From NCBI GenBank assembly GCA_903789525.1, contig CAIFER010000001.1, positions 248,001 to 312,000 of the forward strand: a stretch of DNA of 64,000 nucleotides. The letters are read 5' to 3'. The position numbers were made by a program, and so were the translations under genes. Under the pieces are notes generated by a model that saw only the letters and a program-made list of their open reading frames with translations, did not search any database and was not told the origin of the DNA. Each line of letters begins with the position of its first letter. Within the stretch, counting starts at the first letter, position 1. The DNA comes from an uncultured Aeriscardovia sp. Its GTDB lineage: Bacteria > Actinomycetota > Actinomycetes > Actinomycetales > Bifidobacteriaceae. Below are positions 1 through 64,000 of this stretch, in pieces.

Positions 1-165
1 TTTTAAGCCTGCATCAGATGCGAGTTCGCGATATGTGGGTGCAAATCCATTATCACGCAGATGCTGGCGAATGGACTCAAGAATCTTCTCTTGGCGGTCC
101 GTGAGTTTTCCACTCTCACTCTTGTTTTTCCTCGATGAGAGATGCCACTGCTGAGTGTTGGACAT
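1..165 (-). CDS. lexA: LexA SOS repressor, N-terminal part (gene runs off the left edge)
   Basis: Only the first 55 codons are present. After a basic, Ser-rich leader of about 19 residues comes LTDRQEKILESIRQHL and then NGFAPTYRELASDAGL, which is the winged-helix DNA-binding start of LexA. The S24 autopeptidase half lies outside the window. LexA represses DNA-damage genes until RecA filaments stimulate its self-cleavage. The ATG at 163-165 is the only plausible start. The divergent intergenic region holds LexA-type palindromes, which supports both the identity and autoregulation. I am confident of the family; nothing can be said about the catalytic residues. Confidence 0.9.
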   Translation of the reverse strand, partial: MSNTQQWHLSSRKNKSESGKLTDRQEKILESIRQHLRDNGFAPTYRELASDAGLK

Positions 166-209
166 GTCGCCTCCTTTTATTTTCAGTTTACTGTTCTACT
201 CGAAATAAT

Positions 210-292
210 CAAACATTTGTTCGAAAAACTCTTGACGAATTCGCTGGACTGGATCACAATAGAACATATGTTCGATACGAACAAATGTTCGA
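210..292. promoter_or_regulatory. Cluster of three LexA (SOS) boxes between lexA and the LysM gene
   Basis: Two perfect GAAC-N4-GTTC palindromes are visible at 262-273 (GAACATATGTTC) and 279-290 (GAACAAATGTTC). They sit on nearly the same face, 17 nt apart start to start. A third, imperfect copy (AAACATTTGTTC) lies at 211-222. The GAAC-N4-GTTC core is the known LexA operator of Gram-positive bacteria including actinobacteria. The position between divergent genes suggests autoregulation of lexA and probable SOS control of the LysM gene. Confidence 0.88.
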
Positions 293-329
293 ATAGATTC
301 GTATCACCGGCAATTAGGAAAGGGGAGCT

Positions 330-698
330 ATGCGGCAGTCAATCAGTCCAACTGGCGAAATGATCGTCGATTTTGGTGAACCTTCACCAGCGCCAGAGCG
401 TCCAGCACATCGCCATGGTTCACTGACAGTACGGCGTTGGGTCAGTATTGCGATCGTATCTTTATCGGTCATCGTGGCGTGTTGTGTTCAGCCGCTTGTT
501 CATGCTCAAACACTTCATGCCAACACTATTGAAACTGCAGTTGTTCAGCCAGGGGAAAGCCTCTGGGGTTATGCACAACGACTCACACCGCGTGGAGGTG
601 ATGTTCGGCAGACCGTTGATTCTCTTCTGGAACTCAATCACTTGAAGGATGGTCGAGTGCAAGCAGGGCAAGTACTGAAAGTCACAGTTCAACATTAA
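330..698 (+). CDS. Membrane-anchored LysM-domain protein
   Basis: This 122-residue protein has a short cytoplasmic N-terminus, one hydrophobic segment at about residues 37-57, and a single C-terminal LysM domain from about residue 71 (VVQPGESLWGYAQRL ... GQVLKVTV). LysM modules bind N-acetylglucosamine in peptidoglycan, so the domain should face the wall. A purine-rich stretch (GGAAAGGGGAG) precedes the ATG at 330; an in-frame ATG at 360 is an alternative. A small LysM protein between lexA and nrdR is a familiar actinobacterial arrangement. The SOS boxes upstream make it a candidate damage-inducible division-delay protein, similar in logic to other small membrane SOS proteins; that role is inference. 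Confidence 0.85.
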   Translation: MRQSISPTGEMIVDFGEPSPAPERPAHRHGSLTVRRWVSIAIVSLSVIVACCVQPLVHAQTLHANTIETAVVQPGESLWGYAQRLTPRGGDVRQTVDSLLELNHLKDGRVQAGQVLKVTVQH

Positions 699-748
699 CT
701 GACAGTTCATGGAGTGTCAGAGAAACAGGGGTGCGCTAATGTGGAAGT

Positions 749-1273
749 ATGAATTGCCCATTCTGCCACTTCAAGGACACGAAGGTCATCGACAGTCGAG
801 CAGGTGAAGACGGACTGTCAATTCGCCGGCGTCGTGAATGCCCACACTGCCATCGGCGCTTCACAACCGTTGAAACGACACTGCTTCTCGTTCAAAAGAG
901 AAACGGGGAGCTGGAGCCGTTCAGTCGGCAAAAGATTATCGATGGCGTAGCAAAGGCGTGTCAGACGCGGCCTATCACGCGTGATCAGCTCAAAGATCTG
1001 GGACGCGAAGTCGAAGAAGACATTCGCGCTCGCGGTGCTGTGGAAGTTCCGAGTAGTGAAATTGGTAAAGCGATCCTGAAGCCGCTGCGGAAGCTTGATC
1101 TCGTCGCGTATATGCGCTTTGCGAGCGTCTATCAAAACTTCAAGAGTCTTGATGACTTTGAGCGGGCGATCCAAGAGCTGCGGGCTTCCGAGCATGTACG
1201 TCAAGGCGAAAGTGGCGACAGCACGGATCCATCACACGGATCGGCTCCTTCACCGCAGTCGTCGCATGAGTAG
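749..1273 (+). CDS. nrdR: NrdR, ribonucleotide reductase transcriptional repressor
   Basis: NrdR senses ATP/dATP and represses ribonucleotide reductase operons. The N-terminal zinc ribbon is complete: C3-x2-C6 and C31-x2-C34 (MNCPFC ... CPHC), with the RRRREC DNA-binding edge. The ATP-cone domain follows at about residues 46-136. At 174 residues it is slightly longer than the usual 150-160 because of a Ser/Asp-rich tail. It lies about 50 nt downstream of the LysM gene on the same strand. No nrd genes are in the window, so its targets are elsewhere. Confidence 0.96.
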   Translation: MNCPFCHFKDTKVIDSRAGEDGLSIRRRRECPHCHRRFTTVETTLLLVQKRNGELEPFSRQKIIDGVAKACQTRPITRDQLKDLGREVEEDIRARGAVEVPSSEIGKAILKPLRKLDLVAYMRFASVYQNFKSLDDFERAIQELRASEHVRQGESGDSTDPSHGSAPSPQSSHE

Positions 1274-1327
1274 GGTCACGTCTTCGCACACTTGCAACTG
1301 AATGCGCGTCCGAAGGCACGAGAGGAG

Positions 1328-3610
1328 TCAGAGTGGAATTTCTTCGCTGTCCCGTTGAGTGCGCACGAGTACGAGCTGCTGTGTTGGGCGTGTGAGTGCA
1401 ACGTAGAGACTTGAAGCTGCAGATAACCTGCTCGGGCCGTTTTCTTCTATTTGGCCAGGCTGCACAATGACGACGGCATCATACTCGAGGCCTTTAATAT
1501 CAAGAGTATTGATGAGATCGATCTGATCGTCCCATTCGTCTTGTTTCTTGAGGCGCTCTTCTTCTTTCTTACCCAGTGATTCGCCAATCGCGTTCCAGAG
1601 CGGTGTAGTGATTCCCATGAGCGTTTCGGGATCAGCAATCACCGCAACACGTCCTGTCCCATCAGAGTTGATGTACGTGCGAGCGAGCTGAACTGTTTCT
1701 TTCACTGCTGCAGGGATGAGATCTTCATCTGAAGCGACGATCGTTCGTTTCACAGAGTTTGGGATATGACGAACTGCATGAACAGTGGAAACAGAAAGAC
1801 CTTGAGAGGCAGCATAGTGATCTGCGACGTGCGCAACTTCTTGAGGGTTGCGGTAATCGATTGTCAACTTCTTGAGTTCCCACTTGTTCTTTCCGAACAC
1901 AGCATCCATCGTGTGGTGCCATTGACGAGTTCCACCGAGGGCGGCGGTCTGTGCGACATCGCCGACGATAGTAAAGGAACGAGAAGGACAACGACGAACG
2001 AGCATCCGCCAATCCATGCGAGTCAGCTCCTGTGCTTCGTCGACCACAATATGTCCGAACGTCCATGAACGATCGTGTGACGCGTGCGAAGCGATACTGT
2101 CGCTATCGGCAGTCCCACTCATCTGCGCTGCCAGATCTTTGGCGTTGACGAGACCGGAGTGAGCAAGTCCGAGTTGCTCGAGCGTTTCTTGTGCGAATTT
2201 CTCTTCTTCGCTCGGACCCTTGTGGACGCCAATACCTGCAGCTGTATTGGGATCTGGGCCGATCAGTTCCATCGCTTCATCGAGGAGTGGAATATCAGAG
2301 ATCGTCCACGGAGCACTCTCAGGCCGATAGAGCGCCTCGACTTCTGCTGAAGAAAGCCACGGTGCTGCGCGGCGAAGGCGACGCGGATGTGACCAAAGAT
2401 TGCGAAGCAGCCATTGGGCTGTCAGAGGCAACCATGCGAGATTGAGCGTGTGCTGAATCGATTGATCCATGCGTAGAAGCGAGCGAACATCATCCATCTG
2501 CCCAGGCGTGAGGTTTTCGTCTGTGGCGGTCTCGTACTGTGCGACGAGTAAATCCAGCATGCGATCGATGAAGGTAACGCGGGCGCGATTGTGCGGTAAA
2601 TGCGTGCGACGGGCAGCAGCCTGTGCAGACAAAATATCTTCTGCCGTCACAGTAAGTTGCACTCCACGGACACGAACAGTTGGTAGATGACGTGGAACAC
2701 GAATGCGATCGTGAATAGCATTTTTAATCATCGTGGCCATGCGGATATCGCCCTTGATGGAGGCGGCAAACGGATCATCGCGATGTGTTGCGTGGATGCC
2801 AGGTAACAACGTTCCAATCGTGCGGGAGAGGACCCCAGTTTCGCCCAATGATGGCAGAACTTGCTCAATATAGTGCAGGAATTCGTTTGATGGCCCAACA
2901 ACGAGTACACCCGAATGGCTTAAGCGCTTGCGATTGGTGTACAGAAGATATGCAGCTCGATGTAGAGCAACAGCAGTCTTGCCGGTTCCCGGTCCGCCTT
3001 GGACAACGATGACGCGATTGAGCGGTTGACGAATAATACGGTCCTGCTCAGCTTGAATCGTGGCGACGATATCGGTCATCTTGCCGGTCCGCCGCTCAGC
3101 TAAGGACGTTAGAAGTGCGCCTTCACCCGTCAGCGTTCCAGAATGCGAAGCGTTCGTGGCTTCTTTGCTCGTGACGTTGAGCACTTCGTCTTCGATGCTG
3201 ACAACTTTACGGAAACTGAGCTGAATGTGACGACGCAGGATGATTCCCATACGGTTTTTGGCTGTCGCCTCATAAAACGGGCGTGCAGCCTGCGCTCGCC
3301 AATCCGTCAAGATCGGTTCGTGGTCCGCAGTCGACATCCCGATACGACCGATATAGCGCGTAGTGCCGTCGTCAGCATTGAGGCGGCCAAAGACGAGCCG
3401 ATCGTCGACTGCTCGCAGTTGAGCCAATCGATCTTCATACATGGCATTGAACGAATCGCGCTCAGCCTGATGGGTAGGAGAGCCCTTTCCGCCTTGTGCG
3501 CGAACAGCTGACAGCCGTGCCCGTGTCTGCGCAGAGAGCTCATCGAGCCGGTGATAAATGCGATCGACGTGCGACTGCTCGTTGCGAATCTGAGATGCGT
3601 ACTCGTTCAT
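1328..3610 (-). CDS. helD: HelD/HelR-family RNA polymerase-recycling helicase-like ATPase
   Basis: About 760 residues with the layout of actinobacterial HelD (class II) proteins. An N-terminal antiparallel coiled coil (NEQSHVDRIYHRLDEL) is followed by a UvrD-like ATPase with Walker A GGPGTGKTAVALHRAAYLL, Walker B HIVVDEAQE, the motif III-like IVGDVAQTA and motif VI YVALTRPTQQLVLV. These proteins pry stalled RNA polymerase off DNA; the Streptomyces relative HelR also displaces rifampicin. I chose the ATG at 3610 (MNEYASQIRNEQ) because the homologous coiled coil begins there; a TTG 30 nt upstream extends the frame. The gene is convergent with nrdR and divergent from the dcw cluster. Confidence 0.85.
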   Translation of the reverse strand: MNEYASQIRNEQSHVDRIYHRLDELSAQTRARLSAVRAQGGKGSPTHQAERDSFNAMYEDRLAQLRAVDDRLVFGRLNADDGTTRYIGRIGMSTADHEPILTDWRAQAARPFYEATAKNRMGIILRRHIQLSFRKVVSIEDEVLNVTSKEATNASHSGTLTGEGALLTSLAERRTGKMTDIVATIQAEQDRIIRQPLNRVIVVQGGPGTGKTAVALHRAAYLLYTNRKRLSHSGVLVVGPSNEFLHYIEQVLPSLGETGVLSRTIGTLLPGIHATHRDDPFAASIKGDIRMATMIKNAIHDRIRVPRHLPTVRVRGVQLTVTAEDILSAQAAARRTHLPHNRARVTFIDRMLDLLVAQYETATDENLTPGQMDDVRSLLRMDQSIQHTLNLAWLPLTAQWLLRNLWSHPRRLRRAAPWLSSAEVEALYRPESAPWTISDIPLLDEAMELIGPDPNTAAGIGVHKGPSEEEKFAQETLEQLGLAHSGLVNAKDLAAQMSGTADSDSIASHASHDRSWTFGHIVVDEAQELTRMDWRMLVRRCPSRSFTIVGDVAQTAALGGTRQWHHTMDAVFGKNKWELKKLTIDYRNPQEVAHVADHYAASQGLSVSTVHAVRHIPNSVKRTIVASDEDLIPAAVKETVQLARTYINSDGTGRVAVIADPETLMGITTPLWNAIGESLGKKEEERLKKQDEWDDQIDLINTLDIKGLEYDAVVIVQPGQIEENGPSRLSAASSLYVALTRPTQQLVLVRTQRDSEEIPL

Positions 3611-3696
3611 GACGTGACCCCGTTTCTGGAAAGCACTCAATTTTATCTCTCTGGCAAGCCGAGTGGAGGGTGAACAAATCCACCAAACAACCGAGA

Positions 3697-3741
3697 TGGG
3701 AACAATGGGGTGAGAAATGGGTGAGAGTGGAGTAAAGTGGA
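3697..3741 (+). promoter_or_regulatory. MraZ-box-like direct repeats upstream of mraZ
   Basis: TGGG/TGGA pentamers recur at 3697, 3706, 3718, 3728 and 3738, with another TGGA at 3664, so spacing is about one helical turn. MraZ proteins bind TGGG-type repeats with roughly 10-nt spacing in the mraZ promoter of several bacteria. The array ends 28 nt before the mraZ ATG. It is a strong candidate for the autoregulatory operator of the whole dcw cluster. Confidence 0.7.
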
Positions 3742-3768
3742 TATCGATCGCGGCAAGAGGAGGTATCT

Positions 3769-4272
3769 ATGGCTTTGGAAAATAATCAAGCCGTTGATAA
3801 CTCCGAAAACGATTCCGACGATTCTGAACTTCCAGCGCTTCTGCTCGGCACGTATACTCCCCGTCTTGATTCGAAGGGTCGTTTGGCTCTTCCTTCGAAA
3901 TTCCGTTCCCAGTTGGCGGGCGAATTCGTGATTGCTCGTGGTCAGGAACGGTGCCTTTACCTTTTGCCGTCTCGTGAATTCCGTCGTCTTGCCGTGAGTA
4001 TTCAACGAGCACATGTTTCCGATAAGCCGACGCGTGACTACTTGCGTGTGTTTCTCTCGGGTGCCAGTGAAGAAAAGATGGATCGGCAAGGTCGCATTGT
4101 GATTCCGCCGATGCTGCGTGAGTATGCCCATTTACAGCGTGATGTTGCGGTCATTGGCGTAGGAACGCGTGCTGAGGTATGGGATGCGCACGCGTGGAAT
4201 ACGTACTTGGCACAACAGGAAGATCCGTATTCGCAGATCAGCGATGACGTGTTACCGGAGGCTGATCTGTGA
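3769..4272 (+). CDS. mraZ: MraZ, transcriptional regulator of the dcw cluster
   Basis: MraZ is a ring-forming DNA-binding protein of the SpoVT/AbrB fold that controls cell division and wall genes. Both half-domains are visible: TYTPRLDSKGRLALPSKFR at about residues 28-46 and EEKMDRQGRIVIPPMLREY at about 101-119. At 167 residues it exceeds the usual 143-152 because of an acidic 25-residue N-terminal extension (rich in Asn, Asp, Ser, Glu). A strong AAGAGGAGG ribosome site precedes the ATG. Its stop codon overlaps the rsmH start (TGATG), so the two are translationally coupled. Confidence 0.96.
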   Translation: MALENNQAVDNSENDSDDSELPALLLGTYTPRLDSKGRLALPSKFRSQLAGEFVIARGQERCLYLLPSREFRRLAVSIQRAHVSDKPTRDYLRVFLSGASEEKMDRQGRIVIPPMLREYAHLQRDVAVIGVGTRAEVWDAHAWNTYLAQQEDPYSQISDDVLPEADL

Positions 4273-5393
4273 TGGCTCGTCTTTCACATTCCAATCGCAC
4301 ACTGTCGCTGGCACCCGCTGCAGCCGCACACGCTCAAGATATAGAGCGCGCAGTAAAAGAGGCCGGCGTCCACAGCGTTCACGATCCCGTTTTACTCGAT
4401 GAGTGCGTTCGGCTCGTCACTCCTGCGCTGAAGGATGATCATGCGGTGTGCGTGGATTGCACTCTAGGGATGGCCGGGCATTCACTCGCGTTTTTACAGG
4501 CATCGACGCATTTTCACCTGATCGGCATTGATCGCGATGACGAAGCGCTGAAATTTGCCTCCCAGCGACTTGCTGCATTTTCTGATCGCGTCACTTTCGT
4601 CCATTCGTCTTTTGACCAGTTCTCCAGCATCCTGGACGACTTGAACGTCCCACAAGTGAACGCTGTCTTTTTGGACTTAGGTCTCTCGAGCTTGCAAATC
4701 GACGAGAGGGACCGTGGATTCACATATTCTGCCGATGCACCGTTGGATATGCGTATGGACCCGACGACGAAACTGACGGCAGCCGACATCCTTGCAACGT
4801 ATTCCGCCGATCAACTGGAGCGCATTTTCCACGACTACGGGCAAGAGAAATGGGCGCGCAAGATCGCTTGGCGTATTGTTCGCACGCGAGACGAGCATCC
4901 GCTGACGTCGACGAAGCAGCTTGATGAGCTCGTGGACCAGACTGTTCCTCGTAAAGGTCGGCCAGCGGGGGATCCTGCCAAGCGCGTATTCCAGGCATTG
5001 CGCATCGAAGTGAATGGCGAACTCGATGAACTCGCTCACGTGTTCCCGCAGATTCTCGAGCATCTCGCGGTCGGTGGCCGCATTGTTGTAGAGGCGTACC
5101 ATTCGCTCGAAGACAAAATCGTCAAGTCGTTCTTCCGTTTAGGCGATCGCCCAGCTGATATTCCGCAAGGTCTCCCGGTTATTCCTGATGCTTTGCAGCC
5201 ATATCTGGCTGATGTGACGCACGGTGCAATCACAGCAGATCAGGCTGAGCAAGCGCGTAATCCTCGTTCTTCTTCTGTTCGACTGCGAGCGGTTCAACTT
5301 ATCCGTCCCGTTCCTGCACATGCAGCGCGTGATATTCGCGAATGGCTTGCAGTTACAACCCGAGAACGTACAGCTGAAAGAAGGTCACGATGA
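4272..5393 (+). CDS. rsmH: RsmH, 16S rRNA m4C1402 methyltransferase
   Basis: RsmH (MraW) N4-methylates C1402 of 16S rRNA using S-adenosylmethionine. Visible family motifs are HDPVLLDECV, the SAM-binding DCTLGMAGHSLAFL, DLGLSSLQIDERDRGFTY, DMRMDP and the C-terminal AYHSLEDKIVKSFF and RNPRSSSVRLRAVQ. Its 373 residues include an Ala-rich N-terminal extension of about 35 residues over the usual 310-350. The start is ambiguous: GTG at 4269 or ATG at 4272, both in frame. I chose the ATG that overlaps the mraZ stop. The 3' end overlaps ftsL by 4 nt (ATGA). Confidence 0.96.
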   Translation: MARLSHSNRTLSLAPAAAAHAQDIERAVKEAGVHSVHDPVLLDECVRLVTPALKDDHAVCVDCTLGMAGHSLAFLQASTHFHLIGIDRDDEALKFASQRLAAFSDRVTFVHSSFDQFSSILDDLNVPQVNAVFLDLGLSSLQIDERDRGFTYSADAPLDMRMDPTTKLTAADILATYSADQLERIFHDYGQEKWARKIAWRIVRTRDEHPLTSTKQLDELVDQTVPRKGRPAGDPAKRVFQALRIEVNGELDELAHVFPQILEHLAVGGRIVVEAYHSLEDKIVKSFFRLGDRPADIPQGLPVIPDALQPYLADVTHGAITADQAEQARNPRSSSVRLRAVQLIRPVPAHAARDIREWLAVTTRERTAERRSR

Positions 5394-5767
5394 GCCGATC
5401 ACCACGAAAAGTGCGCGTCGCTCACGTTTCTCGACGTGCTCACCCGATGATTTTCTTTTCGGTTGCGATCATCTTCCTGCTGGGTTCGATGCTCGGGTCA
5501 CTGTTCATGCGCACGGCGATGGTTCAGAATTCGTTTACTGTCTCCAAGCTCACTAACCAGATCGGCATGCTCAACCAGGATGTGCAAGATCGGCAAGACA
5601 AGCTCGAGCAGTTGAACGCGCAGCTCCCGGATCGGGCGCAAAAGTTGGGTATGAATACGACTGAGAGTCCGGGCAGCATCGACATCACTCAGAAGGTCGA
5701 TCCCAATCAAGTTCGTCAGGCAGCACAAGCAGCTCCACCAGTAAACAATCCACAGAACAAGAAGTAG
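5390..5767 (+). CDS. ftsL: FtsL-like septum protein
   Basis: This 125-residue bitopic protein sits in the FtsL slot between rsmH and ftsI. It has a basic cytoplasmic start, a transmembrane segment at about residues 20-40, then a heptad-like stretch (FTVSKLTNQIGMLNQDVQDRQDKLEQL) predicted to form the periplasmic coiled coil, and a Gln/Ala/Pro-rich tail. FtsL with FtsB and FtsQ activates the FtsW-FtsI septal synthase. Sequence conservation in this family is low, so the call rests on topology and gene order. It overlaps rsmH by ATGA, implying coupled translation. Confidence 0.85.
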   Translation: MSRSPRKVRVAHVSRRAHPMIFFSVAIIFLLGSMLGSLFMRTAMVQNSFTVSKLTNQIGMLNQDVQDRQDKLEQLNAQLPDRAQKLGMNTTESPGSIDITQKVDPNQVRQAAQAAPPVNNPQNKK

Positions 5768-5777
5768 TGAGGATGAA

Positions 5778-7727
5778 ATGACAGACATCAAGCATTTTCA
5801 GCACGATGACCGCGAGCATTCTCACGACTTTCTCACGGCTATTGCCACGGTTATTGAACAATTCGGTGTGTGGATTCGGGAACATTCCAATCCGATTAAT
5901 ATTTCTTTCGATGTGCACCGTTTGACGCGCCGAGAGCGTGAGACCATCGTTCGCCACCGCAATACGAGCTTTGTACGTCGAACAGGAGTGCTCCTCATCG
6001 TTGCACTCGTCGTTTGTGCATTATGTGTCGGGCAATTGGTTCGCATGCAATTGATCGACGGAGGCGACTACGCACAAGCTGCGACGAACGAGCGCTTGGT
6101 GACGCGGACATTCCCAGCCCGACGTGGTTCAATCGTGGATGCCAATGGTAAAGTGCTCGCGCAGTCAGTAGAGACGTACACTATTTTCGCCGATCAAAAA
6201 GCGGTTGCAGCATTCAAGCCGATTAAGTGCACGGTGTCCACTTCGCAGACGTGCCATGAAATTAATGGACGTCAGGTCACAGCAAAAGGTGCTGAGGGAA
6301 TCGCGGAGTTGCTGTCACCCGTACTGCGCATTGATACACAGACTTTGAAGAAAGAGCTGACAGGAACATCGCGTTATCGTATTTTGCGCAAGAACGTCAT
6401 TCCGAGTGTCAAGCGCAATATCGATAAACTCCATATTTCTGGTGAGATCGGCGCTCAGCTCACGTCACGGCGGTGCTATCCAGCGGGCGATGTCCTCGGA
6501 CCGGTTCTTGGAGCTGTCGATGCACATGGGACAGGTGTGGCCGGTGTCGAAAAAATGGCGAATGCGGCACTGACCGGTCGAGCAGGATCAGTGACGTATC
6601 AGCGCGGTGGTGACGGACAAGAGATTCCAGGCACTGCATCTACTGCGCGCGCGGCACGCAACGGCGGAACGGTGCACCTCACCATCGATTCGGATGTGCA
6701 GTGGTACGTCGAAAAGGCACTGCGCGACGGTCAGCAAAAGACGCATGCACAGTGGGGTATCGCTATTGTTCAAGATGTGAAAACAGGTCGTCTTCTGGCC
6801 GTAGCTGATACAGATCATGTGCACGGCGGTAGTGCGCAAGCGGCACTGCACCCGTCACGTGCGATGACAACGGTTTTCGAGCCAGGTTCGACCGGAAAGT
6901 TGATTACAGCAGCGAATCTGCTTGACAACAAGATTCACCAGCCAACTGATCAGTTCAGCGTTCCGTACCAGTTCCAGTACAACGGACAGACATATCACGA
7001 TTCTCATGAGCATGGTGTTGAGAATCTGACGCTCGCAGGCATTATTAAGGAGTCGTCCAACGTGGGTGTCGTGATGGCATCGGAAGGCTTATCCAATCAG
7101 AAGCGGTACGACTTCTTGCGTCGTATGGGGATTGGTCAGTATTCGGGCACCGGTTATCCGGGCGAATCACCGGGTATTCTCGCACCAGTCTCGCAATGGA
7201 ATGAGCGCCAGAGGCAGACAATCTTGTTCGGACAGGGCTATGCTGCTTCGGCTTTGCAGATGACGAATGTGGCTGCCACGATTGCAAATGGTGGTGTCCG
7301 TAAGCAGCAATCACTCATCGCGTCGTCCGTCAATTCTGAAGGGAAGAAGACGACTGCACCGTCCGCGTCACAACGCGTGATTTCACCCACCACTTCCCGT
7401 CAACTCTTAAACATGATGGAGTCGGTGACAGATATGTATCACAACTTCGTTAAGGTGCCCGGCTACCGTGTGGCAGGTAAGTCTGGTACCGCTCAGGTGT
7501 CGGATGGCACGAACAAGGCACTGAATCACACAATCGGTGATTGGATTGGCGTTCTCCCAGCAGATCAGCCGCGATTTGCAGTCATGGTCGCCTTCATGGA
7601 TCCTGACCCGATCTACGGTGGCATGTCAGCCGGCCCAGTCATGAGCCAGATCGGTGTGTTCTTGATGCAAAAGTACGCTGTACCGACGTCGAAACCTCGG
7701 ACAGACGCGATTCCGACACAGTGGTGA
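5778..7727 (+). CDS. ftsI: FtsI, septal peptidoglycan transpeptidase (class B PBP)
   Basis: FtsI cross-links septal peptidoglycan. A cytoplasmic N-terminus of about 60 residues leads to a membrane anchor at about 70-86, a dimerisation domain, and the transpeptidase domain. The three catalytic motifs are intact: S371-T-G-K374 (FEPGSTGKLITA), S426-S-N428 (KESSNVGVV) and K568-S-G-T571 (AGKSGTAQV). No PASTA domain is present, and the protein ends shortly after the transpeptidase fold. It starts 10 nt after ftsL behind a GAGGATGA ribosome site and runs in the same operon as ftsW, its partner glycosyltransferase. Confidence 0.96.
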   Translation: MTDIKHFQHDDREHSHDFLTAIATVIEQFGVWIREHSNPINISFDVHRLTRRERETIVRHRNTSFVRRTGVLLIVALVVCALCVGQLVRMQLIDGGDYAQAATNERLVTRTFPARRGSIVDANGKVLAQSVETYTIFADQKAVAAFKPIKCTVSTSQTCHEINGRQVTAKGAEGIAELLSPVLRIDTQTLKKELTGTSRYRILRKNVIPSVKRNIDKLHISGEIGAQLTSRRCYPAGDVLGPVLGAVDAHGTGVAGVEKMANAALTGRAGSVTYQRGGDGQEIPGTASTARAARNGGTVHLTIDSDVQWYVEKALRDGQQKTHAQWGIAIVQDVKTGRLLAVADTDHVHGGSAQAALHPSRAMTTVFEPGSTGKLITAANLLDNKIHQPTDQFSVPYQFQYNGQTYHDSHEHGVENLTLAGIIKESSNVGVVMASEGLSNQKRYDFLRRMGIGQYSGTGYPGESPGILAPVSQWNERQRQTILFGQGYAASALQMTNVAATIANGGVRKQQSLIASSVNSEGKKTTAPSASQRVISPTTSRQLLNMMESVTDMYHNFVKVPGYRVAGKSGTAQVSDGTNKALNHTIGDWIGVLPADQPRFAVMVAFMDPDPIYGGMSAGPVMSQIGVFLMQKYAVPTSKPRTDAIPTQW

Positions 7728-7752
7728 AAGACACAGAAAGCAGGAGGCGAAT

Positions 7753-8664
7753 ATGGCGTCAGATGATATGTCACCGCGCAGAATGACGATCGGCACGTTA
7801 GAGCGTCAATTTAATGCGCAGGCCTCTTCAGATGCGACTGCTGTAACGTTCACATCTGTCCCGACGCGCGTGGCAGAGGTTTCGCCGGGATCGCTGTTCA
7901 TTCCTGCAGGGAAAGAGGTCACCCTTCAGGCTGCTCAGCGTGCCGTGCTCGCCGGTGCCTACGCTGTAGGGCTGTCGACGGATGCCAAATCAGGGATTCC
8001 GGCTTCTGATGAAGATGGCGCGCACACAGTTGAGATTAACGATCACGTACTCGGTATTCCTGTCGTCTTCATTCCTTCGCTCGAGCAAAAAGTCGGCTCG
8101 ATTGCATCGGAAGTCGAAGGTGACCCCTCGCAGCAGACGGCTATTTTCGTCGCTTATGGGCCACAGTCACATGCGATTGCGCACCGATTGGCCCAGCTGC
8201 TACACATGCTGGGGAATCCAGTTGGTGTTCTTGTCGACCGCGGATCACAATCGGTGACCCGTCCGCTTGATCTGACATATCCGCTTGATGGCGCGCACGT
8301 TCAGCACGCATTGGCAATTATGGCTGAAGACGGAGCTTCTGCTGTCACCATCGCTGCCGATGATGCAACGCTTGATCCGTATGCTCTCGATGCGTGTGCA
8401 ATCGATGTTGTGTACGGCGAATCAGGTGCGATGGGATTGCACGGCGCACACTTCAGTTCGCAGACGCATCACGTTCCGGCGATCTCACAATCAGGCGATG
8501 CACACGAGCCGAATCACCATGCTCTGAGTGTGGGGTGGGACAAGATCGATACAGCTGGCAAAATCGCGATCGCTATGGCCACTGCTGCAGGAATCACATC
8601 CGACGCAATCCAGCAAGCTGCGCAAGTGTTTCACGAGTTTGACGGCGACAAAGGGACGAACTGA
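7753..8664 (+). CDS. MurE-like protein lacking the ATP-binding P-loop
   Basis: This 303-residue protein occupies the place where murE normally sits, between ftsI and murF. Its first part resembles a Mur-ligase N-terminal domain (TRVAEVSPGSLFIPAG, then AAQRAVLAGAYAVGL). The stretch that should be GTNGKTTT is instead VAYGPQSHAIAHRLAQLLHM, followed by a MurE-like LGNPVGVLVD, so the ATP site is gone. The C-terminal domain of true ligases is missing or replaced. A full-length MurE is encoded at 51,544-53,253. I infer a degenerate, non-catalytic paralogue, perhaps a scaffold or regulator in wall synthesis; its function is unknown. Confidence 0.7.
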   Translation: MASDDMSPRRMTIGTLERQFNAQASSDATAVTFTSVPTRVAEVSPGSLFIPAGKEVTLQAAQRAVLAGAYAVGLSTDAKSGIPASDEDGAHTVEINDHVLGIPVVFIPSLEQKVGSIASEVEGDPSQQTAIFVAYGPQSHAIAHRLAQLLHMLGNPVGVLVDRGSQSVTRPLDLTYPLDGAHVQHALAIMAEDGASAVTIAADDATLDPYALDACAIDVVYGESGAMGLHGAHFSSQTHHVPAISQSGDAHEPNHHALSVGWDKIDTAGKIAIAMATAAGITSDAIQQAAQVFHEFDGDKGTN

Positions 8665-8774
8665 TGAGGCACACACAATCCGCAGAATTTGCATGCGGAA
8701 GGCTTAAACTGAGATGGTTGCGTTCTCGAGTCGCTGTCGTGAAAGGCGTGAGGGGAGACGGTGAAGTGCAATGA
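8664..8774 (+). CDS. Possible 36-codon coupling ORF between the MurE-like gene and murF
   Basis: An ATG overlaps the stop of the MurE-like gene (TGATG) and opens a 36-residue frame, Arg-rich in its middle, whose TGA overlaps the murF ATG (ATGA). It exactly bridges the 106-nt gap. The peptide (starting MRHTQSAEF, ending GDGEVQ) matches nothing I recognise. Such a frame could carry ribosomes across the gap so that murF stays coupled. It may equally be chance. An internal 6-bp hairpin (TCCGCA/TGCGGA, about 8678-8698) lies inside it. Confidence 0.3.
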   Translation: MRHTQSAEFACGRLKLRWLRSRVAVVKGVRGDGEVQ

Positions 8775-10327
8775 TCACCACACGCATTGAAAAGGTCAAG
8801 GATGCTGTCGGTGGGACGTTTATCACTGGCCGGCAGGAAGTCGATATTTCGCATCTCTCGATTTCCTCAGTGAGCACTGATTCACGGCAGAAAACTCATA
8901 ATGGGCTCTTTGTCGCCATCAAGGGTGAGCGAGTCGACGGGCATGATTATTTGAATGCGGCTGCTCATAACGGATACGTCGCCGCACTCGTCGATCATGA
9001 AGTGCCGAATACGGATTTGTTGCAAATCGTGGTGGACGATACGGTTCGTGCATTAGGCAAATTGGCGCGTTATATCGTCGATCGCCGTCGTTCCGAGTTC
9101 TTCCACCCGTTCACGCTGATCGGTATCACCGGATCTGTTGGAAAGACGACCACGAAGGATATCACCCGTGCAATTCTCTCATCTGTTGCACCGACAGTGG
9201 CACCGGTCGGATCTTTCAATAACAATATTGGCTTGCCGCTCACGGCGCTCAAACTGACGAAGAAAACGCGCTATTTTGTGGCTGAGATGGGTGCGAGCCA
9301 AATCGGAGATATTCGTTACCTCGTTAGCATAGCGCCACCAGACGTGGGTACTGAGCTTCGCGTTGGAACGGCGCACGTCGGCATGTTCGGCTCTGTCGAA
9401 AACATTTTTAAGGCAAAGTCAGAGCTGGTTGAGGCACTGCCACCGTCTCGCAAAGGTGGAATCGCGCTCCTCAATTCAGATGACCCGAATGTCAGTCGTA
9501 TGGCGCAGGAGACACAGGCGAGCGTACGCTGGTTTGGTCTTGAACCGCATCCCGGTCGTCACCTCATGGTCACCGCGCAGCACATCACAACGGATCGGCT
9601 TGACCGCCCGAGTTTTGACCTCATTGTTGAGGGCGAGAACGTTGGACACGTCCACCTGCATATTTGCGGACGTCATCATGTCATCAACGCTGTTGCGGCG
9701 GCGAGTATCGCCCATGTGCTCCGTGTTGACTCGGATCGCATTGTGGAAGTGCTGAACTCTCACATGTCTCTTTCACCGCATCGTATGGCTGTGCGTGATA
9801 TCGCCGTCAGTGGCGTTCATCTGACGCTCTTGGATGATACGTTCAACGCCAATCCAGATTCGATGCGTGGGGGAATTCAGGGTTTGCGTGGTCTGAGTGG
9901 GCCAGAAGATCCTGAACATCTGACGGTAGCAAAGGATTCGCCAGAAGCTCAGCCGTATCGAGTTGCCGTGCTCGGGCCGATGTTGGAACTGGGTGACGAA
10001 TCTGTCAAACTGCATCGTCAGGTTGGTTCGCTCGTCGTCCAAAACGGCATTGATGCGCTGGTGGCCGTTGGTACGCCGTCATTGCCTCAGGCTGATCATC
10101 TCGCTGACGAATACATTACTGGTGCTCAGAATTCGGCATACCGATATAGTTCTGAGCGTCGTGGACCGTTGAACGTGCGGCGCGTGGCCAACACGGATGA
10201 AGCGTGGGCGCAGATTATGCACCTGGCCAGTAGGCATCCCAATACGATCGTCCTGCTCAAAGGCTCCCACGCATCAGGTTTGAGCACATTAGCCGATAGT
10301 CTTCTTTCACACGCACAAGGAGAGTGA
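8771..10327 (+). CDS. murF: MurF, UDP-MurNAc-tripeptide D-Ala-D-Ala ligase
   Basis: MurF adds the D-Ala-D-Ala dipeptide to the UDP-MurNAc tripeptide in the cytoplasm. The N-terminal substrate domain shows SSVSTDSRQ and GLFVAIKGERVDGHDYL. The P-loop is GITGSVGKTTTKD (about residues 118-130), followed by SFNNNIGLPLT and FVAEMGASQIGDI, both typical of MurF. The C-terminal domain has DDTFNANPDSMRGGI and RVAVLGPMLELGDES. Its 518 residues are a little longer than usual. It is followed by mraY after 1 nt, consistent with one operon. Confidence 0.96.
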   Translation: MITTRIEKVKDAVGGTFITGRQEVDISHLSISSVSTDSRQKTHNGLFVAIKGERVDGHDYLNAAAHNGYVAALVDHEVPNTDLLQIVVDDTVRALGKLARYIVDRRRSEFFHPFTLIGITGSVGKTTTKDITRAILSSVAPTVAPVGSFNNNIGLPLTALKLTKKTRYFVAEMGASQIGDIRYLVSIAPPDVGTELRVGTAHVGMFGSVENIFKAKSELVEALPPSRKGGIALLNSDDPNVSRMAQETQASVRWFGLEPHPGRHLMVTAQHITTDRLDRPSFDLIVEGENVGHVHLHICGRHHVINAVAAASIAHVLRVDSDRIVEVLNSHMSLSPHRMAVRDIAVSGVHLTLLDDTFNANPDSMRGGIQGLRGLSGPEDPEHLTVAKDSPEAQPYRVAVLGPMLELGDESVKLHRQVGSLVVQNGIDALVAVGTPSLPQADHLADEYITGAQNSAYRYSSERRGPLNVRRVANTDEAWAQIMHLASRHPNTIVLLKGSHASGLSTLADSLLSHAQGE

Positions 10328-10328
10328 C

Positions 10329-11432
10329 ATGAAGGCGCTAATTATTGCACTCGTCGTCTCAATCGTCTGCAGTTTCATTGTGACGCCGATCATCATTCGA
10401 TTTGTTCGTCGCCATCACTACGGCCAGTACATTCGCCAAGATGGGCCGAAGTCACATTTGCTGAAGCGCGGAACGCCAACGTTCGGAGGCGTGGGGATCA
10501 TCCTCTCAACGGTGCTCGGCTGGGTCGCTTCGGTTTTGTACCGGTACTTCAGCTATGGGTCACGTCCGTCGACGTCGGCTATTTTGACAGTTGGTTGCAT
10601 GGTTGCGTTCGGTGCTCTCGGTTTTGTGGACGACTTTCTGAAGGTGGCTCATAAACGTAATCTCGGTCTGAGTATTCATGCCAAGCTCATTGGGCAGGTG
10701 CTCATTGCCACCTTGTATGCGGTGTTGGCTGTCGTCCTGCCGACGGAATCGAATTTCCCGACTGCAAGTATGAAGATTTCGTGGATCGAAAGTCCGTCGC
10801 TCAATCTTGCCTTTGCAGGTAAAACGCTTGGCATCATTTTGTTCGTTGTATGGATGAATTTCTTGTTCGCTGCATGGACGAACGCCATCAACTTGACGGA
10901 CGGTTTGGACGGCTTGGCAACAGGGAGCTCCATGATCGCATTTATTGGTCTCGGGCTTATCGCCTTCTGGGAAAGCTACCATCTTGCTGGATCGCACGCA
11001 GATGGTTTGAAGTACACGATTTCGGATCCCATCGATCAGGCGATTATTGCTGTGTGCGTGGTCGGAGCGTGCTTCGGGTTCCTGTGGTTCAACGCGCATC
11101 CAGCTGAGATCTTCATGGGCGACACGGGGTCACTTGCGCTCGGCGGACTGTTTGCGGCAATGTCGGTGACGATGCATATCGAGTTGCTCGCAGTCGTGCT
11201 CGGTGGCCTCTTCGTCATCGAGACGATGTCCGATGTCATTCAAATCGGTGCATTCCATCTGTTCCATCGCCGCGTGTTCAAGATGGCTCCGCTGCACCAC
11301 CACTTCGAGCTGTCGGGGTGGCCTGAAGTCAAAGTAGTGACCCGCTTCTGGATGATTGAAGCAGCATTTACGATCGCAGGAGTCATCCTCTTCTATCTTG
11401 ATTGGTTGATTCGCTCTGGTCAGCTCGGATAA
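10329..11432 (+). CDS. mraY: MraY, phospho-MurNAc-pentapeptide transferase
   Basis: MraY transfers phospho-MurNAc-pentapeptide to undecaprenyl phosphate, making lipid I at the membrane. The 367-residue protein is polytopic (about ten hydrophobic segments) and has the active-site signatures GFVDDFLKVAHKRNLGLS, NAINLTDGLDGLATG and NAHPAEIFMGDTGSLALGG, plus the late HHHFELSGW. The length is normal. It begins right after murF behind an AAGGAG ribosome site. About 50 nt separate it from murD. Confidence 0.97.
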   Translation: MKALIIALVVSIVCSFIVTPIIIRFVRRHHYGQYIRQDGPKSHLLKRGTPTFGGVGIILSTVLGWVASVLYRYFSYGSRPSTSAILTVGCMVAFGALGFVDDFLKVAHKRNLGLSIHAKLIGQVLIATLYAVLAVVLPTESNFPTASMKISWIESPSLNLAFAGKTLGIILFVVWMNFLFAAWTNAINLTDGLDGLATGSSMIAFIGLGLIAFWESYHLAGSHADGLKYTISDPIDQAIIAVCVVGACFGFLWFNAHPAEIFMGDTGSLALGGLFAAMSVTMHIELLAVVLGGLFVIETMSDVIQIGAFHLFHRRVFKMAPLHHHFELSGWPEVKVVTRFWMIEAAFTIAGVILFYLDWLIRSGQLG

Positions 11433-11480
11433 ATCACTCGAGTAATCGAAACGACGATAGTGGTTTGAAGGAGAATAGGA

Positions 11481-12965
11481 ATGTCGACTTCACACGTCAT
11501 TGGCGGATACGATTTCGGCGATGCAACGGTTCTTGTCGCTGGATTAGGCATCTCAGGCGAGTCTGTGACTCATATTCTGGCTGCGCATGGCATCCCTTAT
11601 GTGAGCGTTGATCAGAAGAAGTCTGACGCCACCTATCACTCATTTGACCAGGTCGATTGGGCGAATATCTCCCTGGTTGTTACGTCTCCTGTCTTTAAGC
11701 CGACTTCACCGTTTTTGCTTGAGGCGGCGCGTCGTCATATTCCGGTATGGAGTGAAGTCGAATTCGCTTGGAGAACGCGCGTCTCACGTCCGCAGACGGG
11801 GAAGCCAGCCGGATGGATTGGCATCACCGGCACTGATGGGAAGACGACAACCACAGAGATGATTGCCGCGATGCTCAAAGCGCAAGGTCGTGTGTGCCCA
11901 GCGGTCGGTAACATTGGGTCACCTGTTTCTACAGCGGTGCAGGATCCCCACAACGACGGTTTTGTCGTTGAACTTTCTAGCTTTGCAATGCACTTTACGA
12001 ATTCGCTCCATTTGGACGTAGCCGTATGGACGAATATTTCGGCAGACCATCTCGATTGGCACGGCGGATTTGCCAACTACAGCCATGACAAATCGAAGGT
12101 GTTCACCAACGCGCAAAAGGCAATCGTGTACAACGCCGATGATCCTGTCGTTTCGAAGTATGCGCGAGCTGCTCAGCTTCCTTCCACGTGCTCTCAAGTC
12201 GGATTTACGCTGCATGAGCCAACTGATGGGCAGATCGGTGTCGCCGATGGGTGGATTGTCGATCGCAGCGCGCTGAGTAAAGATTCGCATGCAGAACGTG
12301 TGGTCGCTCTGTCAGACTTCTCGCAGCAGATGTGTGACGCCGACGGCACGGTGTATCCGCATTTGATCGCCGACGCGCTCGCAGCTATTGGGGCAGCTCG
12401 GGCTGTTCATGTTCCGGTCAGCGCTATTCGTTCGGCTTTGGCATCATTCACGCCGGATCCACATCGCATCCAGCTCGTTGCGCAGTACCGTCACCCACAC
12501 ACTTCCACTCAGTCTGCTCAGGCTTCTGACGCACAGCCAATCCGTTTCATCGATGATTCGAAGGCGACCGACGTCTTGGCGGCCCAGGCTTCGCTGTCGA
12601 GTTTCCCAGATCATCGTGTTATCTGGATTTGCGGTGGACTGGCAAAGGGCGCGACATTCACTGACTTGATTCGTCATAACAAGGTAAAGATGAAGGCAGC
12701 GATTGTCATTGGTGTTGATCAGACACCGTTCACGACAGCACTTGCTGCAGGAGGAGATGTGCCGTATACGTGCATCACGCCAGGCGGCTCCGGTCAGCAT
12801 GTGATGGATCAGGCAATTGCAGCTGCAATGCGGTACGCTCAGCCAGGCGATATCGTCTTACTCGCGCCAGCAGCGGCTTCGATGGATCAGTTCCGCAATT
12901 ACCCGGATCGCGGAGATAAGTTTGCTGCCGCGGCTCGTGCGTGGATCGCTGCGCAGAAAGATTGA
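11481..12965 (+). CDS. murD: MurD, UDP-MurNAc-L-alanine:D-glutamate ligase
   Basis: MurD adds D-Glu to UDP-MurNAc-L-Ala. A Rossmann-like start (VLVAGLGISGESV) precedes the P-loop GITGTDGKTTTTEM (Lys121), then VGNIGSPV, VVELSSFAM and NISADHLDWHG. The C-terminal domain carries FTPDPHRIQLV, FIDDSKATDVLAA and APAAASMDQFRNYPDRGDKF. At 494 residues it is within the upper range of actinobacterial MurD. An AAGGAG ribosome site sits just before the ATG. ftsW follows after 3 nt. Confidence 0.96.
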   Translation: MSTSHVIGGYDFGDATVLVAGLGISGESVTHILAAHGIPYVSVDQKKSDATYHSFDQVDWANISLVVTSPVFKPTSPFLLEAARRHIPVWSEVEFAWRTRVSRPQTGKPAGWIGITGTDGKTTTTEMIAAMLKAQGRVCPAVGNIGSPVSTAVQDPHNDGFVVELSSFAMHFTNSLHLDVAVWTNISADHLDWHGGFANYSHDKSKVFTNAQKAIVYNADDPVVSKYARAAQLPSTCSQVGFTLHEPTDGQIGVADGWIVDRSALSKDSHAERVVALSDFSQQMCDADGTVYPHLIADALAAIGAARAVHVPVSAIRSALASFTPDPHRIQLVAQYRHPHTSTQSAQASDAQPIRFIDDSKATDVLAAQASLSSFPDHRVIWICGGLAKGATFTDLIRHNKVKMKAAIVIGVDQTPFTTALAAGGDVPYTCITPGGSGQHVMDQAIAAAMRYAQPGDIVLLAPAAASMDQFRNYPDRGDKFAAAARAWIAAQKD

Positions 12966-12968
12966 GCG

Positions 12969-14273
12969 ATGCCTGCTATCCAGAAACCTAGCCGTGCACA
13001 ACAGCGTGAAGGTCAGCGTCGGATCCACGAGGCAGCGCGAGAAAGACGTCGTGTGATTGGGACAGGCCACAGTGTTCCTGCCCCGTCGGTCACAGATACG
13101 CACAGCACCGGCCATACGCATACTGTTCGCCGCTTTGCGTTTATCACGAATCCGGTGTTCTGTTTCTTTTGCTTTATCGGATCTGTGCTACTCCTGACGA
13201 TGATTGGGCTCGTGATGGTCTTTTCGTCTTCGGCCGTCGATCAAGTTGCGCTCAGTCGCTCGCCGTTTAGCATCGTCATCCAGCAGACGGTCTATGCGCT
13301 GTTTGGCTTGGTGATTGCGGTATTGGCGAACCTTCCGTCGGTCAAGCTGTATCGCAAGTTTTCAGGCTGGTTTTTGGCGGCCGCGCTCTTTTTGCAGTTT
13401 CTGACGCTCACAAGTCTCGGGCGCAGTTCTGGCGGAAATTCAGGCTGGCTTCAGATCGGGCCGGTGTCGTTCCAGCCAGCTGAGATTGTCAAACTCGCGC
13501 TGTGTATTTGGATGCCATTCGCAATCCTTCTGTCACATGCGCGTGGCAAAGGGGCAATCAGAGCGTATGTGGTTGCTGCGATCGGTTTTGCGCTGGCAAT
13601 TATTTTCGTCATGGCTGGCAAGGATATGGGCACCGCGCTCATTGTCGGCGCGATTGGGCTCGTTGCACTTTTCTGTGGCGGAATCAGCTTGAAGTTCTTC
13701 TTCTCAACGACGGTACCGGCGGCTGTGCTCGTGGCGTTGTATTTTTTGCTCGGTAGTTCGAATCGTATGAGCCGCGTTAAGGCGATGTTTTCTCATTGTT
13801 CAGCGGCTTCAGATGCGTCGACGATCTGTTATCAGACGAATCACGGCCGATTTGCGATTTCGTCGGGCGGTTTGTTTGGCGTTGGACTCGGTGCGTCAAA
13901 GGAAAAGTGGAATTATCTCCCGGAAGCGCACAATGACTTTATTTTCGCGATCATCTGCGAGGAGCTCGGCTTTGTCGGTGCAATCATCGTGCTGCTGCTC
14001 TTCATTATGATGTGCTGGAGTTTGATCGTGATCGCTCGATCAATGCGCAATCAGCCGTATGAGCGTCTCGTGATCGTCTGCATTGCCACCTGGATTATCG
14101 TGCAGGCGCTCATCAACATGTCCGTTGTGCTCGGGCTTCTTCCAGTCATTGGCGTTCCACTGCCATTTGTGTCAGCAGGAGGGACGGCACTGGTCATGTG
14201 TCTGACGGCAAGTGGTGTGGCGGTACGGATGGCTCGATCGCAACCGGATATCAGTGCTGTCCTGGCACATTAA
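12969..14273 (+). CDS. ftsW: FtsW, septal peptidoglycan glycosyltransferase (SEDS family)
   Basis: FtsW polymerises lipid II at the septum together with FtsI. A basic cytoplasmic N-terminus of about 50 residues precedes some ten membrane segments. SEDS signatures include GLVMVFSSSAV, SLGRSSGGNSGWLQIGPVSFQPAEIVKLA, AGKDMGTALI and the C-terminal GLLPVIGVPLPFVSAGGTALV. The family's conserved Asp region lies in the large extracellular loop (EAHNDFIFAIICEELG). The 434-residue length is normal. Placement between murD and murG is typical of dcw clusters. Confidence 0.95.
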   Translation: MPAIQKPSRAQQREGQRRIHEAARERRRVIGTGHSVPAPSVTDTHSTGHTHTVRRFAFITNPVFCFFCFIGSVLLLTMIGLVMVFSSSAVDQVALSRSPFSIVIQQTVYALFGLVIAVLANLPSVKLYRKFSGWFLAAALFLQFLTLTSLGRSSGGNSGWLQIGPVSFQPAEIVKLALCIWMPFAILLSHARGKGAIRAYVVAAIGFALAIIFVMAGKDMGTALIVGAIGLVALFCGGISLKFFFSTTVPAAVLVALYFLLGSSNRMSRVKAMFSHCSAASDASTICYQTNHGRFAISSGGLFGVGLGASKEKWNYLPEAHNDFIFAIICEELGFVGAIIVLLLFIMMCWSLIVIARSMRNQPYERLVIVCIATWIIVQALINMSVVLGLLPVIGVPLPFVSAGGTALVMCLTASGVAVRMARSQPDISAVLAH

Positions 14274-14351
14274 CGATGGAGCGATGCGCTCAGCTGCTGA
14301 AATGGATACGATCGGTGTGGGAGATCAATAACGATCGACAGGAGGAATACG

Positions 14352-15608
14352 ATGAGTGAGAACCAACAATCGCACGGTCCTTCAATTGTGTTTGCCGGGG
14401 GAGGTACCGCAGGGCATGTGAACCCTCTTCTCGCCATTGCTACGAGTGTCAAGCACAAAGATCCATCGGCACGGATCACCGTGATCGGCACAAAAGTGGG
14501 GCTTGAAGCACGTCTCGTTCCACAAGCTGGTTTCCCACTCGAGACGATCCAAAAGGTGCCGTTTCCGCGCAGGCCAGATCTCAACGCACTGAAGTTCCCC
14601 TTCCGATGGAGTCGAGAACTGAAAAAAGTTGAGGATATTCTGGCTACCCAACATGCTGATGTCGTAGTGGGTGTGGGCGGTTACGCTTCTGCGCCGGCAT
14701 ATCGAGCCGCATGGAAGGCTCACATTCCGCTCGTTATTCATGAGCAAAACGCTCGGGCAGGTATGGCGAATAAGCTTGGTGCCCGCTGGGCTGATTTGAT
14801 CGGGACAGTGTACGAGAACACGGGTCTGCATGCTCGTGAAGGTGTGCCGGTCATTCGAGTTGGTTTGCCACTGCGTCCGGCGATCGCGCACGCAGCCCAG
14901 GCGATTGAGCGGGATCGAAAAGCAGCTCGGCTTGAAGGGTGTCGTCGGCTTGGGCTCGATCCGCATCGGCCAATTTTGCTCGTCACCGGTGGATCGCTCG
15001 GCGCTCAAAGCCTCAATGAGTCGATTAGTGGAGCGTGTGCACAGATTTTGCCACATGCACAGATCGTCCATCTGACAGGGCGTGGCAAGCTTGAGGAAGT
15101 GCGCCGCCGCGTGACACAAATCGTTGGTCGTCAGCATTTGGCCGGTTTGGGACCTGATCAGGCTGGCGCAGGTGATTACCATGCCGTCGACTACTTCGAG
15201 CATATTGAGCTCGCTTTTCAGTGTGCTGATCTTGTTGTATGCCGTTCTGGAGCGGGGACAGTCAGCGAAATCGCAGCGCTCGGTGTTCCCGCGGTGTATG
15301 TGCCGTTGCCGATCGGGAATGGCGAGCAGCGGTACAACGCACAGCCTGTCGTTGAGCTTGGCGGTGGTCAGATCGTCGACGATTCGGACTTCACCGTGGC
15401 ATGGGCGCAGAAGAATCTTGTCGAACTTCTGACCGATACGGATCGGCTTGAGCGGATGCGTGCGGCTGCGTGGAAGTGGGGCGTGCGCGATGCTGCGAGT
15501 ACGATGGCAGATCGCATTCTTTCGTTGGCGCGCCGCCATTTCCAGACGTCTCATCGTCAAACGGAGAGCCCTGAGGATATGAAAGGAAAGCAGGAAAGTC
15601 ATGACTAA
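14352..15608 (+). CDS. murG: MurG, lipid II synthase (GlcNAc transferase)
   Basis: MurG transfers GlcNAc from UDP-GlcNAc to lipid I on the inner membrane face. The GT28 N-terminal motif [18 protein letters not shown] is at about residues 13-30, with [43 protein letters not shown] and the donor-site [32 protein letters not shown]-terminal extension of about 25 residues overlaps the murC start by 8 nt. A CAGGAGGA ribosome site precedes the ATG. Its 418 residues are somewhat longer than the 360-390 usual elsewhere. Confidence 0.96.
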
Positions 15609-17277
15609 TAATCAAACGGCATCATCGTCGATTGAGCCGCGTCCGCTTCCTGCTGATGATTCGTTGGCAGATGTGACAAGTCTGAGCGAATTAGGGAAAG
15701 TGTGGTTTATCGGCATCGGTGGATCGGGTATGTCCGTTCTTGCTGAGATGTTGCATCAGCTCGGCGTTCCGGTTGCTGGCTCAGATCGCACGAAGTCGCA
15801 CTACACCGAGCATTTGGAGTCGATTGGTATCCCTGTCACTATTGGCCAATCGGCATCCAACATTCATGACTGCCAGACAGTCGTGTGGTCAAGCGCTATC
15901 CGTGCAGATATGCCCGAGATGCTGGAGGCGCGGCGGCAGCATCTGCGGTTGGCTCACCGGTCGGATATTCTGGCACTTCTCCTGCGCTCGCGTCACTCAA
16001 TTGCAGTGGCTGGCACGCACGGGAAGACGACCACGTCATCGATGATCGCCACGATTTTTGCGAACGCACACGGTCAGTCTGCTTCAGCGTATGCGGATCC
16101 ATCCTTCGCGATTGGTGGATCTGTGAAAACACCTCATGGCGTTATTCCAGGCGGTCACGTCGGGGCTGGCACGTGGATGGTTGCCGAAGCTGATGAATCT
16201 GATGGAAGCTTTGAGAAATATCGGCCGACAATCGGTGTGATCACTAATGCGGAGGGTGATCATCTCGACCATTACGGCACCGTTGAGAAGTATCGTCGAG
16301 CGTTTAGCGAATTCGTTCGTCATGTCGGCAAGAATCTCGTCTTGTGTGCAGATGACGAGGGTGCCCGGCAAGTATGGGATTGGATGAGTACGGCTGATCG
16401 TGCCCGTTCCTTTGTTTACTCCACGAACAGCATCGAGGCGTGCGAAAAGCTTGGCATGGCAGATCTGAGAGCCGACCACTTTGTCCAGATCGTGTCGAGT
16501 GCGGAAGAGCAAGCATCTGACTCCGTCGCGGATGACCAGAAGCATCCACAGACGCACACTGTCAAGCGAGGGATTGCGGATGCGTCAGATCACCCTGATG
16601 ACAGCATTGAAGAAAAACTTACTGTGGATGTGCCAGCAGCAGTGGCCTCGTCGCATCAGCGCACGCGCGTGACGATTGGTTTGCGTGTCCCAGGGATTCA
16701 CAACGCACGCAATGCAACAGCGGCTCTCATTGCGACTGCGCTCGCAGGAATGCCACTTGATCAGATCGTCAGCGGGCTAGAAGCCTTTTTGGGTGCGGCG
16801 CGACGGTTTGATTTCTGTGGCGAGGTGAACGGGATTCGCTTGTACAACGATTACGGTCATCATCCAACAGAGGTGGCGACGTTCTTGACTGCTGTTCGTC
16901 GTCGTTTCCCAGGGCATACGGTTCGGATCCTGTTCCAGCCACACACATATTCGCGTACACAGACGTTCTGCTCACAGCTCGTCGATGCGCTCAACATTGC
17001 CGACGATGTGTGGCTATCACGGCTTTTTGCTGCCCGTGAGAAGGCGTCTGACTTCCCAGGTATCTCCTCAGCAACACTCGTTCACGAGGCTGAAAAGAGG
17101 GGAATTGCCGGAAAGTTCCACCTTGTCGATGACATGCATGAAGCCGGTCGCCAGATGGCTGATGCAAGCAAGCCCGGCGACATCTTGTCCACTGTCGGTG
17201 GGGGAGATATCAACCTGGCGAATCCGGATATCCTCGATGAGCTTACGAAACAGGCGAATCATTCGTCAGAACAGTGA
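15601..17277 (+). CDS. murC: MurC, UDP-MurNAc:L-alanine ligase with a charged insertion
   Basis: MurC adds L-Ala to UDP-MurNAc. Motifs are [17 protein letters not shown], the P-loop [13 protein letters not shown] (Lys142), [20 protein letters not shown] and, C-terminal, [11 protein letters not shown] and FQPHTYSRT. It has 558 residues, longer than the usual 460-510. The excess is mainly a low-complexity acidic and Ser-rich insertion at about residues 297-350 in the central domain, of no known function. The gene overlaps murG by 8 nt and follows a GAAAGGAAAG ribosome site. About 60 nt separate it from ftsQ. Confidence 0.95.
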
Positions 17278-17340
17278 GCTTGTAGAACATAAGCTCATAG
17301 ACAGTGCAAGCGTTATCACCACCATGCGGAAGGAGGAGGC

Positions 17341-18771
17341 ATGACATCATATAGCCATCGACGGGATGGTGAGCGTGTTTCAATGGGGTCAGCAGACCAC
17401 AACACGCATGCTCATCTGCGCCGATCGAGCCAGTCGAACCCGTCACGCCAGACTTCTTCCCATGGACGTGTCACTTCCTCAACGCCTCATCAGATACGCC
17501 TGTCGCGCTCACATCATGAAACGCACGTACCGGAGGCGTCCAGTCGCACGGGTCGAACTGTTCGGTCTCACACGACGGCTACTCACACGACTGCCACTCA
17601 TACAGCGGCGCGCACTGTCCGTTCAGAGCGTCGCACGCAGGTGACGAAATCGCAGAGGCGTAAACGATCTTCCCCATCAATCGCATCATCGCGCAAGCAG
17701 AGGCGGAGGCGTTCTCGTGCGCTGAAAAACACTCACACTGTGACGCAGTCGGTTCAACCTACGCGTGAACACATTTTGCGCGGATTCGGCGATGCTCGGA
17801 AACTCATTGCCCCCAAGCCAGTCATGTCACAGCTTGAAGAGTCAGCGCAGAAGCATCAAGGTTTTTTCGCACCGTCGAATCGTGTTAATAGCGATGGGGT
17901 TGCGGTTGATGAAAGCAAACGGAACGGTTCGCCTCACCTCAAAAGGTGGATTATTTCACTCACCATTATTTTTGTCGTCGTATGTGTAGCTGTTCTGTGC
18001 GCGTGGGTTTTGTTCTTCTCACCGCTGTTTGCGATTCATGCTTCCGACGTGCAGATTCACGGGGATTCGCAATGGATCAACCACGATCAAGTGTGGAGTA
18101 TCGTTGCTGAGCACACAGGTTTACCAGAAGAGTCGCTGGGGAACACCTATACGCAATCTGCTACCTCTGATACTCAGTTTGCAGCACAGCCTTCCACGCC
18201 CCATCATTCTGCAGCTCTATCGACGGGATCCCCATCGACGATCACGACGGGTCGTTCAGAATTTGCCTTTTCAACGAATGGGATGGAACGTGAGCTTTCC
18301 GATTTGCCGGCTATTGCATCGGTGAAAGTCGAGAAAAAGTTGCCGCATGGGGTGCTCATCACGATCACACCGCGCATCGCACAGGCACAACTCGTCGATC
18401 AGTCGGGAGCAAAAAGTGTGGTGGACTCGCACGGGGTCGTTTTGTCGTCGATGCCTCAGCGTCTGACATCTGTGCCGCTTATTCATGTCAGTTCGGTGAC
18501 GCAATCGCTCAAAAACCGCGCTGTTCAACAGGCGTTGCAAGTGCTATCTCACATACCGCCCTCACTACGAGGGACGCTGAGTAGCGTGACAGCTATGACG
18601 CAAGATTCAGTCACGACAGTTACAGGCTCTGGTATCTCGATCATGTGGGGAGACGCGAGCCAGATGAAGCTGAAGGGAGAGATTGTTCAGCACATTCTCG
18701 TCGATCATGGGCTGATGAATGGGAAGAAAACGATCGATGTTTCCGCACCGTTGCGGCCAATTGTGCGATAA
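17341..18771 (+). CDS. ftsQ: FtsQ/DivIB division protein with a long disordered N-terminus
   Basis: FtsQ is the bitopic scaffold of the FtsQLB complex. Here about 200 cytoplasmic residues rich in Ser, Thr, His and Arg, with a short repeat (TATHTTATHTAART), precede the membrane segment at about residues 203-225. The extracytoplasmic part contains a POTRA-type start (LFAIHASDVQIHGDSQWI) interrupted by a Ser/Thr-rich insertion at about 270-313, then LPAIASVKVEKKLPHGVLITITPR typical of FtsQ. At 476 residues it is much longer than the usual 250-320. It is the last gene of the cluster; no ftsA or ftsZ follows. Confidence 0.88.
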   Translation: MTSYSHRRDGERVSMGSADHNTHAHLRRSSQSNPSRQTSSHGRVTSSTPHQIRLSRSHHETHVPEASSRTGRTVRSHTTATHTTATHTAARTVRSERRTQVTKSQRRKRSSPSIASSRKQRRRRSRALKNTHTVTQSVQPTREHILRGFGDARKLIAPKPVMSQLEESAQKHQGFFAPSNRVNSDGVAVDESKRNGSPHLKRWIISLTIIFVVVCVAVLCAWVLFFSPLFAIHASDVQIHGDSQWINHDQVWSIVAEHTGLPEESLGNTYTQSATSDTQFAAQPSTPHHSAALSTGSPSTITTGRSEFAFSTNGMERELSDLPAIASVKVEKKLPHGVLITITPRIAQAQLVDQSGAKSVVDSHGVVLSSMPQRLTSVPLIHVSSVTQSLKNRAVQQALQVLSHIPPSLRGTLSSVTAMTQDSVTTVTGSGISIMWGDASQMKLKGEIVQHILVDHGLMNGKKTIDVSAPLRPIVR

Positions 18772-18792
18772 GTGATATTGTCAACAATCTCT

Positions 18793-18836
18793 CAGTAATT
18801 AATCAGTAATCGCCCAGTAATCGACTAGCAATCGAC
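18793..18836. repeat. Short 11-nt tandem repeat downstream of ftsQ
   Basis: CAGTAAT recurs at 18793, 18804 and 18815, and a diverged copy (TAGCAAT) at 18826, giving an exact 11-nt period. It lies in the convergent gap between ftsQ and the sugar kinase. It is probably a slippage-derived or decaying repeat; no function is visible. Confidence 0.6.
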
Positions 18837-18851
18837 AGCCAGCAGGAGAGC

Positions 18852-18885
18852 ATAAAAATCCCGACTTTGATGAGAAAGCCGGGAT
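18852..18885 (-). terminator. Rho-independent terminator of the PfkB kinase gene
   Basis: On the minus strand, ATCCCGGCTTT ... AAAGTCGGGAT forms a stem with one mismatch, followed directly by a run of five T. It begins about 25 nt past the kinase stop codon. There is no T tract on the plus strand, so it serves the leftward gene. Confidence 0.8.
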
Positions 18886-18909
18886 GTGATGAAGTGAATG
18901 AGATTAAGT

Positions 18910-19824
18910 TCACTTCTTCTGGCGTTGTTGCTTGCTCTGAATTCCCACGTAATCAGGAATCTCAGATGGATAGTTTGGCCATGCGCCGTTCTGCGTGCAC
19001 ACATATGCGGCCGTGTTGACAGCGCGACGATGTGCTTCCTTGAGTGGCAGGCCGCTCAAGAGTCCCATTGCAAATACGCCAGAGAACGAATCCCCAGCGC
19101 CGACTGTATCGACCACTGGAATGTGTGGCGTAGGGAGACGCGACGATTCCTTCTTGCTGACGATCAGCGAATGATCTGCTCCAGCTGTCAAAATGACGTC
19201 GTCAAGGCCATACGTCTGCAGGAACCAACGGCATGCAGCTTCTTCGCCGGCCGGAAGTGGGAACATTGTGCGCAGGAGCTTGAGCTCATCGTCATTGATC
19301 TTGAAGATCGTGGATTCCTTGAGCAGATCTTCAATCAGTTCCTTGCTGTAGAAGTGCTCACGGATGTTGATGTCGAAGTACTTGATGGCACCCGGCTTGA
19401 CAAGCGACAGCAGCTTGAGAATGGTTGCACGAGACTCAGGGGAGCGTAGGGCGAGAGTGCCGAAGCACACGCAATCGGCGATCTGCACGAGATCAGACAG
19501 ATCATGGTTAAAACGAATGTGATCCCATGCCACATTCTCGGAAATGGTCCACGTTGGAACGCCGTTCTTGTCGAACGATGCGTGCGTCGTGCCTGTCGGA
19601 TAGCTGTTATGCTGCAAAATTGCACTGATGTGGTGGCTATGAACTTCGCCGGCCAGCTCATCACCGAGCTGATCATTGCCGACGGAGCTAATCGCATATC
19701 CATCTCCGCCATTCATTGTGGCGTGATAGACAAAGTTCGTTGGTGCACCGCCGGCACGACGACCGGACGGGAGCATATCCCACAGAAGTTCTCCAATGCT
19801 CAGGACGATCGGCTTTTCCTTCAT
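18910..19824 (-). CDS. PfkB-family carbohydrate kinase, probable fructokinase
   Basis: This 304-residue ribokinase-fold sugar kinase starts IVLSIGELLWDMLPSG and GGAPTNFVYH, which binds the sugar, and ends with DTVGAGDSFSGVF, where Asp245 is the expected catalytic base. The overall pattern (GELLWD, GGAPTNFA-like) is that of bacterial fructokinases (EC 2.7.1.4). It would feed fructose-6-phosphate into the bifid shunt. It is divergent from xylA, with 284 nt between the start codons. The C-terminal tail is basic and Gln-rich. Substrate assignment is from family resemblance only. Confidence 0.85.
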   Translation of the reverse strand: MKEKPIVLSIGELLWDMLPSGRRAGGAPTNFVYHATMNGGDGYAISSVGNDQLGDELAGEVHSHHISAILQHNSYPTGTTHASFDKNGVPTWTISENVAWDHIRFNHDLSDLVQIADCVCFGTLALRSPESRATILKLLSLVKPGAIKYFDINIREHFYSKELIEDLLKESTIFKINDDELKLLRTMFPLPAGEEAACRWFLQTYGLDDVILTAGADHSLIVSKKESSRLPTPHIPVVDTVGAGDSFSGVFAMGLLSGLPLKEAHRRAVNTAAYVCTQNGAWPNYPSEIPDYVGIQSKQQRQKK

Positions 19825-19965
19825 TACTTCTGCCTGACCTTTCCGATCCAGATAGCTCGTCGACTCCCACCATTGAAGAAGCGACGAACGCTCTCATACT
19901 CGTATTTCTTCCATTATCGCTCAAAGGCGGTCTCTCCGCAAAAAATCGTCAACTTTTGACGTTGC

Positions 19966-20011
19966 TATTTAATTCAATGAATTGACAAAATGAATCTTTT
20001 GCATCAGGATA
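19966..20011 (+). promoter_or_regulatory. Candidate xylA promoter with overlapping palindrome
   Basis: A consensus -35 (TTGACA, 19982-19987) is followed 18 nt later by a weak -10-like AGGATA (20006-20011). A 6-1-6 palindrome AATTCAATGAATT (19971-19983) touches the -35. It is preceded by TATTTAA (19966-19972), a sequence also found in the palindrome upstream of xylB. This looks like an operator site for the ROK regulator encoded at 42,164; the link is inference. Confidence 0.5.
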
Positions 20012-20108
20012 GAAGTGTCCTGATATGGAGCTCCGGTAATTCGGGGTTCCACGCAAAGAAAGAGCGCAGGCATCACAAGCACTGCACAAAGAAGTGGAGG
20101 AGCCGTTT

Positions 20109-21461
20109 ATGGCAAATCTGTGGGGAATTGATAAGATCCCATTCGTCGGAAATGAGAAGGGACCGAAGGAAGGTCTCGCATTCCATTATTACGAGCCAGA
20201 TCGCGTGGTTGCTGGCAAGAAGATGAAGGATTGGCTGCGTTTCGCAGTTGCTTATTGGCATTCCTTCTGCAATCGCTTGGATGATAATTTCGGTGATGGC
20301 GTTGCTCAGCGTCCGTATGACGGCAAGCATTATGCCAATCCAGAGGATGCAGCGCTGGCGAAGGTCGATTATGCGTTCGACTTCATGAGCAAGCTCGGCG
20401 CAGAGTACTTCTGCTTCCATGATCGCAACGTTGCTCCACAAGGTGACACGTTGCGTGAGACCGATAAGAACCTCGATAAAGTGATCGACAAGATCGAAGA
20501 GGACATGAAGGCCACCGGCATCAAGCTGCTGTGGAACACATGCGATACGTTCACGGATGGCCGTTTCGTTCGCGGTGCTTCGACCTCTCCATCGATCGAC
20601 ATCTTCGAGTATGTGGCTGGTCAGCAGCGCAAGTCTCTCGAGATCGCAAAGCGCCTCGGCGCAGAGAATTACGTCTTCTGGGGCGGCCGTGAAGGCTGGG
20701 AGTCCATTTGGAACACAGACGTCAAGCGTGAGCAAGATCACATGGCCGAGTGGTTCCGCATGTGCCACGAGTATGCCAAGGAGATCGGCTTCACCGGCCA
20801 GTTCCTGATCGAGCCAAAGCCACAGGAACCAACAACTCATCAGTATGACTGGGATGTTGCCACGGCTCTGAACTTCATTCAGCGTTACGGCCTCGACTTC
20901 TTCCGCATCAACATTGAGGGCAACCACGCTAACCTCGCTCATCATTCTTATGGTGAGGAAGTCCGCACAGCTGTCGATGCTGGCAAGCTCGGCTCTCTGG
21001 ATGCCAACCAGGGCAATAAGTTCGTCGGCTGGGATATGGATGAGTTCCCAGTTGATCTGTATGACACCACTCAGGTGATGTGGGAGGTCATGCGTGCAGG
21101 TTCTATCGGCCCTCACGGTGGTCTGAACTTCGATGCAAAGCCACGTCGCACAAGCTTCACTGCAGAAGATCTGTTCCGTGCTCATATCGCAGGTATGGAT
21201 TCCTATGCAGCTGGCTTGCTTGTCGCAGCCAAGATGCATGAGGATCACTTCATTGAGGATCTGTGGAAGGATCGTTATCAGAGCTGGGATTCTGAGCTCG
21301 GAAAGTCCATCGAATCTCATCATGAGACCCTGCAGTCTCTCGAGAAGCGTGTTCTCGATGAGCCAGAGAGTGAGCTCATGGCTTCGAACAAGTCCGATCA
21401 CCTTGAGTCTGTGATGGCGACTATCAACAATTACATCGCTGATACGCTCAAGCAGAACTAA
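20109..21461 (+). CDS. xylA: Xylose isomerase
   Basis: XylA interconverts D-xylose and D-xylulose. The 450-residue protein carries [42 protein letters not shown] and [10 protein letters not shown], covering the metal-binding residues. The ATG at 20109 (MANLWGIDK) sits behind GGAGGAGCCGTTT; an in-frame GTG at 20094 lies in that ribosome site and is rejected. One oddity is that the catalytic-site motif reads F-H104-D-R-N107-VAP, where family members normally have Asp in place of Asn107 as partner of the catalytic His. Codon use looks strongly optimised, suggesting high expression. Confidence 0.96.
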
Positions 21462-21544
21462 TAAAACTGATAAAACTAATAAAACTGATAAAACTGAGCG
21501 TGATCCTGCTGGATCATAATCTGGATCACACTCTGGATCACAAG
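21462..21544 (+). repeat. Two short tandem repeats after xylA
   Basis: Immediately after the xylA stop are four 9-nt units TAAAACTGA/TAAAACTAA (21462-21497), then three 12-nt units CTGGATCAyAmk (21509-21544). Both lie before the terminator. They look like slippage products, and they make a misleading upstream extension of the cas3 frame. Confidence 0.7.
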
Positions 21545-21545
21545 A

Positions 21546-21578
21546 AGGGGACGACCTCGGAAGGGGCCGTCCCTTTTT
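21546..21578 (+). terminator. Rho-independent terminator of xylA
   Basis: GGGACGACC and GGGCCGTCCC pair through a GC-rich stem with one mismatch, followed by TTTTT at 21574-21578. It separates xylA from the cas3 gene and makes any cas3 start upstream of it unlikely. Confidence 0.85.
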
Positions 21579-21649
21579 GCATGGGGAGTGCCCTGGTTCT
21601 GTGTGAGTCTGTAGAGCTGGGGAGCGATGGATGGCTGTACAATCAGATC

Positions 21650-24600
21650 ATGAACAGCATTCACAACGATCAGCATGCTCATGATGCGGGTCTTCACACC
21701 AGTGATTCTCCTATCCCTCTTTCCGCAATGGCGCAGAGTTTATGGGGTAAATCAGACCGAGGAGAGAATCAGCTGTGGCTGCCTCTTTTCGTTCATATGT
21801 TTGATGCAGCACATATGGCGGCTCATTTATGGGATGAGTGGGTTCCAGTCGGTACTCGTGCAGTCATTGCACGTGAGTTCGGGAATGCCGACGACCCAGT
21901 TTGCCAGAAAAAAGCGCGTAGTCTTCTCGTTTTTCTTGCCGGAGTTCATGATATTGGCAAAGCAACGCCGTGTTTCCAGTCGCAGTCATGGTTTGTTCCG
22001 GGAAGTAATGACGGAGAAGAAGATGAGGGATCGAGTCCAAGATCCGGCTCAATGCATTCGCTGATCGATAAGCCTCAGAGTGCGGGATTCCATTTTGATG
22101 AGTGGAATTCTCACAGAATAAAAGATCAAAGTGATCACGGTGTCTCACATCCGCTTGCTGGAGAGATCATTCTCGGTTCCTACTTGCAGTATCGCATCGA
22201 ACAAAAATGGAAGAGCAATCACGATGGAGATTTCCACCTCATCATGAATTCGCTCGGTTGCATTCTCGGTGGTCATCACGGGCGCCAACCAAGCAATGAC
22301 GCCTTGGATATCGCTCGGCTGAAGTGGCAGGCGATCGCATGGTTTAACCGAACTGTCAGACAAACGGATTCGAATCGTTCAGAAACAACCAGATTCGATG
22401 CTGAGGAAGCACAGTATTGTCGTACGTGGCAATCGGCTCGAAAAGAACTGCTCGATTTCGTCTGGGACTTCTCTGACATGGATTCGGTTCATCTCGAAGA
22501 CGTCGATCATTTCAGCGTTCAGACCGAAACCCTTCTGACTGGCATTGTTATTATGGCAGATTGGCTTGCAAGCGACCAAGACCGCTGCCCGCTCATCACT
22601 AATGATGCTCAGGCGCGCGAAGAATTTGTCAATGAAGACGGATCATGGCACACAGGCGAATCTCTGACAAGTTTGAATGCACTTGAAAAGCGCGATACGA
22701 GAGCGTGGAACGCATTTGATCTCGAGCCGTCGTGGGTAGAGAAAAGTGGTCAGATTCCGTCTGACGACAGCACTCTTTTCCGCACTCGATTTAACCTTCC
22801 CAATGGAGCAAGTCCTCGACCTGTTCAGAGAGTCGCGATGGATATTGCTCGAAAAGTCTCGAGTCCTGGATTGCTTATTATTGAGGCCCCAATGGGAGAA
22901 GGGAAAACAGAAGCCGCTCTGTCTGCTGCAGAGATTTTTGCTCACCGAACGGGACGAGGCGGAGTTTGCTTTGCGCTGCCGACGATGGCGACAACAGACG
23001 CGATGTTTGGACGTGTCGACAGGTGGCTTGATCGCCTTCCACAGGATCAGGATACGGGCAAGGATGAAAAGTCGGTGTACTTGGGCCACAGTAAGGCTCA
23101 TCTCAACACTGAGTATCAGTCGATTATCACGCGGTCACAAGATGAAAAACGTCATCGGTTCGCATCGATCAACCAGGATGAGGCTGATTCGACACGGCAA
23201 ACTGACGGCCGAGACACGGGCGAAGGTGCTGTTGCTTCAGATTGGTTCTCTGGGCGCAAAACAGGCGTCTTGTCAAACTTCGTCATCTGTACTGTCGATC
23301 AGGTACTCATGCTAGCGCTGAGAATGAAGCATGTTGTTCTCAGACAACTGGCGCTCGCGAATAAGGTCGTCATCATCGACGAGTGCCACGCGTACGACGA
23401 CTATATGCGTGTCTACCTTGATCGGGCTTTGGAATGGCTGGCAGGAATGGGATGCCCTGTTATTCTTCTATCAGCGACGCTTCCGGCATCGATGAGGAAG
23501 GAATACGTTCAGTCCTATCAAGACGGAATTTGGGCTGATACGAAGATTGGTGTTACTCATTCAGCTGCAGAAAATGGGACAGCTGATCTGTCTCTTCTCT
23601 TTGCCCCGGTAGCTGCTATTACAAATAGCTATGTTTCGAGATCTGCGGAGAAATCACAGGATAATGAAACTTCGACAGATGACGAGGTCCTTGAGAATGC
23701 ATATCCGCTCCTGACGTATACGGACGGATCACATGCGTGCCATCACCAGGTGGTTGAATCGTCTGCCAATCGCTCTGTTACTGTTCATCTTCAGCTGATC
23801 GATGACAGTGACAGTGAACTTGTTGATGTTCTCCGCTCACTTGTAGGGACTGGAGAGCACCCGACTGGTGGATGTGTTGGCGTTATCTGCGATACAGTTT
23901 CGCGGGCTCAGCATGCGGCTGAAGTTCTCAGTGAGGTGTACGGCGACAATCAGGTCATTCTAGCTCACTCTCGATTCGTCGATCGAGACAGGATGGACAA
24001 TGAAAATCGACTGAGGACAATATTGGGTCCGCAGGCAACCCGTGGAAATGGGAAGAGACCGTTCCTCAAGGTTATTGTCGGCACTCAGGTGCTTGAGCAG
24101 TCACTCGATATTGATTTTGATGCGATGATCTGCGATATTGCCCCTGTTGATCTGCTCATTCAGCGTCTCGGCCGTCTTCATCGCCACCATCGCGGAGAAG
24201 GCGAGTGCGATCGGCCTGACGGTGTGCGAGTTCCACGATGTTTCATCCGCGGAATCGACCAGTGGAATCAGAGTGAGCCGCGCTTTGCAAACGGCATTTC
24301 GTGGAAAGATGCGAATGCTCGAGGTGTATACCCCCAGGCGGGCCTCGAGGAATCCCTCGGAGTTCTCGGTCTGACGCACGAAGATGCATCCGCGGCGCTT
24401 TCTTTGCCGAAGGATATTGCTCACCTTGTTCGTACAGCATACGACAGCAACAAACAATCGAGTCTGATCCCATCTTCATGGTCCAGATACGATGACGCTC
24501 GTCAGGCACGCTCTGATCATGCGGAGAAGGAACGATTCGATGCAAAGGATTTTCTTGTCTCTTCACTAAAACATCTCGTCAGAAATGATCAGTCTCTTCT

Positions 24601-25075
24601 GGTCGCAGGTGATGATAGGCCTCAGCTCGTTGGAGCGGAGAATGATAAGGCACGCTGTGCAGTTCGTGATATTACTGATTCTGTTTCAGTGATTCTGATG
24701 AGGCGGATTGATGAGAATACAGCTGCATTTTTGCCGTGGATCGGTGACGAAAAGAATCACATCAAAAAAGGTGCGAAAGTTCCTTTCTCGCATGCACCAT
24801 CGAATAAGCAGGGTCTACTCATGGCGCAGTGTTCCGTGGCTCTTCCTCGATCGGTTTCGTGGGATATTGACGCCTTGATTCAAGAGCTAGAAGAGCAGTG
24901 TGGGAAGTATGTGCTCAACTGGCAGTCGTGCCCTTGGATCGCAGGGACTTTATTCGTTTTTCTTGATTCAGACGGCTGTGCTGAAATTGCCGGGAAGACG
25001 ATTCGCTACACGCGTCAGAAAGGGCTAGAAGTTTATATTCAGAGAGATAATGAAAGTGCTTCTGATTTGCGATGA
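21650..25075 (+). CDS. cas3: Cas3, type I-E helicase-nuclease
   Basis: Cas3 is recruited by target-bound Cascade and unwinds and degrades the DNA. The N-terminal HD nuclease shows HDIGKATP (about residue 100) and GHHGRQPS. The SF2 helicase has Walker A MGEGKTEAAL (Lys419), the DECH box IIDECHAYDD (Asp577), SATLPASM, EQSLDIDFD and QRLGRLHRH. At about 1140 residues it is longer than the 900-1000 typical. The start is uncertain: an ATG at 21650 is preferred, the ATG at 21581 and GTG at 21500 lie in or before the xylA terminator, and ATG 21728 is also possible. It is separated by about 200 nt from the Cascade operon, which has its own promoter. Confidence 0.95.
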   Translation: MNSIHNDQHAHDAGLHTSDSPIPLSAMAQSLWGKSDRGENQLWLPLFVHMFDAAHMAAHLWDEWVPVGTRAVIAREFGNADDPVCQKKARSLLVFLAGVHDIGKATPCFQSQSWFVPGSNDGEEDEGSSPRSGSMHSLIDKPQSAGFHFDEWNSHRIKDQSDHGVSHPLAGEIILGSYLQYRIEQKWKSNHDGDFHLIMNSLGCILGGHHGRQPSNDALDIARLKWQAIAWFNRTVRQTDSNRSETTRFDAEEAQYCRTWQSARKELLDFVWDFSDMDSVHLEDVDHFSVQTETLLTGIVIMADWLASDQDRCPLITNDAQAREEFVNEDGSWHTGESLTSLNALEKRDTRAWNAFDLEPSWVEKSGQIPSDDSTLFRTRFNLPNGASPRPVQRVAMDIARKVSSPGLLIIEAPMGEGKTEAALSAAEIFAHRTGRGGVCFALPTMATTDAMFGRVDRWLDRLPQDQDTGKDEKSVYLGHSKAHLNTEYQSIITRSQDEKRHRFASINQDEADSTRQTDGRDTGEGAVASDWFSGRKTGVLSNFVICTVDQVLMLALRMKHVVLRQLALANKVVIIDECHAYDDYMRVYLDRALEWLAGMGCPVILLSATLPASMRKEYVQSYQDGIWADTKIGVTHSAAENGTADLSLLFAPVAAITNSYVSRSAEKSQDNETSTDDEVLENAYPLLTYTDGSHACHHQVVESSANRSVTVHLQLIDDSDSELVDVLRSLVGTGEHPTGGCVGVICDTVSRAQHAAEVLSEVYGDNQVILAHSRFVDRDRMDNENRLRTILGPQATRGNGKRPFLKVIVGTQVLEQSLDIDFDAMICDIAPVDLLIQRLGRLHRHHRGEGECDRPDGVRVPRCFIRGIDQWNQSEPRFANGISWKDANARGVYPQAGLEESLGVLGLTHEDASAALSLPKDIAHLVRTAYDSNKQSSLIPSSWSRYDDARQARSDHAEKERFDAKDFLVSSLKHLVRNDQSLLVAGDDRPQLVGAENDKARCAVRDITDSVSVILMRRIDENTAAFLPWIGDEKNHIKKGAKVPFSHAPSNKQGLLMAQCSVALPRSVSWDIDALIQELEEQCGKYVLNWQSCPWIAGTLFVFLDSDGCAEIAGKTIRYTRQKGLEVYIQRDNESASDLR

Positions 25076-25112
25076 GTCAGAGGCTGATCCCGACGATAGT
25101 TGGGGTGATCCG

Positions 25113-25196
25113 AGTTATTTATTGATCGTCGCGTGCTCCTGTTTATTTCGGGATAAATAAATAACTATTGAAAATTGCTCGATCACGTGGTATCTT
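25113..25196 (+). promoter_or_regulatory. Promoter of the Cascade/cas1-cas2 operon with an adjacent inverted repeat
   Basis: TTGAAA (25168-25173) and TATCTT (25191-25196) are separated by exactly 17 nt, a good sigma-70-type promoter. Just upstream, AGTTATTTATT (25113-25123) and its perfect inverse AATAAATAACT (25156-25166) form an 11-bp inverted repeat with a 32-nt centre, ending one base before the -35. The promoter is likely to drive cas8e to cas2. The inverted repeat may be an operator; no regulator gene is adjacent. Confidence 0.65.
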
Positions 25197-25272
25197 TTCT
25201 TGTAGCAGGAAAATATCCTGCAAGTAATGAAAGAGATTCGATGATGAACCTTGGAAGAAAAGGGAGATGATC

Positions 25273-26997
25273 ATGACGCAGTGGTCTATCTGGTCTAATC
25301 CTTGGGTTCCGGTCCTCATGGTGGATGGCAGTAGGAAGGAGCTTCCTCTCAAAGAGGTCTTTGAGCAAGCAGCATCGATTCGGAATATTTCACCGGATCT
25401 GCCACAGGAAGAGTTTCCGATCCTTCGTTTGCTTTTGGCCATTATGTACCGTGCATATTGCCGGGCTGTGGGATCGAATCCATCAAACAAGAGATTGGAA
25501 AAAATCTGGTATCAGATTTGGGAAAATAAGTCTTTCCCGATGAATCTTCTTGACGCATATGCTCAGCACGTCGGTGACGGATGGAATTTGACCGGTTCCC
25601 GTCCTTTTTATCAGGTTGCAGACCTGCAGTATCCGAGTGGCGGCAAGAGTGAAGATCCTATTGCAGATTTCATTCCAGATTTTCCGAAGAAGCATGAGAA
25701 GTTCCTCTTCTCTATGCGCTCAGAAGGATCTGTTGATTCCATCTCCTACGCGCAAGCGGCCCGTCTCATCCTGTTTTTGCAGGCCTATGACATTTCCGGT
25801 ATTCATACTCCCGCTCGCGGCAGTAAAACTGCTAAAGCAGGGAAGGAGCATCCGCCAAAGGGGATGCTGGGCATGAGCTTGCTCGGCGCATTGGGTGGAG
25901 TGTTTAACCAGGGAAAGAATCTGTTCGAGACATTGATGCTCAATTGGGTTCTCTGCCATGGTGATCAGGTATTTCTGAAGGATCAGACTGATGATCTTGC
26001 TCCGTGGGATCCTGAGCGACCAGCGCCATCAACTCAGATGAACAGTCACCGCTATCCAAAAGGTCCGGTTGATCTGCTGACGTGGCAGTCTCGTCGTCTG
26101 CTTCTGATCACAACTGATGACGGTACTCGAATCAAAGGTTTGCGCCGCTGCTTCGGCGATATTGCTGATGTCACTCGTCTGAACGGCCTTGAAATGATGA
26201 CCGTGTGGCGTGAGAGCAAGACTCAGGAGAAACGCCAGAATAGGTCGGAAGTTTTTATGCCGGCTCAGCATGATCCAAACAAGTACGAATGGCAAGGACT
26301 TGCATCCCTTCTGGCTCATCATCGGAAATCACTCTCGAATGGAGACAACATAGCTGAGCCGAAGAAGGAAGGGAAAGTTTCGAAGCCCGGAATTATTAGT
26401 TGGGTGAGCTATTTGCAGAAAACATGGTATATCTCGTTGCCGGAAGTAATATCTGTCCGAGCTCAAGGGATTGTGTACGGTTCGCAAAGCGCGGTAATCG
26501 CTTCTGGAGTGGACGACGCTCTTGATCTCAGCACTGTTTTGCTGAAGTGGGACGATAGCCTGATCATACGGATCATCGATACCGTTTCGAAGTCAGAAGA
26601 TGCAGTGAGTACACTGACCGGATATGTACGCAATCTAGAAATCGCCGCAGGAAATCGGGATCCTGATATGCACAGAGATGCAGTGAGCTCCGAGGCATAT
26701 CACCGTCTTGACGCCATTTTCCGAGAACGTCTGAGGACGATTCCAAGTGATCCGTCTCAACTCGACAGTTTTCTTGCAGATTGGCGAGCAGCGGTGCATC
26801 GTTCGATTCTTACGCAGGCAGCAGAGTTTCAGCCTCGTATCGAAGCACCACTCTTCGGCGGTCGCGCAGATACAAAAGGAACGATGATGACTGCGACTCT
26901 TGCGAATTTCTATTTGCGTGCGAATCTGAACAAAACTCTGGGAACGCTTAATTCAACGGTTCCCGTGACAGTTTCACCAGTTTCGACGGGGAAGTGA
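25273..26997 (+). CDS. casA: Cas8e (Cse1/CasA), large subunit of type I-E Cascade
   Basis: Cas8e recognises the PAM and recruits Cas3. The 574-residue protein starts WSIWSNPWVPVLMVDGSRKELPLKEVFEQA, the usual Cse1 opening, and contains PFYQVADLQYP, a zinc-independent core and the C-terminal four-helix bundle region. The ATG at 25273 is chosen because AGGGAG lies at a proper distance, whereas the ATG at 25267 would touch it. It is the first gene of a tightly spaced operon; cse2 follows after 10 nt. It is recognised by order and by the N-terminus; the family is fast evolving. Confidence 0.92.
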   Translation: MTQWSIWSNPWVPVLMVDGSRKELPLKEVFEQAASIRNISPDLPQEEFPILRLLLAIMYRAYCRAVGSNPSNKRLEKIWYQIWENKSFPMNLLDAYAQHVGDGWNLTGSRPFYQVADLQYPSGGKSEDPIADFIPDFPKKHEKFLFSMRSEGSVDSISYAQAARLILFLQAYDISGIHTPARGSKTAKAGKEHPPKGMLGMSLLGALGGVFNQGKNLFETLMLNWVLCHGDQVFLKDQTDDLAPWDPERPAPSTQMNSHRYPKGPVDLLTWQSRRLLLITTDDGTRIKGLRRCFGDIADVTRLNGLEMMTVWRESKTQEKRQNRSEVFMPAQHDPNKYEWQGLASLLAHHRKSLSNGDNIAEPKKEGKVSKPGIISWVSYLQKTWYISLPEVISVRAQGIVYGSQSAVIASGVDDALDLSTVLLKWDDSLIIRIIDTVSKSEDAVSTLTGYVRNLEIAAGNRDPDMHRDAVSSEAYHRLDAIFRERLRTIPSDPSQLDSFLADWRAAVHRSILTQAAEFQPRIEAPLFGGRADTKGTMMTATLANFYLRANLNKTLGTLNSTVPVTVSPVSTGK

Positions 26998-27007
26998 GGT
27001 GTAAACA

Positions 27008-27700
27008 ATGGTGTATCAGCAATCAATCTATAGAGCTCAAGAGGAGGCGCTCTCTCGATATGTCAATGCGAGAGTGATGCGTCTGCAATCGAGCTATCTC
27101 ACAAAGGGAGCTGCAGTCGGGCAGTTGGCTCATTTGAGGCATCTAGCGCAGGGCAGTGGTTCTGAGTGGATGCTCGTCGGCAATGACCTTTTCGGACAAG
27201 TTGATACGGATGATCAGGAGTCTCACCAGTCTTCAGGCTCATCATGGGACAGCTCTCTCCTGAGAGAGCCATCTCAGCGCAATAAGGCTTTCAGTGCTGC
27301 AGTTGCAGCGATTGAGCTTTTTGCGCTACGCATTCAGTCCGAAACTTCTGAAGTCGCCGTGACTGATAGAACTTCCTTCGGGCGTGCATGCAGGAACATC
27401 GGCTTGGACGAGAAGCATCCGCAGAAACCAGAGGATATGAACGGCGTTATCGCTCGTCTGTATCGTTTGGAATCCGTGCAGGATCTTTCATCGTTTACAA
27501 TGCTGCTTCGTCAGCTACTGGTCATGATGAAAAAGAATCAGGCATGCAAGCTGGATTTTGGTCGGCTTGCAGTTGACATCTGGAAGTGGCAACGCGGAGG
27601 TCATTTGGCACAAGATGTCCTGTTTGCATGGGCTCGCGACTTCTACCAAAGTGGGTCGCACGATGCGAAGGAGCCATCTGCTCATCTGGTCACGAAGTAG
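27008..27700 (+). CDS. casB: Cse2 (CasB), small subunit of type I-E Cascade
   Basis: Cse2 forms the belly dimer of Cascade that contacts the non-target strand. The 230-residue protein is mainly helical and basic. The early AVGQLAHLRHLAQGSG is typical, as is the later DFGRLAVDIWKWQR near the C-terminus, shared by actinobacterial Cse2 proteins (family sense: LDYGRLYRDLLNW). A GTGAGGTG ribosome site sits at the cas8e stop. It is followed by a gap of about 90 nt before cas7e. Confidence 0.9.
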   Translation: MVYQQSIYRAQEEALSRYVNARVMRLQSSYLTKGAAVGQLAHLRHLAQGSGSEWMLVGNDLFGQVDTDDQESHQSSGSSWDSSLLREPSQRNKAFSAAVAAIELFALRIQSETSEVAVTDRTSFGRACRNIGLDEKHPQKPEDMNGVIARLYRLESVQDLSSFTMLLRQLLVMMKKNQACKLDFGRLAVDIWKWQRGGHLAQDVLFAWARDFYQSGSHDAKEPSAHLVTK

Positions 27701-27791
27701 CAAAACTCATTTTCAAAAAAGAAATAAAGTAACACAAACACTATGAACAAGCCCTATCTGCGAAGGAGTAGAAGGGTAAGAAGGGATTAAG

Positions 27792-28958
27792 ATGTCTATT
27801 TTTATTGATTTCTATGCATTGCAGTCTGTTCCACCGAGCAATATCAACCGCGATGATACAGGTTCACCAAAGACAGCACAGTACGGTGGAACTTTGCGTG
27901 CTCGTGTTTCCAGCCAGGCGTGGAAGCGCGCAATGCGGTCTGTTTTTCACAAGGAACTGAAGGGTGAGAATCTTGGTATTCGCACCAAGATGGTTGCTCG
28001 TCTAATTGCTGATCGTATTCGCGCAGACCGTCAGGATTTGGCGGATCAAGCTGACGATTTAGCTCATGATGTGCTGACCGCAACTGGTCTGAAACTGCAG
28101 AAGTCAAAGCGTTCAGGATCTGACGAGGGCGCTGAAGAAACCCCATACCTCGTCTTTATTGCTGATTCTGAGATTGCTAATCTCGCTCGTCTTGCGGAAC
28201 AGTGGTCTGACGACCCTCAGATCAATCCTGCTAAGCCTTCGGCTAAGGAAAAGAAAGAAGCGACTGCTCTTTTCCATGGAAAGCAAGCTCTCGATATCGC
28301 ATTGTTCGGTCGCATGCTCGCAGATACTCCGGATCTGAATACGGACGCATCTTCACAGGTTGCTCATGCGATCTCGGTCAACACGATCACTCCTGAGTTT
28401 GATTACTTCACCGCTGTCGACGATAAGTCTTCGGCTGATAACGCCGGCGCAGCAATGATCGATACCGTTGCCTACAACTCATCGACGTTGTATCGCTATG
28501 CCACAGTGGATGCCACATCACTGGCTCAGCAGCTAGGCGGTGGCAGCGTTGACATTCAGGCAGCATCGCGCGCAGTTGCAGATTTTGCTGATGCGTTCTT
28601 CCGTTCTATGCCAACGGGCAAGGAAAATACGTTCGCCAACCGTACGCTGCCGAGTCTGTGTCTGGCGATCGTTCGCAACTCGCAGCCGATTAATGCAGTG
28701 AGCGCCTTTGAAGACGCTGTCAAGGGAACGGATGGCAAGGCGATTACCACCGTTGCTGAGGAGAAGCTTGCTGGTCTGATCAAGCAGATCAACGAAAATT
28801 ACGGTGAAAAGCCACTGACATCCGTGTACTGCACAGTTGGTCAGCCGGTTGAAGCTCTCGATACTATCGGCTCGAAGGTCACATTCCCTCAACTGAAGGA
28901 AGATCTTGCTCAGGCGGTGGTGGATCATCTTAATGCCAGCTCGCAGAAGGACGAGTGA
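27792..28958 (+). CDS. casC: Cas7e (CasC), crRNA-binding backbone of Cascade
   Basis: Six Cas7e copies normally coat the crRNA. The RAMP-fold protein begins IDFYALQSVPPSNINRDDTGSPKTAQYGG and RVSSQAWKRAMR, both near-invariant in Cas7e, and contains ISVNTITPEFDYFTAVDD and SSTLYRYATVD. The length of 388 residues is usual. The ATG follows GAAGGGATTAAG; the 90-nt upstream gap has no obvious terminator, so it is probably still in the operon. Codon use is more optimised than in the flanking cas genes, fitting its higher stoichiometry. Confidence 0.95.
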   Translation: MSIFIDFYALQSVPPSNINRDDTGSPKTAQYGGTLRARVSSQAWKRAMRSVFHKELKGENLGIRTKMVARLIADRIRADRQDLADQADDLAHDVLTATGLKLQKSKRSGSDEGAEETPYLVFIADSEIANLARLAEQWSDDPQINPAKPSAKEKKEATALFHGKQALDIALFGRMLADTPDLNTDASSQVAHAISVNTITPEFDYFTAVDDKSSADNAGAAMIDTVAYNSSTLYRYATVDATSLAQQLGGGSVDIQAASRAVADFADAFFRSMPTGKENTFANRTLPSLCLAIVRNSQPINAVSAFEDAVKGTDGKAITTVAEEKLAGLIKQINENYGEKPLTSVYCTVGQPVEALDTIGSKVTFPQLKEDLAQAVVDHLNASSQKDE

Positions 28959-28964
28959 GAACTC

Positions 28965-29747
28965 ATGTCCGTTTTATTGCTCAGACTTGCTGGGCCACTT
29001 CAATCATGGGGATCGTCTTCACGATTCACACGACGTGATACTCGTCCAGAGCCGACGAAAAGCGCGGTCATCGGGCTGCTTGCCAGTGCACAGGGTCGGA
29101 CACGTGAGGATTCAATTGAAGATTTGCTCAAACTGAAATTCGGAGTTCGCACAGATCAACGAGGTGGTATTCTCCGAGATTTTCAGACCGAGCATGCAAT
29201 GCCGTGGGCTCGCAAGTCTCTCGATATGCCGCTTTCAGAACGCTACTATCTTTCTGATGCGAAATTTCTTGCAGCCATCCAAGGAGACGATCAGCTGATT
29301 TCATCGCTAGCGCATGCGATCAAGTATCCAACTTGGCCTGCCTTCTTGGGCAGGAGATCGTGTCCGCCAGAATTTCCGATCTTTTTCGGAATTTCACAGC
29401 ACGCGACAGTCATCGAGGCGCTCAAACATGAACCGTGGATTGCTGCCAGGTGGTACCGTCACCGCGTTGGTTCCGGTGGGTCTCTGTCGGTTGCCTGCGA
29501 CGCAGATCAGTCTGATGCTTCTGTAGGTGGAATCACCGAGACCGTTGCTGATCAGCCAACAGCGCATAGTTTCTCAGTAAAGTACCGCAGTTACGAGCTC
29601 AGGCCGGTTCGACATTTCACGGTGCCGATTGCAGAGCTTGACGGCCAGGAGCATCAGGTAGATCGTGATCCGTGGGGCGAAGACCGGACTGATAACTCAC
29701 ATCAGCCGCCGATCGCACTTGATGGGCATGATCCCATGGGATTCTAA
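28965..29747 (+). CDS. casD: Cas5e (CasD), Cascade subunit capping the crRNA 5' handle
   Basis: Cas5e binds the 5' handle of crRNA. The family opening is clear: LLLRLAGPLQSWGSSSRFTRRDT, then PTKSAVIGLLASAQGR. Further motifs are FGVRTDQRGGILRDFQT, YLSDAKFLAAI and FLGRRSCPPEFP, all typical of actinobacterial Cas5e. The length is 260 residues. It starts 6 nt after the cas7e stop, and its end is followed by a strong ribosome site for cas6e. A Cas5e catalytic function is not expected in I-E systems because Cas6e does the processing. Confidence 0.95.
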   Translation: MSVLLLRLAGPLQSWGSSSRFTRRDTRPEPTKSAVIGLLASAQGRTREDSIEDLLKLKFGVRTDQRGGILRDFQTEHAMPWARKSLDMPLSERYYLSDAKFLAAIQGDDQLISSLAHAIKYPTWPAFLGRRSCPPEFPIFFGISQHATVIEALKHEPWIAARWYRHRVGSGGSLSVACDADQSDASVGGITETVADQPTAHSFSVKYRSYELRPVRHFTVPIAELDGQEHQVDRDPWGEDRTDNSHQPPIALDGHDPMGF

Positions 29748-29757
29748 GGAGGGGAGT

Positions 29758-30570
29758 ATGTATATTTCACGGGTGCCATTGAATATGGCACGCTATAGCA
29801 CGCGAAGGCTCGTGTCTTCGCCGTACCGGCTTCATGCTGCCGTGGAGGCTTCTTTCCCTCCTGATTCTCCGCGAACGGATGACAGGGGAGGAAGAATTCT
29901 GTGGCGCTTGGATCAGTCAGGTCAGGGAGAGTCTCTGTGGCTTTATGTTGTGAGTCCTGAGCGTCCTGACTTCACCGCCATCGAAGAACAAGCTGGATGG
30001 CCGATGAATAGAAGTTGGCAAACGCGGGATTATTCGCCACTTCTTCAGCGCATTGCTGTTGGTCAGAAATGGCAATTCAGGCTTCGTGCCAATCCAGTCA
30101 GAAAGGTGTCTGTTGATCGCGGACGAAATCCTCGTCCTTCGCTGATCGGCAAAAATGAGGGTGAAGTTACAGTCGCTTATCAGATGAAATGGCTGATAAC
30201 TCGTGCTATGCGCAACGGATTTTCCTTGCTGGAGAATGCGATGACTCCTGGGGTTCCCGATTGCCTCATCAGTCAAAGGCGTCTCGAGCATTTCCGTCGC
30301 AAGGGAGCGACTGTCACTCTCCGTACCTGTGAGTTCGATGGAACGTTGGAAGTGACTGATTCTGAAGCTTTCCGTTCTTTGCTCGTTTCTGGCATTGGAC
30401 GAGCGCGTGGATTTGGATGCGGACTTTTAACGGTTGCACCAATTCCTTCGCAGTCACAGTCTGAAGCAAGATCGCTCGATGAGAGGACTGCTCTTGCTTC
30501 TCTGAACTTGCCGGAATCTGATCAAAGTCAGGTTCGCTCTAGTTCTGATTTACAAAATCATAGCCGTTGA
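29758..30570 (+). CDS. casE: Cas6e (CasE), crRNA endoribonuclease
   Basis: Cas6e cuts the repeat hairpin of pre-crRNA and stays bound to the 3' handle. The 270-residue protein starts MYISRVPLNMARYSTRR; His26 in YRLHAAVEASFP is the expected catalytic histidine (His20 in E. coli). The C-terminal Gly-rich loop GIGRARGFGCGLLTVAP is intact. ATG 29758 is preceded by AAGGAGGGGAG. A longer in-frame extension back to 29665 overlaps cas5e and is rejected. cas1 follows after about 20 nt. Confidence 0.95.
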   Translation: MYISRVPLNMARYSTRRLVSSPYRLHAAVEASFPPDSPRTDDRGGRILWRLDQSGQGESLWLYVVSPERPDFTAIEEQAGWPMNRSWQTRDYSPLLQRIAVGQKWQFRLRANPVRKVSVDRGRNPRPSLIGKNEGEVTVAYQMKWLITRAMRNGFSLLENAMTPGVPDCLISQRRLEHFRRKGATVTLRTCEFDGTLEVTDSEAFRSLLVSGIGRARGFGCGLLTVAPIPSQSQSEARSLDERTALASLNLPESDQSQVRSSSDLQNHSR

Positions 30571-30589
30571 GAAATAGAGCAAATGTAAT

Positions 30590-31615
30590 ATGAAACGGCC
30601 AAATTCAGTCCCCGGTACACCACCTCCACAAGTAAGTGAGTTGGTTCGTGCCGAGGACCGTCTTTCTTTCGTTTACTTCGAGCATTGCGTTGTCGATCGT
30701 GAGGATAACTCCGTTACCATTACGACAAAAGAAGGGAAGATCGCTCTTCCGGCAGCTGCCCTGAGTGTTCTCCTGCTTGGACCAGGTACAAGTGTCACGC
30801 ATCAAGCTATGCAGGTGATGGGTGAAAACGGTGCAATGATGATCTGGGTCGGAGAGCGTGGTGTGCGCATGTATTCTTTTGGCAGTCCGCTTACTCATTC
30901 GTCAGCGATGATTGAACAACAGGCAAGACTTGTCAGCAATGAACGCAAACGTCTTGCAGTTGCACGAAAAATGTATGAGATGCGATTTCCCGGCGAAGAT
31001 TTTAGCGGGATGACGATGCAACAACTACGGGGACGAGAAGGAGCTCGTGTTCGGAGTGTTTATCGCAAGTGGTCTCGCGAAACAGGTGTTGCATGGGATA
31101 AACGGACTTACAATCATGAGGATTTTGACGATGCAACACAAATTAACCAAGCTCTTTCGGCTGCAAATACGTGTCTTTATGGTATTTGTCATGCAGTGAT
31201 CTTGGCTCTTGGTTGCTCACCAGCTCTCGGATTCATACATGTTGGCCATGAAAGATCCTTCGTTTTTGATGTGGCAGATCTGTATAAAGCGGAGATATCT
31301 ATTCCAGTTGCTTTCCAAGTTACTGCTAAGCATCCAGATGATATAGGATCGGCTGTCCGTCACGCAATGCGCGATAAACTGTATGACCTTTCCATCATGA
31401 AACGTGTCGCTGCTGATATTCGCATGCTTTTTGGAATGAAAGATGAGAGTACATCGCAGAAGACGATCAATGGAGATGCCGGTGGGGAAGACGGCTCTGA
31501 CATCGCAGACTCTGATGTCGCAGAATCCGATTCAGCAGGGCATGGGGAAGATGATTTTGACACAAATCTTCTCTGGGATCCGCATGGAGACGTTCCGGGA
31601 GGTCGGGATTATTGA
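30590..31615 (+). CDS. cas1: Cas1, spacer integrase (type I-E)
   Basis: Cas1 with Cas2 captures and integrates new spacers. The catalytic set Glu150 (LRGREGARVRSVY), His217 (GFIHVGHERSFVFD) and Asp230 (DVADLYK) has the same spacing, 67 and 13 residues, as Glu141, His208 and Asp221 of E. coli Cas1. The 341-residue protein has an unusual acidic, low-complexity stretch near residues 285-325 before the typical C-terminal LLWDPHGDVPGGRDY. The start follows GAGCAAATGTAAT, a weak ribosome site. Integrity of the active site implies that the system can still adapt. Confidence 0.96.
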   Translation: MKRPNSVPGTPPPQVSELVRAEDRLSFVYFEHCVVDREDNSVTITTKEGKIALPAAALSVLLLGPGTSVTHQAMQVMGENGAMMIWVGERGVRMYSFGSPLTHSSAMIEQQARLVSNERKRLAVARKMYEMRFPGEDFSGMTMQQLRGREGARVRSVYRKWSRETGVAWDKRTYNHEDFDDATQINQALSAANTCLYGICHAVILALGCSPALGFIHVGHERSFVFDVADLYKAEISIPVAFQVTAKHPDDIGSAVRHAMRDKLYDLSIMKRVAADIRMLFGMKDESTSQKTINGDAGGEDGSDIADSDVAESDSAGHGEDDFDTNLLWDPHGDVPGGRDY

Positions 31616-31683
31616 TTACTCGTTTTAGAAATGTCAGGTAAAGAAGTTTCAGTGAATCGTTGCTTTTCAAGGAGGAGATCGGG

Positions 31684-32043
31684 ATGATTGTTGTCTCCAT
31701 GACTGCTTGTCCTATCGGGCTCCGCGGGGATCTTTCTCGATGGCTTTTTGAGATAGCACCAGGAGTTTTTGTGGGGAATGTCAGCGCTCGTGTACGAGAC
31801 AATCTGTGGGAGAGGATCACAGGATTGTGCAAGGATGGACGAGCGACGATGGTCTATTCAGCACGAAATGAGCAACATCTTGCTTTTCGAACTTTCCGAT
31901 CTGATTGGAAGACGATCGATTGTGATGGACTTGAACTGGTTCTCAAACCTGCAGGAACAGAGAATACGACCATTTCGGGTTCGCTCCGATCAGGGTGGAG
32001 CACAGCAAGTCATTGGAGACGAGCCAGGCGCTTTCGGCACTGA
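31684..32043 (+). CDS. cas2: Cas2, adaptation nuclease-fold partner of Cas1 (type I-E)
   Basis: Cas2e bridges two Cas1 dimers in the integration complex. The 119-residue protein begins MIVVSMTACPIGLRGDLSRW and continues GVFVGNVSARVRDNLWERI, the usual Cas2e pattern, with a 20-25-residue C-terminal tail. The ATG at 31684 follows AAGGAGGAGATCGGG. A longer frame from 31660 covers the ribosome site and is rejected. It is the last cas gene; the array leader starts downstream. Confidence 0.94.
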   Translation: MIVVSMTACPIGLRGDLSRWLFEIAPGVFVGNVSARVRDNLWERITGLCKDGRATMVYSARNEQHLAFRTFRSDWKTIDCDGLELVLKPAGTENTTISGSLRSGWSTASHWRRARRFRH

Positions 32044-32268
32044 TTATCACGGTGGAAGTATTGATTTTTTACCGAGTATCTATTTATCGTGACTGACGCT
32101 CACATGCATTGATATTTATTTTGATGGCGTTGATGCGATTGATATAAGTTCATGACAAAATGACGTGAGCTTATTTATACAGTTGCATTACAAGGTTGTA
32201 AGAGCAAAACTCATTAAAAAATAGAAACCTTGATGCGCGTTGCGCTGGAATAACTATAATTTTTAAGT
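32044..32268 (+). promoter_or_regulatory. CRISPR leader with pre-crRNA promoter
   Basis: This AT-rich 225-nt stretch between cas2 and the first repeat has no open frame. A perfect TATAAT lies at 32255-32260, 8 nt before repeat 1. TTGATG at 32230 is a possible -35 with a long 19-nt spacer. The upstream half contains several TTGAT motifs (32110-32147), a pattern that could bind IHF/mIHF-like proteins needed for leader-proximal integration; that is inference. The intact cas genes and uniform leader-side repeats agree that this is the active end. Confidence 0.8.
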
Positions 32269-35200
32269 GTGTTCCCCGCATAGGCGGGGATGATCCTCTT
32301 ATCCGCATTAACCGAGCTTGCAGCCAACTGTGTTCCCCGCATAGGCGGGGATGATCCGCCGGCGTGATCATGTGGAGCGTGCACCTCGACGTGTTCCCCG
32401 CATAGGCGGGGATGATCCGAAAGGGGATGTCACGCTTCCGGACGGACTCCGGTGTTCCCCGCATAGGCGGGGATGATCCCTAGGTATTGATCGGATAGTG
32501 TTCCTCCGGTTTGTGTTCCCCGCATAGGCGGGGATGATCCGGTGAAGGCGCTCTACCCGCAGTGGGACGGCTCGTGTTCCCCGCATAGGCGGGGATGATC
32601 CCCGTTGGGGGGTTAGCACGCCTGAGACCGGCTAGTGTTCCCCGCATAGGCGGGGATGATCCCGTTATACTGCCAGTTGCCATACGGCTGCACGCGTGTT
32701 CCCCGCATAGGCGGGGATGATCCCTGACGCGCATGGCACGCCTCAGGCGGCTGTCAGTGTTCCCCGCATAGGCGGGGATGATCCGGCTCCCAGACTGTAT
32801 ATCCCACTGCCCGTCCAGTGTTCCCCGCATAGGCGGGGATGATCCTAGTAATCGAGGGCTAGTTTCCTTTTGGCGTCCGTGTTCCCCGCATAGGCGGGGA
32901 TGATCCGCGGGCTGACGTTTTTAGCCGCGTCCTTAGAGCGTGTTCCCCGCATAGGCGGGGATGATCCGAGCACGACACGCCGATACTTTCCAACGATTTC
33001 GTGTTCCCCGCATAGGCGGGGATGATCCGACGATCGTGCTCACCACCTCCGACGGCACTAGGTGTTCCCCGCATAGGCGGGGATGATCCGATCGTGTCCC
33101 ATTTCGTTGATTTTCCAAGCAAGTGTTCCCCGCATAGGCGGGGATGATCCGGGATCGAGCGGAAGAATCCGGCGATCTTGTCAGTGTTCCCCGCATAGGC
33201 GGGGATGATCCTAATGAGATCATTGGTCTACGAGCCGGGGATTGGTGTTCCCCGCATAGGCGGGGATGATCCCTGTGACGATCATCACGCCTCTCACTAC
33301 CGTGAGTGTTCCCCGCATAGGCGGGGATGATCCCATTTCAAAGCGCCGAAAACTGAGAACGACACTGTGTTCCCCGCATAGGCGGGGATGATCCTAAGGA
33401 CAAGAACGGCAGGGTCACGCAGTTTACGTGTTCCCCGCATAGGCGGGGATGATCCTCGTTTGCGGGTTGATCGCGCGATTTTGTGTTGGTGTTCCCCGCA
33501 TAGGCGGGGATGATCCGTCCAATTGGTATTCGGACGGGACGAACCTCAAGTGTTCCCCGCATAGGCGGGGATGATCCTAAGTTTGGCTACCTGAGTGACC
33601 GACAAATAGTGTGTTCCCCGCATAGGCGGGGATGATCCGTTTAATCAGATCGCGTCGAACAATCACTGGACGTGTTCCCCGCATAGGCGGGGATGATCCC
33701 TGCTCGTATATTCCAACGCGGTATTCGACGACGTGTTCCCCGCATAGGCGGGGATGATCCGATCCTCCAGATCATGCTGGTATCCAGCCTGCTGTGTTCC
33801 CCGCATAGGCGGGGATGATCCCAAGGAAATCATCCCCGTCGGCTACGCGCAAATGTGTTCCCCGCATAGGCGGGGATGATCCGGACCTTGGCAAGAACAT
33901 CGGCAAGGCCTTCCAGTGTTCCCCGCATAGGCGGGGATGATCCCACCATACTTTGCTACAGCCTCTTCGAGGTCATGTGTTCCCCGCATAGGCGGGGATG
34001 ATCCGCGTTCGCTCAAGATCGTCGTGGAGCACCACGCGTGTTCCCCGCATAGGCGGGGATGATCCGACATCGCCGCTTGAGGCGTGTATTTTAGCCGCGT
34101 GTTCCCCGCATAGGCGGGGATGATCCCATGCTGATCGGCGATGACCGGCACGCATACTAGTGTTCCCCGCATAGGCGGGGATGATCCGGTGACGTGAAAT
34201 GACTAACGAAGAAATCAATGGTGTTCCCCGCATAGGCGGGGATGATCCGCCGTTCAGGCTGAGGATTTCATCAGCGATTTCGTGTTCCCCGCATAGGCGG
34301 GGATGATCCGAAAAAAAGGAAGCAACAAAATGATCAACCGCAAGTGTTCCCCGCATAGGCGGGGATGATCCGGCGCTCGAAGCCAAGAAGGCTGAGCTTG
34401 AAAAGTGTTCCCCGCATAGGCGGGGATGATCCGTTTTATTCGCTAATAATGTCGAGTCCGATGAGGTGTTCCCCGCATAGGCGGGGATGATCCCAGGATC
34501 GACACGCGAAAAGTGCAGAAGTTACAGTGTTCCCCGCATAGGCGGGGATGATCCGCACGCGATCACCACGCAAGGCGTTGCAGTGTTGTGTTCCCCGCAT
34601 AGGCGGGGATGATCCTCACCATCGCGGCCGGCTGAGCCGAACGGCTGGGTGTTCCCCGCATAGGCGGGGATGATCCCTCGACGAGCTGTTCTCGATCGCC
34701 GCCGCACTCGTGTTCCCCGCATAGGCGGGGATGATCCGTCTTGAATACGGTATGACCGGTGGATTATGATGTGTTCCCCGCATAGGCGGGGATGATCCTG
34801 CCGGCGGCGATCGAAGTTGATGCGCCGTCAAGTGTTCCCCGCATAGGCGGGGATGATCCTAAGAAGCGTTCGATTTACTTTAACGCGCGTGAGTGTTCCC
34901 CGCATAGGCGGGGATGATCCCTCAACACACTCTGCCCGATCGTCTAAAAGGCAGTGTTCCCCGCATAGGCGGGGATGATCCTACTCAACCCAACAGTCGT
35001 GGTGAGCGCGACCCGTGTTCCCCGCATAGGCGGGGATGATCCTCTGCTGGGCGAAGTGGGCGATCTGCTCGCGCGGTGTTCCCCGCATAGGCGGGGATGA
35101 TCCGCCCGTGATATGCCTGATACACTCGGTCAGCGAGTGTTCCCCGCATAGGCGGGGATGATCCCCGTGCGACCGACATAAGTGCTATTCGAAGCGGGTG

Positions 35201-38200
35201 TTCCCCGCATAGGCGGGGATGATCCCTCAAACACAGAGGCAAAATCACTGTCGTAAACGTGTTCCCCGCATAGGCGGGGATGATCCCCTCTGCGACCCAT
35301 GCATCTGCTCAGAATTCGAGTGTTCCCCGCATAGGCGGGGATGATCCGAAGAGCCCCACGCCCGCCGGAAGCCGGGATGGGTGTTCCCCGCATAGGCGGG
35401 GATGATCCCCACAGACCAGCAGAGCACGCAACAGCAGCCTGGTGTTCCCCGCATAGGCGGGGATGATCCCGTCAGACCGGCGTGCTCAACGCCCCCCCCC
35501 TACGTGTTCCCCGCATAGGCGGGGATGATCCCAAATTCGGATGGCATCCTGCCGGTAAAGTTTGGTGTTCCCCGCATAGGCGGGGATGATCCCACTCACC
35601 GCTGACCCAACCACAGGATCTACGGGTGTTCCCCGCATAGGCGGGGATGATCCCAATCCCGTTGGCGCGAGATGCTAGGTCAGCGGGTGTTCCCCGCATA
35701 GGCGGGGATGATCCTGTGGCGGCGTCCGCGATGTTGGCGAGCAGCTGGTGTTCCCCGCATAGGCGGGGATGATCCTGGTCATCACACAGACCGCCGGCGC
35801 AGGAAAGCGTGTTCCCCGCATAGGCGGGGATGATCCTCCACAGTAAGTTCCTCAACCGTCCGGGCGAACGTGTTCCCCGCATAGGCGGGGATGATCCTCT
35901 GAGACAAGAGATCGGCAAAAACGCTCATGTGTGTTCCTCGCATAGGCGGGGATGATCCCCTGCCGTTTCCTCACAGCCCTTATCCTCGATGGTGTTCCCC
36001 GCATAGGCGGGGATGATCCGGGTTATGGTCAGCTTGCAGAGGCGGCCGGTAAGTGTTCCCCGCATAGGCGGGGATGATCCCGATCATGGAGTGGCAACGA
36101 TCGCGTCCCGGCCGTGTTCCCCGCATAGGCGGGGATGATCCCACAAAGGCCAAAGTCTGCCATTTACGTTTAAAGTGTTCCCCGCATAGGCGGGGATGAT
36201 CCCGACGTCAGTTGGAGTGATGCGGGGATTATTCGGTGTTCCCCGCATAGGCGGGGATGATCCCGGTTGATTGACATGTACGCGCAAAACCAGCAGGTGT
36301 TCCCCGCATAGGCGGGGATGATCCGCAATTTCGCGAATTTCATTTGCGTTTCGAGCAGTGTTCCCCGCATAGGCGGGGATGATCCTCCGTCACACCATCA
36401 CGGCTTGCACCCTCTCAGGTGTTCCCCGCATAGGCGGGGATGATCCCGGGAGAACAGCTTGCCGTGCGCCATGTAGTCAGTGTTCCCCGCATAGGCGGGG
36501 ATGATCCGGCTGATGAGCTGACTAGCGAGTATAAGAATGCGTGTTCCCCGCATAGGCGGGGATGATCCCCTGACCAACGATCGCAGCCACACCCTCGAAG
36601 GGTGTTCCCCGCATAGGCGGGGATGATCCTGCTGAATTGCGAGTGTTGCGTGGTACCCCGGGGTGTTCCCTGCATAGGCGGGGATGATCCGCGCTCACGA
36701 AGACGCACAGTCACGCGATCATTGTGTTCCCCGCATAGGCGGGGATGATCCTCCTGATCGTCCTGTTCATTTTCGCGTGTGCGAGTGTTCCCCGCATAGG
36801 CGGGGATGATCCCTTGTAGGGCTTGCGCGTCGGTGAGACTGTCAGGTGTTCCCCGCATAGGCGGGGATGATCCCCGAACGCCAGCATATGACCGACTTCA
36901 TCCTTGGTGTTCCCCGCATAGGCGGGGATGATCCCGCCTTCGGATATTCGACCTGCAAAGCCAGGCGGTGTTCCCCGCATAGGCGGGGATGATCCTCATG
37001 ACGGGGTGCGAAATGGAGCGAAAGTGCAGTGTTCCCCGCATAGGCGGGGATGATCCGACCGCGCGTCTACGGAAGGCACGCGATCACACGTGTTCCCCGC
37101 ATAGGCGGGGATGATCCTGCCTTTGAGAGACATATCGTCTCCTTTCAGAAGTGTTCCCCGCATAGGCGGGGATGATCCCGACTCACAGGGAAATCTAACA
37201 AACGCTTATGAGTGTTCCCCGCATAGGCGGGGATGATCCCGAGAACAGTGATTTCCGCCGCGAAAAATATTGGTGTTCCCCGCATAGGCGGGGATGATCC
37301 TCCACAGTGCGTTGAGGGCGCGCACGAACTTGGGTGTTCCCCGCATAGGCGGGGATGATCCGCAATCTAGCGGCGTATAAGATGCCGCCTCCTGGTGTTC
37401 CCCGCATAGGCGGGGATGATCCGTTGGCAACCAAAGTAACCCACCTCATCCTCGAGTGTTCCCCGCATAGGCGGGGATGATCCGATTGCGGCCGGAGCGG
37501 TTGACGCTGACAAGATGTGTTCCCCGCATAGGCGGGGATGATCCTCCCACGAGGTTATGTTGGCATGCTAATCGCCCGTGTTCCCCGCATAGGCGGGGAT
37601 GATCCGTCAAACTCGGGCGTGTCGCACAGAGAAGCGCGGTGTTCCCCGCATAGGCGGGGATGATCCGTGCTCAAGCAAAATCCAAGCAAACGCTAAGCAG
37701 TGTTCCCCGCATAGGCGGGGATGATCCGCAGTTTTCGGTGGGTCGACGGTTACGGCATGTGTGTTCCCCGCATAGGCGGGGATGATCCCATGGTCAGCAC
37801 AGGAGTCAGCATCCAAATCCCGTGTTCCCCGCATAGGCGGGGATGATCCGGGCGACGACGTTGACAGCATCGACGCTGATGTGTGTTCCCCGCATAGGCG
37901 GGGATGATCCCCTACCAGATCAACACGCTTGATTTCCGCAGAGGTGTTCCCCGCATAGGCGGGGATGATCCCGTCCGCCCGCCGTACGAGTCGACTTTTA
38001 TCGTGTGTTCCCCGCATAGGCGGGGATGATCCGCGAAAGGAATCAAAATGATTAACCGCAATGAGGTGTTCCCCGCATAGGCGGGGATGATCCCATCCAC
38101 GGAATTGCTCACACGCTCATCGCAACGTGTTCCCCGCATAGGCGGGGATGATCCCCGGAGCGGACTTGGTGTTATCGTCGTCAGAGTGTGTTCCCCGCAT

Positions 38201-38689
38201 AGGCGGGGATGATCCGCTCAACGGCAGAAACCAGTTCCGACTCGACGAGTGTTCCCCGCATAGGCGGGGATGATCCTCGGCGTCGCACCGGCACGTGCGC
38301 CCTTGGCGGGTGTTCCCCGCATAGGCGGGGATGATCCGCGCGTGTACGAGGCGTGGAACGTTTCGAACCAGTGTTCCCCGCACGGGCGGGGATGATCCCT
38401 TGTACCACGCGCACTGTGACTGTCAGGTCGTGTGTTCCCCGCACAGGCGGGGATGATCCCTGTTGCGCCGCGACAGCTGCTGCACACCATCCGTGTTCCC
38501 CGCACAGGCGGGGATGATCCGATTTGTGCCTCATCAAACACTTCGAGGCCGACGTGTTCCCCGCACAGGCGGGGATGATCCCAATGTTCTGTTGCGCTGG
38601 AACATTCTGGCACAGGCGGGGATGATCCTATCCATCACCTCACAGGCTTGCTGCAGCCAGTGTGTTCCCCGCACAAGCGGGGATGATCC
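32269..38689 (+). CRISPR. Type I-E CRISPR array, about 106 repeat units
   Basis: The 28-bp repeat reads GTGTTCCCCGCATAGG then CGGGGATGATCC, with a CCCCGC/GCGGGG hairpin as expected for Cas6e. Spacers are 33 nt (two are 34), giving a 61-nt period. From start coordinates there are 104 regular units to 38554, a 5'-damaged unit ending at 38628, and a terminal unit at 38662-38689. Units 1-100 have CATAGG in the loop (single variants at 35931 and 36663); units 101-106 have CACGGG, CACAGG or CACAAG. Degeneration at the right end and the leader at the left fix transcription as rightward. No duplicate spacers were noticed in a reading of about half of them. Confidence 0.98.
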
Positions 38690-38764
38690 GGGATTCCGGA
38701 CGAGCCAAGAATCCCCAAAATAAAAAACTTTAGGCGTCAATTATCGGCATCTCCGGCACCGACA

Positions 38765-39073
38765 TCAGGCAGCTGCTTTTACAGAGCGCTTCTTCGCGTC
38801 AGCGATCGCTCTCTTAACTGCGATCATATCGTCTCCGTCATCGTCCCAACCTTCGCTCTTGCCGACGTCATAGGCAAGTTGAGCGTCCACGAGCTTGACG
38901 GGGAGATCATAGCGGTTCATTGCACAGACACCTTTAACGACGGCCAAGAAGATTTCACCTGTGTCGGCAAATAACTGGACTTCTTCAGCATCCTCCTGAT
39001 GCCCAGTTTCCTGGAGGATATCAACACAATCATCAACTGCGATATCGAAAACGTCACGCGTTTGTTGTGTCAT
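38765..39073 (-). CDS. Small acidic protein, candidate immunity protein for the adjacent toxin-like ORF
   Basis: This 102-residue acidic protein (many Asp and Glu, with EGWDDDGDDM near the C-terminus) resembles no family I can name. Its ATG overlaps the stop of the upstream ORF by 4 nt (ATGA), and an AAGGAGG ribosome site lies inside that ORF, so the two are made together. Acidic proteins encoded directly after nuclease toxin domains are usually their immunity proteins; here that is inferred from position and charge. It starts about 75 nt beyond the last CRISPR repeat. Confidence 0.6.
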   Translation of the reverse strand: MTQQTRDVFDIAVDDCVDILQETGHQEDAEEVQLFADTGEIFLAVVKGVCAMNRYDLPVKLVDAQLAYDVGKSEGWDDDGDDMIAVKRAIADAKKRSVKAAA

Positions 39074-39546
39074 TCCATCCTCCTTCGAACATTAGGTGTG
39101 ATCGTTGTGATACGGATTTTACCTTTCCGCATCCCTGTCGAAACGTACAAGTGGAATCCATTATATTCCCCGAAATAGGTCCCATTTTTTGTTGGCTTGA
39201 CTGTTTCGAGGACGTGCTTCGCTGCTGCGATGATGTCGTTTTTGTCCCAGACGACGGGAAATTCGCTTCGGTCGGCGATCCAGCCGTAGCCGCTCATGTG
39301 ACCGCCCGTGTAACGGATTCCAGGCTTGCCACCGTGCCCTTGACCCCGGATTTTCTTTTCAGAGCCGTAGAGAATGTAATTCAGTTCCTTCACTCGCAAA
39401 ACGGGTAGTCGTTCGGCCAGTCGTTGGGAACCGTGGTTGGTGCCTCGGGCGGCATCTTTCACCTCCGATCGGATGAGGCGATGTATCTCTGTGCGAGGAA
39501 AGACCTGTAATTCTGCCAGCCGCCGAGTCGCAGGTCGGTGTTCCAC
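39070..39546 (-). CDS. Polymorphic-toxin C-terminal domain fragment, EndoU-like
   Basis: The frame covers up to 158 codons. The C-terminal 100 residues (YILYGSEKK, GGKPGIRYTGGHMSGYG, EFPVVWDKNDIIAAAKHV, then KIRITTITPNVRR) resemble bacterial EndoU-type RNase domains that end secreted polymorphic toxins. No signal peptide or delivery domain is present. The frame's only upstream start is a GTG (39544-39546) inside an orphan CRISPR repeat, so the real start is unclear and the gene is probably a truncated, orphan cassette. It is followed with a 4-nt overlap by a small acidic candidate immunity gene. Family assignment needs a profile search. Confidence 0.55.
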   Translation of the reverse strand: MEHRPATRRLAELQVFPRTEIHRLIRSEVKDAARGTNHGSQRLAERLPVLRVKELNYILYGSEKKIRGQGHGGKPGIRYTGGHMSGYGWIADRSEFPVVWDKNDIIAAAKHVLETVKPTKNGTYFGEYNGFHLYVSTGMRKGKIRITTITPNVRRRME

Positions 39547-39565
39547 GCATAGGCGGGGATGATCT
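39538..39565 (+). repeat. Orphan CRISPR repeat 850 bp beyond the array
   Basis: The 28 nt match the array repeat at 26 positions; C8 is A and the last C is T. It has the CATAGG loop of the main array, not the CACAGG loop of the nearest units. No second repeat lies 61 nt to either side. It sits exactly between the two toxin-like frames. It is a relic of recombination or of a longer ancestral array. Confidence 0.92.
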
Positions 39566-39946
39566 GCGAATCAACGGTTCGTCTGGATCCCGAAGGACGA
39601 GAAGACATTGAAACCGACAAACGACTTCTACTGGGGTAACAAGAATCTTGAAGTCGAGATGAAAGCTGTTGCCACGCCAAGATTCGGGTACATTTTCCGC
39701 AGTATTAGTAGGGCTGTGAAGAGCGCACAAAAGCATGGAGTGCCAAAAGACTCGTTTGTTGTCGACTTGACCGGCGTATCGAAGAGACAGGTTGGTAAGC
39801 TAGCCTACCAACTTTCTGGTTACAATCGTGATCATCCTGATGCGACGATCAAGCATCTGTTCATCGGCTCAAACGGTGGAATCGAAAGAGCAGGGCAAGA
39901 AGAAAAAACAATCCCTAAAGGAATGTACGAAATCCACCTGATATAA
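39563..39946 (+). pseudogene. CdiA-C-like nuclease toxin domain fragment
   Basis: An open frame runs from the end of the orphan repeat to the TAA at 39944-39946; the first usable start is a TTG at 39608. The predicted sequence (RFVWIPKDEK, DFYWGNKNLEVEMKAV, then IFRSISRAVKSAQ, SFVVDLTG) has the look of PD-(D/E)xK-type C-terminal domains of contact-dependent toxins, with E-x-E-M-K as a candidate active-site strand. Coding-like sequence begins directly after the repeat with no start or ribosome site, so the N-terminus has been lost. No immunity gene follows. I treat it as a remnant. Confidence 0.5.
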
Positions 39947-39948
39947 AA

Positions 39949-40024
39949 AGAACAGCGAGATCGGTGGTTCCGCGCTTTATCGTGGCTGTTATTTCAAGCC
40001 GCACGGGGTCGCTCTCGCTGTTCT
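39949..40024 (+). terminator. Long-loop inverted repeat, possible bidirectional terminator
   Basis: AGAACAGCGAGA (39949-39960) is perfectly complementary to TCTCGCTGTTCT (40013-40024). An A run precedes and TCTTTT follows. The 52-nt loop is GC-rich and may fold further. It starts right after the toxin fragment's stop. A terminator is the simplest reading; a structured RNA is possible. Confidence 0.5.
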
Positions 40025-40046
40025 CTTTTCATACTATCACATTTTT

Positions 40047-40115
40047 GGCGGTCTGCCGGAGTGGTCGAACGGGCCCGACTGTGACTACGCGTTCCTGCGC
40101 AGGGATGATCCCGCC
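40047..40115 (+). other. tRNA-Tyr-like 5' half joined to a CRISPR-repeat-like remnant
   Basis: From 40047 the sequence GGCGGTCTGCCGGAGTGG, then GAACGGGCCCGACTGTGA, resembles the 5' half of a bacterial tRNA-Tyr (acceptor strand, D arm, CTGTxA anticodon loop), but the anticodon 3' stem does not pair. At 40089-40111 it continues GCGTTCCTGCGCAGGGATGATCC, which resembles the array repeat with an internal deletion. GGCGG at 40047 and CCGCC at 40111 can close a stem around the 69-nt whole. A TACTAT -10-like hexamer lies 10 nt upstream (40032-40037). No complete tRNA can be drawn. Confidence 0.4.
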
Positions 40116-40485
40116 TGACAATTTGGAGACCAGCTGCCACGGGAACTTTTATCCGAACACGTGTTAAGTCGTTCTTTCACTTATGTGCATAACCCTGAGG
40201 CAAATGACATATGAGAGAGTTGAGTGATGAGTAATCGTTGGACAATTCGGCTTCGCGAGGCTAACTATTTGCTACGAGGGCGCTGGCAATACGGTTAGCT
40301 GACACGATTATCTGAGAGCTGCCAAGACCGGCTATAGGCCCGGCTCAGTAATGACCTATGAGTTTAACCTATGACCTTTGCCTATAGATCATCCGATCCC
40401 CGACAGCTCTTTTGACTTTGAAATCACTCGAGAACTGTGAACCACTCGATACTTGTCATGGGCTGCATAACAGTAGATAACAGAG
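40116..40485. other. Intergenic stretch without a supported gene
   Basis: No frame with a ribosome site or family resemblance was found here. A small direct repeat (CCTATGA, CCTATGA, CCTATAGA) lies around 40349-40390 near the xylB 3' end. The sequence is probably decayed DNA between the CRISPR debris and xylB. Confidence 0.5.
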
Positions 40486-41958
40486 TTACCCGCGATGGCG
40501 ATCGTACTGTTCGTAGACGCGCTGACCCGTCGCAATCTCATCAGCAGTTGCAGAGTACGTTTCATCGATGCTGATCGGCCACGCCGGTGGTTCATCTTTC
40601 CCGGACAGCACCCATGCTGCCTGACGCGCCGCACCGATTGCCACGTATTCGTCGGTGTGAGGTACGTCGATTGACATTCCCCAGATTGATGGTCCAAGTC
40701 GACGCACGGCAGGGGATTTTGCTCCGCCGCCGATCAGAAGCAAACGGTGAATAGGGACACCGAGTCGACGCAAGTCCTCCAGGCAATCGCGCTGCGAGCA
40801 GAGGAGAGCCTCGACAAAAGCGCGGGCACAATTCTCGCGCGTCGTGTTTTCCAGCGTCATTCCTTCCAATCGAGCGCTCGCGGTCGGCCTGTTCGGTGTT
40901 CGCTCTCCATCAAAGAATGGGATGAGCGTGATCCCGTGTGCGCCGGGAACGGATTTGAACGCGAGATCAGCGAATTCGTCATAAGAAGTGCCGAGAAGAT
41001 GGCAGCCAGCATCGATAATGCGTGATGCGTTGATCGTGCATGCGAGAGGAATGAAGTGACCGGTTAGGTCGGCAAACCCGTTGATAGCTCCTGTCTCGTC
41101 GTATGCCTCAGATTGGCTGATTGCAGCAGCAACACCCGAGGTCCCCAAAGAAATGGAGACGTCACCAGGCTTCATTGACAGTCCGAAGCTTGCTGTCGCA
41201 TTATCTCCGCCACCTGGGCCGAGAATGCATCCGCCTTCGATAGCTGATCCTGCAATATGTGGGTCGGCTTTTTCGCACGTCTCACGTGCAGAGAGCACGC
41301 GCGGCAAAATGATCGCGTTCGCATCATTCGTTGAGCCGAGGGCGAGTTGCAGGCAGTCGCGATCGTATTGATTCGTCACTGGATTGAAATAACCGGTGCC
41401 GGATGCGTCAGAACGGTCAGTGTACAGATGAGACAGCGCTTTCTTGCCTTCTTCAGCGCTCTTGCAGGGGCCATAGCCGGCGATGCGCCATGTCAGCCAA
41501 TCATGCGGCAGGCAGATAGCGGCAATCTTTCGAGCATTATCAGGCTCATTTTCAGCGACCCACGCCACCTTGGTGATAGTGATGGATGCAATGAGAGGCG
41601 TGCCGACGCGGTGAATCCACTCGTGAAGACCGAGCCGTTTCGTGAGCTCCTGCGCCTGTGGAGCAGATCGCTCGTCATTCCACAGGAGAGCGTCGCGGAT
41701 CACCCGGCCGTGATCGTCAAGGAGAACCATGCCGTGCTGCTGTCCGCCAACAGACAGTGCCGCAACGTCATCGAGTTCACCGGCTTTCTGAGCAGCAGTG
41801 CAAAATGCGGTCCACCATGCATCCGGATTGACATGAGTGCCATCTGGGTGTGTTGCCGTGCCGAGCCGGACTTGACGCCCCGTTGCAGCATCTGTGACTC
41901 GAACTTTGCACGATTGCGTTGAAGTATCAACTCCCGCAACAAGAACAGGCTGTGCCAT
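40486..41958 (-). CDS. xylB: Xylulokinase
   Basis: XylB phosphorylates D-xylulose to xylulose-5-phosphate, the substrate of the phosphoketolase in the bifid shunt. The 490-residue FGGY-family kinase begins VAGVDTSTQSCKVRVTDA, contains LSVGGQQHGMVLLD (the xylulokinase signature with its catalytic Asp region), LLWNDERSAPQA, SISLGTSGVAAAI and LLLIGGGAKSPAVRRLG. A GGAGACGATTC ribosome site precedes the ATG. It is divergent from the ROK regulator. xylA lies 19 kb away, beyond the CRISPR-Cas locus. Confidence 0.94.
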   Translation of the reverse strand: MAQPVLVAGVDTSTQSCKVRVTDAATGRQVRLGTATHPDGTHVNPDAWWTAFCTAAQKAGELDDVAALSVGGQQHGMVLLDDHGRVIRDALLWNDERSAPQAQELTKRLGLHEWIHRVGTPLIASITITKVAWVAENEPDNARKIAAICLPHDWLTWRIAGYGPCKSAEEGKKALSHLYTDRSDASGTGYFNPVTNQYDRDCLQLALGSTNDANAIILPRVLSARETCEKADPHIAGSAIEGGCILGPGGGDNATASFGLSMKPGDVSISLGTSGVAAAISQSEAYDETGAINGFADLTGHFIPLACTINASRIIDAGCHLLGTSYDEFADLAFKSVPGAHGITLIPFFDGERTPNRPTASARLEGMTLENTTRENCARAFVEALLCSQRDCLEDLRRLGVPIHRLLLIGGGAKSPAVRRLGPSIWGMSIDVPHTDEYVAIGAARQAAWVLSGKDEPPAWPISIDETYSATADEIATGQRVYEQYDRHRG

Positions 41959-42022
41959 GAATCGTCTCCTTTGACTTGCGACTGTTTCTGACTGTGTCGA
42001 CTGTGCCGTGACAGCGACTTTG

Positions 42023-42034
42023 TTATTTAAATAA
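42023..42034. promoter_or_regulatory. Candidate operator between xylB and the ROK regulator
   Basis: TTATTTAAATAA is a perfect 12-bp palindrome in the divergent promoter region. Its core TATTTAA recurs in front of xylA at 19966. A shared site would fit control of both xyl genes by the ROK protein. The sequence is AT-rich, so chance is possible. Confidence 0.4.
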
Positions 42035-42163
42035 ATTATGTTGAGAGTGTCCGGTAAGATTTCAGGAGGAAATCGCGTACACCGCTGATTTCATGATAAT
42101 TAATTGGACTTACTAATGGAAGAACGTTGGCGTTGCTTCACGCCGACGGAAATGAGGATGACC

Positions 42164-43408
42164 ATGTCACGTCTCACCAAAATTAATCAGGAGAATTTAC
42201 GGGAGCATAATCTTTCGGTCGTCCTCAAAACACTTCTCGCGTCCCGCACTCCGCTCAGTCGTGCTCAGCTTGCTGCGTCGACGGGACTGACGAAAGCGGC
42301 GATGTCACTCCTGTCGAACATCTTGATCAATTCTGGTGTTGTCCGTCAGCTGGAGCCTGCGCCGACTTCAGGGTACGGAAGACCAGCCACGCCGTTGGGG
42401 TTGATGGCAGATAAGTGGGTTGGTATCGGCTTGCAAATCAACACAGATGGATTCGGTTTTGCAGTCGTCGATATCACCGGGCACATTCTGCAGACGGAGT
42501 GGAATTCGCGCAGCATGGTGGGTACCAATCCAGCGGATATCTTTGCCGAGTTGGGAGCAATGGTGCTGCCAACTGTCGCTTCGCTGAAAAAGTCCGGACA
42601 TGTTATTTGCGGATCTGGTCTTGCGCTCCCGGGGCTCGTGCGTGGTGGCAGTGTTCTGTTATCCGCGCGCAATCTCGGGTGGGGGCACCTGAACCTCGCT
42701 GATTTTGATGTCGTTCGTCGTCTGAGACCGCGGGGAGGCAATGAAGCAGATTTTGCCGCGATTGCGCAGATTCCAGGCTATGCATCATCATGTCAGAGCA
42801 TGCCAAATGTGTTGAAGCCGTCCGACTCGTTTATTTACCTGTCGAGCGATGTTGGCATTGGTGGAGCAATTGTTGCTGATGGGCAGTTGACACGCGGTTT
42901 GCATGGTTATGGTGGAGAAATCGGTCATCTGTCCGTAAGTATGACAGGACCTGTTTGCGTGTGTGGACGGCGTGGATGTTTGGAAACGTATGCTGGTCGG
43001 CGTGCACTCGTCGAGAATGCGGGGATTGCGTCGCACCACCAGTCTGCGAGTAAGGAAAATGCTCACCGTCTCGTCGGCGCGTGGAAGGCAGGGGAGAGCA
43101 AGGCACGTCATGCAGTCGATCTGGGAAAGCGCGCACTTGCCTCTGCACTGACTTCGGTTGTCAATACGTGTGATATCGATACGATCGTTCTCGGCGGTTT
43201 CTGGACCCAGTTTGACGATCAGGTACTCACGTCTGTGCAGACGATGATCCAAAAATCTGTGATCGCCGACCCTGAGTGCACAATCACAGTGCTGACATCA
43301 CCGGTGTCCAACCATGCGGCACTCGTTGGGGCAGCCGATGTCGGTTTGCGTGTCTTTATCGACCACCCTAGCGAGTTCTTGCATCTCGGTTCGGTCAGTG
43401 AGAAGTGA
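42164..43408 (+). CDS. xylR: ROK-family transcriptional regulator, probable xylose repressor
   Basis: This 414-residue protein has an N-terminal winged helix (LSRAQLAASTGLTKAAMSLLSNILINSGVV) and a ROK sugar-binding domain with GEIGHLSV and the zinc motif CVCGRRGCLETY. Xylose-responsive repressors of this type (XylR) are common next to xylB. ATG 42164 is chosen because GAGG lies 6 nt upstream; ATGs at 42152 and 42158 and a TTG at 42104 are in frame. The 3' end overlaps the convergent Nudix gene by 14 nt. Ligand and operators are inferred from context. Confidence 0.85.
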   Translation: MSRLTKINQENLREHNLSVVLKTLLASRTPLSRAQLAASTGLTKAAMSLLSNILINSGVVRQLEPAPTSGYGRPATPLGLMADKWVGIGLQINTDGFGFAVVDITGHILQTEWNSRSMVGTNPADIFAELGAMVLPTVASLKKSGHVICGSGLALPGLVRGGSVLLSARNLGWGHLNLADFDVVRRLRPRGGNEADFAAIAQIPGYASSCQSMPNVLKPSDSFIYLSSDVGIGGAIVADGQLTRGLHGYGGEIGHLSVSMTGPVCVCGRRGCLETYAGRRALVENAGIASHHQSASKENAHRLVGAWKAGESKARHAVDLGKRALASALTSVVNTCDIDTIVLGGFWTQFDDQVLTSVQTMIQKSVIADPECTITVLTSPVSNHAALVGAADVGLRVFIDHPSEFLHLGSVSEK

Positions 43409-43925
43409 TGTTCTCCTGGCCGTGTGTCACGAACAAGGCTGCCGCGGATCCTTGCTGTTTCCATTGACGGTACAGGGCAAGACGCTGAACCGTTGAGGTG
43501 GCGAGATTGGATGGCAGATTGTTGGGATCAAACCATCCCGAATCAGTGTTTTCGTGATCAGGAGTACCCGGCTGTTTGAGACCTTCAGTATGGCTGACAG
43601 GTGTGCACAGGAATTCATGATCCATGTACTGCGCTTGATCGCCATTCGCGTATGTGAGCATACGGTCAGAAGACGTGACGGCGATGAGCGAAGTTGCTTT
43701 CACCGTGATCCCAGTCTCTTCTTTCACCTCTCGGCATGCTGTATCCGCAGGTTGCTCAGTTGGTTCGATGATTCCGTAGACGAGCGCCCACTGTGCTGTG
43801 TCCGCCCGACGAGCGAGCAAAAGCTTTCCATCTGAGCGGACGACAACTGCAGTAATTCCCATCAGCCAGAGCGGTGCGTGACCGATATGGCGGCGAAGTT
43901 CAAGGATGAATGACGGAGTGGTCAT
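43395..43925 (-). CDS. Nudix hydrolase
   Basis: A 176-residue Nudix-fold pyrophosphohydrolase. The Nudix box is exact: G-x5-E-x7-R-E-V-x-E-E-x-G-I in GIIEPTEQPADTACREVKEET. It begins with FILELRRHIGHAPLWLMGITAVVVRSDGKLLLARR, a form seen in actinobacterial housekeeping Nudix enzymes of unknown substrate. The ATG at 43925 shares a base with the stop of pepP upstream, and a GGAGAAGAAG site lies inside pepP, so translation is coupled. An upstream extension of 15 codons lies within pepP and is rejected. Confidence 0.9.
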   Translation of the reverse strand: MTTPSFILELRRHIGHAPLWLMGITAVVVRSDGKLLLARRADTAQWALVYGIIEPTEQPADTACREVKEETGITVKATSLIAVTSSDRMLTYANGDQAQYMDHEFLCTPVSHTEGLKQPGTPDHENTDSGWFDPNNLPSNLATSTVQRLALYRQWKQQGSAAALFVTHGQENITSH

Positions 43926-45499
43926 TACAGAACTTCTTCTCCCGCGTGTGCGCGCTGCTCCTGGACCCACTTTTCCACGTCATCTGGTGCGCTTGGAATG
44001 ATATCCTTCGACATCCACCGTGCGCCATCTTTCGTGACGAGGACATCATCCTCAATACGGATGCCGATTCCGCGGAACTCCGGTGGAACGAGTTCATCGT
44101 TGGCACGGAAGTACAGTCCTGGCTCGATTGTGAAGACCATGCCCGGTGCGAACTTTCCGCCTTGATAGCGACTGAAGCGTGCCTCGGCGCAATCATGTAC
44201 ATCGATACCGAGATGATGCGAGCAACCGCAGGCGTGCCAACGGCGATGATACTGGCCTTCTGGCCGCAACGATTCCTCTACAGAAACTGGGAGAACACCC
44301 CAGTCGTGCAAGTCAGTTGCGAGTGAGCGCATCACCGCATGATGAATATCGGAATACGTGTTGCCGAGCTGGACGGCTTCAAATCCGGCAAGCTGAGCCT
44401 TGTACACAGCGGTGTACAGCATGCGCTGCGTCTTCGTCCAGTGTCCATTGACTGGGAATGTGCGGGTGATATCGGCCGAATACAGGCCGAGCGATTCTGC
44501 GCCGGCATCGGAGAGCAGCACGTCGTTTGCACCGATGGTGTGAGTGTTGCGCATCCAGTGCAGCGTCGGAGCATCATCACCGGATGCCACGATCGTGTCA
44601 TAGCCCAACGCATTACCCTCGTAACGGCACACCATGTTGAAGGCGCCTTCGAGAATGCGTTCACCACGCGGCTTACCGATAGCAGTATCGAGATGGCGAA
44701 GCATGTTGTCGAATCCACGTCGAGTCGTCTCAATGGCAGTGCGGATCTGCTTGACCTCGTACTCATCCTTGTACATGCGCGCTTCAGCGGCAAACTGGTG
44801 GAGCTCATCGTCGGATTGTTCGTTGGCGATATGGTTCGTGAAGCCGTTGAACTCGCGGATATTCTCCACCATACGAGTCAGGCGCGGATCAGCTTCCTTA
44901 ATGATGCGCAGCTTGACGCCACCTGGCTCAGAAGACACGTGCGTGCTCAGAAGCTGTGTCAGTTCGCTGATGGGACGTGTCTCGAGGCCGGTCATCGTGT
45001 GGAATTCTTTCAGACCCGGGCGAGCGCCAACCCAATATTCGCCGTAATGTGCTGAGCGGAAGAATTCAGGTGTATGCCAGTCATCACGCGGATGAAGGAA
45101 GAGAAGTGGCGTGTGACCTGTTCCTGACGCTGACGGTTCCAAAACGAGGACGGCACCTTGTTCGTAATCTTCGCCGAGACCGGTGTAATACGCGAAAGTT
45201 GTATCCGGACGATAGGCGTAATCGCAGTCATTGTTACGGACTTTTGCCATGCCCGCTGGAATAATGAGGCGTTCGCCAGGGAATGCCTCAGACAACTTCT
45301 TGAGTCGAGCAGGGATGTAATGGCTGGACTCGAGTGGGGAGACGTGCAGATCTTCTGGACCCCATCCCTGCGTCATAAAGTGGCGGAATGCTGGGGAGTT
45401 CGGGCGCAGTGAGCGAGCATTGACGCGCTCAGCGATCGGCGTCTTGTCCATATCCTGAGCATTGTGAGCAGCGCGTGCCTGCGATGAGCTATCTGCCAT
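43925..45499 (-). CDS. pepP: Xaa-Pro aminopeptidase (M24B)
   Basis: This 524-residue enzyme removes N-terminal residues preceding proline. The creatinase-fold metal site is intact: SDAGAESLGLYSADITRTFPVNG supplies two Asp, HHLGIDVHD the His, FTIEPGLYF and IRIEDDVLV the two Glu. The N-terminal domain (RERLIIPAG-like GERLIIPAGMAKVRNND) is the aminopeptidase P N-domain. ATG 45499 follows GAAAGGATTCATC; the TTG 15 nt upstream would remove that site. It forms an operon with the Nudix gene. Confidence 0.94.
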   Translation of the reverse strand: MADSSSQARAAHNAQDMDKTPIAERVNARSLRPNSPAFRHFMTQGWGPEDLHVSPLESSHYIPARLKKLSEAFPGERLIIPAGMAKVRNNDCDYAYRPDTTFAYYTGLGEDYEQGAVLVLEPSASGTGHTPLLFLHPRDDWHTPEFFRSAHYGEYWVGARPGLKEFHTMTGLETRPISELTQLLSTHVSSEPGGVKLRIIKEADPRLTRMVENIREFNGFTNHIANEQSDDELHQFAAEARMYKDEYEVKQIRTAIETTRRGFDNMLRHLDTAIGKPRGERILEGAFNMVCRYEGNALGYDTIVASGDDAPTLHWMRNTHTIGANDVLLSDAGAESLGLYSADITRTFPVNGHWTKTQRMLYTAVYKAQLAGFEAVQLGNTYSDIHHAVMRSLATDLHDWGVLPVSVEESLRPEGQYHRRWHACGCSHHLGIDVHDCAEARFSRYQGGKFAPGMVFTIEPGLYFRANDELVPPEFRGIGIRIEDDVLVTKDGARWMSKDIIPSAPDDVEKWVQEQRAHAGEEVL

Positions 45500-45576
45500 G
45501 ATGAATCCTTTCAATTCTTTCCTAGATGGATTTTTCTGGGTTCCTGATGTTTATTGTCTTCTGTTTTACTGTCTCA

Positions 45577-46200
45577 TTATTTCGGATGCGATGCCGTCGA
45601 CGGCGTGTCCGTGAGGCTCACATCTCGGCGCATGAGCAGATCGCGCTGTGGGTCGGAGCCAACTTGGTACACATGGGATCCGACGATGTGGAATCCCTGC
45701 GATTCGTACAGCTTTTGCGCTGGAATATTGCCTTCCCATACGCCGAGCCACATGTGTGACTTGTGGAGGCGAATAGCTTCACGCTCGCTGAATTTCATGA
45801 GATCAGTGCCAAGACCGCGGTGCTTGAAGTCTGGAAGAATGTAGAGGCGTTCGACTTCGAGGCTGTCGGTCGTTTTCATGGATGGATCCGACTGAGCGTC
45901 GCCGACGTTGAGTTTGAGGTAGCCGGCAATTTTTCCGTCAGCGAGCAGGAACCAGAAGCGAGAATTCGGGTTGTGAATCTGCTCAGTGAGCGCGTCTGTG
46001 GCATAAGCGCTGGTGAGAAACGCTTTCATGTCGTTAGGTGCGGTGATTTGGCCAAACGTATCGGCAAACGTGACGCGGCTGATGTGCTGAAGAGTGCGGA
46101 CATCGTCAGGCTGATCGCTAACGGGCTGAAGACGAATCGACCCAGTAAAACGAGGATGTTTGCGTTCGCTTGGCACGTGAAGGTGACTGTCTGCTGCCAT
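45577..46200 (-). CDS. GNAT-family N-acetyltransferase
   Basis: This 207-residue protein carries the GNAT acetyl-CoA loop in VERLYILPDFKHRGLGTDLM and the C-terminal WEGNIPAQKLYESQGFHIVGSH typical of the fold. The early TFADTFGQITAPNDMKAFL resembles PaiA-type polyamine or protein acetyltransferases. A GGAGGATTCG site precedes the ATG. It is divergent from folC. The substrate is unknown; polyamine acetylation is a guess from resemblance. Confidence 0.88.
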   Translation of the reverse strand: MAADSHLHVPSERKHPRFTGSIRLQPVSDQPDDVRTLQHISRVTFADTFGQITAPNDMKAFLTSAYATDALTEQIHNPNSRFWFLLADGKIAGYLKLNVGDAQSDPSMKTTDSLEVERLYILPDFKHRGLGTDLMKFSEREAIRLHKSHMWLGVWEGNIPAQKLYESQGFHIVGSHVYQVGSDPQRDLLMRRDVSLTDTPSTASHPK

Positions 46201-46309
46201 CGAATCCTCCTTTTTCTCTCAGCAAGCGCTGCGTGGAGACAGTGCGGTAAAATCAATCAGTTCACAGGAAAGCCGCAAGGCATTCTCCGATAGTCCATGG
46301 GAGCAATTC

Positions 46310-47734
46310 ATGTCACTTGAGCATCCGGAAACTGACGGTCTGACAATGAAGCAGGTCTACCACGAGATTTTATCCCGAGCTCCAGAGCATAAGCCACAAC
46401 CGAGTTTGGTGCGCATGCGTCACGCGCTCGATTTGATGGGGCATCCAGAGAAGGATTTTCGCGTCGTCCATATCACCGGCACGGACGGCAAAGGGTCAAC
46501 GAGCATGATGACAGAAGCACTCCTGCGCGCATACGGGCTGCGGACCGGTTTGTACACGTCACCGCACCTCGAGCGGGTCAATGAGCGCATCAGCATTGAT
46601 GGCACACCGCTGAGTGATGAACGTTTCATCGATGCGTTTGAGCAGGTCAAAGGCTTTATTGATTTGACTGACGAATGGGCTCAAAAGCAGGGCGGAGAGC
46701 GGATGAGCTTCTTTGAAGTTCTCACGCTCATGGCCATTTGGGCTTTTGCAGATGCACCAGTTGACGTCGCAGTCGTTGAAGTCGGCATGGGCGGTTTGTG
46801 GGATGCCACAAACGTCGTCGATGGCGATGCGTGCATTATCAACACCGTTGGCATGGATCACATGCAGTGGCTGGGTAACACGATCGAAAAGATTGCGACC
46901 GAGAAAGCTGGCATCATCAAGGAAAATTCCACTGTCATCGAAGGTCGGCAATCAAAAGAGTCGGTCGAAAAGATCATCGCTGACAAAGCGCATTCGCTTC
47001 CAGGCACTTCACTGATGCGCGATGGGCATGAATTGGAAGTTGTCTCACGCACACCAGCGGTGGGCGGACAGGTTGCTACGCTGCGCACACCTAATGGCAC
47101 GTATACCGATGTGCCAATCAAGGCGTTCGGTGAATTCCAGGCGCATAACGCGTTGCTCGCTCTTGCCGCGTGCGAGGTCGTTATCCCGGTGGCGGGGGCA
47201 CTCGACGGGAAGATTGTTGAAAAGGCGTTCAGCACGCTGTCGATCCCAGGTCGCATGGAAGTCATCCGTCACTCTCCAACGATTTTGCTGGACGGCGGGC
47301 ACAACCCACTGGCACTGCAGGCTGTGGTAAAAGCAGTCAATGAGAGCTTCGCCTTCAAGCAATGCGTCGGCGTTGTCTCGATGATGAAAGACAAGCAAGT
47401 CGAGACGTGCCTCGGCATTCTCGAACCGTTGATGAGTCAAATCGTCGTCACGGAAAATTCTGAAATCGGACGAGTCATGCCGGTCGACGATCTGTATAAG
47501 ATTGCGTGCTCTGTCTTTGGCAAAGATCGTGTGTACAAAGAGCCACTCATGACTGACGCGATCCAGCAGGCAGTTAATCTCGTCGACGCCAATGATGAAG
47601 AAGGACTTGGTTACGGTCACGGCATCCTCATTACCGGCAGCTTTGTGACGGTTGGCGATGCGCGACGGTTGTTGGAAGTACACAACAACAAGAATCTCCT
47701 GAAGCCAAAGAATCAGCGCGTTCACAACAAGTGA
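46310..47734 (+). CDS. folC: Folylpolyglutamate synthase / dihydrofolate synthase
   Basis: FolC adds glutamate to (dihydro)folates and often also makes dihydrofolate from dihydropteroate. The P-loop ITGTDGKGSTSMM lies at about residues 55-67, followed by YTSPHLERVNERISIDG, VEVGMGGLWDATNVVD and the C-terminal LDGGHNPLALQAVV. The length of 474 residues is typical of actinobacteria. It starts behind a weak TGGGAGCAATTC site. smc begins about 60 nt downstream on the same strand. Confidence 0.94.
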   Translation: MSLEHPETDGLTMKQVYHEILSRAPEHKPQPSLVRMRHALDLMGHPEKDFRVVHITGTDGKGSTSMMTEALLRAYGLRTGLYTSPHLERVNERISIDGTPLSDERFIDAFEQVKGFIDLTDEWAQKQGGERMSFFEVLTLMAIWAFADAPVDVAVVEVGMGGLWDATNVVDGDACIINTVGMDHMQWLGNTIEKIATEKAGIIKENSTVIEGRQSKESVEKIIADKAHSLPGTSLMRDGHELEVVSRTPAVGGQVATLRTPNGTYTDVPIKAFGEFQAHNALLALAACEVVIPVAGALDGKIVEKAFSTLSIPGRMEVIRHSPTILLDGGHNPLALQAVVKAVNESFAFKQCVGVVSMMKDKQVETCLGILEPLMSQIVVTENSEIGRVMPVDDLYKIACSVFGKDRVYKEPLMTDAIQQAVNLVDANDEEGLGYGHGILITGSFVTVGDARRLLEVHNNKNLLKPKNQRVHNK

Positions 47735-47795
47735 AATAAAGCCGAGTTAGCCGAGTCGGTCACATCAAGTCGAGCACATCGAGGAATGAGGGCGG

Positions 47796-50700
47796 ATGTA
47801 TCTCAAAGAGCTCACGCTCAGAGGTTTCAAGTCGTTTGCGAATCCAACGACGTTGCGGTTTAAGCCGGGTATTACGGCGGTTGTTGGTCCAAACGGCTCC
47901 GGGAAGTCTAACCTCGTTGATGCGCTTGCGTGGGTGATGGGCGAGCAGGGTGCGCGAGCTCTGCGTGGAAGCAGTATGCAGGACGTGATTTTTGCTGGGA
48001 CTGCTACTCGTCCGCAACTCGGCCGCGCTCAAGTGAGTTTGACGATCGATAACAGCGACCACGCTCTCAACATTGACTATACAGACGTGACGATCACGCG
48101 GACGATTTACCGCAACGGTGGATCAGAGTATTCGCTCAACGGATCGCCTGCTCGTCTGATGGACATCCAAGATTTACTCTCTGATGCTGGTCTCGGTTCG
48201 CAGATGCACGTGATTGTCGGGCAGGGACAGCTTTCTCGTATTCTCAATGCAGATCCGCAAGGGCATCGTGCGATTATTGATGAAGCGGCCGGGATTCTCA
48301 AGCACCGGAAGCGTAAGGAGCGTTCGCTCAAGCGGCTGGCAGTCACGCGCCAAAATCTCGGTCGACTCTCTGATGTCATCGCCGAAATTGATAAGCAAAT
48401 GCACCCACTCGAACGTCAGGCGAAGGCTGCTCGGCGCGCCGACGACATTCAAGCGCGCATTCGGCGAGAAAAGGGCGTTTTACTGGCGCACGATATTCAA
48501 TCAGCTCGCAGCGATCAGGCTGAGCAGAAGCAGCAGCTTGCCCACATTCGTGCACGTTTGCAACAGGCACAGCTGGAGCTTGCGCACACGAAGATAAAAA
48601 TCGATGAACTGGAACAGACGAGCGGTTCGGCAAGTCCTGTCATCGAGCGCCTGTCAGATCATTTGTCTCGACTCGAGCAGTTCGCCAGCCAAATGCAATC
48701 GATTGCACAACTGACAGCTGAGCGACATGATCGCGTCCAGGAGCAGCTGAACAGAGAAGGGCATGTGACGTCTGACCCGGATGTGCTCGATCAGCGTGTA
48801 CGGGAGACGCAAGAAGACGAGAAAAAGCAAGAAGATGCTGTTCGGATCGCTGATTCCAGGCTTCAAGAGGCAACACATGATCGTGCGGATGCGGAAGCAC
48901 AGTTAGCGAGTGTGCGGCACACGATCGTGGAGCTTCGCCAGTCCGCCAAGAAACATGAGGGAACTGTGAGTCGTCTCATGCAGCTGATTGCCCAGCAAAG
49001 TGCCACTCTAGATGCAGGACGTTCGCGCCTGACAGAGCTGGAGGGCGAGAAAAAGGAGACAACTGCACATATCACCCGTCTGAAAGATGAGCAGGAACAG
49101 GATCAGACGGAAGACCATCGCTCTGAGATCGAAGCGGTTCAGCGCCAGATTTCGCAGGTGGGAGAGCAGATTTCTCGCATTCAGGATCACCTCACCGATA
49201 TCAGCGGGCAAGAAAAAGAGGTCAACGCCCGAAAGATCCGGTTTGATGCACGTGCTGATGCACTTGCCGATACGATTCGAGCTCGTCACGAGCCGGATCA
49301 CAGTGCCGCGCACGATCAGACAGGGAAGGATCTGGCGCCTTCGCTCGGGGCTCTCGCTGATTTCCTCGATATTGTGCCGGGGTGGGAAGAAGCATTTTCG
49401 CGCGCGTTGTGGTACTTCTCAGATTCTGAGGTCCTGGCACACTCAGCAGATGTAGCAGATCGGCTCGCATGGATTGCCGATCATCCTTCTAGCCGTCGTT
49501 CGTATCTCGTTCCGGTAGAGGGGCAAAAATCGCAGAAAGATAAGAGCGCGAAGGCTGCAGGCACTGTCGATCACGATGCCGAGCACTCAATCATTCCAGC
49601 ATCGCGGCTTTTGGTGTCACCTACGGAAGGTACCGATCATCACAGTGATAGCGAGCACGTGGATCGTCAACAGGTCGATCGCGAGCACGTTCGGCAGGCG
49701 GTTCTTTTGCTGATTCGCGATATCGGTGTGACGCGTGATCGTCAGACCGCATTTGCATGGTTTTCTTCTCATACCGATCACTCCACACAATCTTCGTGGC
49801 GAGCAATCGTGACGCGTACTGGGGAAATCATCACTCCGATCGGTGCTGTGGGGGGATCTCTCCGCGCGCCCAGTGATCTGACACTTGTCGCACGTCGCCA
49901 CGCTGCACTCCGCGAATCCGCTCGTGCAGCGCAGACCTTAGCTGATCTCGCTGCGACGCACAAGAAGATCGCAGCTCAGCTTGCTGAGGCTCGCACTCGC
50001 ACCACCACACTCACTGATCACCTCGCGCATCTGCGTAGTCAGCAGACTCAGCACGAAGAGCAACAACATCTACGAAGCCAACAGATCACCGATCAGACGA
50101 CACGTCTCACGCGGATTAACGATGCTCTGAGAACTGCACACTCTGCTGTCACACAGGCACAGGCGGCAAAAGAAGAGGCTGAAAAGTCGCTCGAGCAGGC
50201 CAAAGCTTCGGGAGAATCGACCATTTCGCTCAGCGATTACGAGCAGCAAGAAGCCCACATTGATCAGAAGGTCTCCCAGTTGCGCGATCGGGAAATGCAC
50301 TGTCAGCTGGCTCATACGAATGCGCATCATCGGCTCGATTCCCTCGCGCGCCAAGTCGATTACTTGCAAGAGCAGGCAGCGAATGCCCGAACACAAGCAC
50401 AACGTGTCCACCGCCTCCAAGCCACGTTGACATCTCGTCTCAGCCGGCTCGATGCTCTTGCCCACAGTATTCCAGTACTGGAGCGACTCGTGAGTGTATG
50501 CCGTCAGCAAACGGCTCAGCAGCGCGCTCGCGTTTCTCGTCAGGCGAGTGAACATGACCAACAGTTAACGCTCTTACGCAAGCAGCGCGATCAACAGGAA
50601 CCGATCGTGTCGCACTGTGAGCAGCAGGAGCATGATTGTGATCTGGCTCGGGAGCGATCGAGTGCGCGGTTGGGCGAATTGGCGCAAAAGTCGCGCGATG

Positions 50701-51455
50701 ATCTTGGCATGAATATGGACGAAGTCATGCATTCATTCCCGTTGCCTGAAGAAGGTTTTAACCGCAACGAGCATGAACAAGCGTTGGCACATGAGCAGTC
50801 ACGGCTTGCTCATCTCGGGAAAGTCAATCCACTAGCCGGTCAAGAATTCGATGCTTTGCAGGAACGCCGGTCGTATTTGTCTTCCCAGCGCGATGATGTG
50901 GAGCACACATGTGAGGAGCTCAAGAAGATCGTCTCCGGCCTGGATTCGACGATGCAGAAAGTGTTCCAATCGGCTTTCACAGATATCGAGCACGCTTTTG
51001 AAAAGATCTTCGCACAACTGTTTCCAGGTGGCACCGCACGTCTGCGCCTCGATGACCCAGATCATCTACTGACCACAGGGGTGATCGTCCAAGCGCGGCC
51101 AGCAGGTAAGCGTGTGCGTGAGTTGTCGCTACTTTCCGGCGGTGAGAAATCGTTGACCGCACTGGCGCTCTTGCTTGCTATTTTCGAGGCGCGCCCAAGT
51201 CCGTTTTATGTGATGGACGAGGTGGAAGCTGCTCTCGATGACATTAACCTGACGCGTTTGCTGAGTGTGCTGCGTAAGTTGAAAGATAGCGCGCAGTTGA
51301 TCATCATTACGCACCAGCAGCGCACAATGTCAATTGCTGACATGCTCTACGGAGTCAGCATGCGTGCGGATGGTGTGTCTGCCGTCATGGCACAAGAATT
51401 GACGCAGCATCATGATAACGATGGTGAGCAAGAGAACGGCAAACCACAGGCGTAG
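47796..51455 (+). CDS. smc: SMC, chromosome condensation and segregation ATPase
   Basis: SMC extrudes DNA loops in complex with ScpA and ScpB, both encoded at 62-63.7 kb in this window. Walker A GPNGSGKSNLVDAL is at residues 31-44. Long coiled coils surround a hinge near residues 510-680, which contains a hydrophilic insertion rich in His, Asp, Ser and Gln (about 565-625). The C-terminal head has LSLLSGGEKSLTALALLLAI and Walker B PFYVMDEVEAALDD. The 1219-residue length is normal. A GAGGGCG site precedes the ATG. Confidence 0.97.
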   Translation: MYLKELTLRGFKSFANPTTLRFKPGITAVVGPNGSGKSNLVDALAWVMGEQGARALRGSSMQDVIFAGTATRPQLGRAQVSLTIDNSDHALNIDYTDVTITRTIYRNGGSEYSLNGSPARLMDIQDLLSDAGLGSQMHVIVGQGQLSRILNADPQGHRAIIDEAAGILKHRKRKERSLKRLAVTRQNLGRLSDVIAEIDKQMHPLERQAKAARRADDIQARIRREKGVLLAHDIQSARSDQAEQKQQLAHIRARLQQAQLELAHTKIKIDELEQTSGSASPVIERLSDHLSRLEQFASQMQSIAQLTAERHDRVQEQLNREGHVTSDPDVLDQRVRETQEDEKKQEDAVRIADSRLQEATHDRADAEAQLASVRHTIVELRQSAKKHEGTVSRLMQLIAQQSATLDAGRSRLTELEGEKKETTAHITRLKDEQEQDQTEDHRSEIEAVQRQISQVGEQISRIQDHLTDISGQEKEVNARKIRFDARADALADTIRARHEPDHSAAHDQTGKDLAPSLGALADFLDIVPGWEEAFSRALWYFSDSEVLAHSADVADRLAWIADHPSSRRSYLVPVEGQKSQKDKSAKAAGTVDHDAEHSIIPASRLLVSPTEGTDHHSDSEHVDRQQVDREHVRQAVLLLIRDIGVTRDRQTAFAWFSSHTDHSTQSSWRAIVTRTGEIITPIGAVGGSLRAPSDLTLVARRHAALRESARAAQTLADLAATHKKIAAQLAEARTRTTTLTDHLAHLRSQQTQHEEQQHLRSQQITDQTTRLTRINDALRTAHSAVTQAQAAKEEAEKSLEQAKASGESTISLSDYEQQEAHIDQKVSQLRDREMHCQLAHTNAHHRLDSLARQVDYLQEQAANARTQAQRVHRLQATLTSRLSRLDALAHSIPVLERLVSVCRQQTAQQRARVSRQASEHDQQLTLLRKQRDQQEPIVSHCEQQEHDCDLARERSSARLGELAQKSRDDLGMNMDEVMHSFPLPEEGFNRNEHEQALAHEQSRLAHLGKVNPLAGQEFDALQERRSYLSSQRDDVEHTCEELKKIVSGLDSTMQKVFQSAFTDIEHAFEKIFAQLFPGGTARLRLDDPDHLLTTGVIVQARPAGKRVRELSLLSGGEKSLTALALLLAIFEARPSPFYVMDEVEAALDDINLTRLLSVLRKLKDSAQLIIITHQQRTMSIADMLYGVSMRADGVSAVMAQELTQHHDNDGEQENGKPQA

Positions 51456-51480
51456 TAAGAGAAAACGAAGAGAAAAGATC

Positions 51481-51521
51481 AGGCCAACTGCAAACGATGT
51501 AAACGAGCGTGCAGCTGGCCT
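51481..51521. terminator. Stem-loop between convergent smc and murE
   Basis: AGGCCAACTGCA and TGCAGCTGGCCT form an 11-bp stem with one mismatch around a 17-nt loop. There is only a weak T tract, on the minus strand (GATCTTTTC). It probably ends transcription from one or both sides. Confidence 0.55.
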
Positions 51522-51543
51522 GAAAGTTGTATGAGGAGTTGAA

Positions 51544-53253
51544 TCAGTATTTCAGAGCGAGCGCAGGATTCGGTTTGCCTTCGCTGATCGCCTTGACGAC
51601 AGTAATATCAGACGGCCATGGCACAGCGCGACCACGAATCTCGAGCCACTTTTCGTCACCCTTTCCGATGACGAGAATGACTTGCTGATGGTTGCCATTT
51701 GGTGATTTCAGCGCATGACGGGCCAAGTCGTATGCCATTTGGATCGCTTCTCCGCGTCTGTTCTCTACGCGGACGTCGAGAACACCAAGGGACGGGTCGC
51801 GCTCTGGGTTCGTGTCGTGCGACGCGAGTTTGCGAGCAGGATCTGCTATTTGTGCAGCAATATGGTGAGGATCCTCAAAGTACGAATCATCTTGCGTCAC
51901 GATGAATCGGTTGGCCAAATGTGCTGCAGCTCGTGCCATGCCTTCACGGCGATCGAAAGCTTTTCCACCCGAGGAGCCAGTGATGACAGTGCAATAGCAG
52001 TGCGGGTAGCGGCGGCGAATGAAGCGCAAGAGTACAGTCAGGCTCGCATAGTTGTGCGCATAGTCCACGTAGCTGATGATGCCATCAGTTGACACGAATT
52101 CCTGCATGCGCCCAGGGACCGTTACGTGTGACACAGCCGCGAGGGAATCATGATCACTCGGATCAACGCCCGCCGTAACTGAGAGTGCAACAGCAGCAAG
52201 CGCATTCTCGAAGTTAAAATCGCCCTGAATAGACAAATCGAACGTACCAAGTGTCGTTGCAGGAGTAGAGTTCACATCCGCAGCAGTGGCGTGTCCGTCA
52301 GTGCGCAGACGCGGGCGATCAGTAAACGTGCTGACACGCTTGCCGTTGACTGTCTGTGGGGCGGAGCCCATAAAAGTCGCTGGGATATGTGGGTCCATGG
52401 AGAATGTTGCGGTCGGTTTTTCGAGCAGTGCAGCGTTCTCTGTGATGAGCCGTGATTTGTCGCCGAGTGTGGCGTTGTACACAAACAGGCGGCTTGCGGC
52501 AATCATTTTGCGCTTGCAGAAGAAGTAATCCTCAAACGTCGGGTGTTCGATAGGAGAGATGTGGTCTGGCGAAATATTGAGGAATGCGCCGACATCGAAC
52601 GTGAGCCCAAAGACGCGACCGATCTTGAACGCTTGACTGCTGACTTCGAGAACGAGGTCTCTCATGCCGTTATTCACTGCTTCGCGCATCATGCGCATCA
52701 TATCAATGGACTCTGGTGTGGTCAGGATTGACGGTGTCCACGTGTGGCCATCGAGGCAGTCAGCTTCGGAGCACATGAGTGCACAACGATTTCCAGTTGC
52801 ATGGGCAAGGATCGCGTGCGTCATGTATGCCGTCGTCGTCTTACCTTTTGTGCCGGTGATAGCGATAATCTTGAGATCGCGCTCTGGATGCCCATAGAAT
52901 TCCTGAGCGATGAGTGCCATCGCGTGGTAAACGTTAGAAACAATGAATCCAGGAATTGCAGTCGGTGTCGCGATTTCACTTTCACTCACGTAGCCGGTGA
53001 CGCCTTGAGCGATAGCTGGTGGAAGATATTCAGGTTTGAAGTTGCCCTTGCAGAACAGAAGAGTGTGAGGTTGCACGGTGCGTGAATCGTAACTGAGGAG
53101 GGAGTACGTCACACCTTTCAGGCATGCATTTTCCGGGTCAAGAGTCCACTCTTTTCCATTGATGACTTCACGCAAAAGATGATGCGAACTCAAAAGTGCG
53201 AAAACGGTCCGGCCGGTAATTCGACCGCCCACATGCGTGGTTGCTGTTGACAT
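51544..53253 (-). CDS. murE: MurE, UDP-MurNAc-L-Ala-D-Glu:diamino-acid ligase (not DAP type)
   Basis: MurE adds the third residue of the peptidoglycan stem. This 569-residue copy has the P-loop IAITGTKGKTTTAYM, LEVSSQAFKIGRVFGLTFDVG, NISPDHISPIEHPTFEDYF and YVDYAHNYASL. The specificity segment reads TQDDSYFEDP rather than the DNPR of meso-DAP enzymes, and the middle resembles L-Lys-adding enzymes of streptococci, fitting Lys/Orn-type walls of bifidobacteria. ATG 53253 follows GGAG at 8 nt; longer starts up to 53286 are possible. It lies outside the dcw cluster, which instead has the P-loop-less paralogue at 7,753. Confidence 0.93.
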   Translation of the reverse strand: MSTATTHVGGRITGRTVFALLSSHHLLREVINGKEWTLDPENACLKGVTYSLLSYDSRTVQPHTLLFCKGNFKPEYLPPAIAQGVTGYVSESEIATPTAIPGFIVSNVYHAMALIAQEFYGHPERDLKIIAITGTKGKTTTAYMTHAILAHATGNRCALMCSEADCLDGHTWTPSILTTPESIDMMRMMREAVNNGMRDLVLEVSSQAFKIGRVFGLTFDVGAFLNISPDHISPIEHPTFEDYFFCKRKMIAASRLFVYNATLGDKSRLITENAALLEKPTATFSMDPHIPATFMGSAPQTVNGKRVSTFTDRPRLRTDGHATAADVNSTPATTLGTFDLSIQGDFNFENALAAVALSVTAGVDPSDHDSLAAVSHVTVPGRMQEFVSTDGIISYVDYAHNYASLTVLLRFIRRRYPHCYCTVITGSSGGKAFDRREGMARAAAHLANRFIVTQDDSYFEDPHHIAAQIADPARKLASHDTNPERDPSLGVLDVRVENRRGEAIQMAYDLARHALKSPNGNHQQVILVIGKGDEKWLEIRGRAVPWPSDITVVKAISEGKPNPALALKY

Positions 53254-53313
53254 TTCGTGCATCTCCATTCGATTTCTCTTCACCACTGATCGTAAAGCGA
53301 CTTTGTGTGATTT

Positions 53314-54123
53314 TTATAGCCACTCGTTTCTAAAGGGACGCTTGCCATGGCTTTCGCGCCATTCATTGACGTGATCGGTCCACTGGCTGTGCATTGTGCG
53401 TTGCTGATCCGTGAGATCTGACAGTGGAATTTGACCGATCTTCTCATATTTCGCGCACATGGGTGCGATCAGATCGATGGCTGCAGTTGTATCGGCGGTC
53501 GCATCGTGGAACGATCCATGAGGGCTGACGCCATAAAACGCAGCCGCATCCGAAAGTGTCCGCCGTCCGCGGCGAGACGAAGCTGCCCGGTCAAGAACAA
53601 GAGGATCGACGACGAGCAAGTCGATCCGCTTCATCGTTGCACCGAGCCCAGGCAGATCCCAGTGATGTAATCCGCGTTGCAGCATCGCGACGTCAAAAGG
53701 TGCGTTGTACGCAAGAAGCGGAATGTTGAGATTTTGTGCTCGACTGATTAGCGAGGCGATTTGTGGGAGCCCGACCGTCGGTTCAATTCCGTGAGCTTGA
53801 ACCTCAGCATCCGAAAAACCGTTGACCTGCTCAGCCGCCTGAGAAATATGCCGATGAGGGTTCATCACCCAGCTCGCCTTCACGTCTCCGTCGTACCCTT
53901 TTCTCGGATCACGCAGCACCAACGAGGCCGAAATAATCGCATCTGTTGGCCCCACGCCAGTCGTTTCCGTGTCAAAGCCGAGAAGATAGGAATCCTTGAG
54001 CTGAGTTGAGAGATCCTGGGCACTCATGTTGTCGAGTGCAGAGCTGAGAGCTGAATCAGCGGATGATGAACGAGAGGAAGACAGTTCAGACATAAACTCT
54101 ATTGTGCTGTTTTTCTCAGACAT
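53314..54123 (-). CDS. DnaQ-like 3'-5' exonuclease (DEDDh family)
   Basis: A protein of about 269 residues with the three exonuclease motifs: LLGFDTETTGVGPTDA (Asp and Glu), LLAYNAPFDVAML (Asp) and SFHDATADTTAAIDL (His and Asp). Such proteins are annotated as DNA polymerase III epsilon-like in actinobacteria, and this one may act in proofreading or repair. Start alternatives are ATG 54123 and ATG 54093; the first 40 residues are Ser-rich. It is divergent from the sigma factor gene, with 41 nt between starts, so the promoters overlap coding sequence. Confidence 0.88.
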   Translation of the reverse strand: MSEKNSTIEFMSELSSSRSSSADSALSSALDNMSAQDLSTQLKDSYLLGFDTETTGVGPTDAIISASLVLRDPRKGYDGDVKASWVMNPHRHISQAAEQVNGFSDAEVQAHGIEPTVGLPQIASLISRAQNLNIPLLAYNAPFDVAMLQRGLHHWDLPGLGATMKRIDLLVVDPLVLDRAASSRRGRRTLSDAAAFYGVSPHGSFHDATADTTAAIDLIAPMCAKYEKIGQIPLSDLTDQQRTMHSQWTDHVNEWRESHGKRPFRNEWL

Positions 54124-54164
54124 CGGTTCATTGCTCGTAAAGGTAAGGTGACACAATAGGATTC

Positions 54165-54782
54165 ATGGCACGAACAGAATCTCATTCCAGTCAGAGACAG
54201 GAATTTGAACGTCTCGCTGTTCCTGCACTCAACACGCTGTATCGGCAAGCTCTGAAATACACGCACAATCAGCAAGATGCTGAGGATCTCGTTCAAGATG
54301 CATTTGAGCGAGGATACAAGGCTTTCGGATCGTTTCAGCGCGGCACCAATATTGAAGCATGGCTGACGACGATTCTGCGCAACACATTTTTCAATAACTA
54401 TCAGAAAGCGCGTCGTCGTCCGCAGCGAGCGAATGCCAGTACCGGCGAATTCAATGACTGGGATTTGTACGGTCAGTCGAACCATACGGGTGAAGGTCTT
54501 CGTTCGGCAGAAGACGTGTACATCGATTCCACCACGCCACCGCAAATCGTGAAGGCGCTGAAGGACCTGCCAGCAGACCGTCGTGCTGTTTTCATTTCCG
54601 CAGCGATTGAGGGCAAAAGCTATAAGCAGGTCGCGAAAGAGCAGGGTATCAAAATTGGCACTGTCATGAGCCGTCTCAATCGTGCTCGTGCTCAACTGCG
54701 CAGAGAGTTGGAACCGTATTTGCGTGAAGAAGGTATTGAACTCTCGGCAAATTCATCGCGACGGAATAAGAAGGCGGAGTGA
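54165..54782 (+). CDS. sigH: ECF sigma factor of the SigH/SigR (oxidative stress) type
   Basis: This 205-residue sigma-70-family factor has region 2 (LYRQALKYTHNQQDAEDLVQ, DAFERGYKAFGSFQRGTNIE, AWLTTILRNTFFNNYQKARRRPQ) very like SigR/SigH, and region 4 (LPADRRAVFISAAIEGKSYKQ, VAKEQGIKIGTVMSRLNRAR). SigR/SigH factors answer thiol-oxidative and heat stress and are normally held by a zinc anti-sigma factor encoded just downstream; a small Cys-containing protein occupies that place here. Basic, Asn- and Ser-rich C-terminal tail. Confidence 0.92.
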   Translation: MARTESHSSQRQEFERLAVPALNTLYRQALKYTHNQQDAEDLVQDAFERGYKAFGSFQRGTNIEAWLTTILRNTFFNNYQKARRRPQRANASTGEFNDWDLYGQSNHTGEGLRSAEDVYIDSTTPPQIVKALKDLPADRRAVFISAAIEGKSYKQVAKEQGIKIGTVMSRLNRARAQLRRELEPYLREEGIELSANSSRRNKKAE

Positions 54783-54866
54783 CATGTTGAGATTCATGAG
54801 ACAACAATGCACGCGCTTGCAACGTCATGGTGTTTGCGTGTACATAGCAGGGGAGAAGTGGTGATA

Positions 54867-55304
54867 ATGGCTCGCATCACGCACACATCAGCTCGTATAG
54901 TGTCAGGAACAGCCAGCTATCACATGGAGCTGGAGTCCGTCGAAGATTTTTCTGATTTATATCAGTGCGGATTAGGTCAAGAGCAACTCGACGGCAGAAT
55001 GCAACCGTTTGCGGATTATTTTGATGTTGACGAGTGCTGTGATGAGTGTGAGAAGCAGATCATTCGTCTCGTTAGGGCACATTTGCATGAATATCAGCGC
55101 GCCCTGCATAATCCAGATGATGCAGATGACGATGTCAATGATGTCACCGAACAATGCCCGCATGAGCTTGAAATAAAGTGTCTGAAATCGTTAGCACGTC
55201 TGGCATCGTCAGATGATCATTCAGGTAATGATGAAGATCGTCATTCGTTGTCACATTCGCAAAAAGACAGCCAAACAACAATAAACAACAATAAACACCA
55301 GTGA
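54867..55304 (+). CDS. Small Cys-containing acidic protein, candidate anti-sigma factor
   Basis: A 145-residue acidic protein directly downstream of the SigH-like gene. In the anti-sigma slot it shows DECCDECEKQIIRLVRAHLHEY, where CDEC could serve as the CxxC of a zinc anti-sigma domain, but the His four residues before it (H-x3-C-x2-C) is absent (Val). The C-terminus is Ser/His/Asn-rich and low complexity. ATG 54867 follows GGGGAGAAGTGG; GTG 54861 and earlier starts are possible. RsrA-like function is inferred from position and the Cys pair only. Confidence 0.55.
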   Translation: MARITHTSARIVSGTASYHMELESVEDFSDLYQCGLGQEQLDGRMQPFADYFDVDECCDECEKQIIRLVRAHLHEYQRALHNPDDADDDVNDVTEQCPHELEIKCLKSLARLASSDDHSGNDEDRHSLSHSQKDSQTTINNNKHQ

Positions 55305-55352
55305 TACGGTCAAAAAAACAATTTAAATTAAGAGCAATATAACAAGAGCAAT

Positions 55353-55386
55353 AAAAAAGGGAAGCGCCTGCATCGGTGTGCTTCCC
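55353..55386 (-). terminator. Terminator downstream of the bL37 gene
   Basis: On the minus strand GGGAAGC and GCTTCCC pair around a 14-nt loop, followed by TTTTTT (55353-55358). It lies about 40 nt past the bL37 stop codon. It may also end sigH-operon transcripts read from the left, but no T tract is present in that direction. Confidence 0.82.
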
Positions 55387-55424
55387 TGTGATCGTTCAAA
55401 CGATCAATTAAACCAAACGGTTGT

Positions 55425-55499
55425 TTATGCCGTCGGCTTCTTGCCGTGATTAGCCTTCTTCTTACGGGCGTCACGACGCATACGTCCACGCTTTCCCAT
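55425..55499 (-). CDS. Ribosomal protein bL37 (24 residues)
   Basis: A 24-codon gene: MGKRGRMRRDARKK, then KANHGKKPTA and TAA. It is very basic and ends with the NHGK(K/R)P motif of the tiny actinobacterial 50S protein bL37, which was found in mycobacterial ribosome structures. A GAAAGGGGATCATT ribosome site precedes the ATG and a terminator follows, so it is a complete transcription unit. It lies near sigH, as in other actinobacteria. It is easily missed because of its size. Confidence 0.85.
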   Translation of the reverse strand: MGKRGRMRRDARKKKANHGKKPTA

Positions 55500-55561
55500 A
55501 ATGATCCCCTTTCTGACGACTACAGTAACATGCAAATTATCTTACACGTGGCGGACGGGTC

Positions 55562-56518
55562 TCACTGTTGTTCAGCGAAGAAGCGAACAGTGGTGGATGT
55601 AGAGCTGTTTGGTGCGAGTGTGATGAGGTTGGTGCCAGTGCGGAAAGCGTTGGCATAAGCGGTCATCGGCTCAATTGCAATACCAGATGGATGTGATTCA
55701 GTCGGGAAATTCGTGCCATTGCACACTTGCCATGCATGAATAGATTGATCGCCATCTAGTGTCACTGTGATGCCGTCTGGGCGTGTCAGGCTCGCGAACG
55801 TATGGCCATTCGCATCGCGCAGTGGATCACAGAATGCATCGTCGAGCACATGACCGGCGACTCTCTGTGGCTGACGGAAGTCAAAATCAGTGCCATCGAC
55901 CGGCTCAGTCCCCGTTGGAATGAGGTTGCGATCGGTCACAATGTGTGTGCGAGCGCCCACCATGAGGCTGCACTGTCCGTTCTGCTCAGTAATCGGATCG
56001 TTGCCAACGAGATTCTTACCATTGGAAATCCACGGGTGCATGCCGAACGCCCATGGCGCATCGCTTGTCCCGTTGTTGTATGCTGTCATGGTCAGGCTCA
56101 GCCCACGATCGGAAATCTGGTATAGTGCCGTTGCCTCCACATGGAACGGATAGCCTGTGAGCGTAGCGGAATTTCTCCACCGCAGTTCGACTGCATCTTC
56201 CCTCAGGGCAACGAGCTCCCAGAATGAGCGATATCCCATGCCGTGAATGGCGTTGTGTCGCTCATGCTCGTCAATCGGCAGCGTGTATGTCTTTCCTTCA
56301 AACGTGTACGTGCCATTTTGAATACGGTTTGGGTAAGGAATGAGCAGATTCCCGTTCATGCACGGGCATGGCTGATCGGCATCAAAACCGGCGATGAGGT
56401 CATGATTCTTCCACTTGAGAATGCGGAGGATCGCACCTTGCTCGCAGATGATGGCGCGATAATCACCGTGAACGATCGTGTATTGGTTGCCCGTCAGTGG
56501 GCGTGTGAGCTGTTTCAT
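55562..56518 (-). CDS. Aldose 1-epimerase family protein
   Basis: This 318-residue beta-sandwich enzyme matches aldose 1-epimerases (mutarotases): NGNLLIPYPNRIQNGTYTFEG, NAIHGMGYRSFWEL (His of the active site), WAFGMHPWI (second His) and the C-terminal IAIEPMTAYANAF (catalytic Glu). It would interconvert anomers of galactose, glucose or related sugars. ATG 56518 follows CAAGGAGAGAC; a 10-codon upstream extension is rejected. It lies alone among unrelated genes, so the substrate is not indicated. Confidence 0.92.
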   Translation of the reverse strand: MKQLTRPLTGNQYTIVHGDYRAIICEQGAILRILKWKNHDLIAGFDADQPCPCMNGNLLIPYPNRIQNGTYTFEGKTYTLPIDEHERHNAIHGMGYRSFWELVALREDAVELRWRNSATLTGYPFHVEATALYQISDRGLSLTMTAYNNGTSDAPWAFGMHPWISNGKNLVGNDPITEQNGQCSLMVGARTHIVTDRNLIPTGTEPVDGTDFDFRQPQRVAGHVLDDAFCDPLRDANGHTFASLTRPDGITVTLDGDQSIHAWQVCNGTNFPTESHPSGIAIEPMTAYANAFRTGTNLITLAPNSSTSTTVRFFAEQQ

Positions 56519-56610
56519 GTCTCTCCTTGTCAAAGCGACGCACTTCATTGTTTTCTATCGTTGTTGGACGCTTTTCATTGTACTGATGGGAGAGCGACTG
56601 CGATTATTCT

Positions 56611-57120
56611 TCACCACTGTGCCAAAATGTCAACGACGCCAGCATGACACACTGTGACGAGGTCATGGGGATCAATGACGACAGATGCACCTCGTTTCCC
56701 TGCAGAGACGAGAATTTGAGGGAATGAGAGTGCAGACGCATCGAGGAATGTTCGATGTCGGACTTTCTGCCCGAACGGAGAGATACCACCGGTGACGTAG
56801 CCGGTGACGCGCATTGCTTTCTGAGGATCTGCCATTTCGAGTTTCTTCAGACCAGCGGCATGCGCGAGTTTTTTCATATCAAGATGCCCAGAGACAGGAA
56901 CAACGCCGACGACTATTTCGCTCCCACTATCAGCTAAGAGCGTTTTGAAAACTTGATGAGGGTCCATCCCAAGATTGTGAGCGCCTTCGAGACCGTATCC
57001 CTCTTTCTTCTCATCACGGCGATCGCGAGAATAAAAGACCAGGGAATAATGAACTCCAGCTTTTTCAAGCTGCACGGTTGCAGGAGTAGAAGCACTTTCA
57101 GTTTTCTTCTTTTTTGACAT
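56611..57120 (-). CDS. ybaK: YbaK/EbsC-type Cys-tRNA(Pro) deacylase
   Basis: A protein of 169 residues of the YbaK fold, which hydrolyses mischarged Cys-tRNA(Pro). Family features are VFKTLLADSGSEIVVGVVPVSGHLDMKKLA, a Lys-rich KKLEMADPQKAMRVTGYVTGGISPFGQKV and the C-terminal SAGKRGASVVIDPHDLV. ATG 57120 (MSKKKKTES) follows CAAGG. A much longer frame extends upstream to 57258 but lacks family resemblance there. Assignment is firm at family level. Confidence 0.93.
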   Translation of the reverse strand: MSKKKKTESASTPATVQLEKAGVHYSLVFYSRDRRDEKKEGYGLEGAHNLGMDPHQVFKTLLADSGSEIVVGVVPVSGHLDMKKLAHAAGLKKLEMADPQKAMRVTGYVTGGISPFGQKVRHRTFLDASALSFPQILVSAGKRGASVVIDPHDLVTVCHAGVVDILAQW

Positions 57121-57262
57121 CGGTAGTCGCGACCTTGATTCGTTGACAGAAATTGGTAAGACCGTCTCTTTGTTTTTAATCCGCAGACCGGACCCTGTGT
57201 TCTGACTATATCGGTTTTGTGGGAGGGGGTGCGAATTCACAGATTTGCAAACGAACACATAT

Positions 57263-57287
57263 AAAAAGGCGCTCCCGAAGGAGCGCC
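57263..57287 (-). terminator. Rho-independent terminator of gap
   Basis: GGCGCTCC and GGAGCGCC make an 8-bp perfect stem with a CGAA (TTCG on the minus strand) tetraloop, followed by TTTTT on the minus strand. It lies about 60 nt past the gap stop codon. It is a textbook intrinsic terminator. Confidence 0.92.
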
Positions 57288-57349
57288 CGTATTCCGATCA
57301 AAAGGTGTGAGCCTTTCGCTATCGGTTATCCCTGTAAGAGGGGACTAAC

Positions 57350-58408
57350 TCATGCCTCGTTGATCTTAGCGAAGTAGAGGAGTGTACGAACCATGTTGCA
57401 GGTGAAGCCGTACTCGTTGTCGTAGAACGAAACGGTGCGAACGAGCTGATCATCGCCAGCATGGAGAACTTCGGTCTGAGTTGGATCGAAGACACCACCG
57501 TGGGTATCGCCGATGATATCAGACGTCACAATGCCATCTGGGTTGTAGCCGAAGTATGGCTTGTCAGAGAACTCAGCCTTGAAGGCATCGTTGACCTCGT
57601 CGACGGTGACCTTCTTGTTGAGGATAGAGGTGAGCTCGGTGACGGAGCCATCTGGAACAGCAACACGCTGAGCGTGGCCAGTGAGCTTGCCGTCGACGGA
57701 TGGAACAACCTTGCCGAGAGCAATTGCAGCACCAGAGGAATGAGCGATGGTGTTGATAGCTGCAGCACGGTTGTTGCGACCCTTCTTGGAACGAGGTCCA
57801 TCAAGGATCATCTGCGTGCCGGTGTATGCGTGAATAGTGGTCATGAGGCCAGCACGAATGCCGAACTTGTCATCCAGAAGCTTGACCATTGCAGCCAGAG
57901 AATTCGTGGTGCAAGAGCCAGCGGAAACGATGGTATCCGATGGCTTGAGGATGTCTTGATTGACGCCATAGACGACAGTCGGGGTGACATCATCCTTTGC
58001 AGGAGCAGAGATGAGAACCTTCTTGGCACCTGCGTTGATGTGAGCCATGGACTTGTCATGAGAAGTGTAGAAACCAGTGCATTCGAGCACGTAGTCAACG
58101 CCATCATTCTTCACCCACTGAAGGTTGCTGGCATCACGCTCAGAGTAAACCGTGTATTCCTTGCCATCAACGACGATGGAGTGATCGGTGGAAGAAACAT
58201 CCACTGGGGTGCCGTCATTGTGACGGAAGACACCGTGGGTGCTGTCGTACTTGAGCAGATAGGCGAGCATGGACGGAGTGGTCAGATCGTTGATTGCGGC
58301 GACCTGAATATCATTAGCGGAGCCGCCCTGTTCCTGAAGCTGGAAAATGCGGCGGAATGCCAAGCGACCAATGCGGCCGAAGCCGTTAATACCAATGCGA
58401 ACTGTCAT
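57350..58408 (-). CDS. gap: Glyceraldehyde-3-phosphate dehydrogenase
   Basis: This NAD-dependent enzyme of the lower glycolytic and bifid shunt pathway has 352 residues. NAD-binding GINGFGRIGRLAFRR opens it, and the catalytic Cys166 lies in SAGSCTTNSLA. Later NKKVTVDEVNDAFK and WYDNEYG-like FYDNEYGFTCNMV complete the fold. Codons are strongly biased, as expected of a highly expressed gene. It has its own terminator. A long antisense frame across it (57,461-58,510) is a by-product of this bias. Confidence 0.97.
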   Translation of the reverse strand: MTVRIGINGFGRIGRLAFRRIFQLQEQGGSANDIQVAAINDLTTPSMLAYLLKYDSTHGVFRHNDGTPVDVSSTDHSIVVDGKEYTVYSERDASNLQWVKNDGVDYVLECTGFYTSHDKSMAHINAGAKKVLISAPAKDDVTPTVVYGVNQDILKPSDTIVSAGSCTTNSLAAMVKLLDDKFGIRAGLMTTIHAYTGTQMILDGPRSKKGRNNRAAAINTIAHSSGAAIALGKVVPSVDGKLTGHAQRVAVPDGSVTELTSILNKKVTVDEVNDAFKAEFSDKPYFGYNPDGIVTSDIIGDTHGGVFDPTQTEVLHAGDDQLVRTVSFYDNEYGFTCNMVRTLLYFAKINEA

Positions 58409-58854
58409 TTATCATTCCTTCGAATCCAAGTGTTCCGGATTTGCCCGGAGCAATTCTTGATCTACGTGGGACACTTTTATGATACCAATTCCAACGACTA
58501 TCCACCTTGAACGATCACACTTTTCAAGCCATTTTGAGCCTCAAGCCGAATACGCCAAATTGGGGAAAGAAAGGAGAGGTGAGAAGCTACTGTGATCGAT
58601 AGATTTGGTCACTTATACATACATCTGAAAAGTCAGTGAAATAGATGCGCATGGGGAAATCACCCCTGTGTGTTATTATTTCCTGTGGCTTGAGGAATCA
58701 AGAAAGTGGAGTTTCCCACCTGGTAGCTTTTTGCAGTTACGGGTCCGCGCACACAGTGCGAATTTGAAGATTCGAGAAGCATGGTGGAGCATGTTTTTCG
58801 TGTCTGATCAGGATCAAACTTCACGCAGACATTACAGGTTGCGAAGGAGTCATC
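58409..58854. other. Divergent promoter and infC leader region
   Basis: No gene is seen in these 446 nt. The left part holds the gap promoter and leader on the minus strand. The right part, about 58,650-58,850, forms the 5' leader of infC-rpmI-rplT. It has several short GC-rich inverted segments and a TTATTATTT stretch, but no convincing attenuator. Such leaders often bind L20; that cannot be shown here. Confidence 0.5.
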
Positions 58855-59529
58855 ATTAGCGATCCGAGAATCAACGAGGATATTCGTTCCCCGAAAGTGC
58901 GGCTGATTGGGCCAAATGGCGAACAGGTTGGCATTATTGCCACGTCCGTCGCTCTTAATCTGGCTCGCGAAGCCAACCTTGACCTTGTTGAGGTGGCTGG
59001 AAACGCACGTCCGCCGGTGGCGAAGCTCATCGATTACGGAAAGTTTAAGTATAACGAGGCTCTCAAGGCTCGCGAAGCGCGGCGCCATCAGAATAAGGCA
59101 GAGGTGAAGGAGATTCGTTTCCGCCTCAAGATTGATGACCACGATTTCGAGACGAAAGAGGGCCAAGTTGAGAAATTCCTGAAAGGCGGGGATAAGGTCA
59201 AGGTCACAATTATGTTGCGTGGCCGCGAACGTTCTCGTCCAATCGGGGGTGTTGAGCTTCTTGAGCGTCTTGCTGACGATGTCAAGGAATTCGGAACGGT
59301 TGAGTCCCGTCCTCGGCAGATGGGTCGAGACATCATTATGACTCTCGATCCGAAGGGCAAGAAGGTTCATCTCGAGTCTGAGCAGCGTCGGCGTGGCAAG
59401 GAACAGCGCGCAGAGCGTCAAGCACGTCAAGCTGCACGTCTCAAGGCCAAGAGAGAACAGCAAAAAAAGCTTTCTGATTCGCTTCATCAGAGCACAGAAA
59501 CCAAGGAGAGCAGCAATGCCAAAGAATAA
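58855..59529 (+). CDS. infC: Translation initiation factor IF-3, with AUU start codon
   Basis: IF-3 keeps 30S subunits free and checks start codons. The protein begins (fM)SDPRINEDIRSPKVRLIGPNGEQVGI, then AREANLDLVEVAGNARPPVAKLIDYGKFKY, and carries a basic C-terminal extension. The natural start is ATT at 58855: AAGGAG lies 5 nt upstream and the conserved RINEDIR follows. Non-AUG starts (AUU) are the known basis of IF-3 autoregulation. The first ATG-like codon in a conventional scan (58897) would delete this conserved region. 224 residues. rpmI overlaps its 3' end. Confidence 0.93.
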   Translation: MSDPRINEDIRSPKVRLIGPNGEQVGIIATSVALNLAREANLDLVEVAGNARPPVAKLIDYGKFKYNEALKAREARRHQNKAEVKEIRFRLKIDDHDFETKEGQVEKFLKGGDKVKVTIMLRGRERSRPIGGVELLERLADDVKEFGTVESRPRQMGRDIIMTLDPKGKKVHLESEQRRRGKEQRAERQARQAARLKAKREQQKKLSDSLHQSTETKESSNAKE

Positions 59530-59710
59530 GACAAAGACGGCAGCAGCAAAGCGCATGCGTTTCACTGGCACCGGCAAGATTCGCGTTGCAGGATGCGGAA
59601 TGCGCCACCATCTGGAGCACAAGTCAGCGCACAAGCGTCGCATGCTGTCTCGCGATAGCATTCTTCCAAAGGCAGATCACAAGAAGATGTCGGGTCTGCT
59701 CGGACGCTGA
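59516..59710 (+). CDS. rpmI: 50S ribosomal protein bL35
   Basis: A 64-residue basic protein starting MPKNKTKTAAAKRMRFTGTGKI and ending HKKMSGLLGR, as in bL35. The ATG overlaps the infC stop by 14 nt, and AAGGAGAGCAGCA lies inside infC, so the two are coupled. A longer in-frame extension inside infC is a shadow. rplT follows after 64 nt. Confidence 0.96.
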   Translation: MPKNKTKTAAAKRMRFTGTGKIRVAGCGMRHHLEHKSAHKRRMLSRDSILPKADHKKMSGLLGR

Positions 59711-59774
59711 TCGCGCCATTATCAGAGCCAGGGAATTCTGAGGATATTCATCGATTAAAGAAAGCTGAGTAACT

Positions 59775-60158
59775 ATGGCACGTGTCAAGCGCGCAGTCAA
59801 TGCGCATAAGAAGCGTCGGACAATTCTCGAGCGCGCAAAGGGCTATCGCGGCGCTCGTTCTCGCTCCTATCGTCGTGCGAAGGAGCAGCTGCTTCATTCG
59901 TTTAACTATTCGTTCCGTGATCGCCGTCATCGCAGGAGCCAGTTCCGTAAGCTGTGGATTCAGCGTATTAATGCAGCTGTTCGCGCTCAAGGAATGACGT
60001 ATAACCGCTTCATGCAGGGTCTGCGTTTGGCTGGAATCGATCTTGACCGTCGCGCTCTGTCGCAGATGGCCATCGAGGATCCAGACACGTTCAAGGTTTT
60101 GGTTGAACAGGCCAAGAAGGCTCTGCCAAAGGATGTGAACGCTCCGGTTGCTGCCTGA
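59775..60158 (+). CDS. rplT: 50S ribosomal protein bL20
   Basis: A 127-residue protein starting [19 protein letters not shown] and containing [21 protein letters not shown], the bL20 signature, with a slightly acidic tail. bL20 starts 50S assembly on 23S rRNA and in many bacteria represses this operon. It is the last gene of infC-rpmI-rplT and is followed by a strong terminator. The ribosome site is weak (GAAAG). Confidence 0.97.
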
Positions 60159-60190
60159 GCGATAGTGCACACAAAATAAAGATCTAGCCA

Positions 60191-60226
60191 GAAGGTCCGC
60201 CTGAATTCAAAGGCGGGCCTTCTTTT
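60191..60226 (+). terminator. Rho-independent terminator of infC-rpmI-rplT
   Basis: GAAGGTCCGCCT and AGGCGGGCCTTC make a 12-bp stem with one G-U pair and an 8-nt loop, followed by TTTT. It starts about 33 nt after the rplT stop. Confidence 0.92.
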
Positions 60227-60270
60227 GTCTGGGCAGTATTTTCATATGGGATGAGACCGTATACGTGTCA

Positions 60271-60300
60271 GACGCATCCGTGTGAGACGCATCCGTATGA
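60271..60300 (+). repeat. 15-nt direct duplication upstream of xerD
   Basis: GACGCATCCGTGTGA and GACGCATCCGTATGA are adjacent units differing at one base. They lie just upstream of the xerD ribosome site, so they are in the leader. Likely a slippage duplication; no function is seen. Confidence 0.6.
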
Positions 60301-60316
60301 GAAAGGTGGCGGTTCG

Positions 60317-61249
60317 ATGTCTGATAGCAGTCAGCACAGCGCACTGAGCACCGCCATTGATCAGTTTCTTGAGTATACGGGTGTCGAACGAGGCCTTTCG
60401 CCGGCAACTGTTCGTTCGTATCGCAGTGATTTGCGCGAGTATGAGAAATGGTGTTCGCATCGCGGTATCAGCACGATTGATGCGATCACGCGGGAGGGGA
60501 TTGAGCAGTTTATTGCATCGTTAGGATCATTTTCTCCCGCGAGCAGAGCGCGGATGCTCGCGTCAATTCATGGTCTCCATCGCTTTGCATTTTCGCAGGG
60601 GATGGTCAGTGAAGACGTGTCTCGCTCGATCAGGCCTCCGGAACTGGGTCGTCATCTGCCAGACGTGTTAAGTGTCGCTGAAGTCACGCGTCTGATTCAT
60701 GCGGCGTCTGTTGGGACGGGGACGGATCCCGTGAGTCTGCGTGATCGCGCACTTCTGGAATTCCTGTACGCGAGTGGGGCACGTGTCTCAGAAGCAGTCG
60801 GCATTAATAGTGCAGATCTCGATCTGAAGGATGGGCTTGTCCGATTAACAGGTAAGGGCAATAAGCAGCGCCTCGTTCCGCTCGGATCACATGCATGTCG
60901 GGCATGTCAGCGGTATCTCAATGCTGGGCGTCCGGTCTTGCAAAAGCGTGCAAAAGGAGAGCAAGAGCGCTCCGCCGTTTTTCTCAATAAACGAGGCAAA
61001 AGGCTATCGCGGCAAAGCGTGTGGGAGATCATCCAGGTGTGTGCTCAGCGGGCGAAAATCACAAAGCCGGTTCATCCGCACACGTTGCGTCACTGTTTTG
61101 CCACGCATCTGCTCGAAGGAGGAGCAGATGTTCGCACCGTCCAAGAATTGCTGGGGCATTCGTCAGTGACGACGACGCAAATTTATACCCACATTTCTCA
61201 ACAACAGCTGAGGAAAGCATACGAGCAGGCGCATCCGCGAGCGCATTAA
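60317..61249 (+). CDS. xerD: XerD-type tyrosine recombinase
   Basis: XerD with XerC resolves chromosome dimers at dif. The 310-residue protein has the N-terminal core-binding domain (FLEYTGVERGLSPATVRSYRSDL) and the catalytic domain with Arg in ASGARVSEAVGI, Lys in GKGNKQRLVPLG, HTLRHCFATHLLEGG (His, Arg), LGHSSVTTTQIYTH (His, Tyr nucleophile). ATG 60317 follows GAAAGGTGGCGG. Proximity to parA and scpAB is a standard actinobacterial order, which supports the housekeeping role over a phage integrase. Confidence 0.93.
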   Translation: MSDSSQHSALSTAIDQFLEYTGVERGLSPATVRSYRSDLREYEKWCSHRGISTIDAITREGIEQFIASLGSFSPASRARMLASIHGLHRFAFSQGMVSEDVSRSIRPPELGRHLPDVLSVAEVTRLIHAASVGTGTDPVSLRDRALLEFLYASGARVSEAVGINSADLDLKDGLVRLTGKGNKQRLVPLGSHACRACQRYLNAGRPVLQKRAKGEQERSAVFLNKRGKRLSRQSVWEIIQVCAQRAKITKPVHPHTLRHCFATHLLEGGADVRTVQELLGHSSVTTTQIYTHISQQQLRKAYEQAHPRAH

Positions 61250-61317
61250 CACGGACTCACAGAGTAACGCACTGACGAGTTATTTACGAGCATACGAAGA
61301 GCATTCCACGATCTTGC

Positions 61318-62223
61318 GTGGGCGAGTGTGACCGGCATGCGTTCAGTGAACCCACGTTCGAGGTTATTGATACAGTTGTCTATATGCCTACAGATCTTTT
61401 GGGACGCACGTATCAAACTTTCCCGGCACCAGCTCACCTCAAGGAGCATGGTCCGGCGTCTGTTATCGCTATGTGCAACCAAAAGGGTGGTGTCGGGAAG
61501 ACGACGAGTGCCATCAACATTGCGGGTGCACTCAGTCAGTATGGTCGCCGTGTTCTTGTCGTAGATTTTGATCCGCAAGGTGCTGCCACGGCTGGTCTTG
61601 GCATCAACGGGAACACTGCTCAGAAGACGATTTACGATGCACTCTTCCAGACGCATATGGATATTCATGAGGCAGTCGTTCACACGCGTTTCCCGCATTT
61701 GGATGTCATTCCAGCCAATATCGATCTGTCAGCAGCAGAAATTCAGCTTGTCACGGAGATGGGTCGCGAGCGCATTCTGTCTACTGTTTTGCAGCCACTT
61801 GTTCCCGAATACGATGCCATCATCATCGATTGCCAGCCATCGCTTGGCTTGTTGACGGTGAATGCGTTGACGGCGGCGAGTGGAGTCATTATTCCGGTAG
61901 CGACGGAATTTTTCGCGTTGCGTGGCGTGGCATTGCTCATGGATTCAATTGAAAAGGTCCGTTCGCGCATTAATGCCAGCTTGCAGGTGTACGGCGTGCT
62001 GCCCACCATGTACACGCGAACTATTCACTCTGAAGAAGTACTGCAGCGCATTTATGAGAAGTTCGGAGATCAGGTTTTCCACACGGTTATTTCGCGATCC
62101 ATCAAGCTGCCGGATGCGTCCGTAGCTGCTGCTCCTATCACTTTCTTCGCGCCAGAGCACAAGTGTGCTAAGGAATACCGTGAGGCAACAAGAGAGATCA
62201 TCGCCCGTGGCATCGTCGCCTGA
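61318..62223 (+). CDS. parA: ParA/Soj-family chromosome partition ATPase
   Basis: A ParA ATPase of up to 301 residues with the deviant Walker A motif CNQKGGVGKTTSAINIA, Walker A' VVDFDPQGAATAGLG and IIIDCQPSLGLLTVNAL. ParA-like proteins upstream of scpAB are typical of actinobacteria; this may be a second ParA besides the parAB at the origin. The start is uncertain: GTG 61318 or ATG 61384; neither has a good ribosome site. The N-terminal 50 residues before the ATPase core are not conserved in my recollection. It overlaps scpA. Confidence 0.88.
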   Translation: MGECDRHAFSEPTFEVIDTVVYMPTDLLGRTYQTFPAPAHLKEHGPASVIAMCNQKGGVGKTTSAINIAGALSQYGRRVLVVDFDPQGAATAGLGINGNTAQKTIYDALFQTHMDIHEAVVHTRFPHLDVIPANIDLSAAEIQLVTEMGRERILSTVLQPLVPEYDAIIIDCQPSLGLLTVNALTAASGVIIPVATEFFALRGVALLMDSIEKVRSRINASLQVYGVLPTMYTRTIHSEEVLQRIYEKFGDQVFHTVISRSIKLPDASVAAAPITFFAPEHKCAKEYREATREIIARGIVA

Positions 62224-62980
62224 TAGCAGTTTCCGCGTTTCTCTTGACGTCTATTCTGGGCCTTTTGACGTTCTTCTTGATCTGATCGCGAGTAAAAAGC
62301 TTGAGTTGACCAAAGTGTCACTGGCGGCGGTCACTGACGAATTTATTGACTTTTTGTCGCGCTTGAGCAGTGAAAATCCTGCAGTCATTGCAGATAGGAG
62401 CTCTGCTTTCTTGCGTGTCGCATCGATTCTGGTAGAAGCGAAAAGTGTGCGCTTACTGCCGGGAGGCGTCGACCCGGAAGATGAAGAGAGCATGCAAGCC
62501 CTCGAGGAAAGTGATCTCCTCTTTGCGCATTTGCTGCAGTATAAAGCATTCAAGAAAGCTGCGCAGCAGCTCGCTCAGTTAATGGGTCAACAGGCTGGGT
62601 TGCACGCTCATCATCCGCTTTTACCGTCTCGAGTTGTCACCCAGCTTTCGGATATTCGTGTGGGGTTGACCGCCCAGCAGTTGGCGGATTTAGCGCATCG
62701 CGTGATCGAAAATGCTCCTGCACGCACAGTTGGTCTTCGGCAGCTTCACGTCCCATTGGCAGATGTGAAGAAAGAGACAGCGTGGGTTGCACGCCAGCTG
62801 CAGCAGCGGCGAGGCGCAGTGACGACCTTTGATGCTTTGATTGCCCATGCAACAAGTCGCGCAGTGATTTGTGCTCGTTTCTGGGCACTCCTCGTTCTTT
62901 TTAAGTCACACGATGTGAGTTTCCGTCAAGCCGATCCGTTTGCTCCGCTGGAATTAAAGTGGGTGGGGGACGATGAGTAA
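62207..62980 (+). CDS. scpA: ScpA, kleisin subunit of the SMC complex
   Basis: ScpA bridges the SMC heads and binds ScpB. The 257-residue protein opens FRVSLDVYSGPFDVLLDLIASKKLELTKVSLA and has the acidic centre GVDPEDEESMQALEESDLL and a winged helix at the end. GTG 62207 (VASSPDSSF) gives a 17-nt overlap with parA; GTG 62165 would give a 59-nt overlap. It ends with an 8-nt overlap into scpB. Together with smc at 47,796 the complex is complete in this window. Confidence 0.92.
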   Translation: MASSPDSSFRVSLDVYSGPFDVLLDLIASKKLELTKVSLAAVTDEFIDFLSRLSSENPAVIADRSSAFLRVASILVEAKSVRLLPGGVDPEDEESMQALEESDLLFAHLLQYKAFKKAAQQLAQLMGQQAGLHAHHPLLPSRVVTQLSDIRVGLTAQQLADLAHRVIENAPARTVGLRQLHVPLADVKKETAWVARQLQQRRGAVTTFDALIAHATSRAVICARFWALLVLFKSHDVSFRQADPFAPLELKWVGDDE

Positions 62981-63659
62981 AAATACGAATGATCACACAA
63001 TCTCTCCAGTCAATCCTGACATGTATCCGGGCGGACTTCGAGGGTGCTTAGAAGCGATCCTCATTTCAGCAGACCAGCCTGTGAGCACGAGTGAATTGGA
63101 AGCATTGCTCAACCGACCAGAAGAAGACATCAATCGTGAGTTAGAGGGCCTCCAGCAACACATCTCAGCCGATGGGAAAGCTGGGTGGCAGATCGTCCAT
63201 TCCGCTCGAGGATGGCGACTGGAGTCAACGCGTGCATACGATTCGCTCGTCGTCAATTTCCTGGGTCAGGGGAGCCGTAATGGTCACCTGTCTCGCGCCT
63301 GTCAAGAAGCACTCGCGATTATCGCGTATAAGCAGCCTCTCACTCGTGCTGACGTCTCCGAGATCCGTGGTGTCTCGTCTGACGGTGTTATTCGCTCTTT
63401 AATCGTGCGCGGTCTCGTTGCTCAGAGCACTTCGTCAGATCAGTCGACAGCACGTCAGCTCGTGACGACCGATCTCTTTTTAGAGAAAATGGGCATCGCT
63501 TCACTTTCTGATCTGCCGCCGCTTGCTCCTTTCTTGCCTGATCAGGTGGATGTGCAGCAGACTGAAAATCAAGCACGGGCGCGCGTGCAAGAACAGCATC
63601 ACGATGAGTCTTCTGAGCTTGCTCACGTGACCCACGATGACGATGAGGATGATCAGTAG
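62973..63659 (+). CDS. scpB: ScpB, SMC complex subunit
   Basis: A 228-residue protein with two winged-helix domains: LRGCLEAILISADQPVSTSELEALL and CQEALAIIAYKQPLTRADVSEIRGVSSDGVI followed by GLVAQ, the ScpB signature. The C-terminal 40 residues are acidic and Gln/His-rich. ATG 62973 overlaps scpA by 8 nt and has a GGGGGACG site. ScpB dimers stabilise ScpA on SMC. Confidence 0.93.
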   Translation: MSKNTNDHTISPVNPDMYPGGLRGCLEAILISADQPVSTSELEALLNRPEEDINRELEGLQQHISADGKAGWQIVHSARGWRLESTRAYDSLVVNFLGQGSRNGHLSRACQEALAIIAYKQPLTRADVSEIRGVSSDGVIRSLIVRGLVAQSTSSDQSTARQLVTTDLFLEKMGIASLSDLPPLAPFLPDQVDVQQTENQARARVQEQHHDESSELAHVTHDDDEDDQ

Positions 63660-63806
63660 CGTTCAATAACGTTCAATCGCGTCGATATTCGTCTTCTCAC
63701 GTCATTAAAATCACCATTTGTTATGTTCTGGGTTGAAGCTGTCTGATCAGCTGATCATTTCTCGCCCAGTGAGTCGTATTCAGAATCTGAAAAAGAGGTT
63801 CACTCT

Positions 63807-64000
63807 ATGGCAGTTCGCTCCGATATCCGCAACGTCGCCATCGTCGCGCATGTCGATCATGGTAAGACCACGTTGGTGAATGCGATGCTTGAACAATCGC
63901 ATGTCTTCTCTCCGCGTGAGAAGGTTCCAGACCGCGTGATGGATTCGGGCGCAATCGAACGCGAAAAGGGCATCACAATTCTTGCCAAGAACACTGCAGT
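63807..64000 (+). CDS. typA: TypA/BipA ribosome-associated GTPase, N-terminal part (runs off the right edge)
   Basis: The first 64 codons read [24 protein letters not shown] (G1 P-loop) and [19 protein letters not shown], the switch I pattern EREKGITI of TypA rather than that of EF-G or LepA. TypA is a translational GTPase needed for stress and low-temperature growth. The ATG at 63807 follows AAAGAGG. The gap of about 150 nt to scpB suggests its own promoter. Confidence 0.95.

Follow-up and report, generated by a model that had tools for sequence, protein, structure and literature searches.

The gene at positions 7753–8664 (forward strand) of the window, by which we mean the whole stretch of 64,000 nucleotides analysed, encodes a MurE pseudoenzyme that is under constraint and is restricted to the Bifidobacteriaceae in the genomes sampled. 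The gene, here called X, has an ATG start and specifies 303 aa, with its exact open reading frame limits confirmed. According to the ORF, profile, AlphaFold2 and alignment analyses, X is a MurE-derived pseudo-ligase which has two MurE domains and lacks both the P-loop and domain 3, and annotation of the gene as MurE or as a Mur ligase is wrong. The original prediction of a MurE-like, P-loop-less protein in the murE slot of the dcw cluster was thus upheld by the reading frame, the ftsI-X-murF gene order, the profile and structure matches and the P-loop pattern counts given below. In Bifidobacterium and Gardnerella, X marks a wall protein confined to the family, of which no description was found in open-licence PMC full texts. 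A paper on Bifidobacteriales signatures (PMC4921777) does not mention Mur, peptidoglycan or cell wall, and in the part available of a study of essential genes in B. breve UCC2003 (PMC5514069) the X gene is unnamed and the main text contains no 'mur'.

The window comes from a 1.44-Mb genome of the Bifidobacteriaceae, and its dcw cluster runs on the forward strand from position 3769 in the order mraZ, rsmH, ftsL, ftsI, X, murF, mraY, murD, ftsW, murG, murC and ftsQ, with the names ftsI, murF and murD checked against Pfam and the other gene names being a reading of the sequences. Upstream, X adjoins ftsI (5778–7727, forward strand; a penicillin-binding protein and transpeptidase by Pfam), with a gap of 25 bp from the ftsI stopcodon, and downstream it is separated by 106 bp from murF (8771–10327, forward strand; Pfam and NCBIfam). 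A strong ribosome-binding site, AGGAGG within GCAGGAGGCG, could be read directly in the sequence a few bases 5′ of the X start (7739–7746, forward strand, approximate ends). Promoter or terminator signals near X were not found above shuffle expectation, the GC content and GC3 of X are those of the neighbouring genes, and a phage origin was rejected, as there was no match to PHROGs. Within the 80 named X loci, murF was located directly downstream in all 80 and ftsI upstream in 74 (gap 17–760 bp, median 42 bp), so that the ftsI-X-murF arrangement is present in 74/80.

Used as a single sequence, X from the window matched no Pfam family at E≤1 and did not match TIGR01085 at E≤1, gave weak MurE matches in NCBIfam and PDB (E. 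coli MurE, E=0.02), and retrieved nothing as a query for related loci, which were found with a profile query. The Pfam Mur ligase domains PF01225, PF08245 and PF02875 do not match X at gathering score, nor did they match any of 26 X relatives at E≤0.1. TIGR01085 was matched by 18 of these 26 relatives at E≤0.01 (best 3.3e-12), with X falling below the curated cut-off of 257.3 bits for MurE ligase membership, and a profile built from the 26 family members detected the MurE proteins of M. tuberculosis (1.4e-11) and E. coli (7.9e-8). The structure prediction suggested as a check on the original prediction returned a Mur-ligase fold: the AlphaFold2 model of X (64-sequence alignment) had a mean pLDDT of 89.7 and a pTM of 0.89, and MurE ranked first in structure comparisons, with a Z of 25.1 over 279 residues for M. 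tuberculosis MurE (2xja/2wtz) and 23.0 for S. aureus MurE (4c12). MurF reached a Z of about 16, and a relationship of X to MurF was rejected because MurE outranks it; MurT was likewise rejected as a relative, since X gave no match to its model NF045635 at E≤1. A relative of X from the most reduced genomes was predicted to have the same fold (pLDDT 84.7), with PAP11 and M. tuberculosis MurE as best matches. The X model aligns to residues 28–384 of M. tuberculosis MurE and to residues 1–342 of S. aureus MurE, and since domain 3 of the latter comprises residues 333–493 (available text of PMC3829189), X represents domains 1 and 2 of MurE, ending at the end of domain 2 without the C-terminal ligase domain. 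The N-terminal MurE domain has survived as originally noted, with the addition that the central domain has also survived as a fold and that only domain 3 is absent.

The region corresponding to GTNGKTTT of MurE reads AYGPQSHAIAHR in X of the window, and alignment with MurE sets Y-G-P-Q-S-(gap)-H-A against the columns T-G-T-N-G-K-T-T. The segment in place of the P-loop and the start of the next helix, VAYGPQSHAIAHRL, covers about residues 133–146 (8149–8190, forward strand; alignment with 98 MurEs), which agrees with the earlier reading that this segment was replaced and that the usual ATP site would be lost with it. The pattern G..GK[TS] was present in 0/81 X proteins and in 110/110 comparison MurEs, the latter being rows that were chosen for the trees by that pattern, and the P-loop form GT[NKD]GK[TS] used to recognise MurE is likewise absent from X. 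Comparison of the 81 X proteins with 98 MurEs showed that neither the P-loop nor T-T-P, E-V-S-S-H, the R after it or DHLD is retained in X, and that the lysine which MurE carries in carbamylated form, the hinge P-G-R and domain 3 are also gone. The column of this lysine, which belongs to the central domain, contains K in 100% of sequences in the three MurE groups and a gap in 94% of the X proteins; the role of the lysine is described in PMC3829189 as far as that text is available. With every catalytic element checked being lost, the alignments strongly indicate that X is catalytically dead, as had been claimed.

Erosion alone is excluded as an explanation, since X has invariant residues of its own and has thus gained its own constraint. 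There are 36 positions with at least 95% conservation within X, and 18 of these lie in residues 146–220 (8188–8412, forward strand), the most constrained stretch by conservation count, so that half of the invariant residues fall in one quarter of the protein. Conserved positions unlike the usual MurE residues are Y70, H151, N155, P156, V157, R170 and T206, and the new invariant residues in the UDP-MurNAc pocket region of the sequence (H151, N155, P156, S165, R170 and T206) could bind something other than UDP-MurNAc peptides. X is usually about 290–300 aa long, and reaches 338–403 aa in some Gardnerella and related genomes (L098, L100, L104, L105 and L109); in one Gardnerella-type X (L017) the extra length consists of an insert of charged, low-complexity sequence that follows the central domain.

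X was detected in 139 of 151 Bifidobacteriaceae genomes, including all 130 well-assembled ones (≥90% completeness, ≤5% contamination), and the 12 genomes without it were 11 genomes of five genera (57–89% complete) and G040 (76%). Outside the family, 123/183 other genomes of the order matched the X profile, none with more than 92.7 bits, versus 238–401 bits for family members, and the 15 non-family matches from the order that were fetched were all full-length MurEs with GTNGKT. The X reading frame was intact with an ATG start in 80/80 named loci, which together with a dN/dS near 0.1 led us to reject a decaying pseudogene or chance ORF. Across the family, selection was found not to be relaxed: in 23 independent close pairs the median dN/dS of X was 0.107, compared with 0.124 for murF, 0.103 for murD, 0.084 for ftsI, 0.078 for rsmH and 0.030 for mraY, which supports retention of X under strong purifying selection. 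With a Mur-ligase fold predicted and selection not relaxed, neither of the two outcomes named as refuting the original prediction was observed. In a wider set of 1219 non-independent pairs with saturated synonymous sites, X had the highest omega of the six genes (0.452), and taken with the low dN/dS in close pairs this makes X fast-changing yet constrained. Since the ATP site and catalysis appear to be lost while purifying selection is retained, a non-catalytic role of X is strongly indicated.

The complete murE originally reported at 51,544 is real, and is located outside the dcw cluster on the reverse strand (51544–53286). It encodes a working MurE of 580 aa with GTKGKT and the Mur_ligase_M and Mur_ligase_C domains, and belongs to a different MurE lineage according to Pfam, NCBIfam and trees. 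The standard model TIGR01085 misses the working bifidobacterial MurE, because its score of 234 bits is below the cut-off of 257.3. The order ftsI-murE-murF with a full-length GTNGKT MurE was found in 30/35 distinct MurE loci of the order, and phylum-wide in 25/30 MurE loci, some of the misses being explained by short flanks or the end of a contig. The 34 working Bifidobacteriaceae MurEs (GTKGKT) had neither ftsI nor murF within their 1.5-kb flanks. As 15 of the order MurEs had been fetched via the X profile, which biases the comparison, and 20 via the working-MurE query, the comparison bearing on origin was run again with the 20 rows from this opposite query, and the X profile gave a median of 46.8 bits to these versus 15.9 bits to the bifidobacterial MurEs (34 rows). 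In trees, the working MurEs formed one clade (support 100), which was placed with phylum-wide MurEs, a MurE from genome group g6 and the MurEs from groups g3, g4 and g9, and the branch parting this assemblage from the order MurEs also had a support of 100. X formed one clade at 100, which grouped with the order MurEs at 98 in a 66-row tree and weakly, at 75, in a 124-row tree, with the X branch being long (2.5–2.7 changes per column). All trees were made with a quick method with SH-aLRT support only, and the smaller trees are row subsets (66 of 124, 76 of 136). L217 (without P-loop pattern) and the duplicate loci L180 and L193 were left out, as was the long-branched ordE_L182 from the 66- and 76-row trees and ordE_L185 from the 76-row tree.

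X had originally been called a paralogue, and descent of X from a degenerated duplicate of the working bifidobacterial MurE would be compatible with the AU test, which did not reject a single clade of X and the working MurEs (p 0.31), the long branches blurring the tree. We nevertheless consider such a duplication improbable, as the X profile scores the order MurEs far higher, X and the order MurEs lie on one side of the branch supported at 98, and X occupies the ancestral murE slot. X is thus probably the retired original dcw MurE, and the evidence favours the MurE at 51,544 being a replacement from another MurE lineage. If true, this provides a clean natural case in which an enzyme of an essential pathway was replaced and its body kept as a pseudoenzyme across a bacterial family. 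Some variation was seen among the MurEs: the working MurE is present in two neighbouring copies in the Bifidobacterium genomes G007, G062, G078, G106, G110, G119, G121, G135, G138, G142 and G144, and G034 contains X and lacks the usual bifidobacterial MurE, having a different MurE with GTKGKT (L227; 441 bits to TIGR01085) that branches beside the usual bifidobacterial type. L217, from another actinobacterial family, is a 506-aa full-length MurE ORF whose sequence did not show the usual P-loop pattern.

Two kinds of reduced genome serve as natural experiments. Genomes of the genera g3, g4 and g9, which judging by their size and gene content are putatively the termite-flagellate endosymbionts described in PMC11707648 (from the part of that text available), have ftsI followed directly by murF in the five loci where both genes are on one contig, and two further g3 murF loci also showed no X. 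Their MurE (GTDGKT) is located elsewhere, not in the ftsI-murF slot. These genomes retain ftsI, murF and mraY but have no X, so the job of X is dispensable in some settings. The dcw clusters L250, L251 and L252 of groups g4 and g9 also lack murD between mraY and ftsW, and have the P-loop variant GTDGKT in MurE. Genome reduction of this kind can remove X, which is kept in group g12, a clade of 0.6–0.9-Mb genomes from ruminant samples (G012, G025, G037, G046, G051, G055 and G059), four of which are 99–100% complete. All six named g12 loci (L038, L039, L040, L043, L046 and L047) have lost ftsL and ftsI from the dcw cluster and show a direct rsmH-X-murF order, which in L039 forms part of an operon rsmH-X-murF-mraY-murD-murG, where the ORFs of X and murF share 20 bases. 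Purifying selection also acts on X in g12 (omega 0.07–0.14, three pairs). Six of the seven genomes have one FtsW/RodA protein and two transpeptidases, and the seventh (G059, 87% complete) has no FtsW/RodA and one transpeptidase; the window genome has two and four, respectively. The remaining FtsW/RodA of G012 adjoins a transpeptidase near a PASTA protein, as does the second such pair of the window genome, and because of these neighbours it is probably RodA-PbpA. X is therefore separable from FtsI, FtsL and FtsW, as the g12 genomes keep X without them. These reduced genomes may divide without FtsI and FtsW.

Branch-specific evolutionary rates were compared on fixed species trees after dereplication at 96% identity, with 7/57 loci dropped because their mapping to genomes was ambiguous. 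The only gene that steadily covaried in rate with X was ftsI, with rho values of 0.39, 0.42, 0.49, 0.42 and 0.35 in five overlapping runs (56, 35, 61, 61 and 37 taxa; uncorrected p 1e-4, 0.001, 2e-7, 1e-5 and 0.007). This covariation was similar on tips and inner branches and stayed at 0.41–0.48 after removal of each of 23 clades, and similar behaviour was seen for the known partners ftsI-ftsL (0.41 and 0.31) and ftsI-ftsW (0.34 and 0.38, and 0.18 when ftsW fragments were included). The X-ftsI signal is indirect evidence and is partly confounded by adjacency, but the equally adjacent murF shows no steady signal with X (0.14, 0.30 with p 0.02, -0.03, -0.04 and 0.07). The values for X-ftsL were 0.28 (p 0.004) and 0.13, and ftsI-rsmH reached 0.45 in one run. 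The rate of X did not covary with that of the working MurE (-0.14) or rsmH, and most Mur ligases and murG covary among themselves. Coupling of X to MurG was rejected on the basis of its rate covariation of -0.06, and a link with the presence of PASTA-kinase or DivIVA was rejected since both are widespread with and without X. The rate pattern favours a placement of X with FtsI over one with the soluble ligases. FtsI would, however, not be its sole partner, because the six g12 loci without ftsI keep X, and the fairest reading of the ftsI covariation and the FtsI-less genomes together is that of an adaptor docking on two or more partners.

We therefore tentatively propose, as a reading with a nearly even chance of being correct, that X is a non-catalytic cytoplasmic adaptor in wall synthesis, made from the retired dcw MurE and acting with putative partners. 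X would be the former dcw-encoded MurE of the Bifidobacteriaceae, with a MurE of another lineage having taken over the ligase reaction; the old MurE would then have lost the P-loop, the catalytic-lysine segment and the whole C-terminal domain, and its two-domain body may have survived through a second, non-catalytic job. As a MurE-shaped place-holder, X could dock on membrane-side partners such as FtsI and/or MraY, MurG or a RodA-type SEDS/PBP pair, and it is this protein-protein role that we infer as part of the adaptor proposal. The more specific version, in which the displaced Mur ligase became a dedicated, non-catalytic adaptor that links precursor synthesis in the cytoplasm with FtsI, or whatever replaces it, at the membrane and is kept by most Bifidobacteriaceae, is possible but held with less confidence; it would make X a wall-synthesis component of a new kind, derived from a retired enzyme. 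X would also set the catalytic role of a Mur ligase apart from its structural role, the question that underlies the proposed 'Mur complex'. Should X bind FtsI, MraY or MurG without chemistry, a scaffold role could be tested directly in bacteria growing without X-type ligase activity.

Other roles are less probable. X might act as the partner of a cytoplasmic Mur ligase and regulate or stabilise it, as pseudo-subunit of the working MurE or together with MurF, in line with the near-equal presence of X (139) and the working MurE (138) in the 151 genomes, 11 of which lack both, with the constant position of X before murF and their overlap in reduced genomes, and with the MurE-MurF fusion of B. pertussis (available text of PMC6420597). 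We regard this as unlikely, because the rate of X follows that of murF in a single run and that of the working MurE not at all while the Mur ligases covary mutually, because G034 and G044 carry X without a MurE of the usual bifidobacterial type, and because the co-occurrence rests on very few evolutionary events. Binding of UDP-MurNAc peptides, which the original prediction had offered as an example of a function, is weak at best: the two retained domains are those that carry the UDP-MurNAc-peptide pocket of MurE (PMC3829189, in the portion available), and the X-specific invariant polar residues H151, N155, S165, R170 and T206 lie in the pocket region of the sequence, but X has lost the residues that the sampled MurEs conserve in this region (T-T-P, E-V-S-S-H and R). 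A ligand sensor that would use the old cleft to bind such peptides, or a different precursor linked to a nucleotide, and to signal precursor supply is thus doubtful, and slightly less probable than a ligase partner. The position of X inside the operon, and its overlap with murF in L039, would also suit a mere spacer that keeps transcription or translational coupling to murF, but this is very improbable, as a spacer is not expected to have a dN/dS of 0.107 at the amino-acid level, invariant residues and a confident fold, and in the five loci of groups g3, g4 and g9 ftsI is joined to murF with no such spacer between them.

An adaptor role for X can be set against known systems. X resembles actinobacterial MurE in its gene slot after ftsI and before murF, and M. 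tuberculosis MurE in the fold of domains 1 and 2, and differs from the latter in lacking the P-loop, the carbamylated-lysine segment and domain 3, with 18% identity. M. tuberculosis Mur synthetases were reported to bind FtsZ, FtsW, FtsQ, Wag31 and SepF and, in the part of that report available, not each other (PMC3605390), and T. maritima MurD, MurE and MurF to bind MurG and MreB (available text of PMC6420597). According to the same text the B. pertussis MurE-MurF fusion (8f5d), which like X places a MurE body next to MurF, binds MurG; both halves of the fusion are active, whereas X is separate, truncated and predicted to be inactive. MurT, which acts with GatD in lipid II amidation according to the partial descriptions available, is like X a Mur-ligase-derived protein with a changed role, but it is a Mur-ligase-like enzyme, which X is not. 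The best PDB sequence-profile match of X was PAP11 of the plastid RNA polymerase (8r6s chain Q; 3e-14, Z 23.7), a 768-residue plant chain from a different pathway that aligned over residues 230–584. PAP11 is a MurE relative and a component of the plastid RNA polymerase in plants (PMC9456514, in the part available), and the use of a MurE body as a structural part thus has a parallel.

What the first reader, a model, noticed from the sequence alone, without database searches (positions are those of the whole stretch)
40047..40115. A 69-nt tRNA-like and CRISPR-repeat-like hybrid with its own -10-like box
The left half resembles a tRNA-Tyr 5' half, the right half resembles a shortened array repeat ending GGGATGATCC, and GGCGG/CCGCC can close the whole. 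A TACTAT lies 10 nt upstream. It may be a decayed tRNA or att remnant, a decayed repeat, or a small RNA. A speculative parallel is the CreTA toxin-antidote RNAs found beside type I cas loci, where a repeat-like RNA and a tRNA-targeting RNA occur together; no such pair is demonstrated here.
Basis: partly seen in the sequence, partly recalled or inferred. Interest (0 to 1): 0.6.

Follow-up and report, generated by a model that had tools for sequence, protein, structure and literature searches.

The report
Phage fragment caught between CRISPR repeats
The odd tRNA/CRISPR hybrid is not a gene but the right-hand seam of a 523-base phage fragment lying between two CRISPR repeats, and bifidobacterial CRISPR arrays turn out to hold many such oversized "spacers", often carrying whole genes that look like antidotes to phage toxins.

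Summary
The left half (40047-40082), with 12 nt of 5' flank, is the 5' half of a prophage tRNA-Tyr. It stops in the anticodon loop. In relatives this tRNA lies in a phage module: MuF-toxin gene, conserved hairpin RNA, tRNA-Tyr, scaffold, capsid. Here the same module runs from the lone CRISPR repeat at 39538-39565 to 40082. The right half (40089-40111) is a degenerate type I-E repeat (1 of 2000 shuffles for the host's own repeat). It is not a tRNA 3' half. The hybrid does not fold better than shuffles and has no CreTA-like target. So 39566-40088 is a repeat-bounded phage fragment at the array's trailer end. A second one (38690-39537) holds an EndoU-like toxin end plus a putative immunity gene. 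The pattern recurs: repeat-bounded phage inserts of 345-2171 nt occur in several Bifidobacterium arrays, repeatedly carrying MuF immunity-type genes. In the clearest arrays they start with the PAM-derived base (AAG or GAG in homologues). I read them as oversized spacers, probably taken up by the adaptation machinery; recombination is the main rival. No precedent was found in open-access papers. No expression or function is shown.

The parts
29665..32043 (+). cas6e, cas1e, cas2e: maturation and adaptation genes next to the array's leader end
   Evidence: PADLOC: Cas6e 6.5e-51, Cas1e 5e-130, Cas2e 6e-42; ORFs
32269..38689 (+). type I-E CRISPR array; regular 33-nt spacers, repeats decaying toward the trailer end
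   Evidence: repeat search and spacing
38690..39537 (-). repeat-bounded fragment A (848 nt): EndoU-like MuF toxin C-terminal part followed by a small putative immunity gene, antisense to the repeats
   Evidence: flanked by repeats 26/28 and 26/28; EndoU-like, Pfam E 0.014, below cut-off; homologues in other genomes, best E 5e-20; translated homology to within 4 nt of the right repeat
38765..39073 (-). 102-aa ORF, putative immunity gene of fragment A
   Evidence: intact ORF right after the toxin end, as in MuF loci; no family match
39538..39565 (+). lone CRISPR repeat between fragments A and B (26/28)
39566..40088 (+). repeat-bounded fragment B (523 nt): phage MuF toxin C-terminal domain, hairpin RNA, tRNA-Tyr 5' half
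   Evidence: protein homologues E to 3e-21 from residue 2; DNA homology to 40082
39566..39946 (+). N-terminally cut toxin C-terminal domain with a PD-(D/E)XK-like ND...E-x-K signature
   Evidence: invariant N, D, E, K in alignment A6; relatives continue upstream with MHEIVFLERF..LGNH
39951..40021 (+). copy of a conserved phage hairpin RNA with a UUAUUUCA loop
   Evidence: model R1 17.5 bits, E 0.13, in the syntenic place; covariation of the family 0/500 shuffles; fold z -4.5 for 39945-40030
40047..40082 (+). 5' half of a phage tRNA-Tyr, ending in the anticodon loop
40083..40088 (.). GACTAC, six bases assigned to neither side
40089..40111 (+). degenerate CRISPR repeat, 5 nt shorter than normal

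Best explanation
40047-40115 is the right border of a phage fragment (39566-40088) lodged between two repeats at the old (trailer) end of a type I-E CRISPR array: a phage tRNA-Tyr cut in its anticodon loop, followed by a decayed repeat. The 69 nt themselves most likely do nothing. Shown: the phage origin of the left half, the repeat nature of the right half, the sharp border at the left repeat, and the recurrence of phage fragments flush between repeats in other bifidobacteria. Inferred: such fragments are oversized spacers, taken up by Cas1-Cas2 with normal choice of the PAM end but without trimming to 33 nt, and those carrying an immunity gene against a phage MuF toxin are kept by selection because the host is then protected from that toxin. 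For this particular fragment no immunity protein is present, so it may simply be a passive leftover. The confidence given is for the junction and repeat-bounded-fragment reading; I put Cas1-Cas2 uptake as the route at about 0.45.
For: Left half and flank 92% identical to a prophage tRNA-Tyr; the relatives stop matching at 40082. The same toxin CTD - hairpin - tRNA-Tyr order is seen in prophages L084, L086-L090 and, with a variant hairpin, L092. Toxin homology begins within about 6 nt of the repeat, while relatives continue upstream. Right half is a repeat and not a T-arm. Recurrence: fragment A here; G125, G147, G003 and G051; Bifidobacterium canis 1630 nt of contiguous phage DNA between two intact repeats, homologous from nt 1 to nt 1627; B. 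pseudolongum 2093B with 376, 486, 1041 and 2171 nt inserts between repeats matching 27-28 of 28. PAM: where a homologue crosses the left end, the sequence is AAG or GAG in B. canis and AAG for the 1041-nt insert. 5 of 6 inserts in these two arrays start with the G that starts 16 of 17 ordinary spacers (p = 0.005). In arrays found through Cse1 rather than through the immunity gene, 3 of about 9 inserts carry MuF immunity-type genes, against 1-2% expected (p about 1e-4 to 6e-4).
Against: The right-hand repeat here is decayed (5-nt deletion), and six bases (40083-40088) are unassigned. No near-identical phage was found, so the exact break points and a PAM cannot be read for this fragment. PAM evidence comes from two other arrays only. 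The 1460-nt insert starts without a PAM. The B. canis and B. pseudolongum arrays were found through the immunity gene (ascertainment) and are draft assemblies. Fragment B carries no immunity protein, so selection for immunity is not shown for it.
Confidence: 0.75

Rival explanations
1. Homologous recombination between spacers and the phage they target (one or two crossovers) copied phage DNA into the array. The ends are flush with repeats because they are the ends of two older spacers.
For: Prophage integration into CRISPR loci has been reported (Varble 2021, cited in PMC10651486); recombination between phages and CRISPR loci in staphylococci I know from memory only. A flush left end with a PAM is also what this predicts.
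Against: It predicts a PAM 33 nt before the right end, and none of the five inserts between good repeats in B. canis and B. pseudolongum has AAG there. A single crossover would bring in a whole phage, not a contiguous 1.6-kb piece. None of 1148 spacers extracted from 19 arrays matches the prophage loci at both ends of an insert.
Confidence: 0.25
2. A CreTA-like or other ectopic-repeat RNA module: a tRNA-directed toxin RNA plus a repeat-like RNA guiding Cascade.
For: A decayed repeat beside tRNA-like sequence, near a type I cas locus; CreA repeats are characteristically degenerate (PMC9458426).
Against: No seed-plus-partial match of the following 33 nt to any promoter in the window. No excess folding. 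The tRNA-like part is a truncated phage tRNA. The hybrid as a whole is not found in any other of 189 genomes.
Confidence: 0.03
3. A phage-borne solitary repeat unit (RNA anti-CRISPR, Racr) that stayed when a prophage decayed beside the array.
For: Racrs are repeat mimics carried by phages, including type I-E ones (PMC10651486).
Against: None of the prophage copies of this module carries a convincing repeat. The repeats here lie in line with the array and in its orientation.
Confidence: 0.05
4. An ordinary prophage remnant next to the array, with the repeat match at 40089-40111 a coincidence.
For: GGGATGATCC alone is expected 0.15 times per window, and the array has clearly begun to decay at this end.
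Against: The match starts 6 nt after the phage break, shares GTTCC and TGCGC with family repeats (0/2000 shuffles), and the left border is also a repeat.
Confidence: 0.12

Closest known systems
Type I-E CRISPR array with ordinary spacers
   Same: Inserts lie flush between repeats in the array's register. In the clear cases they start at a PAM and with the same first base as normal spacers.
   Different: 345-2171 nt instead of 33 nt; they contain whole phage genes, and one of them half a tRNA.
MuF polymorphic toxins of temperate phages (PMC5576092)
   Same: The captured pieces are MuF toxin C-termini and the small genes after them. An EndoU-type MuF of Bifidobacterium bifidum is named in that paper.
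   Different: The toxin lacks its MuF part and is cut at a CRISPR repeat; it sits in an array, not in a prophage.
Prophage integration into CRISPR loci of Streptococcus pyogenes (Varble 2021, cited in PMC10651486)
   Same: Phage DNA lies between CRISPR repeats.
   Different: Here sub-kilobase to 2-kb pieces from the middle of the phage genome, not whole prophages joined at an att site (details of the published case from my own knowledge).
CreTA modules (PMC8501985, PMC9458426)
   Same: A degenerate repeat outside the regular array and a link to a tRNA.
   Different: No toxin RNA, no guide-target match; the tRNA piece is a phage leftover.

Membership tests
tRNA gene | full cloverleaf recognised by ARAGORN or the Rfam tRNA model | tested here: not met
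   no hit; 3' half absent
CRISPR repeat | significant match to the array's repeat, same strand | tested here: met
   own repeat 1/2000, family repeat 0/2000 shuffles; 5-nt deletion, so a degenerate copy
CRISPR spacer (oversized) | foreign DNA flush between two repeats | tested here: met
   left border within about 6 nt, right border within 6 nt for fragment B; flush to within 1-3 nt in B. canis and G125
CRISPR spacer (oversized) | PAM at the start of the source sequence | tested here: inconclusive
   AAG/GAG in B. canis and AAG in B. pseudolongum; not readable for the window fragment
CreTA | spacer-like sequence partly complementary to a linked promoter | tested here: not met
CreTA | toxic RNA acting on a tRNA | not testable with these tools
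   needs expression
RNA anti-CRISPR (Racr) | solitary repeat unit in phage genomes | tested here: not met
   no convincing repeat in the prophage loci
MuF toxin | MuF/VG15 domain joined to a toxin C-terminus | tested here: not met
   only the C-terminal part is present; no VG15 in the window's genome; full-length relatives have both

The most novel reading that the evidence does not exclude
CRISPR arrays of bifidobacteria serve as banks of gene-sized spacers: the adaptation machinery inserts untrimmed phage fragments at a PAM end, and those that carry an immunity gene against phage MuF toxins are kept by selection, so an array protects both by RNA guides and by captured antidote proteins.
Probability: 0.35. 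Interest if true: 0.9.

Novelty: new variant of a known kind. Interest (0 to 1): 0.68.

Why it matters
Spacer length is held to be set by Cas1-Cas2 and trimming nucleases. Repeat-bounded phage pieces 10 to 65 times the normal length, with a normal PAM end in the readable cases, would show that the ruler can fail at one end in nature and make that testable. If the captured immunity genes are expressed, CRISPR arrays would also be a place where hosts collect protein antidotes to phage-delivered toxins. Array-finding programs that expect short spacers may end an array at such an insert and miss them.

Tried and rejected
Duplication of a host tRNA: the host tRNA-Tyr and tRNA-Ser are poor matches. 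Intact or decayed tRNA across both halves: 3' half not supported. Stable RNA: fold z 0.25. CreTA/CreR target: none. Phage, plasmid and viral-contig searches for close relatives of the fragments gave nothing near-identical. A strict pattern for the repeat-like stretch in the family was written with the wrong spacing and missed even the window's own copy, so that search is uninformative. Matches of 40076-40095 to pepP and of about 40107-40129 to a mutY-like gene are short ortholog matches and probably chance. Two-spacer recombination: no PAM 33 nt before the right ends. PDB profile search with the toxin domain: no relative. An attempt to read a PAM for the 2171-nt insert failed because its left end has no reliable homologue. 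First-base matches in decayed arrays were looked at but not used; I rely only on the six inserts in B. canis and B. pseudolongum.

Full report
1. Check of the observation. The sequence is as described. ARAGORN finds no tRNA in the window and Rfam no family at its cut-off; a permissive Rfam scan of 600 nt finds no tRNA either. The 69 nt do not fold better than shuffles (z 0.25). GGGATGATCC occurs 106 times in the array and once outside, at 40102-40111.

2. The left half. A search of 189 genomes of the same family found 92% identity over 40035-40082 in G172, 85-86% in G170 and G171 and 83-92% over shorter stretches in G023, G173 and G067; all these matches stop at or within one base of 40082. 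The matched genes are complete tRNA-Tyr(GTA) genes, tRNA-Cys in one case. The window copy therefore ends inside the anticodon loop. The TACTAT box and TATCACATTTTT belong to the flank of the phage tRNA.

3. The phage module. In those genomes the tRNA follows a gene whose start is a VG15/MuF capsid-associated domain and whose end is a variable toxin-like domain, and mostly precedes scaffold and capsid genes. Between toxin and tRNA lies a hairpin with a conserved UUAUUUCA loop. A covariance model built from seven copies finds it in 14 genomes. Its pairs covary (59 double-change cells against 18.9 in shuffles, 0 of 500; slid controls far lower), although the alignment was fitted to the model. No Rfam family covers it in the loci scanned. 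Window 39566-40082 is this module, beginning inside the toxin domain: P0001 matches homologues from residue 2, whereas the relatives continue upstream. The toxin domain has invariant ND, E and K residues of PD-(D/E)XK type; this is my reading of the alignment, with no Pfam or PDB match.

4. The right half. Directly after the break, 40091-40111 aligns to the repeat GTGTTCCCCGCATGCGCGGGGATGATCC of related species with one 5-nt gap and one mismatch (0 of 2000 shuffles of the 60 nt; 1 of 2000 for the host's own repeat). The 3' half of tRNA-Tyr is not supported there (87-575 of 2000).

5. The larger structure. The array runs from 32269 to 38689 behind cas6e, cas1e and cas2e. After its last regular repeat come 848 nt (fragment A), a repeat (39538-39565), 523 nt (fragment B) and the degenerate repeat. 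Fragment A codes, antisense to the repeats, an EndoU-like toxin end and a small ORF.

6. Recurrence. I fetched the array regions of type I-E genomes located through Cse1 and listed distances between repeats. Repeat-bounded inserts of several hundred nt were found in G003, G125, G131, G145 and G147. G125 holds the last 24 residues of an EndoU MuF toxin plus an intact 85-aa gene, and G147 a related gene; both are homologous to the gene that follows the EndoU MuF in prophage L058. In G031 a MuF pseudogene starts about 10 nt after the last repeat. In G051 a related toxin end and its hairpin lie between degenerate repeats, in the opposite orientation. A family search with the immunity-type protein found copies inside arrays in G030 and G075 as well, while the copies next to MuF genes have no repeats nearby; 65 kb of shuffled sequence gave no repeat hit.

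7. The clearest cases. G030 is Bifidobacterium canis GSD1FS and G075 is B. pseudolongum subsp. globosum 2093B. In B. canis 1630 nt of phage DNA (capsid gene part, scaffold, immunity-type gene, toxin end) lie between two identical repeats, with phage homology from base 1 to base 1627. In B. pseudolongum inserts of 376, 486, 1041 and 2171 nt lie between repeats matching 27-28 of 28. The 1041- and 2171-nt inserts each hold a HExxH-type toxin end and a following small ORF.

8. Mechanism. In B. canis the phage homologues read AAG or GAG at the left border. For the 1041-nt insert the homologous stretch inside the 2171-nt insert reads AAA|G. Five of six inserts begin with G, as 16 of 17 ordinary spacers in these arrays do (p = 0.005). 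A protospacer end at the right border would need AAG 33 nt before it; none of five has it. This favours uptake by the adaptation machinery with a correct PAM end and an untrimmed far end over two-sided recombination. The 1460-nt insert does not fit, and recombination cannot be excluded.

9. Function. In the arrays not found through the immunity gene, 3 of about 9 inserts hold immunity-type genes, against 1-2% expected for random pieces of a 38-kb phage (the phage size is an assumption). This suggests that they are kept because they protect. The names "immunity" and "toxin" rest on position and homology (and on PMC5576092 for MuF in general), not on tests. Fragment B has no immunity protein; whether its hairpin matters is unknown.

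10. Literature. Ten searches of open-access papers found no report of gene-sized spacers or of toxin-immunity genes inside arrays; subscription papers are not covered, so priority is not established.

Noticed in passing
39951-40021; L171-L187 position 1501-1565: Conserved, covarying hairpin RNA with a UUAUUUCA loop after MuF genes and elsewhere in Bifidobacteriaceae; no Rfam family matched in the loci scanned; function unknown.
   Followed up: partly
L123 9746-11600, L126 2335-4092 (reverse strand), L117 and L121 just after the array: A ~95-aa gene of unknown family stands at the trailer end of four arrays and is tandemly repeated together with CRISPR repeats in G131 and G145.
   Followed up: partly
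L188 (B. pseudolongum 2093B), reverse strand 5461-12146: An array with more phage DNA than spacers: inserts of 376, 486, 1460, 1041 and 2171 nt; the 1041 and 2171 inserts hold related HExxH toxin ends.
   Followed up: yes
L166 (G075:C5): Second small array of the same strain with 851- and 328-nt inserts; the immunity-type gene runs into the repeat and takes its stop codon there.
   Followed up: partly
L060 (G067): The tRNA in the MuF-scaffold gap is tRNA-Cys instead of tRNA-Tyr in one prophage.
   Followed up: no
38582-38661: A repeat with its left half missing (20/28 at 38601) breaks the 61-nt period near the trailer end.
   Followed up: no
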